This document shows positions 1 through 39,694 of a stretch of 39,694 nt of DNA, piece by piece; within the stretch, counting starts at the first letter, position 1; each line of letters opens with the position of its first letter. A model generated the notes under the pieces. The model saw only the letters and a program-made list of their open reading frames with translations. It ran no database searches and was not told the origin of the DNA. Location of the stretch: assembly GCF_004323185.1 (NCBI RefSeq), contig NZ_NAPS01000009.1, positions 1-39,694 of the forward strand, given 5' to 3'. A program made the translations under genes and the position numbers. This DNA is from Westiellopsis prolifica IICB1 (GTDB lineage: Bacteria > Cyanobacteriota > Cyanobacteriia > Cyanobacteriales > Nostocaceae).

Positions 1-312
1 CATCTAAGTAACTGGGCTGAATTTCTCTCGTGGATGAGTGCGGGTGTTGCAGTTGCTTTTGTAGTCCAAATAGCCCCCAAGTTGCTTTTGATTTACCCAA
101 TCGCTTTTATACTGACCATCACTTATTTTGCTAGTAATATTCCTCACAATAAAACAGCTAGCTTACTGCGTATTGTGGCTGTCTTCTGCTCACTGTTTGG
201 CTTTTGGAATTTGGTTTGGCTCTACAGAGATACCGTGTCAGCCATTGTTGTTGGAGCGATCGCATTACTTATTGTTGGGGGAGGGTATGTGCTGTGGCTG
301 AAACTACGTTAA
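1..312 (+). CDS. Small multi-pass membrane protein, 5' truncated
   Basis: The reading frame is open from the first base, so the N terminus lies outside the window; the first internal ATG is at 34. The visible part of about 103 residues is mostly hydrophobic, with three likely membrane segments (around AFVVQIAPKLLLIYPIAFIL, a segment near LLRIVAVFCSLFGFWNL, and IVVGAIALLIVGGGYVLWL) and short polar links. I recognise no family. It overlaps the next gene by 19 bases, which suggests a translationally coupled pair of membrane proteins. A HIP1 octamer lies inside the gene near 256. Confidence 0.55.
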   Translation, partial: HLSNWAEFLSWMSAGVAVAFVVQIAPKLLLIYPIAFILTITYFASNIPHNKTASLLRIVAVFCSLFGFWNLVWLYRDTVSAIVVGAIALLIVGGGYVLWLKLR

Positions 313-1100
313 AAATTAGCTACAAAGAATTAGCCCTTGGCAGTTTTACTGTGGGTTTAGTGAGTTTGGGACTAGCAATTCCTGGTTATCTCCGGGACTG
401 GAGAGAATATAAAGTCTGTGATACGTATTTTGGTATCACCACTTGTCAGAACAGGGCTTACACAATAGAAAATCCAGAGCAACCAAGGTTGCAGCCAACA
501 AAAGTTTACTTTAACGAAGCTCTAACAAAGATTTTGGGGATAACAATAGCCTGTGCAGCTTTCCCCCTGGCTGGATATGCAGCTAGAGAAATGGCTTCAA
601 TCAGTGAGTATAACGAGACTGTGGAGGCGATTAACAAGACTGCCCAGTTGCAATCCTTAACCCAGGAACAAACAATTGATTTAAAACTAGGTGGGGAAGC
701 CTACGAATCGATGAAAGCGCTGGAAATGGCGGATGCAATTGATAGATTCCGCGAAACTCTCTACATTCCTGTCAGTGCAGAAGACGTAGATGCGGAAATT
801 GAAGCAATCCAGCAGCAGCTAAAGCAAGCTGAAAACCGCAAGGCGCTGGAATTTGAAATTGACGCAACACAAGGCAATAATGAACCACAGAAACCACAAA
901 TTAGTGAAAATGCTCAAAAGCTGTTTGATTATCTGCTTAGGAAAGAAGCAACACTAGAAAAGCCTATGAGTGTTAACACGGTGAACAAAAACGGAGTTAT
1001 TAAAGATGCGGATGCTGCGATGATTCGTGAGCTTTTTGCAGAACTGGTACTGGCTGAACTAGCTGGGCTTGATGATGATGGGAATATCTATCTGATTTAA
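294..1100 (+). CDS. Membrane-anchored protein with long cytoplasmic tail
   Basis: I chose the GTG at 294 because a strong purine-rich ribosome site (GGGGGAGGG, 277-285) lies 8 bases upstream; the frame is open further upstream but that part looks like out-of-frame translation of the previous gene. The protein of about 268 residues has one membrane segment near residues 14-32 and a second near 85-105, separated by a loop with two cysteines. The remaining 160 residues are polar and rich in Glu, Lys and Gln, with probable coiled-coil or helical stretches, and end in a small acidic tail (DDDGNIYLI). No family recognised. Partner of the upstream membrane protein by overlap. Confidence 0.6.
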   Translation: MAETTLKISYKELALGSFTVGLVSLGLAIPGYLRDWREYKVCDTYFGITTCQNRAYTIENPEQPRLQPTKVYFNEALTKILGITIACAAFPLAGYAAREMASISEYNETVEAINKTAQLQSLTQEQTIDLKLGGEAYESMKALEMADAIDRFRETLYIPVSAEDVDAEIEAIQQQLKQAENRKALEFEIDATQGNNEPQKPQISENAQKLFDYLLRKEATLEKPMSVNTVNKNGVIKDADAAMIRELFAELVLAELAGLDDDGNIYLI

Positions 1101-1530
1101 ATAGGGAAAAGAAAATTGGTACAGATGCTGCTCAGAACCGACCAAAGCGCACTCATCCCACAGTTAACCGAAATTAACCAACGAAGATTATACAACCATG
1201 ACTAATACCATTGGTCACAATTTAAGCTTATAACCTATTTGTTAATAAGCAATAATGCTTAAAATTTGGAACAAAATCGGGGTGAAAAACAGAATTTTTC
1301 AGTCTGCGAGCCTCCTTTCGGAGGAGCTATGCTAACGCGTCATATCAAAAAGCATCCTTTACTCCTGTCCTAAAAACTGAGTATCTAGCTAAATTTGATA
1401 CTCAATACCTCTTTTAATTTATAGCTTAATTACTGTTGACAAAAAGAGCTTTGTCTTAAATTGTGACGAATGGACTAATACACACCATCCGCAGTGTTTA
1501 TACTCGTAGTTAAATACTGAGCAAGCAAGC
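1101..1530. other. Gene-free stretch with a short perfect hairpin
   Basis: No convincing gene on either strand. It holds a perfect stem CCTCC-TTTC-GGAGG (1311-1324) inside a segment typical of dispersed cyanobacterial repeats (continuing GAGCTATGCTAACGCG). The hairpin could act as a terminator for the upstream pair, but it lacks a T-run. The promoter of the NACHT gene is expected in the AT-rich part between about 1400 and 1520. Confidence 0.4.
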
Positions 1531-4437
1531 ATGAGTATTATGGTTGAATGGTTAGTTGGCTGGGTAGCAACAAATGCTCTCGGACTCCTTGTCAAAACTA
1601 TTCTCAATGAAGAATTTGCTAAGGATTTAGCCAAGGACTACGCCAAAGACTTTTTTAAAGACCGCTTCAACAACGTTACTGCAATATTTCAGAAAGAACC
1701 AATTCAAAAAGCTATTGCTAAGGCACTAAAGGAATTTTTGCAATTAGTAGAAGAAGAGTTAAAGTTTCGCAGACTATCTGAAGAAGACATTAAGAAATTT
1801 GCTAAACCCCTCAAGACATTTATCTACAATAAATCTGTTAAAGAAATTCTGGGTAAGGCTTTTGACGCTGATTGTGATGATTTAGATTATCAAAAACTGG
1901 AAAATACTTGGAAAAGTCTTGGCTTGCCAGCTATGCCAGCTAAGTTTAACTGGCAATTAGTGACGGACAATTATCTCAGGAAATGCCAGCAAATTCTTTC
2001 GGAATCAGAAGAGTTAAGAAATATTCTTATTCTCCAAAAACTCGATGTTCTCCAAAAACATCAACAAGAAAATGGCAATATTACACCCGATTTTAATTTA
2101 GAACAATATCAAAAAGCAATTCGCGAACGCTACGCCAATTTGAAATTAGATAGTTTAGACACTACTGGTTGCGCCTATAACGAACTGAGATTATGGCGAA
2201 TGTTTATTCCCCAAAATGTGCGGGAAGTTCACCAGATTGTACCAGAACTAACGAAAGAACAGTTAAGACGATTGCAAGCAAATAACCAACTAGACACGGA
2301 AATTGAACTAGAAAAATTAGAAAGCTATAAAAGCGTTTATGTTGAGCAGCCACTATGTTCTGTATTAGATATCTTCCAAAACAAGCAAACTTATAAATAT
2401 ATAGTAATTTTAGGCGACCCTGGTTCAGGCAAGTCTACCTTATTGCAATACCAGGCGTTAGATTGGGTAGAACAAACCCTTGATAAAAAGGAATTTCATT
2501 TACCGATTCCTTTGCTGATTGAATTACGCACCTATATGCGTAATCACGATGATGGTCATTGTCAGAATTTTCTAGAATTTTATCATCAAAGTCCAGGTTG
2601 CTTGTGTCACTTAGACCAGCATAAATTGCACGAACAGCTAAAGGCTGGTAATGCCCTAGTTATGTTTGATGGTTTGGATGAAGTATTTGACCCTCGTAAA
2701 CGCGAAGATGTCATTACCGCTATTCATCGCTTCACGAATGAATATCCTAATGTGCAGGTAATTGTGACTTCTCGTGTGATTGGCTATAAGCCGCAACAGT
2801 TGCGCGATGCCGGATTTCAGCACTTCATGTTACAAGATTTAGAGCCAAAACAGATTAAAAATTTTATCGACCGCTGGCATGAAGAAACCTTTAATGACTC
2901 CATAGATAAAGAGAGAAAACGAGAGCGACTGCAAAGAGCAATTGACGAATTAAAAGCCATTGCGGAATTAGCAGGAAATCCTCTGCTACTGACAATGATG
3001 GCTATTTTAAATCGTAGCCAAGAATTGCCCAGAGATAGAGCCACACTTTACGAACAAGCTTCACGAGTACTGCTGCATCAATGGGACGTGGAAGCAAAAT
3101 TACTCACAGTTGACGATATAGATCCTTACACGATTGACTTGAAAGATAAACAAGCAATGTTGCGTCAAGTTGCTTACCAAATGCAAGCAGCAGAAACTGG
3201 TTTGGCTGGTAACTTGATTAGTAAAGACGAGTTAGAACATACTTTATTTGGCTATTTGCAAGATATAGGAGTTGCTCAACCAAGAAGAATAGCACGGTTA
3301 ATGATTGAGCAACTACGAGAACGCAACTTCATTTTGTGTTATTTGGGAGCAGATTACTACGCCTTTGTGCATCGGACATTTTTAGAATATTTCTGTGCTT
3401 GGGAGTTTGTTTGGCAGTTTAAAGAAACACAAATACTTTCAATTAAAGAACTGAAGACAGAAGTTTTTGGCAAGCACTGGCAGGATGAAACTTGGCATGA
3501 AGTACTGCAACTGATTTCGGGGATGATTGAGGCAAAATTTACAAGCGAAATTGTGGATTATCTAATTAATCAAGATGGTAGTCAAAAAGAATTTCTTAAT
3601 TTGTTTCTGGCAGCTAAATGCCTTTCGGAAATGAGGAGCCACCATGAAAATTTATCGATTTGCATTAAACTACTCAACTACTCAATAAATAATGATACTA
3701 GAAGCTCTGGGTGGGGTTGGACTTACGGTAAGTCAGACTCTTCTCTAAAAATATACTTTCATTCTAATCTCAGTAAGGCAGTTGCGGCAGTTGTAACGAG
3801 TTGGAAACATTACCCTGAAATTTTATCTTGGCTCAAAGATGTTGCTCAGACGTACATCCAATCAGGTTCACAAGTTAAAGAAGGTGTAACAGCTACGGTC
3901 ATACAAAAACTAGCTGAAAATTGGAAAGATAGTGTAACAGCTACGGTCATACAAAAACTAGCTGAGGGTTGGAAAGATGATCCCGACATTTTACCTATCC
4001 TCAAAACCTGTGCTCAGTTCGGTAAAGGTATTACACGACCAATAGCAGTGCGTGAGCTAGCTGAGAATTGGAAAGATGATCCCGACATTTTACCTATCCT
4101 CAAAACCTGTACTCAAAGCGATGATTCATTTGTGCGATGGATAGCAGTGTATGAATTAGCTAGGGGTTGGAAAGATCAGCCTGGTATGTTTGAGCTTTTT
4201 TATAATCGTGCTATCAATGACCCCTTTGTTCGTCAAAGAAACTACCCAAACCCTCGGGAAGTTGCACTTAAGGCAATTATCGAGCAATATCCTGATCATC
4301 CCTTGAATTTACCACTTTTGCGCGACAGAGCAGAAAATGACCCAGATGAGCGAGTGCGGGAGTATGCCAGGAAGAATTTGGCAAAATTAGAGGGTGTTGA
4401 GCAAGAACCCATTGAGGAAGTGGGGAGTGAAATCTAA
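1531..4437 (+). CDS. NACHT-domain NTPase with C-terminal HEAT-like repeats
   Basis: This 968-residue protein is a STAND-class NTPase. Residues 1-200 are helical and charged (repeated AKD motifs near 30-45) and resemble the N-terminal helical modules of cyanobacterial NACHT proteins. The NACHT core has Walker A GDPGSGKST (295-303), Walker B LVMFDGLDE (D380, D383, E384) and a sensor-like VIVTSR. After the winged-helix region (to about 640) come HEAT-like repeats of about 33 residues (LAENWKDDPDILPILKTC appears twice, 33 residues apart), then a last helical repeat ending near residue 955. Family knowledge: bacterial NACHT proteins act in antiphage defence and as signalling NTPases; the repeats usually sense the trigger. 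No obvious catalytic effector domain is fused, so the N-terminal helical module would be the output. The start codon has no clear ribosome site; an alternative ATG lies three codons later. Confidence 0.88.
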   Translation: MSIMVEWLVGWVATNALGLLVKTILNEEFAKDLAKDYAKDFFKDRFNNVTAIFQKEPIQKAIAKALKEFLQLVEEELKFRRLSEEDIKKFAKPLKTFIYNKSVKEILGKAFDADCDDLDYQKLENTWKSLGLPAMPAKFNWQLVTDNYLRKCQQILSESEELRNILILQKLDVLQKHQQENGNITPDFNLEQYQKAIRERYANLKLDSLDTTGCAYNELRLWRMFIPQNVREVHQIVPELTKEQLRRLQANNQLDTEIELEKLESYKSVYVEQPLCSVLDIFQNKQTYKYIVILGDPGSGKSTLLQYQALDWVEQTLDKKEFHLPIPLLIELRTYMRNHDDGHCQNFLEFYHQSPGCLCHLDQHKLHEQLKAGNALVMFDGLDEVFDPRKREDVITAIHRFTNEYPNVQVIVTSRVIGYKPQQLRDAGFQHFMLQDLEPKQIKNFIDRWHEETFNDSIDKERKRERLQRAIDELKAIAELAGNPLLLTMMAILNRSQELPRDRATLYEQASRVLLHQWDVEAKLLTVDDIDPYTIDLKDKQAMLRQVAYQMQAAETGLAGNLISKDELEHTLFGYLQDIGVAQPRRIARLMIEQLRERNFILCYLGADYYAFVHRTFLEYFCAWEFVWQFKETQILSIKELKTEVFGKHWQDETWHEVLQLISGMIEAKFTSEIVDYLINQDGSQKEFLNLFLAAKCLSEMRSHHENLSICIKLLNYSINNDTRSSGWGWTYGKSDSSLKIYFHSNLSKAVAAVVTSWKHYPEILSWLKDVAQTYIQSGSQVKEGVTATVIQKLAENWKDSVTATVIQKLAEGWKDDPDILPILKTCAQFGKGITRPIAVRELAENWKDDPDILPILKTCTQSDDSFVRWIAVYELARGWKDQPGMFELFYNRAINDPFVRQRNYPNPREVALKAIIEQYPDHPLNLPLLRDRAENDPDERVREYARKNLAKLEGVEQEPIEEVGSEI
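3883..3978 (+). repeat. Tandem 48-bp duplication inside the NACHT gene
   Basis: Two adjacent 48-bp units (3883-3930 and 3931-3978) differ at only a few bases and encode two copies of a 16-residue block (VTATVIQKLAENWKD, then VTATVIQKLAEGWKD). A second, longer near-identical block encoding NWKDDPDILPILKTC recurs 99 bp apart (about 3969-4011 and 4068-4110). The near identity at DNA level shows recent in-frame repeat expansion in the presumed sensor region. Confidence 0.85.
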
Positions 4438-4489
4438 GTACTTATTGACACCCAAGATGAACGTTGGCAAAGAAAATTCGGTTTGGGTA

Positions 4490-4936
4490 TCAATGATTGA
4501 GATGTTTGATATAGGAGTAGAGAATTTCGCGTTCGCCTTGAGGTGAGACAATAAAGCACTGTTGTCCAACTGCGTTATGATGCAGAACAACAACAACGCG
4601 ATCGCTTTGACAAACTCCCAAACAACTGGTACTAACAACCCGATATTTACCCCACAATCCATCAAATTTTAGACGAGATTTCAGCCAGTTCTGTAATTCT
4701 TCTGAAGCTGTTGTACCTCTATTAATGCGATGAGAACCACCAGAAAATTGCTCTACTGTACACTGTGAACAAACTAGCACCAACCCGTTCTCCCACTGGG
4801 GAACAAAAGTAGGAATGGGAGGAATAGGAGGAACAGGCGGGTGATAAGAAGGAGGAGAACTCGGTTTACCAGTGGATGAGAACTGCTGAAAAATTTGCCG
4901 GATTAGCGCCAGTATACGTTTAAGCAGTTTCTTCAT
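4490..4936 (-). CDS. Thioredoxin-like [2Fe-2S] ferredoxin-domain protein
   Basis: I place the start at the ATG at 4936; a TTG two codons upstream is possible. The N terminus is basic and amphipathic (KKLLKRILALIRQIF), followed by a proline-rich linker (PPVPPIPPIP). The C-terminal 95 residues fit the (2Fe-2S) ferredoxin family with a thioredoxin fold: a first cysteine pair VCSQC, and a second SCLGVCQSD after about 50 residues, followed by a hydrophobic strand (RVVVVLHH). Four cysteines match the cluster ligands of this family. It would carry electrons in the cytoplasm; its partner is unknown. It faces away from the NACHT gene, with the two 3' ends 52 bases apart. A 21-residue open frame (4920-4985, minus strand) overlaps its start and may be a leader or a gene remnant. 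Confidence 0.75.
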   Translation of the reverse strand: MKKLLKRILALIRQIFQQFSSTGKPSSPPSYHPPVPPIPPIPTFVPQWENGLVLVCSQCTVEQFSGGSHRINRGTTASEELQNWLKSRLKFDGLWGKYRVVSTSCLGVCQSDRVVVVLHHNAVGQQCFIVSPQGEREILYSYIKHLNH

Positions 4937-4985
4937 GGACAAATGGCTTTGCTATTTCTCTAATAGCATCACCTAAATTGAGCAT

Positions 4986-5441
4986 TGAGTTTGTTCTAAC
5001 GGTGAAGGTATTCTATGAAGTTTTTTGTTGCAACCAAGTAACTAGCTGTTGATATCAATACTGATAGCAACGATTGATCAACCGACGGTATAGAAGCGCG
5101 TATAGACAAGTCAGGCAAGCCGCAACGCAAAACAACAACCATCCAGACTCCCACAGATGAATAATGGTGTTTGTTATTAGAAACTCTCTGTTTATTTACC
5201 GTCAGATCACGTACAGAGATCGTCAGCCCTAACACAAAAAAGTCATTGAATATCTCTTCATCGCTCTATTAAATTGTCAAAAATTTGACAAGAACTCCCC
5301 AACCCCCACCCCTACACTATGTCAGACATAGTGCGACAATCACAGTTAATGCCCCGTTATACTGCAAAATGCCAACAATACCAAATCCAACCAAAAAGCC
5401 AACACGCCGAGTGAGTACTTCCTCACTCACTTCAACAGGCA
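4986..5441. other. Gene-free stretch
   Basis: Short open frames exist on both strands, but none has a ribosome site or a recognisable protein. A small inverted repeat (GTGAG-TACTTC-CTCAC) lies near 5413-5428. I see no other structure. Confidence 0.3.
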
Positions 5442-5687
5442 CTATGCCTGGGCGAGTGCCGATAAAAAGAGTAACTCTTGTTCTGTCGCCTTCAACTGGG
5501 CAAGTGTCGATTCATCAAATCTTGAAATGTAGTCAAAAGCATCTGACAACTGACTAAAGTCTTGTGTGTACATCCGATTACTCCTGTACTTCATTGGTGT
5601 AATCAGGTAAATTCCTTCAACAACTTCAACTAAAAGATTTTTAGCTTTAGCTGCACTTTTTAGTTTGGATAGGGTGACTTTTTTCAC
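5442..5687 (-). CDS. Small hypothetical protein
   Basis: A GTG start at 5687 is preceded by GGAG with 9 bases spacing, which favours it over the TTG at 5702. The 81-residue product begins VKKVTLSKLKSAAKAKNLLV and has a short strand (GIYLITP) and an acidic helical C-terminal half. It is not recognised but the composition is protein-like. The divergent intergenic space to the CoiA-like gene contains two direct copies of GAAAAGAGAA (5721-5730 and 5753-5762), a possible shared operator. Confidence 0.5.
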   Translation of the reverse strand: MKKVTLSKLKSAAKAKNLLVEVVEGIYLITPMKYRSNRMYTQDFSQLSDAFDYISRFDESTLAQLKATEQELLFLSALAQA

Positions 5688-5865
5688 TCTTAGTAACTCC
5701 AACCAGGGTAAGTGTTCTCCGAAAAGAGAATTTGAGTTTATTTTTCTCTCAAGAAAAGAGAAAATGAAATTATAAGCATGACTTTAACTAAATATACAAG
5801 TATTTGCTGTTAGTCGCTCCCGCTTGCGCTGTGCCGTTGCCGTGGAACACAGGAGACTATCTACC

Positions 5866-6396
5866 ATGCTGTTTGCTATTGTTGGCGAGAACAAAAAAGC
5901 TAAACCAAGCAAAGGTATGCGAGCAGTTTGTCCAGCCTGTCACAAGCCTGTAATAGCTAAGTGCGGCTCTATCCTGATTCACCACTGGTCGCACTTATCA
6001 GGTAGTGACTGTAGCGGTAAGGAACCGATGACACAGTGGCACTATAGCTGGCAAGAGTTTTTTGCTAGTGACTACCGTGAAATAGTCATGTGCAATGGCA
6101 TTATTAGGCAAAGAGCAGACCTGTGCTTACCTCAGCCCAACGGCAGCAAGCTAATCGTTGAGTTCCAATGCAGTAGTATTAGCGTTGAAGAGATCAGCAA
6201 GCGTGAGCAATTTTATACTCAATTTGGTCATTTGCTTTGGGTATTTGATGCACGAGACTTTTGCATCAAATTAGAACTAGCTTCCCCAAACAGCAATATT
6301 TATAAATTTACTTGGTCGCCACCGCGCAAGTCGCTATGGGTGATTAACAGCGCATTAGCCTTCGACATAGGTAATCATGTATTGCTAATTGCATGA
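5866..6396 (+). CDS. CoiA-like competence/nuclease family protein
   Basis: The ATG at 5866 has AGGAG ten bases upstream (5851-5855). The 176-residue protein shows the CoiA layout: an N-terminal Cys pair (CPACHKPV), a His-rich HHWSH motif, then the nuclease core RADLCLP...LIVEFQCSSIS, where Asp and the Glu-x-Gln of the PD-(D/E)XK-like fold are visible, followed by FGHLLWVFD. Family knowledge: CoiA promotes recombination of incoming DNA during natural transformation; CoiA-like proteins on plasmids are common and little studied. The stop overlaps the ATG of the next small frame (ATGA), so the two are likely translated together. Confidence 0.75.
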   Translation: MLFAIVGENKKAKPSKGMRAVCPACHKPVIAKCGSILIHHWSHLSGSDCSGKEPMTQWHYSWQEFFASDYREIVMCNGIIRQRADLCLPQPNGSKLIVEFQCSSISVEEISKREQFYTQFGHLLWVFDARDFCIKLELASPNSNIYKFTWSPPRKSLWVINSALAFDIGNHVLLIA

Positions 6397-6551
6397 CTGT
6401 CATCAACGCAACGGGAGACGTAAACTTTGTGGCGGTTGGGGTTGGCTTCACCGTAAACAAGAGTTTGTTTTTTTACTGCCACAGTTTACAGAGCAGTTCA
6501 CATTTGATAACAGTAAACCCCTGTGGCTACCACCCAAGTCGCGCCCTCTGA
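6393..6551 (+). CDS. Small ORF coupled to the CoiA-like gene
   Basis: The start overlaps the CoiA-like stop codon in an ATGA arrangement. The 52-residue product starts MTVINATGDVNFVAVGVGF and shows no known domain. The overlap is the only support; it could equally be a chance frame in a decayed region. Confidence 0.3.
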   Translation: MTVINATGDVNFVAVGVGFTVNKSLFFYCHSLQSSSHLITVNPCGYHPSRAL

Positions 6552-6561
6552 AAACAAGCCG

Positions 6562-6696
6562 ATGGCGGAGCAAGCAAAGCAATTAATTCAACGGGTACAA
6601 TATGTTGATGTAGAAGCTGTCCGGCTTGCTGCACAGCTCCCGCGCGTAACAGGGGGTCAAAACAGTCAACCGTTTTGGTGTGGCCAGAGTTTCTAA
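6562..6696 (+). CDS. Small ORF, possible gene fragment
   Basis: A 44-residue frame beginning MAEQAKQLIQRVQYVDVEAV and ending in FWCGQSF. A related stretch of DNA (GAAGCTGTCCGG followed by TTCGCTGC) recurs at about 7335 just after the Uma2 gene and encodes a similar EAVRFAA block, so this may be the front part of a gene split or duplicated around the Uma2 gene. No ribosome site seen. Confidence 0.25.
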   Translation: MAEQAKQLIQRVQYVDVEAVRLAAQLPRVTGGQNSQPFWCGQSF

Positions 6697-6708
6697 AGGC
6701 AGGCGAAT

Positions 6709-7332
6709 ATGCACACTGTAATTACACCTGAAAGAATCGAGTTGCCACCTGGCACAGTCGTAAGAATGTTGGGATCTTGGCAAGACTATCAAGTACTGAG
6801 TCAGCAACTAGGAGATCGCTGCTCGCCTCGCATTAAATATCGACCAGGAGAGATTTTGTTAATGGCACCGCTACCAGAGCATGGAAGAGATGCGAGCTTG
6901 CTGGCAGATATTGCTAAGGTTTTGCTGGATCATTTAGGGCAAAGATACGACTCATTTACACCCATCACCATGAGCTTGCCTCAAGTTAGCGGCATTGAGC
7001 CTGACTTTTGCTTTTACATTGAAAATTGGAGTTCCGTAGTAGGTAAAAGCCGTATCGACTGGCTCAATGACCCTCCACCAGATTTAGTGATTGAGGTAGA
7101 TGTTACTAGCTATACAAGTATTAATGACTATCTCCCTTATAAAGTGCCAGAGGTTTGGCTATTAAAGAATAAGCAGCTATTAGTTTATAGATTACAGGGT
7201 GAAAATTACGTAATTACAGAAAGCAGCTATTTTCCTAACGTAAGAGAAATTGTGCAGCAATGCCTCCAAATTGCAAACGAGCAAACAACAAGTGAGGCGA
7301 TTCGGTGGTTAAGGAACTTTTTGCGTGGGTAA
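6709..7332 (+). CDS. Uma2 family endonuclease (DUF820)
   Basis: The 207-residue protein matches the Uma2 family, which is greatly expanded in cyanobacteria. Visible signatures are an N-terminal RIKYRPGEILLMAPLPEHG block, the metal-binding GIEPDFCFYI, and PDLVIEVDVTS, which together form the PD-(D/E)XK core, followed by YKVPEVWLL. The length is usual for the family. The role of Uma2 proteins is unsettled; they are predicted nucleases and are often linked to transposable elements. It stands alone here, flanked by short related sequences at about 6617 and 7335. Confidence 0.85.
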   Translation: MHTVITPERIELPPGTVVRMLGSWQDYQVLSQQLGDRCSPRIKYRPGEILLMAPLPEHGRDASLLADIAKVLLDHLGQRYDSFTPITMSLPQVSGIEPDFCFYIENWSSVVGKSRIDWLNDPPPDLVIEVDVTSYTSINDYLPYKVPEVWLLKNKQLLVYRLQGENYVITESSYFPNVREIVQQCLQIANEQTTSEAIRWLRNFLRG

Positions 7333-7680
7333 AGAAGCTGTCCGGTTCGCTGCTTGGTTTCGGTATAGACATGGTGTAGACGCGGTGCAGACTGGCGTTG
7401 ATGGTTGAGCGAGTATAAAAATCTAGGGCTGGGGCGGCTGGGCAGCTTTGATATCAATTTCCCCTAAATTTGGTATTTCATCCAGCTTTTAAGCGTGCAT
7501 TCCTCCACTTCAGTCAGCCACTTAAGTAAAACTTATCAATCAATGAAATAATAAGGATTGTGGACGTGACGATTGATAAGTTTGGGTTAAGTGTGTGAAC
7601 TCGTTGACGAAAAATTAAGCTTTTGCGCGACAATGAGATGTAATAGTAGATTCCTACTCATCACACACCTATTCCCTGAA
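7333..7680. other. Gene-free stretch with decayed coding traces
   Basis: Directly after the Uma2 stop lies a short frame encoding EAVRFAAWFRYRHGVDAV that stops near 7409; it resembles the EAVRLAA part of the small frame before the Uma2 gene. The rest (7460-7680) is AT-rich and should hold the integrase promoter. The integrase frame is open back to a GTG at 7591, but I see no ribosome site there. Confidence 0.3.
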
Positions 7681-8538
7681 ATGAAGACGTTGACTGAGTT
7701 GGTGGAAGAGTGGTTGGACGTGCATCACGGTAAAACTCGCGCTTCTTACCAAAATACCATTCACAAGTTTCTAAGTTTTACTTCGGTGGAAGCGATCGCC
7801 GACATTCAGATCCGTCATGTCCGGGAATGGTTAGATTCTCTGCAAGAGGCAGACACGACTAAGGTTAAGCATCTCAACATTCTTAAGGCGTTTTTTTCTT
7901 ATGTGACCAGTTTGGAGAAACCGCCGATTTCTCGTAGCCCTATCCCCAAACAGTTCAAGTTGCCCAAGCCGAAAGATACTTTGGTTGAGCGTATTCTTAC
8001 GCCAGAAGATGTGGATGCGATGATTGCGGCGACGACTGACAAGCGCAATCGGTTAATTTTAAAAACTCTGTATTTAACTGGGATTCGGGTTTCTGAGTTG
8101 TGCGGGTTGAGGTGGAAAGATGCGATCCCCAGTCGTGGGGGTGGTGGGCAGATTAATGTTTACGGCAAGGGTGGGCGTACTCGTAGAGTCCATGTACCCC
8201 AGGAGCTATGGCTGGAGTTAATGTCACTGCGCGGTGAGGCGTTGAAGGATGCGCCAGTGTTTGCCAGTGCTACGGGTAGACCTTTGGCTCCTTCTCATAT
8301 TGACCGAGTGGTGAAAAGGGCGGCGGCAGCAGCAGAATTGGAGAATGCCATGAATGTTTCAGCCCACTGGTTTAGGCACAGTCATGCCACCCACGCTTTA
8401 GATGAAGGTGTTCCAGTGCATTTGGTGCAGGCTACTTTAGGGCATACAAGTTTGGATACTACGAGTAAATATCTGCACGTAAGCCCTGATAGGAGTTCTG
8501 GGGAGGTTTTAGTTAAGCGATGGTCTGAGCCGTTTTAA
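7681..8538 (+). CDS. Tyrosine recombinase (XerC/D-like integrase)
   Basis: I start at the ATG at 7681, giving 285 residues, because MKTLTELVEEWLDVHHGKTR fits the usual N-terminal SAM-like core-binding domain (1-85). The catalytic domain has all expected residues: R136 (TGIRVSELCGLRW), a Lys in the beta-hairpin (GKGGRTRRVHV), H229-x-x-R232 (HWFRHSHATH), H255 (LGHTSLDTT) and the nucleophile Y264 (SKYLHV). It should cut and rejoin DNA at a specific site, either to resolve plasmid dimers or to integrate an element. No excisionase or clear attachment site is visible next to it. Confidence 0.92.
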   Translation: MKTLTELVEEWLDVHHGKTRASYQNTIHKFLSFTSVEAIADIQIRHVREWLDSLQEADTTKVKHLNILKAFFSYVTSLEKPPISRSPIPKQFKLPKPKDTLVERILTPEDVDAMIAATTDKRNRLILKTLYLTGIRVSELCGLRWKDAIPSRGGGGQINVYGKGGRTRRVHVPQELWLELMSLRGEALKDAPVFASATGRPLAPSHIDRVVKRAAAAAELENAMNVSAHWFRHSHATHALDEGVPVHLVQATLGHTSLDTTSKYLHVSPDRSSGEVLVKRWSEPF

Positions 8539-8755
8539 ATTAGAGCATTAACAGCCTAAAGTGGGCCAGTTGTATCGGATAGGTGATCATATTTTGAACC
8601 TAAGCAAGAGTCAAGTTGCTCAGACTGTTTAGGCGGATTTGGTTTGATGCTTGATATCGTGAACAGTTACTTTTCTCGTCTACATCTGTCAACCTTGTAT
8701 ACAGTTATCAGATACCGTTGGCGAAATATTACTTAACATAAAAACGGCGGATTTG

Positions 8756-8804
8756 CCGTGTAATACATGGAAAGGCAGAATCACCCTTTCCATGTATTAC
8801 ACGG
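8756..8804. repeat. Perfect 20-bp stem inverted repeat
   Basis: The arms 8756-8775 (CCGTGTAATACATGGAAAGG) and 8785-8804 are exact reverse complements with a 9-base loop. It lies 69 bp upstream of the broken transposase and probably belongs to the end of that insertion sequence, or could block read-through. The gene-free stretch 8539-8872 also holds, at 8711-8736, one of three dispersed copies of a TTGGCGAAAT-type repeat (others near 23421 and 25418). Confidence 0.85.
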
Positions 8805-8872
8805 AAAGAAAAAAATTAAGTTAGCTGCCTCAATAATCAATAAACTAGAAGAAATACCTGTGGAGGCAGTAT

Positions 8873-9207
8873 ATGTGCTTACATCCTGAAAAAATTCCTC
8901 CTATTCCCGATGAAACGGTACGTGTAGCCAAGGCCGCATTTTCAAAAGGTAATTTATATATGCGCTTGCGTGATGAACTTGGGGTGTTTTATCAGGATGA
9001 AGATTTCGCATCACTGTATCCACAACGGGGTCAGCCAGCGCAAGCACCTTGGCGGTTGGTGATGATACTGGTGATGCAATATAAGCGAAAATTTATCTGA
9101 TAGACAAGCAGCGCAAGCAGTGCAAGGGCGAATTGACTGGAAATATGCTTTGTCGTTAGAATTGACAGACTCTGGTTTTGACTTTAGTGTTTTGAGCGAA
9201 TTCCGCG
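8873..9207 (+). pseudogene. IS1182-type transposase remnant, frameshifted and truncated
   Basis: The first 70 residues (MCLHPEKIPPIPDETVRVAK, then KGNLYMRLRDELGVF and RGQPAQAPWRL) match the N terminus of IS1182-family DDE transposases. The frame breaks near 9080-9092; the expected continuation (LSDRQAAQAVQGRIDWKYA, then LELTDSGFDFSVLSEFR) is found in another frame, as if a base was lost in a GCGGAAAAT-like context. The match ends abruptly at about 9207, so the remaining three quarters, including the catalytic triad, are missing. Confidence 0.85.
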
Positions 9208-9273
9208 GATGATAGCGCAAAGCTTAGATTTAGTCAGTTGTAGCTAACTTGTGTATCTGGGATTACCCTGATT

Positions 9274-10692
9274 TTAATTACTTTTCCTGTTGTAATCTTT
9301 TTTTATCCATCCGTCTTCGCTATAGTCAGTGTACTTCCCTACATACCCAATTGTAAGAAAAACCAGATGATTAAACAAAACAGTGACTTGATTAGATAAC
9401 TTGTGATACTTCCCAAATTCTTCAGGCTCCAAAACATATCCATGAGCAGCACTATTACGAACTTTTTTCCAAGCATCTACCAATTCTTGATCTAATAAAC
9501 CTTTATCCACCAAATTTCTCAATCTATCCATAGCACTTACAGACTTTATATTGCCTAGAGAACCTGTTAATCTTCTTCTCAAACTATTATCAAGATTCAA
9601 TGGCTCAATTACACTTTGGATAAGTGATATTTGTGATTGGAGGTTGTTAGACTCATCATCTGGCTCATCGTCTAAAGAGGCTTGTTTCTCTGATAGTTGT
9701 TTCAAAGGTTCTATTGTTAGCAAACTCTCTACAGCAACAGAAAGCGTCAGTATCTCAGATTCTAAGCATACTGTTTTCGCTTCAATAATACGCGCAATCC
9801 ACCCTGAGAGAGGATGCAACACTCTTTCAGAGTATTTGAGGATATGTTGTAAATAATTCTCATAAAGCTTCCAAATATCTTTCGTGATGTCTAGTTGTTC
9901 AAAACGTATTGGAGGTCGTAATTTTGTTTGATTGTTTTTATTTAATAAAGGTCGAATACGTATAGTTCTTTGAGTGCTTTGATTAAGTTCAAGCGTAGAC
10001 CATGTTATTAAATCACCAAGTACAAACTGCAAAGCCTCACAAATTCTAGTTTCTAGAAAGGCTGGTAGCTCATCACAATCAGAATTGACTTTGATAATTG
10101 TGATATCATCTTGATGCTTGATAAAAAATTCGTAGCCACAAGCAAAAAAATGTGCAGTAGATAGAAAACCAAAACATTCTAATTCTTCTTCTGTTTGCAT
10201 TAAAGTATTATGAGGAATGTTGATGTCTCCACATAACTGTAGACACATGGAAGCATTTTCGTTAGATAACAGTTGAATAGTGTAAGAGATTTCATTTAGT
10301 TGGGCTACTAATGTTACTAGATTGTTTTGAAACCTTCTCTCGCCTATTAAAACTCTTGTACTTGTCCATTCTCTACCTTGAGAATCAATAGCAGATAGAG
10401 AAAAATATTCTTCTTCTGGTACTATCTTTCCTATTCCTGCACTTTTGTCGCTTATTACTGTTAGACTTCCTCGTTTCTCACCAAGTTCTTTAATATGTTC
10501 AAGCAATAATAACCAACTATTATCATCAAAATAAGATAGTTCTAGTTCTAACTGTCCTTCAGAAGTTCGAGTAATTGAGCCTGAGCCTTGATATATTTTT
10601 TGTGAATTTATTAATTCTTTGAAGAGACTTATTTTAGGACAGTTAATGTGCAGAGATGTATCAAAAAATTCCGACAAGTTTTGAGAAAGCAT
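9274..10692 (-). CDS. Large HEPN-domain protein (ApeA-like)
   Basis: The 472-residue protein ends in a helical domain with the HEPN signature R-x4-H: WKKVRNSAAHG, with R412 and H417. HEPN domains of this type are RNases used in abortive infection and toxin systems. The first 300 residues are beta-rich with a hydrophobic helical end; the layout (long beta N-terminal domain, C-terminal HEPN) resembles ApeA-type defence proteins, but I cannot prove this family. An acidic loop (DDEPDDES, about 343-350) precedes the HEPN core. It is monocistronic, transcribed towards the dead transposase. No antitoxin such as an MNT nucleotidyltransferase is adjacent, which favours a self-contained, trigger-activated RNase. 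Confidence 0.7.
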   Translation of the reverse strand: MLSQNLSEFFDTSLHINCPKISLFKELINSQKIYQGSGSITRTSEGQLELELSYFDDNSWLLLLEHIKELGEKRGSLTVISDKSAGIGKIVPEEEYFSLSAIDSQGREWTSTRVLIGERRFQNNLVTLVAQLNEISYTIQLLSNENASMCLQLCGDINIPHNTLMQTEEELECFGFLSTAHFFACGYEFFIKHQDDITIIKVNSDCDELPAFLETRICEALQFVLGDLITWSTLELNQSTQRTIRIRPLLNKNNQTKLRPPIRFEQLDITKDIWKLYENYLQHILKYSERVLHPLSGWIARIIEAKTVCLESEILTLSVAVESLLTIEPLKQLSEKQASLDDEPDDESNNLQSQISLIQSVIEPLNLDNSLRRRLTGSLGNIKSVSAMDRLRNLVDKGLLDQELVDAWKKVRNSAAHGYVLEPEEFGKYHKLSNQVTVLFNHLVFLTIGYVGKYTDYSEDGWIKKDYNRKSN

Positions 10693-10803
10693 AGAGAATC
10701 AAAGCAGTACTACAGTATGTAATGTACTCTGTACTGAGGAAATAGTGCTACACAATACGTTCTTGGTGGCAGGGATGTTCATGTTACCCCAACAACACCT
10801 CAA

Positions 10804-11193
10804 TCAGATGCTCGAATTTCGCCTTGGCGTAAATTCGTCAATTAGTAAATCTATATTCTCACCTTGTTGCCATTTCACCCAGACAGCCATGAGAAAATCT
10901 ACCAATTCGCTTTTGTCAATCTCTATGCCACGCCTTTTGAGTTTGAGTAATTCTTCCTCTACATCTAAATCTGTTGAGCGTTTCACATAGTAGGTGCGTC
11001 CAATCCAAGCATCATCAGACCGTTTTCCAGTTGCAGGTCTGCCACGCTTACGGGGTTCAGGTTGGCTCTGTGTTAGTGGGGGTGGTATTTGCGTTAAATT
11101 TTCCTCTTTACTTGGCTTTACTTGTTCTTCAGGCTCTTGTTGTGGTTCCTCTTTAGTTTCAAATAATTTTTTAAAAGGACTAGGCTTATTCAC
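10804..11193 (-). CDS. ParA-partner DNA-binding protein (ParG/ParB analogue)
   Basis: This 129-residue protein overlaps the end of the parA-like gene by four bases (ATGA), the usual arrangement for a type Ib partition pair. Its N-terminal 60 residues are disordered and rich in Pro, Gln, Lys and Glu, then comes an AT-hook-like basic patch (RKRGRPATGKR). The C-terminal half (DLDVEEELLKLKRRGIEIDK, then SELVDFLMAVWVKW) has the strand-helix-helix pattern of a ribbon-helix-helix domain. It probably binds the centromere and stimulates the ATPase. The family was recognised by context more than by sequence. Confidence 0.7.
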   Translation of the reverse strand: MNKPSPFKKLFETKEEPQQEPEEQVKPSKEENLTQIPPPLTQSQPEPRKRGRPATGKRSDDAWIGRTYYVKRSTDLDVEEELLKLKRRGIEIDKSELVDFLMAVWVKWQQGENIDLLIDEFTPRRNSSI

Positions 11194-11783
11194 CGCAATA
11201 TCTCCTTACCGACCTCTTGATACTCGCGCCATGCTATTTTGCTGCTGCGGTCTTTTACTTGATAGACTGGCAGACCCTCCAGTGCTGCTTTTTCATAAGC
11301 TGCAAATCGTCTAATCCCTTGTTCAAATAGTGGTATTCCCTCTGCTTCCAATGCTTCCCGTGCTTGTTGTCCTGTTAAGCGGGGGGCTGGGGGAATGATT
11401 GTGAGCAACACACGATAGCGATCGCTGCCCAATGATTTGAGTGTGCCTACAGTCTGCAACAATGCATCCATCGCTAAGGCATCAGGCGTAGTGGGCAAGA
11501 CTAATAAATTACACCCATCAGCGAGTGCTTCTAAATCTTCCTGGCTAGGTCGGGCTGCTGTATCAATAACCACATGGTCAAAATTACGGCTATGCATGGG
11601 AGCCTGCACTAAGTCCACAACTTTAAAAGGTAATGCTCCTCTTTTCGCCCACCCCGTAGCACTGCGATTTGGGTCGCCATCTACTAATAATGTGCTTCCT
11701 TTTTGCGAAAAGTAGCAGGCAAGGTGAATAGCGCTGGTTGTCTTCGCTACACCTCCTTTGAAACTAGCAAGGGTGATAATCAC
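11190..11783 (-). CDS. parA: ParA-type partition ATPase (type Ib)
   Basis: The start is a GTG at 11783. The 197-residue protein opens with the deviant Walker A of the ParA/MinD family (SFKGGVAKTTSAIHLA, signature lysine K9 and K14), then LLVDGDPNRSATGW and the Walker B-like HVVIDTAARP, followed by LLVLPTTPDALAM. There is no N-terminal helix-turn-helix extension, so this is the short type Ib ParA (ParF-like). It would segregate the plasmid with its downstream partner. The promoter and centromere should lie in 11784-11950, where a palindrome AATACGTATT (11886-11895) sits between TTGTCG and CGACAA. Confidence 0.9.
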   Translation of the reverse strand: MIITLASFKGGVAKTTSAIHLACYFSQKGSTLLVDGDPNRSATGWAKRGALPFKVVDLVQAPMHSRNFDHVVIDTAARPSQEDLEALADGCNLLVLPTTPDALAMDALLQTVGTLKSLGSDRYRVLLTIIPPAPRLTGQQAREALEAEGIPLFEQGIRRFAAYEKAALEGLPVYQVKDRSSKIAWREYQEVGKEILR

Positions 11784-11861
11784 GAACTGCGCTCCAAAAC
11801 AGATGCATCTAGTTTATTGAAAGGGCAGAAATTTGTATTGGTTTATTTGTAAACAGTTATA

Positions 11862-11903
11862 TTGTCGTAAATATAAATTACTGATAATACGTATTTTCGA
11901 CAA
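11862..11903. promoter_or_regulatory. Candidate operator/centromere upstream of parA
   Basis: TTGTCG (11862-11867) and its complement CGACAA (11898-11903) bracket the 10-bp palindrome AATACGTATT (11886-11895), and a related TTTTCG recurs directly after (about 11910). The position, 80-120 bp ahead of the partition operon, suits a binding site for the ParA partner. Confidence 0.35.
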
Positions 11904-12024
11904 ATCATATTTTCGCCAATTCAAAATAAATACAGATGATAGTAAAAATGCTTTCTTCTAGCCCATGCGTTACGAAACTCCAGCAAGGTTTTTCTTGCGC
12001 CAGTGTTGTTCACCAATAATAGAC

Positions 12025-12153
12025 TTGTTGGGAAATAACGTTAAAAATCGCTGAAACGCTTGCACTATTTAGGTTTCAACTATTTTCAGACAAAATCGCT
12101 GAAATATCTGCTATGACTGAGTTCTAGGCATTTTTCGGCTTATTTCCCAACAA
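12025..12153. repeat. MITE-like element, 129 bp
   Basis: The ends TTGTTGGGAAATAA (12025-12038) and TTATTTCCCAACAA (12140-12153) are perfect 14-bp inverted repeats. Internally AAAATCGCTGAAA appears twice. There is no coding capacity, so it is probably a non-autonomous derivative of an insertion sequence. No clear target duplication is seen. It is one of three unrelated inverted-repeat elements in the 1.2-kb gene-free stretch 11784-12989. Confidence 0.7.
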
Positions 12154-12178
12154 CTCTAATAAACGTCGAAGTTTTCAA

Positions 12179-12312
12179 GCCACTCAAGAACTGGACGCGA
12201 TTAGGCGTAGGGGTAGGGGCGGCTACGACAGTCTTGGCCGCCTATGAGTAATCTTATTGCCGTCCCTACCACTGCCTAATCGAGCGTAGCGATCGTCCAG
12301 TTCTTGAGTGGC
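12179..12312. repeat. Long palindromic element, 134 bp
   Basis: The arms GCCACTCAAGAACTGGAC at 12179-12196 and its complement at 12295-12312 are perfect over 18 bp, and GATTAGGC pairs with GCCTAATC further in, with an extra 12 bases on the right side. Inside, GGTAGGGGCGGC pairs with GCCGTCCCTACC. The element can fold into one long branched hairpin. It resembles dispersed repeats of Nostocales; its right half contains a near-HIP1 site. Confidence 0.7.
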
Positions 12313-12510
12313 AACACGAGTAGACGTATTTGGATGTTTGCTGAGATACCAGCCCCAAAGAATTAGGGAAACTTTGCGGCAATAAAGGGGTCATCGCACC
12401 AAAAAAAGTCTTTTGTACGTTAAGGAATTAGACTAATTGCTCAAAGTATTATCAGGCAAGGCTTTCAGCTTAATGCTCTGTTTAATATTTTTTACTACTC
12501 AGGACTACTC

Positions 12511-12602
12511 AGGACTTACGCACAGGTAACGGAAAAACAAACCACAGAGGACACAGAGTACACTGAGGAATAAGAATTTGAGAGGTTTTTTGCGTAAGTC
12601 CT
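12511..12602. repeat. MITE-like element with AGGACTTACGCA ends, 92 bp
   Basis: Perfect 12-bp terminal inverted repeats: AGGACTTACGCA (12511-12522) and TGCGTAAGTCCT (12591-12602). The core holds ACCACAGAGGACACAGAG, a stretch seen in many Nostoc-type repeats. The same terminal sequence bounds the element at 19601-19780 and, with one change, the end at 23341. From 12603 to 12989 I see only AT-rich DNA without features. Confidence 0.75.
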
Positions 12603-12989
12603 ACTACTTTTAGACACTAAACACCAAAAAAATTCCATTTTTTTTCAATTGCCTGAAACGCTTGCTTCGTATGAGTTTTAGCCTTTTTAATATTTTATTA
12701 GCGTACAAAAAATCTCTTTTGGCACAGTCCCGCCATCTATAAAACGATACTTTTATTGAGGTATTATTTATACAAAACTACAAATGTATAAAAGCGGAGT
12801 CAAAAAAAATATTACCAATCTAGACAGATTTTCGATAGTAGGTCAGATTAAATAAACATAAAGTATTTCTTTGTATTTGGGAAACATGAATATTTGTAAA
12901 TAGTTTTTATTACTTTGTAAAAAAATAGATTTCTATTGTAAAAGCTTCTGAGTAACTTTTATTAAAAATTTGAGTAGTGTAATAACTAA

Positions 12990-14054
12990 ATGCGGGTTTT
13001 TGTAATTGGTGGAACTACGGTTGATCCGACTGAGCCAATGTTCCAAACACAGAAAGCTGTGCTTGAGCAGACTTGTTATCAGCTAGGCTGTTCTTTGGGT
13101 ATGGCAGGACATTCGCTAATTGTGTGCAGTCCATTTGAAAATACTGCGGATCTTGAGGTTATGCGAGGTTTCGCAGAAACACCGCCTCCGCGTCCTACAC
13201 TTGAGATCCACTATCCAGATTCTCAAACAGTAAATACCCGGTTCGATGAGGTTCTCAATCATTTCAAATTCTCAACGGTAAGCCGACACCTGTACCCTCC
13301 TCCACAAGTGGAGACTCGTGAAGCTTTCCAATACGCTTGGCTACTTTGCCAACTGAATGCTATTGAACGGAGCCATTTAATCATTGCAATAGGAGGAAAG
13401 CCAGACGGTGCAGCGAATATGTTACTCCTTATTGCAGAGGGAAGACGAAAACCACTTTTGCCAATTTCCTTTCTTGGTGGGACCGCCAGCCAATCGTTTT
13501 ACCGTTGCCGTTATGAGCTTACAGATCGGCTCGGCGAAGACATCGACGCCCTCCAAGATTCTGAACATATCGATAAAATTGTCCATCTTGCTGAACGTCT
13601 GGTTGATGGAAGATCAACTCCAGCAACTAAAATTAAAGGAATTCGACCTAATTTTTTCATCAGTTATCCACGAGCTAGACCTGCGGAAGCCGACTACGTA
13701 GAAACTATCCTTAGACGGCGAAATATGCTAGTTTTCCGAGACGAAACAGACTTTGGTGCTGGATATGACATTCCTAGAAAAATTCAAGAGGCGATTTTCT
13801 CTGCTGATGTGTTTGTTGCGCTTTGGTGTCGTGAATACGCGTGCAGTCCTTGGTGCTTTGACGAAATGGAACTTGCACTTGAAAAGCACGCACAATCACA
13901 GCTTGAGCTTTGGATATTTTGTGTTGATGAAACACGGATCATTCCACGACGAGCCAGAGATTTAGTTTTTTATCAAATAAAATCTCGTGATGAACTTGAG
14001 GGACGCATAGCGACGCTCCTTGATCGCATGGAAAACACTAACCCTAAAAAATAA
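12990..14054 (+). CDS. SLOG-TIR fusion protein
   Basis: The 354-residue protein has two parts. Residues 1-205 look like a SLOG/LOG-type Rossmann domain: an opening strand VFVIGGTT, the SLGMAGHSLIVCSPFE segment and the nucleotide-binding signature LIIAIGGKPDGAANMLLLIAEGRRKPLLPI (about 130-160). Residues 222-345 are a TIR domain: NFFISYPRA, then FRDETDFGAGYDI, and the motif SPWCFDEME, whose E292 is the expected catalytic glutamate. Family knowledge: TIR domains with this glutamate cleave NAD+ or make signalling nucleotides; SLOG domains bind such molecules, as in Thoeris ThsA. Having sensor and enzyme in one chain suggests a ligand-switched NADase. The gene is monocistronic and has no clear ribosome site. 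Confidence 0.8.
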   Translation: MRVFVIGGTTVDPTEPMFQTQKAVLEQTCYQLGCSLGMAGHSLIVCSPFENTADLEVMRGFAETPPPRPTLEIHYPDSQTVNTRFDEVLNHFKFSTVSRHLYPPPQVETREAFQYAWLLCQLNAIERSHLIIAIGGKPDGAANMLLLIAEGRRKPLLPISFLGGTASQSFYRCRYELTDRLGEDIDALQDSEHIDKIVHLAERLVDGRSTPATKIKGIRPNFFISYPRARPAEADYVETILRRRNMLVFRDETDFGAGYDIPRKIQEAIFSADVFVALWCREYACSPWCFDEMELALEKHAQSQLELWIFCVDETRIIPRRARDLVFYQIKSRDELEGRIATLLDRMENTNPKK

Positions 14055-14168
14055 TTGTTCGCCCTCAGTTAAATTTCATAGCACACAGGAAAGATACTAG
14101 ATTTATATACAATTTTTTAAAAGTTATGCTTTCAATTATTATTTTTCATATTTTTCCTATAATCTAAG

Positions 14169-14267
14169 CTATTCCTGCCATCTAAGTGCTTCCTTGCGTT
14201 TTCGTTCTAATAACTCTTGTGCAATACTCTCAGCAGGACGGGGTAGATATAGCGTCGCTCTATGCAT
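14169..14267 (-). pseudogene. Short coding remnant
   Basis: A 32-residue frame (MHRATLYLPRPAESIAQELL, then ERKRKEALRWQE) that reads like the C-terminal tail of a protein, continuing upstream for another 20 residues before a stop and lacking a ribosome site. It lies in the 800-bp gap 14055-14856, so it is probably the relic of a deleted gene. Confidence 0.3.
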
Positions 14268-14558
14268 TTCGTAATTAACAGACAAGAAGCATTTGTAACA
14301 AGTTAAAAGCGAGTGAATTTTGTCAATATGTCTTTAAGTAGAAATAAATGCATCTAAGAATTTTTAAGTATCTTAGCTGATTGAGGAGTATCCCAATCCT
14401 CTTACAGAAATTAAGTTTTAATAAGTACTATATTTCCTCACAAGTTCTTCAAATTCCTTTACTAACTTCAAGATAAAGATGCTACTAGATTGGATTCTCA
14501 ATTTTTAGCTAAAAATGTTTTTGAACCATATCTAAGACAGAAAGTTCAAAATTTGGTA

Positions 14559-14708
14559 TTGCATAATTTAAGTATGAATTAAATTATGCAACGCCGGAAA
14601 TAAAGGCTGAAAACGATTATCCTGCTTAGGTTTGATAATTTGTTACTTGTTTGTACTTAACACCGTTATAGGCAACGAAAAATCAAGCTTTTTCAGCCCC
14701 TATTTCCG
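14559..14708. repeat. Hairpin plus MITE-like inverted repeat
   Basis: Two structures sit side by side. TTGCATAATTTAA (14559-14571) pairs perfectly with 14579-14591 over a 7-base loop. Then CGGAAATAAAGGCTGAAAA (14595-14613) pairs with TTTTCAGCCCCTATTTCCG (14690-14708) with two mismatches, giving a 114-bp non-coding element. This lies just upstream of the vWA gene and may shape its promoter region. Confidence 0.65.
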
Positions 14709-14856
14709 TTTTCGTTCTTATCTCGGCTTAATGCCATATTACTCTTAGTTCACTTCGTTTGCAGGGGCATACACAACAAGATATCGCACAAACAGTTCTG
14801 AAAAAGAAGACCGAATTGCTTGCTGTCATTGCCAATACATCTAGGAGTCTCAAAAA

Positions 14857-16344
14857 ATGAAAAAAGATCAAATCAAGCTTGATATTCTCACAGAAAGACC
14901 GATAGTTAGAAATGATGCAACATCCGAGTTGGATGTTGTCATAGAAGTACGCTCGAACCAATCAACCGATGAACTCGACAGAAAAAAGGCTTTAAATCTA
15001 TGCCTTGTCATAGACCGAAGTGGGAGTATGAGCGAGCGAAGTGGGAGTATGAGCGCAAACAAACTCGAAACAGCAAAAAAAAGTTGTATTGATATCTATA
15101 AACAGTTAGACGAGAAAGATTTATTCACTGTTGTCGTGTTTGATGACCAAGCTGAGGTTGTTGTTAACCCTCAAGTCCCAAAAGGTGAGGTCATTGAAAA
15201 AATCAACAAAATAAGCACCGGAGGGCAAACTAACCTTTCATTAGGTTGGTATTTAGGTTTGCTGGAATTGCAAACCTACATGACTGAAAACCACAATAAT
15301 AGGCTTTTTCTTTTGTCTGATGGACGGGCAAATGAAGGCGAAACCAAAGTTACTACTTTAGCCCAAGAAGCCTCTAAATCAAGAGAGCTTGGAATTACTA
15401 CATCGACTATTGGTATAGGCGAGAACTTTCAAGAAGATATTTTAGCCGCCATAGCAACCGAGTCTGGTGGGAGATTTTGGTACATCCAAGAATCAGGGAT
15501 TGAACATATTATCGATGAAGAGTTCAAAGGGGCTTTATCCGTTATCATAGACCGACCCAGGATAGAGCTAAAACTGCCTGTTGGAGTGGCAATTAGTAAG
15601 GAATTAAATAATCTTGGCAAGCTTGGCAAGCTTGCTAACAAATATCAAGTTCGACCGATTAAAGGAGAAGATATCTTCAATTTTGCTGTTCGACTTGAAA
15701 TCGATCCTAAAAAAATTGAAGAGGATAATTTTACTCTTGAAGCTATCTTATATGACTATGACAGCGAAGAAACTATCGCTGAGACTCAAAAGTTAGTTCC
15801 ACTGAAATCATATCAAGAATATGTGTCTAGCAAATTCAATCCAATTGTCCAGAGTGTTGTTAAACAATTCGAGTCCACTTTAACAGGTGAAATGATAATC
15901 AAACAAATGTCAGAAGGCTCTCTGAACCTGATGAAGAAATTACTCATAGAAGAAGTTGACGGGATGCGGAAGGTTAGAGATGCCCTTTGGGAACAAAAAG
16001 AAAATGAAAGAGCTATACAGGAATTTACTGTTTTTCAGAAACGTCTACTTGGAAAGCAGAATGCACTATTAATTACTGAAATGCTAGAAAAATTTGGTAG
16101 CATTCAAGAAGTTCAAGACTTTATCAAGCGTTTCCGAAGAGTTAATGTGCAGGTAGAACAACAGTTTCACCAGATAGAACAACATCAGGTAGCTTGGCAG
16201 TCACATGAGGAAGATTTACAAATCTCTCTACTAGAAAGTGCTATCGATCTAGCCGATACTTTGATGCAGAAATTTCCAGATAAGACCAATGAGTTATTAG
16301 ATTATCAGAGGAGAATCAATGAGAACTTGGCGCGATATCAATAG
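14857..16344 (+). CDS. vWA-domain protein coupled to a TIR gene
   Basis: AGGAG (14843-14847) precedes the ATG by 9 bases. The 495-residue protein carries a von Willebrand A domain (about 45-215) with the metal-site residues D53-x-S55-x-S57 (VIDRSGSMS), T125 (GGQTNLSLG) and D155 (LLSDGRANEG). A beta-rich region follows (about 220-320), then a long helical, probably coiled-coil tail (330-495) rich in Glu and Gln. The metal motif is tandemly duplicated (RSGSMSERSGSMSA), see the separate finding. vWA domains mediate metal-dependent protein binding; next to a TIR effector it may be the adaptor or trigger. The last 26 bases overlap the next gene, so the two proteins should be made together. Confidence 0.88.
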   Translation: MKKDQIKLDILTERPIVRNDATSELDVVIEVRSNQSTDELDRKKALNLCLVIDRSGSMSERSGSMSANKLETAKKSCIDIYKQLDEKDLFTVVVFDDQAEVVVNPQVPKGEVIEKINKISTGGQTNLSLGWYLGLLELQTYMTENHNNRLFLLSDGRANEGETKVTTLAQEASKSRELGITTSTIGIGENFQEDILAAIATESGGRFWYIQESGIEHIIDEEFKGALSVIIDRPRIELKLPVGVAISKELNNLGKLGKLANKYQVRPIKGEDIFNFAVRLEIDPKKIEEDNFTLEAILYDYDSEETIAETQKLVPLKSYQEYVSSKFNPIVQSVVKQFESTLTGEMIIKQMSEGSLNLMKKLLIEEVDGMRKVRDALWEQKENERAIQEFTVFQKRLLGKQNALLITEMLEKFGSIQEVQDFIKRFRRVNVQVEQQFHQIEQHQVAWQSHEEDLQISLLESAIDLADTLMQKFPDKTNELLDYQRRINENLARYQ

Positions 16345-17287
16345 AGACTCTTGGACATTTACAAAAAAATTAATCGTAGGATATGGGGGAGGGATTGGCG
16401 TTTACAAAACCTCTTACGCCATTAACCAAGAAAGTGGGCTTATTCTTAATGGTAAAATTTCTGCTGATTTCAATATATCAAAGCGTCATTTAACAGGTGC
16501 AGGGTTAATTTTTCGAGCCGACGACTCTTGGACTTTTCTTGCCTTTCATACCGCACCTAGTGCTAATGGAGGTGATTTTACTTTGGCAAGAATTAGTCTA
16601 TTTAAGCAAGGAATGTTTTCTGAGATAGTTGCTTCTAGTGAGGAAGTATATTTGGACGATGACTTCAATCAATTTTCCTTAGAATTTTTTTCTGGTAAAG
16701 TCAGAGGTGAAATAAAAACCTCACAAAAAATCTATGAACTTACCTATACCTGTCCGTATATCCCATTTCCAGGATATGTAGGATTAGTCAAATTTTATGG
16801 GACTGGCGTTTCTGTAAAAAATGTAAGAATTGAAAAAACCGAACTTCCTTTTGAAGAAAAGCATAGCCGGAAAATAAAGAATAACTTTAAATATGATGTT
16901 TTTATCTGTCATTCATCTCAAGATAAGCCATTCATTCTAGATAATATTATCCCAGAATTTCAACAACAAGGTATAACTTACTGGTTTGATGCAGAACAAA
17001 TTAAGTTTGGAGATCCAATAACTCAAAAAATAGAAGATGGGTTGCAAAAAAGTAAGTATGTTCTGCCATGCTTGAGTGAAAATCTTGCACAGTCTGGTTG
17101 GACAAGAGCAGAGTATGGGTCAATTCTTAATGCTGAATTTAGTGGTAATTCAGAGCGCGTTACTATTCCTATAAAACTAGATAACTGTAGTGATAACGAT
17201 ATTCCTTTTTTATTAAGAGATAAAAAACGGGTTGAATATTCTAATCAAGTAGAATTTGCTGAATTTATGAAATTCTTGAAAAGTTAA
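16319..17287 (+). CDS. Beta-sandwich (lectin-like) TIR protein
   Basis: The start ATG lies inside the vWA gene and has AGGAG 5 bases upstream (16309-16313). The 322-residue product begins with a beta-rich domain (1-175; TGAGLIFRADDSWTFLAFHT, then GYVGLVKFYGTGVSVKNVRI) that resembles concanavalin-like/DUF1080-type jelly-roll domains used for glycan or protein binding. Residues 192-322 form a TIR domain: YDVFICHSSQDK, WFDAEQIKFGDPI and SGWTRAEYG, with E265 as the likely catalytic glutamate. It is a cytoplasmic protein (no signal peptide). I infer a two-protein system in which the vWA partner controls this NADase-type effector. Confidence 0.8.
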   Translation: MRTWRDINRDSWTFTKKLIVGYGGGIGVYKTSYAINQESGLILNGKISADFNISKRHLTGAGLIFRADDSWTFLAFHTAPSANGGDFTLARISLFKQGMFSEIVASSEEVYLDDDFNQFSLEFFSGKVRGEIKTSQKIYELTYTCPYIPFPGYVGLVKFYGTGVSVKNVRIEKTELPFEEKHSRKIKNNFKYDVFICHSSQDKPFILDNIIPEFQQQGITYWFDAEQIKFGDPITQKIEDGLQKSKYVLPCLSENLAQSGWTRAEYGSILNAEFSGNSERVTIPIKLDNCSDNDIPFLLRDKKRVEYSNQVEFAEFMKFLKS

Positions 17288-17570
17288 TGAATTAGAATAG
17301 TTGATATTTTACTTCCAATATTAAGGTAAACTATAGAAACAGTTATCTACAAAAAAAGAACATTTTTCAACCTAAAACATTTTATCTGCCAAGCTGCATA
17401 AGGCGTACCACTATAAATAAAACAGAATTTTATGCTATTTTAAGTCTTATTCTTTAAGTAACGATACACCTTAAATATAAATCTCTTTTAAAAACTCTTT
17501 ACTTCGTCTCAAAAGCCGTATAAATAGAAATTTATTACATCTTCAATTAACTGGCTGGAATAGAACTAGG

Positions 17571-18476
17571 GTGATTAAACAATCTCAACAAATAAGACAG
17601 CTTTTACAGCAAAAGTTTGGCAGAACATTCTCCACTGCTACTCTTGCACTGTTGCTAGCATTTTTATCTGGATTAAGACCAGTACAGCCAGCACTAGCTC
17701 AAACTCCAGCATCCAATCCTCAAAGCGAGCTTATCAAGGAAATTAAAGCACTGGCTCATAGTGATGCTGAGAATGAAATTCCTAGACGAACTAATTTTAT
17801 TATTGAGTTGTATAAAAATAACTCAGCAAGTTTAACTTCTCCTGCAATCAGAAGAATTTACGACGATGCTTATACTGAGCAAATTAAGCACCAAAATGAG
17901 ATTCGCAAGAACATTTGGATTGGTATCATCACTGTTCTAGCTCTTCTGGGACTGCCTTCAATTATTTTTGTAATCAAAAAGAAAACTTTATTTATGCCTA
18001 AATTTAAAAAAGTATCTGTTAGCCTTCCATTTGGCATTGGTTCTGCTGAATGGGAAGCCGACCCAACAGAGCGTAGGGCTGCTTGGTCGCTTTACGTTGA
18101 ACTGGTCACTCGTATTGCTGTTCAACCTTTAGAAGTTGACCAAGGACTTCTGCGAGAGGCCTTGACATCTCTGTACAACTTGTTTCCTGTAACACGACAA
18201 GTTCTCAAAGAAGCAGGCCCAGATGTGGGAGCATCCCGCGATTCAGTAGGAGGTATTGCTATAGCAGTGCTGAATAAAGGTCTTCGCCCTTTTCTTGCTA
18301 AGTGGCATCCACTGTTACAAACCTGGGAAGCCCAGCGTCCTCCGCACCTGAGTCCCAAAGAGCATGAGCGCAATTGGACTGAGGAACCACAATTGCGGGC
18401 TGAACTGGAATCTCTAAGAAAAGACTTGGAGCAATACGCAAATGCCTTGGCAGAGATTGTTGGAGTGGATCTGTAA
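17571..18476 (+). CDS. Signal-peptide membrane protein with conserved cytoplasmic domain
   Basis: GTG start at 17571. Residues 1-43 look like a signal peptide (TLALLLAFLSGL, ending PALAQ-TPAS). After a periplasmic segment of about 75 residues comes one membrane helix (about 115-137; IWIGIITVLALLGLPSIIFV) followed by basic residues, so the C-terminal half is cytoplasmic. That domain (165-300) begins AAWSLYVELVTRIAVQPL and contains RPFLAKWHPLLQTWEAQRPP and a heptad-like end. I have seen similar AWSLYVELVTR domains in bacterial conflict gene clusters but cannot name the family. It sits between two TIR genes, so a role in the same response is plausible. Confidence 0.6.
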   Translation: MIKQSQQIRQLLQQKFGRTFSTATLALLLAFLSGLRPVQPALAQTPASNPQSELIKEIKALAHSDAENEIPRRTNFIIELYKNNSASLTSPAIRRIYDDAYTEQIKHQNEIRKNIWIGIITVLALLGLPSIIFVIKKKTLFMPKFKKVSVSLPFGIGSAEWEADPTERRAAWSLYVELVTRIAVQPLEVDQGLLREALTSLYNLFPVTRQVLKEAGPDVGASRDSVGGIAIAVLNKGLRPFLAKWHPLLQTWEAQRPPHLSPKEHERNWTEEPQLRAELESLRKDLEQYANALAEIVGVDL

Positions 18477-18483
18477 ACGTCAT

Positions 18484-18538
18484 ACCCCAACAAGGGGTCG
18501 GCAGGCAAAATATACACAATAATTGATATCGTTGCCTG
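18484..18538. terminator. Hairpins between converging genes
   Basis: ACCCC-AACAA-GGGGT (18484-18498) and CAGGCAA (18502-18508) with TTGCCTG (18532-18538) lie between the stops of the membrane protein and the TIR-AbiTii gene. They suit a bidirectional terminator, though neither has a strong T-run directly behind it. Confidence 0.45.
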
Positions 18539-18555
18539 TGATTAAGTTATAAAAA

Positions 18556-19533
18556 TTAAATTTTTACTTCAGGCAATAGATCTAATAACTTCCTGGTCAA
18601 CTCTGTTCTTATTGATTCCAATAGTCCAATCAACGAAGAACTATCAAAATATAGGAAGATGGGTACTTCAGGCAAAATTGAATCAGGTATAATTTTATCT
18701 GAAGGTATCTCCATTGTCATCAGTTGTTTTCTAGGATTTTCAGGTAGTTGGTTTTCAATTTTTGATATTGGAAATGAAATTAAAACTTTCATAGAATGGA
18801 ATTCATCACTATTTCTCATGAAAGCTAAAATATTCGTTATACCTTCTCCCCACCCCATATATTGCATATTTATTTGTGCAATTGATGCAAACCCCTGCAT
18901 TAAACGATAGGAATGTCTTCCATCTGGTTCTTTACCTGTCGCTTCATCTAAACCTGACAATTCCTCTATACAAAAGCGCGCAAGCGATTGATTTTTTACC
19001 TTATGAGCAATAGCCAAAGCTTCCGCAACGCATTGAGATAAAGGAATTAAATTGGATTGTACCTTAGCAATTAAATTAGAAATATCTGAGCCGAACTCGT
19101 TTGCTTGAAATTTTAATTCTTTTGATTCTAATTGTCTATTGATAATTGGATTAATACTGCCAGAAAGTTGAACCAGACCTACAGAATAATTATTCCTAAA
19201 ATCAGCATATTTTTTAGTTTTAATTAATGAAGGTATTTCACAATCTTCAATCAGTATAGGCAAGACAAGAATTTGATTTTTTTCTATCTCATCCCAATAC
19301 TTTGTTTTCCATTCTCGTTCAACCCAATTAGATACTACTGAGTTACGAGAAAGAACAACCACTACATAATCAGCTTCTGTAATTCCATGTTCAACTTTAG
19401 TTACAATACAGTCTCCAACTTTTATTTCCCATTCATCTAACCAAGGCTGATTCCCAAGTTTATATAAATCCTCTGCTAATTTTCTTACAAAATCCTTATC
19501 TTTTAATGAGTGCGATATAAAGATTTTTGGCAT
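18556..19533 (-). CDS. TIR-AbiTii fusion protein
   Basis: The 325-residue protein starts with a TIR domain: KIFISHSLKDKDFVRKLAED, PWLDEWEIKVGD, DYVVVVLSRNS and SNWVEREW, with E74 as the likely catalytic glutamate. From about residue 160 it resembles the AbiTii abortive-infection domain (LSQCVAEALAIAHKVKNQSL, then ARFCIEELSGLDE). The last 100 residues are not recognised. This TIR is of the bacterial conflict type that acts on NAD+; the AbiTii part is linked to abortive infection in other bacteria. The gene is monocistronic and faces the membrane-protein gene. Confidence 0.78.
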   Translation of the reverse strand: MPKIFISHSLKDKDFVRKLAEDLYKLGNQPWLDEWEIKVGDCIVTKVEHGITEADYVVVVLSRNSVVSNWVEREWKTKYWDEIEKNQILVLPILIEDCEIPSLIKTKKYADFRNNYSVGLVQLSGSINPIINRQLESKELKFQANEFGSDISNLIAKVQSNLIPLSQCVAEALAIAHKVKNQSLARFCIEELSGLDEATGKEPDGRHSYRLMQGFASIAQINMQYMGWGEGITNILAFMRNSDEFHSMKVLISFPISKIENQLPENPRKQLMTMEIPSDKIIPDSILPEVPIFLYFDSSSLIGLLESIRTELTRKLLDLLPEVKI

Positions 19534-19600
19534 ACTACTAAATTCTGCTGTTAAGTAAATCAGGCTTTTTCAACTCATTCTATTTCCCTTTGCATTATTT

Positions 19601-19780
19601 TTAGGACTTACGCATTGACAGAAAAGTAAAAATAGGGGGTATGCTTTTCAAGGCTTCTAGCTACACTTTTAGGCTGCTTTTTTGCGATCGCAACCAAGAA
19701 AGGGTGATTGATAAAAAGCTGAAACGACGTATTTACGTTGATACACAACATAGTTCGTTTGTACAGTGCGTAAGTCCTAA
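19601..19780. repeat. MITE with ends shared with the nearby transposase element
   Basis: The left end TTAGGACTTACGCATTGACA (plus GAAAA, 19601-19625) and right end TGCGTAAGTCCTAA (19767-19780) are inverted. The left 25 bases match, with one change, the reverse complement of 23317-23341, the right end of the transposase element. There is no plausible gene inside; a HIP1 octamer sits near 19681. The rest of the gap 19534-19926 is AT-rich and featureless. Confidence 0.8.
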
Positions 19781-19926
19781 TTTTGATGTTGTTGTGAACT
19801 GCTTTTATCTTTTAGGATCATACTATTACTCCTAATCTTCTCAATAAATATAGGGCAAGACTTAGTTGCAAAAATTTTAACTACTAGCACTAGTAATCAT
19901 TACACTCACTACATAGATAATTAAAT

Positions 19927-20871
19927 TTAGGAATCATAAGAATATAAAAAAGACTTTAAATATTCTAGACCTGGGAATACTGAGCTTTCCAAAATCAATA
20001 CAGGAGGTAGAAAAGAAACGGGATTATGATGAGTGTAGATTTGCTTATGCTTAACATGAATTACCCAAGAAACAAGGACAGCAGTTCTTTCCCAGTGGGA
20101 AATTTTTGTCTGCCTTTTAATAAAGTCTATTAAATAATTAGGAAATTCATCTTCAAAAACGAAACATAAAAGACTATTGGGCATTTTGTTGACGGATTTT
20201 AAATTAAAATAGTCAGGCAAGGTTTGTGTAATTTCAAAAAACCGATCGCGTAGCTCTACAATCTGTCTTTCGTTCAATCCATCAGCTTTCTTAAAAGCTA
20301 CTAGCTCTACTATTGGAGAATTTCGTTTGAATCCTATAAAGTCAAAGTCTGAAAAGTTTCGGGATAGGTCATAAACGCCTTTGTCATGTATCAAGCGTGT
20401 TCGCAGTTCGGAAATAAACCTGATTTGTTTGATATTTTCACTTCCAGGTGGAGTTTGTCCAGTAATCCCCCACTCCAGCAAATTCAAAGTCTCTACATCA
20501 TCAATTCGCTGAGAAAAACTGACATGTCTATGAAGTCGCAAAAATCGCAAATGTTCGGGAATGTCTTGAACGCCTGGCAGTAAAACAGGAATTATAGATA
20601 TATTATTGGCTACACACTCTTGTATCAGTGACTCTAATTCCAGAATTTGCCAACGTCCTAATCCTTTGATACCAATAAAGATAGCAGCAGATTTCACTAG
20701 TGGAATTGCTTGTTGAATTGCTTGTTGAAACGAAGTTCCTGGGCGAATTCGCTCCTCATCTAACCACGGCTTGAGATTACGCCGTCGCAGTTCTTGAGCG
20801 ATCACTCTTACTTGCTCTTTATCAAAACTGTTGTGAGCAAGAAAGACATCAAATGGAGGATGGTCTCTCAT
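19927..20871 (-). CDS. TIR-domain protein with unknown C-terminal domain
   Basis: The 314-residue protein has an N-terminal TIR domain (7-130): FDVFLAHNSFDKEQVRVIAQ, PWLDEERIRPGTSF and GRWQILELES, with E78 in the catalytic position. The C-terminal part (about 150-314) has strands and helices (FDFIGFKRNSPIVELVAFKK resembles a D...ExK arrangement of restriction-like folds, but this is weak) and is not assigned. TIR proteins of this shape are frequent in cyanobacteria. The gene has mobile-element debris on both sides, and with the inverted ends at 19601 and 23341 it could be cargo. Confidence 0.75.
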   Translation of the reverse strand: MRDHPPFDVFLAHNSFDKEQVRVIAQELRRRNLKPWLDEERIRPGTSFQQAIQQAIPLVKSAAIFIGIKGLGRWQILELESLIQECVANNISIIPVLLPGVQDIPEHLRFLRLHRHVSFSQRIDDVETLNLLEWGITGQTPPGSENIKQIRFISELRTRLIHDKGVYDLSRNFSDFDFIGFKRNSPIVELVAFKKADGLNERQIVELRDRFFEITQTLPDYFNLKSVNKMPNSLLCFVFEDEFPNYLIDFIKRQTKISHWERTAVLVSWVIHVKHKQIYTHHNPVSFLPPVLILESSVFPGLEYLKSFLYSYDS

Positions 20872-21131
20872 ATAAATGGGTGATTACTATTTATGTATAC
20901 ATACGTTACAAATTATAATGGATTGTTCTGTAACTATACTTAAACTGTTCCAACACCACTCCGTAGAAACCCTAACGTACCTCGTTGTAGTAAATGACAT
21001 TTATTTAGTGTAACACGTATAATTTCGGTTACAAATTGTTATAAAAGGCTTAGCGGGACTTAGACAAAAAAAGAAGAAAAAACAGGGTATAATGCTTGAC
21101 CAGCATCGCTTTCACATCAAAATAACATACG

Positions 21132-21483
21132 ATGAAAGAGACAACCCCCGCAGCCATGCCACCCTGCTTTGAAAAGTGGTGTCAAAAGTTTGATCAAGCT
21201 TTTAGTCATAAAGCCCAAAAAAGAGGATTTAGGCATTATTTGGGGGGATTATTGGGTGAAAGTGAGAGAAAAAACCTATCTCAAATGGCTAATAACGCTA
21301 TAGGGGTTGAATACCATTCAATTGCACCACTTTTTAACTGAAGCACCATGGTCTGATTCCAAGGTTAACGAACTTAGATTAGAGGCTATGGGCAAGTGTA
21401 GTCAAACTAGAATTAGTAGGGGATTTAGTTTGATAATTGATGATTCTGGTCACAGAAAAAGTGGAAATTTCACTTCGGGAGTG
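21132..21483 (+). pseudogene. IS701-type transposase remnant
   Basis: The N-terminal part of an IS701-family DDE transposase: FEKWCQKFDQAF, GFRHYLGGLLGESERKNLSQ, HHFLTEAPWS and LIIDDSGHRKSGNFTSGVG, the last containing the first catalytic Asp region. The frame is broken near 21320, where one extra A in CATTCAATTG would explain the switch. The gene is cut at 21483 by the start of a MITE, so at least two events disabled it. Confidence 0.85.
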
Positions 21484-21840
21484 GGCGTAAATAGAAGGTT
21501 CGTGCAACCAGGGGCAATATGTAGCTAAAAACCTTATACAGCAACAGTTACAGAGATTTATACAAGTTTTAACCGCGCTCATTAAAAGATAAGTTGCACA
21601 AATAGTTTTTCTAGCTCATAGACAGTAAAATAACTTTGCCTAAAACAGAACTTGGATTACCTGGAAGTTTGTGTCTTAAAGTATTATCGCTCCGTCTCGA
21701 AACTGAAAAATATTGCCTAAAATGAGACGAACTAGGCAAAGTTATCATTTGTATTTCTTATCAATTAAGGCTAAATAAAGGGTTATTTTTACTAAATTTT
21801 ACAAGGTTGCCCCTGGTTGCACGAACCTTCTATTTACGCC
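21484..21840. repeat. MITE-like element, 357 bp, 34-bp perfect ends
   Basis: GGCGTAAATAGAAGGTTCGT (continuing to 21517) is repeated exactly, inverted, at 21807-21840. Inside, a second perfect inverted repeat (ATAACTTTGCCTA 21630-21642, TAGGCAAAGTTAT 21733-21745) suggests a further nested element. It interrupts the IS701 transposase remnant and directly abuts the next inverted-repeat element. No coding capacity. Confidence 0.85.
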
Positions 21841-22127
21841 GAGATACGTGCAAATTGGGACACGTTGTAAAGTTTTGTAAAGCTAATTGTCAAAAACCTT
21901 GATTTACCGTTGTTTCAGCCTCAAGCATTACTTAACTATTCAAATGAAGACATTCCCTAAAAGGGTCATTTTTGGGCAAGTGTCAGGCACAAAAAGAGGT
22001 GAAAGCTTGGTTTTATCGTGCAAAAGTTTGATTCGCCCATTATCATTTTTGGGAAAGTTAGTAAATCAGCAAGAGATTGTTTGCAATATTTATTTACAAC
22101 GTGTCTCTTTTTGCACGTATCTCGGCG
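21837..22127. repeat. Second MITE-like element abutting the first, 291 bp
   Basis: CGCCGAGATACGTGCAAA (from 21837) and its inverted copy ending at 22127 form 35-bp ends with three mismatches. The CGCC at its left edge is shared with the right edge of the previous element. The core contains no gene. It runs up to the 5' side of the next transposase. Confidence 0.75.
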
Positions 22128-22205
22128 GCTACCCTAATAGTGTAGGAACATTTCTCCTATAACAGGAAAGAAATTGATGAATTTTTGGCATCAAAACCAC
22201 CGAAG

Positions 22206-23310
22206 ATGGGGATAAGTTCCATAACCAAAAATAAAATCGGAACTTTGTATCTCTGCGTGGCACTTCATGGCAGCTTCTCTAGCTTTAGCCCTACTAAAGC
22301 ATCAACCGCTAAATGTGACTTGAACACTTATACTTTGTTTCTACTGGCAGAATCAAAGTATCCAGGCTGCACACGTCTGGCAGAGATAATGGAAGATATA
22401 TCTCATGATAGTGTCAACAGATTTTTGCTGCGTGAGCGATACGAACCCAAGGACTTATTTGAAGAAATCAAGCCAAATATCAATTTAATTGGAGGTACTT
22501 TAAGTGGAGATGATACGGTAATTGATAAACCACATAGCGATCCAAAAATAACAGAATTAATCGGTTACTATTATTCGGGGAGACATCATCGTGCCGTCAA
22601 AGGAATTCAATTAATTACCCTGTATTACACGGACTTATCAGGTAAGTCTGTACCTATAAATTATCGCATTTATAATAAACAGGAGGGAAAGACTAAAAAT
22701 GACAATTGAGGAAATGATTGCGGAGGTTTTGACTTGGGGGTTAAATCCAGAAACCATAACTACTGACACTTGGTATTCGAGCCAAAAAAACTTAAAGTTC
22801 TTTAAAGACAAGGGATTAGGCTTTTTAACTGGAATAGCTAAAAATCGCTCATGTTCGGTTGATGGGAAGAATTTTACTCAAGTCCAAAATATAGAAATTC
22901 CTGCATCTGGTTTAATAGTGTATCTGAAAAATTTTGGTCAAGTAAAAGTATTTCGTCGAAGTTTCAAAAACGAAACTTCTAGATATTACATCATGTATAC
23001 TCCTGAAAAAGATACACTAAAGTCAATTTCAAGAACAGAATTTAAGGAACTACATTCTATTCATTGGGGAATTGAGTGTTACCACTCCAGCTTTAAACAA
23101 CTATGTGGTATCGGTCAATTTATGGTCAGAACGACTGAAGCAATAAAAACTCATTTTTTTAGCGCAATTCGAGCTTTTACACAATTAGAATTAATGCGTG
23201 CAGAAGATTTAATTGAAAATTGGTATGAACTCCAAAGAAATTTATCTCTTCAAGTAGCTCGTGACTTTATTTTAGAACACCTAACACAGAAGTTTAACTT
23301 CTCTGCATAG
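22206..23310 (+). pseudogene. DDE transposase (IS4/IS701-like), frameshifted
   Basis: Two overlapping frames (22206-22709 and 22699-23310) together encode one DDE transposase. The first holds LAESKYPGCTRLAEIME and GGTLSGDDTVIDKP (first Asp) up to NKQEGKTKND; the second continues EEMIAEVLTWGLNP, TTDTWYSS (second Asp) and HWGIECYHSSFKQ (catalytic Glu). The join is at about 22700-22712 and lacks an A6G-type slippery site, so I read it as a disabling indel rather than programmed frameshifting, but this is not certain. The 5' portion before the SPTKAS block looks abnormal and may be rearranged by the MITEs upstream. Confidence 0.75.
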
Positions 23311-23316
23311 TATCAA

Positions 23317-23341
23317 TTTTCTGTCAATGCGTAAGTTCTAA
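23317..23341. mobile_element. Right end of the transposase element
   Basis: The end TTTTCTGTCAATGCGTAAGT (to 23341) is the inverted partner of 19601-19625, with one mismatch in 25. It sits 6 bases after the transposase stop, as expected for an insertion-sequence end. No matching left end was found directly upstream of the transposase. Confidence 0.75.
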
Positions 23342-23477
23342 CGTTGTGAAATCAGTCTTTTAGAAACTTTGGCTTTCACTGCCTTCTAGCCAACCTATGG
23401 AATAATAAGGCTTTTAAGTATTAAGATATATTTCGCCAACAGTCAGTGTCTTGGCTACTTTTACCCCAGATTGAGGG

Positions 23478-24887
23478 TTAAATCCTATTCATTAATCGGT
23501 AAACTGGAAGCTCCTTAAGTCGCCCTACACTTCCATCTTGTTGATCTGCAAAAAGTTGTATAACCCAAAGAAAGCGTGGTTTTTGCTCTGAAATGGTAAG
23601 CGGCATTGAACTATTGGGGCATGTTAAAGTTTCTAATCCGTGCGCTGCTCGCTTTAGTTGTTCCAACGAAACAATGAGTTCTCCTTCTCGAAAAAACTTC
23701 AGAAAATCATCGATATCAATACTTTGCAACTCTTCATAGAATTGAGCAATGGCCGGAACAGTTCTGCGGTCAGTTGGAAGTTTTTTCTCAGATCCACAAG
23801 GTATTATGTAGTAATCCCAAAACTCTGACGAAAAAGCAGGTTCATCAAGCATGAACAGACTTTTGACAGCAGGAATGCTTGACCACATTTGCTCGGATAC
23901 AAATTTATTACGGTCTAATACTTCAGGAGCCATCATATTGGGATGACTGTTGGTTTGGTAACGAGTCATTCGCGCTTTATGATTTTCTGACAGCTTTGGC
24001 AGGTATCGCATATCTATTGGATATACAGTATCCTTATCCTTTCGAGGATCGTAAATTTTTAATTTGTTTGGCAAATTGTTTTGAGAAGTGAAGTAAAGGG
24101 TTGATAAAACTTCTCCTCTTGTCCACCAAGAATTTATGTAGTCTTCTGTCCAATATATCCAAACTTCTCTTGATGCAATAATGTAATCTTGTATGATGCT
24201 GAGTAACTGCCATCTTCTAAGAGGACTGAGTAATTCATCTTCATAAACGAGTTCACCAGGGTCAAAATAAAAAATAAAGGTGTTTTGGTACTTTTCCTGT
24301 TCCCTGAGACGTTGAGCAAGTTTTATGACATTGGCATGATGCCTTGAACGGTAGCTAATAAATATCTGGTTCTTCTCTTCAGGAGGCTGATATCTAGGAT
24401 TAATTACTGGCTGCCACCCCTCAATGAAAAATCGAATTTGCCACGGTAAAATTTTTTGAAAAAAGTTATGTTTTGGAGGCTTTTGAGAAATTTTCTGTAG
24501 CTCCCCATCAAGCCAACCAAGTATAGACTGGTTTGTCTTCTGTCCTAGTGGCGTTTGAGGATCTGAGTATTTTGCTGTTCCACCTTCAATAGCACCTTTG
24601 AAATTCAGAGGAACATACGATCTGGATACTATCAATACTCTTTCAAGTAAGCTCGACGGTGCTACAAATCTGTAATTATGTTTCTCAGCATCATCTTCAA
24701 GCGTTGCATCAAGTACAACAGCATCAGCATTAGCATATGCATAGAGGAGCTGCTGCGGTGTAGCGTGCTCAAGCACAAGTACGCGAAATCCGTACTTTTC
24801 TTCAGCTAACTTTTTTACCTCATGAGCCAACTCCTTACCAAGAGAAGTTCGGGTTGGAAATACAACTAAGTTTAATTCTTCTGCCAT
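23478..24887 (-). CDS. Rossmann-like/TIR protein with long C-terminal domain
   Basis: I start at the ATG at 24887; a TTG six codons earlier gives a longer N terminus, but a 13-bp direct repeat (AAGAATTAAACTT) spans that point. The 469-residue protein has an N-terminal alpha/beta domain (1-100; LNLVVFPTRTSLGKELAHEV, then ADAVVLDATLED), which looks like a receiver- or Rossmann-type sensor. A TIR domain follows at about 174-275: IFISYRSRHHANVIKLAQRL, FYFDPGELVYED and SWWTRGEVL, with E259 as the likely catalytic residue. The remaining 190 residues are unassigned. A gene for a tiny hydrophobic protein ends 21 bases upstream, on the same strand, so the two probably form an operon. Confidence 0.72.
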   Translation of the reverse strand: MAEELNLVVFPTRTSLGKELAHEVKKLAEEKYGFRVLVLEHATPQQLLYAYANADAVVLDATLEDDAEKHNYRFVAPSSLLERVLIVSRSYVPLNFKGAIEGGTAKYSDPQTPLGQKTNQSILGWLDGELQKISQKPPKHNFFQKILPWQIRFFIEGWQPVINPRYQPPEEKNQIFISYRSRHHANVIKLAQRLREQEKYQNTFIFYFDPGELVYEDELLSPLRRWQLLSIIQDYIIASREVWIYWTEDYINSWWTRGEVLSTLYFTSQNNLPNKLKIYDPRKDKDTVYPIDMRYLPKLSENHKARMTRYQTNSHPNMMAPEVLDRNKFVSEQMWSSIPAVKSLFMLDEPAFSSEFWDYYIIPCGSEKKLPTDRRTVPAIAQFYEELQSIDIDDFLKFFREGELIVSLEQLKRAAHGLETLTCPNSSMPLTISEQKPRFLWVIQLFADQQDGSVGRLKELPVYRLMNRI

Positions 24888-24908
24888 AAGTTTAATTCTT
24901 ATCAAGAA

Positions 24909-25079
24909 TTAATAGAGTTGGTCTCTCCTTAACGCTCCAACTAGTTGGAGGGCAGTGCCAGCCAAAGCAGCAGCGGGGGGGAAGAAGAGAGAAGCAATAC
25001 CATCCAGGGCATAGCAGGTAATTGCACCTCCTACTGCTGCTCCCGCCATTGTAACAGCGCCTCCAACAAGACCATCCAT
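24909..25079 (-). CDS. Tiny glycine-rich hydrophobic protein upstream of a TIR gene
   Basis: A 56-residue frame (MDGLVGGAVTMAGAAVGGAI, then CYALDGIASLFF and a short charged end RRDQLY). An in-frame stop precedes the first ATG directly, and GGAGG lies 10 bases before the second ATG (25049), so the true start may be Met11. Gly and Ala spaced as GxxxG/AxxxG suit a membrane-inserting or helix-packing peptide. It ends 21 bases before the TIR gene start. I infer a small membrane partner (pore, anchor or antidote); no family is recognised, and its size alone would make most gene callers miss it. Confidence 0.55.
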   Translation of the reverse strand: MDGLVGGAVTMAGAAVGGAITCYALDGIASLFFPPAAALAGTALQLVGALRRDQLY

Positions 25080-25509
25080 CTATAGGGGTAAAATCATCGA
25101 AGCTGACGTTTGCCGCCACATAAAGTCTAAAACCCTTGCTGTACAAGAGATTTGAAAATAAAAATGCAGTTGCTCACGTATATAGTCGTATGTAGTACGC
25201 TACTGCTGTACCAATTGACCTTTAAGCTATTTGGTACAGCATTCGGTAACGTAACCATGCGGCTTGGGGGCTGTAAAATTCAGTAGGGTTTAAATGGTAC
25301 AGATACTGCTGGCGAATTGTTTCTTAACATCTGAAACACCGATTTTGCCGTTGATTGAATTACAGAACTTAACTGTTTTAAGTTCAGCGACAACAGAATT
25401 TCAAAGGCTTTAGAGTATTAAGCAATGTTTCGCCACCAGTATCAAAATTGGACAAGACCCCAATATGAATGTCAAATCCATGACTACGTGCAAGGGGAAA
25501 ATTTTACAA
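25080..25509. other. Gene-free stretch
   Basis: No gene on either strand. It contains the third copy of the dispersed repeat with core TTTCGCCACCAGTATC (25418-25443), similar to 23421-23447 and, inverted, 8711-8736. The TIR/microprotein promoter should lie around 25100-25200. Confidence 0.35.
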
Positions 25510-27675
25510 TTATGACAAATCATAACGCTCTAGAAGAGCATCAGCCCATCGACCTATTTGAACTTCCTTGACCCATTGCCGTTGATCAGACCATCCACGA
25601 CCCCAAAATGGTAAATGTCCTGGAGGAGCATCTAGAGAGAAGGTGAGGTTGTAGTGATATATCCATTTGCCTAAGACAGACCAGCCTACTTTGTAACCGA
25701 AGTCTTTTTCACTTTCTTTCACATCTTCCCAAATGTGTTTCTGCACACTAAAACCAAAGTGTCCATGACTGTATTTCAGCCATAGTTCGTTAATAATACA
25801 TAAACTCGGGTAGGGAAGGTTGTAGACGGATTCGATATCAAGCCAACCTTTTTCTTCTCTGTGAGTTAATTGAAGTATGATAGAGCGAGTCTCCAAATCT
25901 GCATATTTCCAATTTTCAGAGGCTAAGAGATTTCGTAATTTTGTGTAATCTATTATCCTTTCACTTCTGGTGTCATTAATTGAACCTTCAACATCAACCT
26001 CTATCTGAGGAGGGACAGATTCAATATTGCACCTTTTAAATCTTGCTAGAAGAGAAGAAGTAGTAGTACCTGGTGAGCCAGCAATTGCAAAGTACATATC
26101 CCACCAACAAACAGGGAAATGTCCTTGGGGAGCATTTTTAGTAAAGATGAAGTTAGAATAACCTAGCCACTTGTTATTCACACGCCAGCCAACGCGATCA
26201 CCTAAACGACACTCGGTTTCAACATCTACTTTGCCACCGACTTCTTGCCAAATTCTCTTTTGCACACTAAAGCCAAATTGTCCATTGCTGTACTTTACCC
26301 ACAGTTGGTTAATGGCATGTAAGTCAGTACAAGGAAAATTATTGAAGGATTGGATATCAAGCCAACCTTGTTTTTCTCTGCCAGCTACTTTTAACATGAC
26401 AGCGAAAGTTTCTCGGTCAGCTTCTTTCCATTTTCCAGATGCTAGTAAATCCCGCAGCCGCGTATAATCTATTTTGCTTTTAGAACTTAGGTCGTCAATT
26501 GAACCTGTTGAGTTAACATCGAACTCTGTCTGAGCAGGGTCACGTTTTATATTACAATTCTCAAGTCTCATGATCAAAGAAGAAAGCTCAAACCCACCTC
26601 GCCATTCGTCCCACATTCGGGGAAGATGTCCTGATGGTGCATCTAGGTTGAAATTGATTTCAGAATAATTAGACCATTCTCTAGAAGTCCAGCTAGTAAA
26701 CAGAAATTGATAAGACCTTGTTGTTCGCCATCCCACACAATCTCCAAAACTAACCCAGACTTCATCATTAAATACATCTCCACTTCCAATATTTTCCCAA
26801 ATCTGCTTCTGGACACTGAAGCCAAATTTTTTTTTGCTGTATTTTATCCAAAGTTGGTCGATAGTATGGAGGTCGGTACAAGGAAAATTATTGATAGATC
26901 GGACATTGAGCCAACCTTCTTTTTCTCTGCCAGCTATTTTTAACATCACAGCGCGAGTTTCGTGATCGGCTTGTTTCCAGTTTCCCACCTTAAGTAAATC
27001 CCGCAAAATTGTATAATTTATATGGCATTCGCTACTGAGGTCATCGCCTGAATCATATCGCTCATTTTGCAATGGGATTTGAGTTTCAAGAACTTTTTCT
27101 TTACTAGTTTCAACAGTAAGTTTTTTTAAGATTGGTATTGAACCCTGTGAAAAATCTTCCATTTGAATGGCAACCAAACCTTCTTCAAAAGCTCTTTGAA
27201 TAACGTTTTGACTATCTCGATTTTCATAACCCAAACCATCATAAAACCCTTGAGCAAATGCAATCGCAGCTTTGTCACCGATTGGGTGGTTCATACCAAT
27301 CGTGTAATTAATATGTTGGCTTATTGCTTGGGCTGGTTTTTCTGAATAACAAGCATTGAGTAACACACAGTTAACATAATCGACGTGCAACTTAAACAAT
27401 GATGCTAATCCTTCTGGTGAAACTGGTTTGTTATTCCCTGCATCGTCCTCTAACAGCAAGCTACCATCTTGCTTACCATGCCCACAAAAATGAACAATTT
27501 GAGGCTTCTCTTCCTCAATCGCCCTACGAATATCGGCTGGACGTACAGCAGTAATTATGCGAATTTCAAATAAATCCCGATTGGTCGCTCGTCGTATAGC
27601 TGAGGAGATTTCTCGAATCTCTTTATCTAAGCGCAGCCCATGAGGAATGGCTGCCAATAGTAAGATTTTTTGCAT
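25510..27675 (-). CDS. CHAT caspase-like protease fused to three GUN4 domains
   Basis: The 721-residue protein begins with a CHAT protease domain (1-185): the catalytic His is in VHFCGHG (H66) and the Cys in LLNACYSE (C109). After a linker come three GUN4 domains at about 219-360, 402-525 and 575-695, each with the same order: YTxLRDLL, W-K-ADxET, GREKxGWL, FPCTDLHxIxQLWxKYS, FGFSVQKxIW, a VGW strand and a DAPxGHLP end. Family knowledge: GUN4 binds protoporphyrin and Mg-protoporphyrin and stimulates Mg-chelatase; cyanobacteria also fuse GUN4 to signalling domains. Three copies on a caspase-like protease suggest control by tetrapyrrole state. The repeats are diverged, so the triplication is not recent. 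The gene is monocistronic next to the TIR cluster. Confidence 0.92.
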   Translation of the reverse strand: MQKILLLAAIPHGLRLDKEIREISSAIRRATNRDLFEIRIITAVRPADIRRAIEEEKPQIVHFCGHGKQDGSLLLEDDAGNNKPVSPEGLASLFKLHVDYVNCVLLNACYSEKPAQAISQHINYTIGMNHPIGDKAAIAFAQGFYDGLGYENRDSQNVIQRAFEEGLVAIQMEDFSQGSIPILKKLTVETSKEKVLETQIPLQNERYDSGDDLSSECHINYTILRDLLKVGNWKQADHETRAVMLKIAGREKEGWLNVRSINNFPCTDLHTIDQLWIKYSKKKFGFSVQKQIWENIGSGDVFNDEVWVSFGDCVGWRTTRSYQFLFTSWTSREWSNYSEINFNLDAPSGHLPRMWDEWRGGFELSSLIMRLENCNIKRDPAQTEFDVNSTGSIDDLSSKSKIDYTRLRDLLASGKWKEADRETFAVMLKVAGREKQGWLDIQSFNNFPCTDLHAINQLWVKYSNGQFGFSVQKRIWQEVGGKVDVETECRLGDRVGWRVNNKWLGYSNFIFTKNAPQGHFPVCWWDMYFAIAGSPGTTTSSLLARFKRCNIESVPPQIEVDVEGSINDTRSERIIDYTKLRNLLASENWKYADLETRSIILQLTHREEKGWLDIESVYNLPYPSLCIINELWLKYSHGHFGFSVQKHIWEDVKESEKDFGYKVGWSVLGKWIYHYNLTFSLDAPPGHLPFWGRGWSDQRQWVKEVQIGRWADALLERYDLS

Positions 27676-27764
27676 AAACTAATTTCTGACATAAATGTAT
27701 TAAATTGTACTGAAGCAAATACTACATAAGCAATCGCCTTCACTTGGCCCGAAAGTAGCGAAGA

Positions 27765-27890
27765 GCCTGTTGGCGAAGCGAACCGAGTGAGAGCCGCGAT
27801 TAACCTCATTCCCTGCGAGGCTGCTTTTTTCGGCTCTCGCTCGGCAACAGGCTGCGCGGGGGTTCTAGGGGGGATGCGCCTATCCCCCCT
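27765..27890. repeat. Structured region beside the relaxase gene
   Basis: A long interrupted stem joins GCCTGTTG (27765-27772) to CAACAGGC (27845-27852), CCGAG to CTCGG, and GAGAGCCG (27789-27796) to CGGCTCTC (27831-27838). Next to it AGGGGGGAT (27867-27875) pairs with ATCCCCCCT (27882-27890). It lies between the relaxase stop and the CHAT gene; it may terminate relaxase transcription or belong to the transfer region. Confidence 0.6.
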
Positions 27891-27940
27891 GGCAACCAGG
27901 GCGCTCACTCCAAATCTTTCAGTTACCGTACAGTTACCAC

Positions 27941-29593
27941 CTATCTCGATAATCCTTTAAATTGAGTTTTTTGAAGCTGTTGAAGTTCCATATATTCTTG
28001 CAATATCTGCTTTGCTTTTTGCCAAGTCTCAATATCTTCAACGCACACTTCACCCACATTTACCTGGGAATACTCTAGATTCCCTTCAGAGTTTCGATTC
28101 ACTTTCACTCGAAAAACTTCACCCCTTTCATCATGGGTGTACACCAATTCTCTACCCTGTTTTGCCAGAGTTGCATGTTTAAATCTGAGGCTGTTCTTAC
28201 CAGTGTCTTTGAGTAAGTGATTGATTAGCCCAACACCAACAGGCACTGCTACGGCTAATAATTCCTGCTCTTGATGCTGTTTTTCTACTGGTTTCAATTC
28301 TGGGGGCGGCTGTTGTAGTCCGTTCTTATTGTTGGCTATTAATACCAATGCCCTTGCTTCTTCAGCAGTCCATCCGGCTGGGCTTGCTTTTAGGATTTCT
28401 TCAACCGACCGGGCTGATCTATCATCTCTAAGCGCCAAGTCCGCAATTTTTTTATCTCGGTCTGTGACCAATTCTTGCTCAAGTCCAGCACTGTAATGGT
28501 TGTAAAGCTCTACTGCTTGAGCTTGAGTGAGTGGAGATTTAACTGATGCTATAGCTTCAGGTTTATTAGTGGATAGTCGGAGGTTATCTGTATGTTTAGT
28601 AGATGATGAATAGTCTATTGTCTGCTGATTATCTTGCCTAATGGTCGCAGATTCTATCATTTGAGTTAGGCGTTTAATTTCTGGATCATCCCGTAGGGGG
28701 TCGTAGCTTACCCCTAATTCTGTCTGAAGCTTTTTAAATGAACACTTATATTTATTTAAATTTCCTCCCTGTTTCCAAAGTAATCGGGGGGAAGCATCTT
28801 CATTAACTGAGCCGACATCAATGCCAAACTTAATACCTCTGACTGCACCGTGGCTGTAATAGCTAACGATGGCTTTGACTTGATGTTCTGACCATAATTG
28901 CTGAATAAACTCTGGCATTGTGGGTTTATTAACTGCCACTTGTTCAATTGCTCTTCGCATTATTTCTTCGCCTGGAAGTCCATCACGCTCTACTCGTTCT
29001 AGTTGATTGCGAGTCATGGCTTTACGTTTACTCTCCCAGCTACTCTGCACTGGCGTGAGGTTAAATTCTCGCTCTAGGAGTCGGGCTGAGTGTTCTGAGT
29101 AAGCGTAATTATTCCAGGTACGAATAGATTTACCATCTAGGTTATTGACTCTGGATGCAACGATATGGGTGTGGTCGTGTTTTTTGTCAGAATGTCGGGC
29201 TATGAAGAAGTCATAGGCTGGTAGTTCTGTTTCAATAAATTCATCAACTAGCTGGTTTAGCTTGGTGTCAGATATTCTTTTATCTGGTTGTTTAACTTGG
29301 GATTCTTCGCCTTTTAGCCGCGATAGGACAATGACGTTAGCGAAGTGGCGTTGAGAGAGATTAGCTAATTCGTCATCGTTTAGGCTTCTGTCAGTTTTGG
29401 GTACTGACAGCATTAGATGGTAGCAAGGGTCTTTTAGTTGGGGGTTGAGGTGGGCTGATAAGGTGAACTGTTCAACCAGTTCGTTGGTGGTTCTCCCGTA
29501 CATATTACCGCCAATAATCTGGGCTTTCTCTTTCTCTAGTACGTATTTGGTAGTGCCGCGAAATGATTTATTAGCTTTGACTTTGGTAATCAT
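27941..29593 (-). CDS. MOBP-type relaxase
   Basis: The 550-residue protein starts MITKVKANKSFRGTTKYVLE and carries the relaxase/mobilization nuclease pattern: a candidate catalytic Tyr near the N terminus (TKYVLEKEKA), the CYHLMLSVPK strand and the metal-binding triad HDHTHIVASRVN (about 138-150). The C-terminal half is helical and less conserved. It would nick the plasmid at oriT and lead the strand into the recipient. A ribosome site (GGGAG) lies 7 bases before the ATG, inside the mobC stop region. No type IV secretion or coupling protein genes are in the window, so the plasmid looks mobilizable, with self-transfer undecided. Confidence 0.9.
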   Translation of the reverse strand: MITKVKANKSFRGTTKYVLEKEKAQIIGGNMYGRTTNELVEQFTLSAHLNPQLKDPCYHLMLSVPKTDRSLNDDELANLSQRHFANVIVLSRLKGEESQVKQPDKRISDTKLNQLVDEFIETELPAYDFFIARHSDKKHDHTHIVASRVNNLDGKSIRTWNNYAYSEHSARLLEREFNLTPVQSSWESKRKAMTRNQLERVERDGLPGEEIMRRAIEQVAVNKPTMPEFIQQLWSEHQVKAIVSYYSHGAVRGIKFGIDVGSVNEDASPRLLWKQGGNLNKYKCSFKKLQTELGVSYDPLRDDPEIKRLTQMIESATIRQDNQQTIDYSSSTKHTDNLRLSTNKPEAIASVKSPLTQAQAVELYNHYSAGLEQELVTDRDKKIADLALRDDRSARSVEEILKASPAGWTAEEARALVLIANNKNGLQQPPPELKPVEKQHQEQELLAVAVPVGVGLINHLLKDTGKNSLRFKHATLAKQGRELVYTHDERGEVFRVKVNRNSEGNLEYSQVNVGEVCVEDIETWQKAKQILQEYMELQQLQKTQFKGLSR

Positions 29594-29597
29594 TTCG

Positions 29598-30026
29598 CTA
29601 CTCCCGTTCTATAGGCTTTGATAATTGAGAGTGAGTTTGTTCTAATATTCCTACTAGTTCTTTAATAGTTTGCAGATATTCTTGCACATCACTGGTTAGA
29701 GGTTGGCTACCAATTTTTACAGCTTCGTTGATGGCTCTGGTTTGTTGGTTAAGGTTATTCCCAATCTTTTTTAGTTCGTAGATGGCTTGTCTGTTAACTT
29801 CGGGGATAGTCAACTTTGGTTGTGGCAAAGGGTAATCAAATAATCTCGCTCTTATATAGTCACTTTGCACCACTCCACTGCACCGTTGTTCTAACCTAGC
29901 TTTTTCGGCATAGCTTACCCTAAAGGTAATAGTTATTTCTCGTTTTTCTTCAGGCTGTACTAAATGATTACTTAGTGCGTTAGCTAGTTGATTACTAAGA
30001 TTAGTGCGGGGATCTGATTGTGTCAT
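29598..30026 (-). CDS. mobC: MobC-like accessory mobilization protein
   Basis: I start at the ATG at 30026 (MTQSDPRTNLSNQLANALSN); the frame is open upstream only into the hairpin region. The 142-residue protein has a ribbon-helix-helix-like strand (REITITFRVSYAEKARLEQR), then the MobC-family segment (VQSDYIRARLFD), and the IYELKKIGNNLNQQTRAINE motif that is typical of MobC proteins. It helps the relaxase open oriT. It ends 4 bases before the relaxase start. Confidence 0.85.
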   Translation of the reverse strand: MTQSDPRTNLSNQLANALSNHLVQPEEKREITITFRVSYAEKARLEQRCSGVVQSDYIRARLFDYPLPQPKLTIPEVNRQAIYELKKIGNNLNQQTRAINEAVKIGSQPLTSDVQEYLQTIKELVGILEQTHSQLSKPIERE

Positions 30027-30057
30027 AAACAACTTATTTGGTGTACGACAATGGGGG

Positions 30058-30139
30058 TTTGGGGGACACCCCCAACAAGCAATCACGCCCTTTTGCGAAG
30101 CAAAAGTAGCGCCGTAGGCGCGTTAAGGCGTATTGCTTG
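30058..30139. other. Candidate origin of transfer (oriT)
   Basis: Between mobC and the divergent Stb-like operon lie several nested hairpins: TTGGGGG-ACA-CCCCCAA (30059-30075), CTTTTGC-GAA-GCAAAAG (30090-30106), GCGCC-GTA-GGCGC (30109-30121), and an outer pair CAAGCAAT/ATTGCTTG with ACGCC/GGCGT (30076-30089 with 30127-30139). A hairpin followed by a GC-rich nick region next to relaxase and MobC genes is the usual oriT layout. The nick site cannot be named. Confidence 0.55.
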
Positions 30140-30354
30140 CCTATGTCCGCGCGCGGGGTGGGTCGGGTCTGGAGTACACGGAAACTGTGGGCTGGGCGGA
30201 GAATCAGAATGCAGTAAACATGCGCTTTGTTACCACAACTCAATTTCTTGTACCACTCTTGATACATTAGTTTACCGCACCTACCTACACATCCCTCTCT
30301 AATTCTGACCCAATCAATTTTGAATTTGAAATATTAGATTAGGGTTTGCTGCTT

Positions 30355-30382
30355 TTGACAGTTTTAGATTTTCTCTTATATC
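30355..30382 (+). promoter_or_regulatory. Candidate sigma70-type promoter of the Stb-like operon
   Basis: TTGACA (30355-30360) and TATATC (30377-30382) are 16 bases apart, about 100 bases ahead of the first gene. An 11-bp palindrome GGGTCTGACCC (30441-30451) lies downstream and could be an autoregulatory operator. Confidence 0.4.
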
Positions 30383-30480
30383 CATAAAGGACATCTAGTA
30401 ATGCTTACTTCAGCACAAAAAACTTATAATTTATCGGGCTGGGTCTGACCCTAAAATAAGAAAAATTATCTTGATTATCT

Positions 30481-30957
30481 ATGCCCCGTAAACCTAAAGC
30501 TGTCCCTTTATCTAAAGTTGATGATATCCAAGCTAGCCTCAAACAGAAGGCATCTACTCCCAAAAGTATCAGTCTGGAAGAGTTAATTAAAAGTTTGGCT
30601 AAACCTATCCAGGATATGTTGGATGCTGGCTACTCTTATGAAGATGTTTCTGATGTGTTTAAGGGACATGGGGTTGAACTGGCTGCTAGTGGGATTAAGA
30701 CTTTTCATAAAAGAGCTTTGACGACAACTATACTTCAGCAAAGTAATGAATCATTGGTTGAATCAGATTTTTCTTCAACTAACGATTTAATAACAACTGG
30801 TGAGACATCATCAGCAGTAGAATCAAATAAAGACTCTGGTTCATCACCAGACACAGCTTCAACTTCAGGTGCGTCACCTTCTCAAAGTGCTAAGGGGAAA
30901 AAAGGAGGAGCTAAGGCTCATTCCCAATTCAATGTCACTGATAGGAGTAGCCTATGA
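30481..30957 (+). CDS. StbA-like DNA-binding plasmid protein
   Basis: The 158-residue protein has a helical N-terminal half (LEELIKSLAKPIQDMLDAGY, then SYEDVSDVFKGHGVELAASG and IKTFHKR) that matches the helix-turn-helix seen in StbA/MobB-type plasmid proteins. The C-terminal half is low complexity, rich in Ser, Thr, Gly and Lys, ending with a basic patch (KGKKGGAKAH). The stop overlaps the next ATG (ATGA), so it forms an operon with the ATPase. In R388, StbA binds direct repeats and controls plasmid stability and transfer; the divergent arrangement with a relaxase across oriT is the same here. The assignment rests on fold and context. Confidence 0.6.
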   Translation: MPRKPKAVPLSKVDDIQASLKQKASTPKSISLEELIKSLAKPIQDMLDAGYSYEDVSDVFKGHGVELAASGIKTFHKRALTTTILQQSNESLVESDFSSTNDLITTGETSSAVESNKDSGSSPDTASTSGASPSQSAKGKKGGAKAHSQFNVTDRSSL

Positions 30958-31778
30958 AGCGAATTGTGATGATTTTAGGAGGAAAAGGAGGGACGGGGAA
31001 AACTGCCTTCACTCGCTTGCTATTAGATGTAATGCACGACAAGGGCATTAATTATCTAGCTTATGATGCTGATACTGAAAATCCAGAGTTGTATGAGTAT
31101 TATCGAAATTTTGGCTCTGGGGTAAGGCTGTTAAATTTTCTGGAGGTGGCTGAAGCGAAGCGCTTTTTTACTGAAATTAAAGCCATGTCTCCTGATACTG
31201 TTGTGATGGATATGCCAGGGGCGAGTGGCAATAAAACTAGGGAGATTATCAGTAAGTTTGGGCTGTTTAAAATTGCTGCTGATTTGGGTTATCGGGTGAC
31301 GATAGTAACTGTGCTAAACCTCACCTATCCGGTGATCAATAGCTTAAAAGTGATGATGGAGTTCTGTGGCAATAAAGTAGATTATGTGGTGGTAAAGAAT
31401 CTCTGCTGGGATAAGGGTTTGGGTTTTCAGCGTTGGGACAATAGTAAAACTAGAACAGCGATCGCAGAGTTAAAAGGCATAGAAATTGAAATGCCTGAGC
31501 TGGATTACTCAACTTTTGATATGTTGGTAGAAAAAGGTCTGCCTTACTCTGCTGCTACTGAGGATAATGGGTTTCCCTTTGGGGATTATCTGCTGGTGAG
31601 TGGGTTTTTAGACCAAGCCAAGCCTGAGCTTGATTTGGCTGGTACTTATTTGGGGTTGCATCAATCTGAGATTAATCAAGCTTTATCGTCGAGCGTGATT
31701 AATAATAATGAGCCTGCGGTAACTGAGTCTAAATCTCGTCGGGGTCGAAAAAAAGCTGATGAACAACAACCACAATAA
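30954..31778 (+). CDS. ParA-like ATPase (StbB/MobD/TraL type)
   Basis: Start ATG overlaps the previous stop and has AGGAG 7 bases upstream. The 274-residue protein begins MKRIVMILGGKGGTGKTAFT, a P-loop of the ParA/MinD superfamily, then YDADTENPELYEYY and a Walker B-like VVMDMPGASGNK. This variant is typical of ATPases beside mobilization genes (StbB of R388, MobD of pTF-FC2, TraL of IncP). The last 50 residues are a disordered basic tail (SKSRRGRKKADEQ). It likely positions the plasmid for segregation or conjugation, separately from the type Ib ParA at 11190. Confidence 0.85.
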   Translation: MKRIVMILGGKGGTGKTAFTRLLLDVMHDKGINYLAYDADTENPELYEYYRNFGSGVRLLNFLEVAEAKRFFTEIKAMSPDTVVMDMPGASGNKTREIISKFGLFKIAADLGYRVTIVTVLNLTYPVINSLKVMMEFCGNKVDYVVVKNLCWDKGLGFQRWDNSKTRTAIAELKGIEIEMPELDYSTFDMLVEKGLPYSAATEDNGFPFGDYLLVSGFLDQAKPELDLAGTYLGLHQSEINQALSSSVINNNEPAVTESKSRRGRKKADEQQPQ

Positions 31779-32472
31779 TGACCATCTCTCTACTATTAAC
31801 GAACTAGGTGAAGTTAAGACGGCACTGGGCAGATTGTACAAGGAATTTGAAAGTTTTAAGCAATCACAAAAGACTGAAAGGGAAAGGGATAGGGCGGAGT
31901 TGCAGGCATGGGCGCAAACGAATTTAATTCAGAATCAGCTTCTGAGCAAGGCGATGGCGACTATCGAGATGCTGACAGGCGAACTGAAGAATCAGAATCT
32001 CTCTTGGAACGAGTTCGAGAAGAACAACGCAGATTGGATGGAGCAATTAACTCTCTTAATGGAGCAGTCACAGAATATGCCCAAGTCCTCAACCACATTA
32101 GAGAGCTTAGAGTTGAAAGGGCTAAAGAGCGAAGTGTCCGACTTGAAGAAACAAGCGAGCGAACTAGTAAATCACACCAACAGGATGACCACAGTCATCC
32201 GAGAGTTAAAAAACACTCCTCCCCCGAAACCCATCACGATAGAGAAAGAGGTTTTTCGCTCTGAACCACAAAGTAAAACTTTCTTTGTGGCTTCTATAAC
32301 TTCGTTATGTTCTCTGGTTTTTTTCTTTTTTATCAATCAACATATTCCGGTGAATATCTCCAATGAGATTACCAGTTATCTACAAGATATTTGGTTGCGT
32401 ACTGGTTGGACAAATACCAAGTTAGAGAGGGTTGAAAAGTATCTCGGTACTGATCCTAATCGCAAAAAATAA
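31759..32472 (+). CDS. Coiled-coil membrane protein of the Stb/Mob operon
   Basis: The gene overlaps the ATPase by 20 bases. The 237-residue protein is mostly coiled coil (INELGEVKTALGRLYKEFES to about residue 150; many Gln, Glu and Lys heptads), followed by one membrane helix near 178-198 (FFVASITSLCSLVFFFFINQ) and a short tail. It would tether the operon's proteins to the inner membrane, comparable in position to StbC/MobE-type genes. A second long frame inside (31908-32264) is probably a shadow caused by the biased composition. Confidence 0.7.
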   Translation: MNNNHNNDHLSTINELGEVKTALGRLYKEFESFKQSQKTERERDRAELQAWAQTNLIQNQLLSKAMATIEMLTGELKNQNLSWNEFEKNNADWMEQLTLLMEQSQNMPKSSTTLESLELKGLKSEVSDLKKQASELVNHTNRMTTVIRELKNTPPPKPITIEKEVFRSEPQSKTFFVASITSLCSLVFFFFINQHIPVNISNEITSYLQDIWLRTGWTNTKLERVEKYLGTDPNRKK

Positions 32473-32553
32473 ACACGAAAACGCTGTAGATAGAAGCTTT
32501 TTTGTTCAGATGTCTACAACTATTTATGGATGGAATGGGAGAAGCTGACAACC

Positions 32554-32683
32554 TTGCCCAGTTTTGTCCAAACATGTCCAGTTTTGCCCAGAACCTTACA
32601 ATTTTTTTGGAATAAAATTGTCCCAAAATATTTAATTTGCCCAATAATGTCCATATCTGTCCACTAATGTCCAGAATTGCCCA
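32554..32683. repeat. Phased iteron-like array of NTGYCCA, nine copies
   Basis: Heptamers TTGCCCA, TTGTCCA, ATGTCCA, TTGCCCA start at 32554, 32564, 32574 and 32584; a second block TTGCCCA, ATGTCCA, CTGTCCA, ATGTCCA, TTGCCCA starts at 32637, 32647, 32657, 32667 and 32677. The pitch is exactly 10 bp in both blocks, so all copies in a block face one side of the helix. A stray TTGTCCC lies at 32618 between them. The array lies between the converging Stb-like operon and the replication gene, in the otherwise gene-free 32473-32844. It should be a protein-binding array: replication iterons or a StbA/Par centromere. Confidence 0.85.
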
Positions 32684-32844
32684 CAGGTTGAAAACAAGCA
32701 ATTATACTTATTGGCTTGTAGTATTTTGGAGTGATGGCGTAGTATAGAAACTTTTGTTGCAATATGGGTCGGCGACTTCTCCAATAAATTGTTTGACTTC
32801 AATTTATTGTGAGGACACATCGATATCAAGAAATTCCCGCGTGA

Positions 32845-35800
32845 TCAGTTAGTTGCACCCTCCATCGGTAATATCGATTCATTTAGCCACTCATATATTT
32901 GAGGCGCTAACTCCTCCAACCGCCGCAGTTCGCTTTCAGCAATTTTCTCCAATAACAGCACCGCACACCACCGCCGTTCGGTTGTCCAACGCTGGAGGAT
33001 AGATTTTATGGCTTGGACTCCATACTTAATACCCTCTGTTAGTTGTTCGACACAAGCTTTTATGGGGGTGGGGTTGCCGTCAGACGGTTCAAATTGCTCA
33101 AAATCAATGTTAGGAATTGGGGATTTTCCTAGTTCAGAGTCGGTAGTATTCACCCCCTCCAAATGGGGTTCCCCTATACAATTATGGGGGGGGGTGGATA
33201 CGGGGGCGTTTGGCGGTGAAACCCCATACATAGCTTGCATTGCAGCATTTTCATTCTTTGTAGAACGCACACGCTCTTCCTTTTGAGTACGCTTGCGCTC
33301 TCGGTGAGCAATTACTGCCAATGCAAAGTCCAATTCCTCTTGAGATAACGAAAAATATTTAACTTGTTGACCCCTTGGCCCTTTTTTATGGTCAGAGAGT
33401 TTTAATCCCAACTGGTCAAGTAATAACCCCAACAGCCATATCGGTTTACAATCAGGGGGAACCGTAAACCCAAGGATGGCTTTTACGTGTGCCGCACATT
33501 GTTTGGCTATTTCAGTCATTTGCACACATTCTGGGTCAGCAGCAGTAATCTCTTCGCCATTAACCAAGCGTTTGAGAATACCATGCAGCCCCAAGCTAAA
33601 CCTAGCCAGCCACCGGGCTGAGAAATTACCCCAGTCCATACACAACGGTAGCTTGTTTCTCTCGTTGTAGTCTTTATCTGCCACAATAGTTGGTGGTGCT
33701 GGGTATTGTCTTCCAGTATGTGGATCAACAATTATCCCTTCTGGCTCAGATAAAATTGCCTCTAGCGAAGAGATCGCTCGAATGAATCTGCCACCGTCGT
33801 CTTTTTTGACCAGTTCTCTTGTAACTTCCATTCCGTAGGCATCAAAGAGGCGAAATTTTTCACACTCAAACACTTCAGTAGGCTTGAGATAGTCCTTACT
33901 TTTGCGGGTGCGATACTCTATGGCTGAAATATTTTTGGCTGATGCAACAGCTTCATAGTAGGCAATGTCTAGGGCAGCTGCGGCATTTTTAAGCTCATAT
34001 ACAGCATCATCATTATCGTCAGTTCCCATTGGTATAATTTGGTTGCCCATCTCAGTCAACAAATCACGCAAATCAGCTCGTAAATTGTTAATTGATTGGT
34101 GACGGTTAGCCATGATTTGGCAGTAAGCATCCAACGCCCAGTCTTTCTCAGCGCCCCGCTTACCTGTTTCACGGTCAATTCTCAGCAGGAAAGCTGTCAT
34201 TTCATTAGTTTGCAGCAGGCGCTCTTTAATTTTGCTGGCGTTAGTGTCCAAATAACCGAAGGGGGGTCTTGGGGCTACCCAAACATGAATTGGTACTATG
34301 GGGCGATAGCGCCAAAGTTGCTGGGCGCACTCGGTAGCAGTTTGAGAAACCCCGTGAAAAGCTCCAAACACTGCATCAAAATGATATTCGGGAATGTCTA
34401 CCCCAGTTCCCAGGCTGGGAGAGACGAATAGCGCATCCAGGCTTTTTACAGCATTAGTTATATCTTTAATAAAAGCAACATTTTCTTCGCTGCCAGAGTT
34501 TTCTGAGTGGATAGACCATATGCGTAACCGTGCAGAGGGGCAGGGGGGCAGGGGGGCTGGGGTAGCAGGGGTAGCAGGGGGGGCTGGGGAAGCTGGGGTA
34601 GCACTTGAAGAAGAAAGTTTTTGAGATAATTCTCCACAAACACCCTCTGCACCTTCATCTGTATTTTTCTCTCCCAGTTCCCTCTGCATCTGTTGCTCCC
34701 CTGTCTGCATATGAGAAGAAGCTCTTTTTTCTCCCCCTGCTCCCCCTGCTCCCCCTGCTCCCTCTGCATCCCCTGCACCAAAAGCTCCCTGCGCCTCTAC
34801 CTCCCGACACTTAACCCCCCGGTTAGTCAACGAATATTCAAGTTTCTTAATAAATTTTTTGGAGTCAGAAGCCACCATAATTTTCTGACCTGCCATCAGC
34901 GCCGCCGAAACTTGAGCAACTAAGGCGCTTGTATCATTACCCTCATACCAATAAATAGTACGTCCGCCATTCTTCCAGTCGTTTTTGATAATGAAGGGTT
35001 CTTCGCCTGGTGGACGCATTGCCCTAAAAAAGTCTATTGTCACGTCGTCCAGGTGTGCGTCGGCGATGACCACAAGTGGCGTGTTATACACTATATATTG
35101 CAGTACCTCCAGAATTTCAGCCCGATGCTCTTTACAGGTTTTACTGTGCAGCAGGTGAGTTAGGTACTGGCAAACTTCATCAATAAATATACAGCCATAT
35201 TTGAGAGCGTCGGTGTTAAGCTTGTGCAAGCTGTCGATGGTAATGCTGAGGGCAGTAGCTTTAGCTAAACCCACATAACCCAAATCAGAGTACATTTCTG
35301 TTTGTAGGCGTTGTGCCAGGTTTTTGAGCAAGTTAACTCGATGTCCGTTATTGAGGAATCGCTGATCTGGATGCTCATCGCGCCACTTTTTCATTAACTC
35401 GGTTTTGCCCGTCCCCATGTCACTGCATAACCCAACTAGCCCGGACTGTGGTAGCTCAACTGCTTCGGATAGGTACTTGACATTTACTCTTACATGTGGT
35501 GTGTATTTCTTGGTCAGTCCTCGGCAACTTTGACGGTACGAGCGCTGGTAATCTGAAAGTGTTTTGGCATCATCGATGATGGCAGTAAGTAGTGCGTCGG
35601 CATTTTCGCCACGTTCGACAACAAAATCATCAACGCCTTTTTCTGGCCCTGGCAGTAATGCTACTTCACTACTACAACCAGCAGCCAAAATGGTTTTGCC
35701 AGTACGAACAATGGCTTGGTATACTGACCAACGGGTTTTTGGTTGAGTTTCGTAGTCGAAAAGGGTAATAAATTTGCGTCCTGGTTGTGCCAAGGGCATT

Positions 35801-36471
35801 AAGTCGGGGTGCAGGCGTTCGTCAAAATCTTTTTTGCCTATTCGCCCGTTCCAAATACCAGGGAGAGCGATCGCCACAAAACCAAGAGTTAGCAAACTAG
35901 CGGCTTTCTTCTCACCTTCACAAGGAATGACGGGGATTTCTGGGTGTTGCTGTACCCATTGCCAGAACTTGAGGGGATCTAATCTGTCACAAAGACGTAG
36001 GGCTAGGGGAGAATGATAGCGTTTGATATTGTACCGTTTTGCTACTTTGTCCCAAATGCAGTCCGGGACGTTAAAGTAGGTGACGCGGTTGGGTGTTTTG
36101 GGGGGCGATTCGTATTTGACGAATTTGCCTTTCTCCCAATCAATACGTGGGTTGTCGGGTTTAAAACGCCCCCATTCCATTGGTCGCCAATTATTAAGGG
36201 GGTCAAGTCCGCTTACCCACCATCCTCCAGAAGAGACGTGAGCATATTGCCTTAAGTACTTGTCTCGCAGTCGCCCGTCGTTGCGTCTGGCTGTTTGAGG
36301 TAGGGCGTAGAGTAAATATTCGTATGCTTCATTCCCTGTGAGAGAGCGGACGTTTAGAGCGGTTAGTGTTGGATCAACGGCACTGGCTAACCATTCATTC
36401 CAGTGTTTTGCTTCTATATACGAGGGTTGTTGCTGCTGAAGCGAGTTATTAAATTGTTGTGATTGTGGCAT
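32845..36471 (-). CDS. DUF3854-type TOPRIM/helicase plasmid replication protein
   Basis: I start at the ATG at 36471 because GGAGG ends 9 bases upstream; the earlier ATG at 36480 touches that ribosome site. The protein of 1208 residues carries a TOPRIM-like domain with E185 (IPCEGEKKAAS), D239 (ITLFDYE) and the PGPEKGVDDF segment, then a helicase-like part with Walker A SDMGTGKTEL (K356) and Walker B IFIDEVCQ (D431, E432), and later SLGTGVDIPEYHFD and AQQLWRYRP, which resemble motifs V and VI. Long proteins of this kind are common on cyanobacterial plasmids and are thought to be their replication primase-helicases. A low-complexity insertion (about residues 560-650) lies between helicase motifs. 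The C-terminal 350 residues are helical and unassigned. Confidence 0.82.
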   Translation of the reverse strand: MPQSQQFNNSLQQQQPSYIEAKHWNEWLASAVDPTLTALNVRSLTGNEAYEYLLYALPQTARRNDGRLRDKYLRQYAHVSSGGWWVSGLDPLNNWRPMEWGRFKPDNPRIDWEKGKFVKYESPPKTPNRVTYFNVPDCIWDKVAKRYNIKRYHSPLALRLCDRLDPLKFWQWVQQHPEIPVIPCEGEKKAASLLTLGFVAIALPGIWNGRIGKKDFDERLHPDLMPLAQPGRKFITLFDYETQPKTRWSVYQAIVRTGKTILAAGCSSEVALLPGPEKGVDDFVVERGENADALLTAIIDDAKTLSDYQRSYRQSCRGLTKKYTPHVRVNVKYLSEAVELPQSGLVGLCSDMGTGKTELMKKWRDEHPDQRFLNNGHRVNLLKNLAQRLQTEMYSDLGYVGLAKATALSITIDSLHKLNTDALKYGCIFIDEVCQYLTHLLHSKTCKEHRAEILEVLQYIVYNTPLVVIADAHLDDVTIDFFRAMRPPGEEPFIIKNDWKNGGRTIYWYEGNDTSALVAQVSAALMAGQKIMVASDSKKFIKKLEYSLTNRGVKCREVEAQGAFGAGDAEGAGGAGGAGGEKRASSHMQTGEQQMQRELGEKNTDEGAEGVCGELSQKLSSSSATPASPAPPATPATPAPLPPCPSARLRIWSIHSENSGSEENVAFIKDITNAVKSLDALFVSPSLGTGVDIPEYHFDAVFGAFHGVSQTATECAQQLWRYRPIVPIHVWVAPRPPFGYLDTNASKIKERLLQTNEMTAFLLRIDRETGKRGAEKDWALDAYCQIMANRHQSINNLRADLRDLLTEMGNQIIPMGTDDNDDAVYELKNAAAALDIAYYEAVASAKNISAIEYRTRKSKDYLKPTEVFECEKFRLFDAYGMEVTRELVKKDDGGRFIRAISSLEAILSEPEGIIVDPHTGRQYPAPPTIVADKDYNERNKLPLCMDWGNFSARWLARFSLGLHGILKRLVNGEEITAADPECVQMTEIAKQCAAHVKAILGFTVPPDCKPIWLLGLLLDQLGLKLSDHKKGPRGQQVKYFSLSQEELDFALAVIAHRERKRTQKEERVRSTKNENAAMQAMYGVSPPNAPVSTPPHNCIGEPHLEGVNTTDSELGKSPIPNIDFEQFEPSDGNPTPIKACVEQLTEGIKYGVQAIKSILQRWTTERRWCAVLLLEKIAESELRRLEELAPQIYEWLNESILPMEGATN
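34522..34790. repeat. Low-complexity repeat expansion in the replication gene
   Basis: Two blocks of short G-rich or C-rich repeats lie within the coding region. One (34540-34602) is built from GGGGCAGG/GGGGTAGCAGG units, the other (34733-34790) from CTCCCCCTG units. They encode GAGGAGGAGG and PASPAPPATPATPAPLPP runs on either side of a polar stretch. The reading frame stays open. Confidence 0.85.
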
Positions 36472-36706
36472 TTCGCCCATCCTCCAGTAAGTGTTTTGGA
36501 GGAATTGGGGCTATCCTGTGCAGTAATCTTCTATACAAACATTCAGAAATACGATCTTCTAAAATTCCTGAGTTGCTCTTTCTATCTGGGTAGCCACTGT
36601 TACATTGGCTTAATACACCAAAAGTTAAGATAAAATTACTGTTAGGGATATTAATCAGGAATCTGCTAAAAACCCGATACCCCAACTCCAAATTGAATAA
36701 CTTTTG

Positions 36707-36742
36707 AAAACCCTGCTGTCTCGTCGAGACGCGGGGTTTTCG
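36707..36742. terminator. Two-part hairpin terminator
   Basis: GAAAACCC (36707-36714) pairs with GGGTTTTC (36735-36742), and GTCTCG-T-CGAGAC (36719-36731) forms an inner stem. It lies 13 bases beyond the stop of the minus-strand membrane-protein gene and should end its transcript. The remaining part of 36481-36706 is AT-rich and probably holds the replication-gene promoter. Confidence 0.7.
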
Positions 36743-36754
36743 CTGTTTAGTCGT

Positions 36755-37480
36755 CTATTCGTACTTGGCTAACCAAGCCCTGACAAACTCGGTTACTTCC
36801 TCCTGTTGAATAACAAACGCAGTACCTTTTCTTCTGAGAGCCAGAATCCTCATAGTTCCTACCTCAGAATAAAGATGGTCATTGTGATCAATAGCCGCCT
36901 TGGTAGGGGGCCATAAGACCAAAACTTTTGCTGTCGGTGTTTTTGTTACCTCTTTCGAGGACATTCCGAAATTCGCTCTATTTTTAGTAAGCCATCTCTC
37001 ATAATCTGATAGCTCAACTAGTGGACAGGGTTTCCAGGTGGTTAAACCACGAATATTCTTCTTTTTGACCTGTAAAATTTCCCTGGCTTCGTTGTAGATA
37101 ACCTCACTATCTCCCCTCGAACGAATCGAGATAAACAGATGTGTTCTTCGCTCAAACCGTAAAAACAAATCGATAGGGTTTTTGTCTTCGATTTGAAGCA
37201 CCGGAAAGACTTGTATTCCTTCGCTTTTAAACTCATCTAAAAGCAGGGCTGTTAATCTTTCCAACCGTGCAAGTTTTTCAACTCGTACTAACGGCTTGTA
37301 AGCCAATGCAAAAAGAACCCAGCCTAACGGATGAACCATGCCGCATGTAGCAAGCGCAGCACCACCAGCCGCTAGAGCCACAGTAGACTCATAGTCTTTC
37401 GCCTCCCTAAGCATCTCTAACGCCGCTTCATTGTGCGGCGGGAGTTGAAAATTGCTTGGTGGGTCTAGAACGGTAGTCAT
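36755..37480 (-). CDS. Conserved plasmid protein with membrane segments
   Basis: The 241-residue protein has a hydrophobic stretch at about 32-62 (VALAAGGAALATCGM, then PLGWVLFALAYKPLV) that may form one or two membrane helices, followed by a soluble alpha/beta domain (NPIDLFLRFERRTHLFISIR and later RILALRRKGTAFVIQQEEV). The DLFLR...LFISIRS pattern recalls nuclease-like folds such as NERD but the key residues are not clear, so I leave the function open. It follows the RHH gene by 81 bases on the same strand and may share its transcript. Confidence 0.6.
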   Translation of the reverse strand: MTTVLDPPSNFQLPPHNEAALEMLREAKDYESTVALAAGGAALATCGMVHPLGWVLFALAYKPLVRVEKLARLERLTALLLDEFKSEGIQVFPVLQIEDKNPIDLFLRFERRTHLFISIRSRGDSEVIYNEAREILQVKKKNIRGLTTWKPCPLVELSDYERWLTKNRANFGMSSKEVTKTPTAKVLVLWPPTKAAIDHNDHLYSEVGTMRILALRRKGTAFVIQQEEVTEFVRAWLAKYE

Positions 37481-37561
37481 TGGCTACATTAAAAATTAAT
37501 TAGTGACGTAAAATTAATAGTTCTTTTACAAAGAATTATGCTTTACACCGATCTGCATTGA

Positions 37562-37762
37562 TCATTTGTCCTCCTTTTTGAGTGAGGCGGATTTTGTTTT
37601 TCTAGCGGCGATCGCTTCTGCTAGAAGTATCGCCGCCATTTGGCTTTTAGTTCTCATTTCTGCTTGTGCGATTTTCTCTAAATCCTCCCAAACTTCATCC
37701 GGGATAACAGCGTTTAATTTTTTACTCACTTCAATATAATCATTTATCTCATCACACATCAT
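37562..37762 (-). CDS. Ribbon-helix-helix regulator (CopG-like)
   Basis: A 66-residue protein with the RHH pattern: strand KKLNAVIPDEVWEDLEKIAQ, then helices around RTKSQMAAILLAEAIAA. GAGGTGA upstream of the ATG is a good ribosome site. Such small proteins repress their own promoter, or act as antitoxin or partition partners; no toxin gene is adjacent. The start region overlaps phased CATCA/TGATG repeats that are its likely binding sites. It could also be the ParR-type partner of the ParM-like protein, although it is divergent from that gene. Confidence 0.8.
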   Translation of the reverse strand: MMCDEINDYIEVSKKLNAVIPDEVWEDLEKIAQAEMRTKSQMAAILLAEAIAARKTKSASLKKEDK

Positions 37763-37835
37763 CGTACATCACCTCTAAAGTTCAGTCATCATATTCTTAT
37801 TGTTAGCATGATGTGTTGTGATGTGATATGATGAC
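37750..37835. promoter_or_regulatory. Phased TGATG/CATCA operator array
   Basis: TGATGTG, TGATGTG and TGATGAC start at 37809, 37819 and 37829, exactly 10 bp apart. The complementary core CATCA occurs at 37750, 37757, 37767 and 37787, the last three also at multiples of 10. The array covers the start and promoter of the RHH gene, as expected for cooperative RHH dimers binding along one helix face. Confidence 0.65.
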
Positions 37836-37924
37836 TTTAGTAGCCCAAAAACGTCACATAACAAAGGCAACGGAAGCCAGAAAGTGCGCGTTTCGGCTGT
37901 AAAAACAGATTTTTGACCAAAATC

Positions 37925-38110
37925 ATGATCGACAAATACGAAAGCAGGCGAATCACTATTAACTGTTTCGCCATAGCTGATCTATGCAGACTTGAGGGGA
38001 TTTCAATAGATGCCCCTGGCAATGTTCTATCCGCAGCTGTAGAGAGACTGATTTTTAAAGTTGCTTCTCTCGAAACTGGCACAGCAAGCAAGCCACCCAA
38101 TTCTCAGTAG
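37925..38110 (+). CDS. Small hypothetical protein upstream of the ParM-like gene
   Basis: A 61-residue protein from the ATG at 37925 (MIDKYESRRITINCFAIADL, then GNVLSAAVERLIFKVA). The order of a short strand and two helices would allow a ribbon-helix-helix-like fold, but this is weak. No ribosome site is clear. It ends 53 bases before the TCCGGGTA array and lies on the same strand as the ParM-like gene, so it may be a ParR-like adaptor. Confidence 0.45.
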   Translation: MIDKYESRRITINCFAIADLCRLEGISIDAPGNVLSAAVERLIFKVASLETGTASKPPNSQ

Positions 38111-38163
38111 GTTTCTAAAAATGTCATCAGTACACATTGACTCTCAAAATGCTCTTGAACCCC

Positions 38164-38319
38164 TTCCGGGTAGTTTCCGGGTACGTTCAATTATCCGGGT
38201 AGACCAGAGGGCGCTTCCGGGTCGATTTTGCAAGCCTTCCGGGTATCTCCGGGTAAAACGTCCGGGTACAAAAACCCCTAGTATTTTTGAAAAATTCACC
38301 CGTTACCCGGAACCCGGAG
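38164..38319. repeat. Iteron-like array of TCCGGGTA, seven direct and two inverted copies
   Basis: Direct copies of (T/A/C/G)TCCGGGT(A/C) start at 38164, 38175, 38193, 38215, 38237, 38247 and 38260; inverted copies are TACCCGGAA (38304-38312) and AACCCGGAG (38311-38319). The spacing (11, 18, 22, 22, 10, 13) is close to whole helix turns in most steps. The position directly upstream of the actin-like gene suits a centromere (parC) bound by a small adaptor, or a replication-initiator site. Confidence 0.85.
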
Positions 38320-38441
38320 CATAGTAAATCAGCCTTCATAAGTTCTTGTTCAGCAATAGCGACATCAGTAATAAATACGACGCTGTACGTAGATACGAGA
38401 TGTGTGACAGTTCCGAGAAATTTTAATTAGGAGAAAAGTCA

Positions 38442-39694
38442 ATGCCACGTCAAAAGAATGAAACAGCAACACAAACAACTCCGGAAGTCGTTGAATCACA
38501 AGAAAGTGATGTGACAGTTGAAGTTTCAGAAAGTACCACAAATGCAGAGACTACTGAGGATACGGAGAAACAATCCAAGTCCAGAAAGCCCCGTGTAACC
38601 ATTCCTAAACAAGAAATCATCATTGTCATGGACTGCGGACGTTCTCGTATTAAGGCTATGCCCATTATTAATGGGGTTGCCTATTCAAGTATCGTGCTTG
38701 ACTCGATTGTGTGCGAGGTATCTTCACCGCCCTTTGGGGAGATGGGAGCCTTTAGCATGAGTCGAGAAAAAGTAGAGGTAGAAGGAAAGCTCAAAGACAG
38801 GGTAGAGCATTGGGTAGTTGGTCGTAGTGCCAAACTCCAAGGTACTGAATGGGTGGCAATGTCAGACGATGATGACAACAAAGTCCGCTATTTCCCAATC
38901 CTTGCACTAGGGGCAATTGCAAGCCTACCCAATCTCTATCAGTATTCCACTGGAGCCAACGAGAAAAACCGAGCATTGACCATCCGCTTAGTAACTCTCA
39001 GTCTTGCTAATCCTCTAACGCTCAAGAAAGCAATTAATCAATGCAAGTGGATGCAAGTAGACGGGGTGAAATATCGGCTTTCCTTCTCCAAAGGAGCGCT
39101 TAATTACCCAGAAGGCTACGGTGCTGCACTGCATGGGCGAGGTAACAAGCTCGAACGCCCAACATTATTTACATTTGACGTTGGCTATGGAACAGCGTGT
39201 GTTTCTGAATACAGCAACCTTGGGCTTTATCCCAAACGCATAGCTCACGAACCCAACGGTGGCGGTGGGGTTTCACAGTTAATCAAGGAATTTGCTAAGG
39301 CTGTCGCCAATACTGATTCATCCAGAGTAATTAAGCCCAGTCAACTGCGAGAAGTACTAGAAACCGCAACAATCCAAGACGGGAAAGTGTCAGCCATTGC
39401 CCCTGATGGACGTGATATCGGGCAAGCACTAGAGACAGCTATCAAAAACTGGATTAAGGATAGTCCCCTCACTTTCGCCCTCGAATCACTTGGCACAAGC
39501 GCTCGTAGACATCCCGTTGTGTTGTGCGGTGGAGGTTTTGCTATCAAACCCGCCCATCACTTGATTAAAGAACAAATGCTCAAACAAGGCATACCTAAAG
39601 AGCATTTAATCGAGACTTCTGACCCAGGAATGATTGCTTTATCAGAACTCAAAAGACTGTATGTAACTGAACTTAATACTGAACAGAATACTGA
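38442..39694 (+). CDS. parM: Actin-like plasmid segregation ATPase (ParM/StbA family), 3' truncated
   Basis: The frame runs off the end of the window. AGGAG (38429-38433) lies 8 bases before the ATG. After an acidic, low-complexity N terminus of about 58 residues comes the actin-like ATPase fold: phosphate-1 motif IIIVMDCGRSRIKAM (D64), phosphate-2 motif TFDVGYGTACV (D246) and the adenosine motif VVLCGGGFAI (G363). A conserved GGGGVSQLIKEF block follows phosphate 2. About 417 residues are visible, more than most ParM proteins because of the N-terminal extension. It should polymerise to push plasmid copies apart, with the upstream repeat array as likely centromere. Confidence 0.88.
   Translation, partial: MPRQKNETATQTTPEVVESQESDVTVEVSESTTNAETTEDTEKQSKSRKPRVTIPKQEIIIVMDCGRSRIKAMPIINGVAYSSIVLDSIVCEVSSPPFGEMGAFSMSREKVEVEGKLKDRVEHWVVGRSAKLQGTEWVAMSDDDDNKVRYFPILALGAIASLPNLYQYSTGANEKNRALTIRLVTLSLANPLTLKKAINQCKWMQVDGVKYRLSFSKGALNYPEGYGAALHGRGNKLERPTLFTFDVGYGTACVSEYSNLGLYPKRIAHEPNGGGGVSQLIKEFAKAVANTDSSRVIKPSQLREVLETATIQDGKVSAIAPDGRDIGQALETAIKNWIKDSPLTFALESLGTSARRHPVVLCGGGFAIKPAHHLIKEQMLKQGIPKEHLIETSDPGMIALSELKRLYVTELNTEQNT

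Follow-up and report, generated by a model that had tools for sequence, protein, structure and literature searches.

The window, that is, the whole stretch of 39,694 nucleotides analyzed here, encodes five TIR proteins (T1–T5) within 12 kb, all of which carry a W-x3-Glu motif. The features of this region are as follows:

12990–14054, forward strand: T1, with a front put down as SLOG-like (residues 1–212) and a TIR domain (222–337, E292); Pfam TIR_2 1.8e-15
14857–16344, forward strand: gene for a vWA protein, which opens the vWA-T2-KWH row; Pfam VWA 7.2e-16
16319–17287, forward strand: T2, with a front (a beta-sandwich according to the initial annotation) and a TIR domain (194–312, E265); Pfam TIR_2 5.3e-22
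17571–18476, forward strand: TM-KWH, with a leader-like start, a hydrophobic stretch at about residue 114 and a C-terminal KWH domain (about 137–301)
17979–18473, forward strand: the KWH domain proper, with the motif R-P-F-x-A-K-W-H
18556–19533, reverse strand: T3, with a TIR domain (4–116, E74) and an AbiTii-like tail (153–319); Pfam TIR_2 3.7e-28
19545–19601, no strand assigned: 57-bp possible remnant that shares 93% identity with the 5' part of a 252-residue gene that stands at the place of T3 in genome G037
19602–19786, no strand assigned: stretch of about 185 bp absent from the G037 homologue
19927–20871, reverse strand: T4, with a TIR domain (9–122, E78) and a tail; Pfam TIR_2 4.8e-16
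22185–23310, forward strand: transposase region of two ORFs, with a DDE_Tnp_1 match in the second only
23478–24887 (24905 with a TTG start), reverse strand: T5, with a front (Rossmann-like according to the initial annotation), a divergent TIR domain (about 181–283 in TTG numbering) and a long tail

The initial annotation had reported five TIR ORFs here, each with a plausible catalytic Glu, and both statements held. T1–T4 exceed the Pfam TIR_2 cut-off, while T5 falls below it (E 2.9e-4, 21.8 bits; cut-off 28). The alternative that T5 is not a TIR protein was ruled out by comparing a profile of five T5 relatives with a TIR profile: hhalign gave a probability of 96.7% (E 3.8e-10) and aligned W-x3-E on W-x3-E, against less than 4% for three unrelated window proteins used as a control. 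All five named residues (E292, E265, E74, E78 and E259, the last being E265 when counted from the TTG start) sit in W-x3-E, the Glu of which we take to be the catalytic site. PADLOC models of ThsB match the TIR parts, best in T2 (4.4e-14), and none matches T5. As to the attached parts, a SLOG-like N-terminal part of T1 is weakly supported by Gly-rich motifs common to three sequences and a weak match to 1rcu (E 0.27), presumably a LOG-like protein; a single-sequence structure model of T1 had a pLDDT of 36. The tail of T3 matches AbiTii in Pfam with 2.2e-5 and 25.2 bits, below the cut-off of 27.6, and in PADLOC with 1.9e-7.

The TIR domains share only 16–32% pairwise identity, and the attached parts do not match one another at E<=0.1. 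This divergence had been noted before and read as accumulation by gain, a reading that the data bear out, since local duplication of one TIR gene is ruled out by the low identity and the dissimilar attached parts. Full-length relatives are sporadic, which also rules out housekeeping genes. Among 145 sampled genomes of the family, own genome included, they occur in one genome for T1, two for T2 (three matches), one for T3 (nine matches, the rest to the TIR part only), two for T4 (43 genomes match, the others mainly in the TIR part) and one for T5, which reaches two of the 244 genomes sampled from the phylum. Pattern scans of IMG/VR for relatives of T1, T2 and T5 yielded none that was confirmed. 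The five TIR genes are accessory genes, gained rather than duplicated.

The contig, which makes up 0.54% of the bases of its genome, carries five of the 19 TIR_2 matches (binomial P 5e-8, for a contig picked post hoc). Some multicellular cyanobacteria have around twenty TIR genes each. As a control, 24 other relatives were searched at E<=1e-6, a threshold that T5 would fail. The largest groups had four matches each: those in G005:C35 span 3.7 kb (three or four ORFs), those in G011:C1 1.7 kb (apparently two ORFs). TIR clusters are thus not unique to the window. The plasmid location claimed for the cluster was upheld in part: the contig appears plasmid-like, with mobilization genes (it carries relaxase, MobC/NikA-like, ParA-like and DUF3854 genes), while its ends have no terminal overlap that would indicate circularity. 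T3 occupies an interval where G037 has another gene, between flanks that are 94–96% identical, and the persistence of a 57-bp possible remnant of that gene suggests that T3 came in here. The left end of the 185-bp stretch next to the remnant is an inverted copy of positions 23308–23341, where the transposase region ends; the DNA of that region resembles annotated cyanobacterial transposases.

The ORF at 17571–18476 had been overlooked in the initial annotation. We named its C-terminal part of about 160 residues the KWH domain. The gene looks chimeric, with a GC content of 0.36 in its 5' part and 0.48 in its 3' part, and a TM-KWH gene of identical architecture exists in G251. Searches for a known family gave no convincing match: Pfam and NCBIfam returned nothing or stray weak matches, PADLOC nothing, and the PDB no sequence at E<=1. 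An AlphaFold model of the domain (pLDDT 89.2) had no Foldseek match in the PDB or BFVD at E<=0.001, the best in the PDB being a FAT four-helix domain (E 0.39). With no significant fold match at all, the domain has none to SLOG or macro sensors either. By these comparisons the KWH domain is uncatalogued in Pfam, NCBIfam, PADLOC and the PDB; recent work on TIR systems may already include it. In a sample of 244 cyanobacteria, KWH turned up in 13. The G037 protein matched nothing in 50,697 phage records, and a pattern scan of IMG/VR found one locus, in which a TIR gene follows KWH after 88 bp.

T2 stands second in a vWA-TIR-KWH row, an order seen in two genomes (the window and G005). It shares 26 bp with the vWA gene; its full-length relative in G005 is 44% identical with like neighbors, and the vWA relative at the same place is 46% identical. 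Relatives of the vWA protein occur in at least 1 of the 244 genomes of the phylum sample, the search having scored six candidates in most of the genomes listed. Like the MoxR-vWA ternary conflict systems, as described in the parts of PMC7159879 consulted, the row combines vWA and TIR in a cyanobacterium, with variable partner domains including GUN4. It differs in that vWA and TIR are encoded by two genes that overlap, KWH comes third, and a MoxR AAA+ ATPase was found neither in the 26 ORFs scanned among the 32 window ORFs of at least 100 aa nor, by reading, beside the G005 row. Membership in such a system was rejected, no MoxR having been found among these ORFs.

Next, we scanned for KWH elsewhere, using the domain alone as a query in the form of two short conserved peptides, and obtained 79 loci from the best 80 of 250; given this query and selection, the scan leans to close relatives. 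In these 79 loci (best 80 of 250), a TIR ORF was present in the examined flanks of 70, and in 58 it lay no more than 150 bp away in the same orientation; the TIR density of the own genome would predict about 2%. The adjacent TIR ORF was downstream of KWH in 48 of the 58 loci, often spaced by 1–20 bp or overlapping, and 59 of the 79 showed a single TIR ORF and a single KWH ORF (best 80 of 250). Clustering KWH from the best 80 of 250 at 90% identity left TIR in 38 of 45 representatives (adjacent in 31), and at 70% identity in 6 of 9 (adjacent in 5). TIR_2 was matched in 57 of the 58 adjacent proteins from the best 80 of 250; their commonest partners were GUN4 (25) and WD40 (11), and F10, D38 and E78, the Glu of G-x-W-Q-x-x-E, were invariant. 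GUN4-TIR fusions are mentioned in PMC7159879, the consulted parts of which, in difference from the loci here, make no mention of an adjacent KWH-like gene. The own chromosome also has KWH paired with TIR-GUN4 (C1:730837). By eye, L082 seemingly has a TIR upstream of KWH and L079 a deoxyribosyltransferase-like gene downstream; both observations lie outside the counts. In conclusion, KWH and TIR genes are strongly linked by gene order.

The link extends to relatives of other cluster members. The G037 counterpart of T4 (96% identical) lies 886 bp from a KWH gene, and in the TIR tree T4 falls within a group, supported at 96/96, of mostly KWH-paired TIRs. The G251 relative of T5 (75% identical) adjoins the TM-KWH gene. 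The relative of T1 on a Sinorhizobium plasmid (43% identical over 98% of its length) lies 1.5 kb from a gene in which KWH is fused to a patatin-like phospholipase; profile matches (E 1e-4 or better) mark six TIR ORFs around this gene, and annotation marks four. A second such fusion, in Mesorhizobium, has two TIR ORFs by profile and three annotated. The stretch examined around a Ruegeria KWH held no TIR.

On this basis, we propose to read the cluster as a Thoeris-like immune locus, carried on a plasmid, in which several TIR sensors have KWH as a common receptor/effector; to this reading we assign a probability of about 0.4. KWH adjoins TIR genes in many bacteria, so the five TIRs may be sensors within a single immune system that has a common partner. 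With their different attached parts, the TIR proteins would respond to different signs of invasion and target NAD+. The KWH protein would be held at the membrane by its hydrophobic stretch and, as the common partner of the TIRs, would most likely be the receptor/effector that binds and answers a TIR-made nucleotide by membrane damage. One KWH may serve all five TIRs; the case is best for T2, comes through relatives for T4, T5 and T1, and is not made for T3. Several observations weigh against this reading. T3, T4 and T5 lie on the opposite strand. Most KWH proteins (79 ORFs, best 80 of 250) are soluble and carry no visible effector part, and most of their loci pair a single TIR ORF with a single KWH ORF. 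The domain has no significant fold match. Most TIRs have no KWH beside them, nor do the four TIR genes of a Gloeothece plasmid; on the TIR tree the pairing with KWH is scattered, with 13 changes, at least 9 of them forced by supported branches. KWH is also infrequent in the cyanobacterial sample (13 of 244), and the Ruegeria stretch holds no TIR.

In the portion of PMC11204291 consulted, Thoeris has a single ThsA, of which one kind is TM-macro, and one or multiple ThsB. The loci resemble it in having TIRs with the Glu, several TIRs per partner gene, and a partner that sometimes has an N-terminal membrane part. They differ in that KWH would replace ThsA (neither SIR2 nor macro was matched in the 26 scanned of 32 window ORFs of at least 100 aa) and in that some of the cluster TIRs carry large extra parts. 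Single TIR NADase defense proteins such as SpbK and CARF-TIR Cat1, so far as the sources seen in part describe them, likewise join one TIR to one other domain, but here there is a recurrent extra gene, KWH.

The initial annotation viewed the cluster as a plasmid store of NAD-targeting defense modules. The store of diverged, gained TIRs stands; that it is simply five independent modules is not supported in that form, given the position of T2 in its row and the frequent neighborhood of KWH and TIR genes. Nevertheless, each TIR could be a self-sufficient NADase defense protein in a plasmid defense island, with KWH belonging to the vWA-T2 row only, an account that we consider doubtful though by no means far-fetched. 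The TIRs are diverged, lie on both strands and are each rare at full length; the contig also encodes NACHT-HEAT and CHAT-GUN4 proteins; the own genome has 14 further TIR_2 matches, of which one adjoins a KWH gene and 13 do not; and no KWH match was obtained for a Gloeothece plasmid on which four TIR genes are annotated, which shows that a plasmid can have several TIRs and lack KWH. What speaks against this account is that relatives of T4, T5 and T1 elsewhere are also near KWH genes.

An unlikely alternative is that KWH regulates the TIR NADase, as an inhibitor or antitoxin or as an activator or scaffold, and is not a receptor. A small upstream gene recalls toxin-antitoxin pairs, and KWH is directly upstream of TIR in 48 of 79 loci, with the short spacing given above, while none of the 79 KWH ORFs has a hydrophobic stretch (both from the best 80 of 250), and KWH is predicted to be usually soluble. 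However, sequence conservation is far higher in KWH than in its would-be TIR partners (mean identity 70% versus 35%; Mantel r 0.42, 0 of 2000 shuffles; best 80 of 250). KWH is also paired with very different TIR branches. Moreover, the patatin fusion in two rhizobia and the hydrophobic (membrane) stretches, found also in two Streptomyces KWH proteins, suggest an output role. Very improbable is an all-helical, HEPN-like RNase effector triggered by TIR: R103-x6-H110 (both invariant) and E41-x3-R45 (E invariant, R in at least 90%) in a 61-row alignment, made up of the window plus 60 of the 79 loci (best 80 of 250), recall the HEPN motifs Rx4-6H and Ex3[KR] (PMC3710099, seen in part), and the HEPN-MNT chain 8xeh is among the weak Foldseek matches (E 1.7, probability 0.16), but no fold match is significant, the R is followed by Pro and not by a polar residue, the motif sits within a long helix of the model and not at the end of helix 3, where Rx4-6H is placed, and the Ruegeria relative has G for R.

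A broader form of the proposed Thoeris-like reading, which we regard as speculative and rather unlikely in its entirety, is that KWH is a new receptor domain, spread over six phyla and distinct from SLOG, macro, CARF and SAVED, that senses NAD+ derivatives made by TIRs. Its membrane stretches or patatin would serve membrane attack, and one KWH gene would serve up to six TIR sensors, swapped as cassettes on plasmids and a heterocyst excision element. The TIR genes of multicellular cyanobacteria are mostly without a known system, and a conserved, unnamed partner domain offers a handle on them. Through gene order, KWH sets apart a class of TIR loci; it also suggests what a receptor/effector for TIR products may be, and the cluster provides a testable case of several sensors with one common effector.

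The initial annotation reported five TIR proteins with differing attached domains, and it overlooked an ORF among them. This ORF opens with a leader-like segment, contains a single hydrophobic stretch, and ends in a C-terminal domain (~160 residues), which we named KWH after its motif R-P-F-x-A-K-W-H. The genes concerned are:

12990-14054 (+), T1, TIR protein
14857-16344 (+), vWA protein
16319-17287 (+), T2, TIR protein
17571-18476 (+), TM-KWH, the KWH domain after a hydrophobic stretch
18556-19533 (-), T3, TIR protein
19927-20871 (-), T4, TIR protein
23478-24887 (-), T5, TIR protein

All five TIR ORFs are present at these positions, every Glu residue originally singled out lies in a W-x3-E motif, and the proteins are diverged as claimed (pairwise identity 16-32%). 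Four of the five pass the Pfam TIR_2 cut-off, while T5 fails, with 21.8 bits vs 28. A profile of five T5 relatives matched the TIR profile at 96.7% probability, with W-x3-E aligned on W-x3-E; in the five-row T5 alignment, W261 and E265 never vary.

Pfam and NCBIfam scans of the KWH ORF and of 61 rows (the window plus 60 of the 79 loci described below) gave nothing or stray weak matches, and a PADLOC scan of the same proteins gave zero matches. A PDB sequence search with KWH returned none at E<=1. The AlphaFold model (pLDDT 89.2, pTM 0.83) consists of a strand pair and helices, and a structural search with it found no significant match. The window's KWH gene looks chimeric in sequence: its 3' part (48% GC) is 94% identical to that of a relative's genome, G037, and its 5' part (36% GC) was seen again, among the compared loci, only in another genome, G251.

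In gene order, KWH goes with TIR genes. A contig scan for KWH with two short peptides gave 250 relatives, and the best 80 of these, at 79 loci, were taken; they are mainly cyanobacterial, with Chloroflexi, Planctomycetota, and one Omnitrophota. A TIR profile seeded by T1-T4 detected a TIR ORF near KWH in 70 of the 79 loci from these best 80 relatives. In 58 loci the TIR gene is on the KWH strand and no more than 150 bp away (48 downstream, 10 upstream); in 12 it is farther off or on the opposite strand. Nine loci have none, three of them with <300 bases of downstream sequence. Our genome's TIR density would predict about 2%. When KWH sequences were merged at 90% identity, TIR genes were present in 38/45 and adjacent in 31/45; at 80% the values were 22/28 and 17/28, and at 70%, 6/9 and 5/9. 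TIR_2 was found in 57 of the 58 KWH-adjacent TIR proteins, GUN4 in 25, and WD40 in 11; in ten TIR proteins scanned singly, nine of them KWH-adjacent, adenosine deaminase, Ras, TPR, and methyltransferase parts also turned up. Mean identity is 70% for KWH vs 35% for the TIR domains, and their distance tables correlate at r 0.42, with 0 of 2000 shuffles equally high. Proteins of ~1000 aa lie directly upstream of KWH at four Calothrix and Dulcicalothrix loci; that of L083 is WD40-Ras-TIR, and those of L086, L088, and L090 are similar in length and TIR position.

The TIR tree has few columns and places T1 and T5 on long branches. T4 falls in a 28-row group (support 96/96) in which 22 rows are KWH-paired, T2 groups with two relatives that both adjoin KWH (99/93), and T3 has both unpaired and paired rows close to it (95/72). 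Paired rows are dispersed over the tree, with 13 changes of the label, at least 9 of them forced; 1 of 500 shuffles was as low. In G251 the following adjoin one another: a T5 relative (75%), a TM-KWH, a protein combining TIR and SLOG (Pfam SLOG cluster 2), and a short gene similar to T5.

The vWA gene overlaps T2 by 26 bp, and 283 bp separate the end of T2 from the start of TM-KWH. The relative G005 repeats this order with a vWA gene (46% identical), a T2 relative (44%), and KWH. Each TIR protein could be a self-sufficient, independent module, with KWH belonging only to this row, a reading that we consider possible but doubtful. At about residues 54-67, the window's vWA protein has a tandem seven-residue repeat, RSGSMSE, in the vWA loop; it is absent from the G005 relative.

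KWH occurs in 11 plasmid records, ten non-cyanobacterial and one from Calothrix. Eight of the ten were examined (two further Streptomyces longwoodensis records were left out), and in seven the stretch includes a TIR gene; the Ruegeria plasmid stretch has none. In S. longwoodensis the TIR gene is identified by annotation alone, and a transposase lies between it and KWH. In Mesorhizobium and Sinorhizobium, KWH is fused to a patatin-like region containing hydrophobic stretches, the Sinorhizobium match being below the Pfam cut-off. Around the fused gene of Sinorhizobium chiapasense pSchITTGS70c (L144) are six TIR ORFs in ~9 kb (profile, E 1e-4 or better), including a T1 relative; four are annotated as TIR and one is under the Pfam cut-off. 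This cluster adjoins genes annotated as thymidylate synthase and nucleotide kinase domain. Two Streptomyces proteins and that of G251 carry KWH after hydrophobic stretches, as in the window. The 22.6-kb Gloeothece plasmid pP742404 does not fit this pattern: it carries four genes annotated as TIR, and no KWH match was found on it. A TIR gene of ~165 aa directly adjoins an Nmad2 gene on the Mesorhizobium (L143) and Gloeothece (L001) plasmids, possibly a separate pair. The sole KWH locus found in IMG/VR (L124, contig of 113.6 kb) has a TIR gene 88 bp after KWH and, nearby, what looks like a phage small terminase gene.

Other genomes have TIR clusters as well. Our genome has 19 TIR_2 matches, five of them on the contig (binomial chance 5e-8, for a contig chosen because of them). 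Among 24 other relatives, four matches lie within 3.7 kb (G005:C35) and four within 1.7 kb (G011:C1). The four annotated TIR genes of Gloeothece pP742404 are a further example.

The proposal that the TIR genes accumulated by gain was borne out: they are accessory, and full-length relatives are rare among 145 family genomes. At thresholds of 1e-20 (T1-T3), 1e-15 (T4), and 1e-10 (T5), matches in the family sample, own genome included, numbered 1 for T1, 3 for T2 (full length in our genome and G005), 9 for T3 (all except our own covering the TIR part only), 43 for T4 (full length in our genome and G037, 96%), and 1 for T5. In a phylum sample of 244 genomes T1 had 1, T5 2, and vWA at least 1. Across the KWH domain and T4, DNA of G037 is 94-96% identical to that of the window; between them G037 has a 252-residue gene and the window has T3. 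Adjoining T3, 57 bp (19545-19601) resemble the 5' part of that 252-residue gene, which suggests, short of proof, that T3 entered at this site.

The G037 region is flanked by two pieces read as nifK, beside a large serine recombinase, and would thus lie in a nifK excision element of ~11 kb (L030, 1703-14528, on G037:C241). By Pfam, the long piece is indeed nitrogenase component 1. The element carries KWH, the T4 homologue, and a gene reading like a DNA methyltransferase. Such elements are already known, as described in parts of PMC4874684, the main text of which does not use the words TIR and defense.

Contig C24, which the window covers in full (39,694 bases of a 7.31 Mb genome), appears plasmid-like from its genes: a relaxase, a NikA/MobC-like gene, two ParA-like genes, and a DUF3854 protein. 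We do not claim a circular form, and comparison of the contig ends found no overlap. Cyanobacterial plasmids, including those of Nostoc and Calothrix, resemble parts of 12000-25500, none over 80% of the stretch. Other features of the contig are:

1531-4437 (+), NNH2-NACHT-HEAT protein (Pfam NNH2 3e-61, NACHT 1.1e-14), likely a further defence protein
9274-10692 (-), weak HEPN_MAE_28990 match (E 0.0021, below cut-off)
21484-22127, two inverted-repeat pairs of 34-35 bp, perhaps small mobile elements; the region matches several cyanobacterial plasmids
25510-27675 (-), beside T5, CHAT domain, then three GUN4 repeats; the GUN4 part is hit by the PADLOC model PD-T4-6 (8.4e-129), which may be due to GUN4 fusions included in that model

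A KWH-TIR partnership was not met in the literature searched, which included passages of PMC7159879, PMC8195603, PMC10907252, PMC12507012, PMC3710099, PMC9503650, PMC11204291, PMC13232231, and PMC4874684 and the outline and abstract of PMC13174449. We do not claim that it is unpublished, since the literature covered excludes the key preprint on systematic TIR-system discovery. That KWH is a regulator of a TIR NADase rather than a receptor seems unlikely. Thoeris, according to passages of PMC11204291, pairs one ThsA with one ThsB gene or several, and one kind of ThsA consists of TM and macro parts. The genes described here differ in that KWH mainly occurs as a soluble domain by itself, and the window ORFs scanned gave no SIR2 or macro match. 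They resemble Thoeris in that TIR proteins with differing attached parts accompany one conserved partner. In a Thoeris-like arrangement of this kind, KWH may be the counterpart of ThsA and would fill its place.
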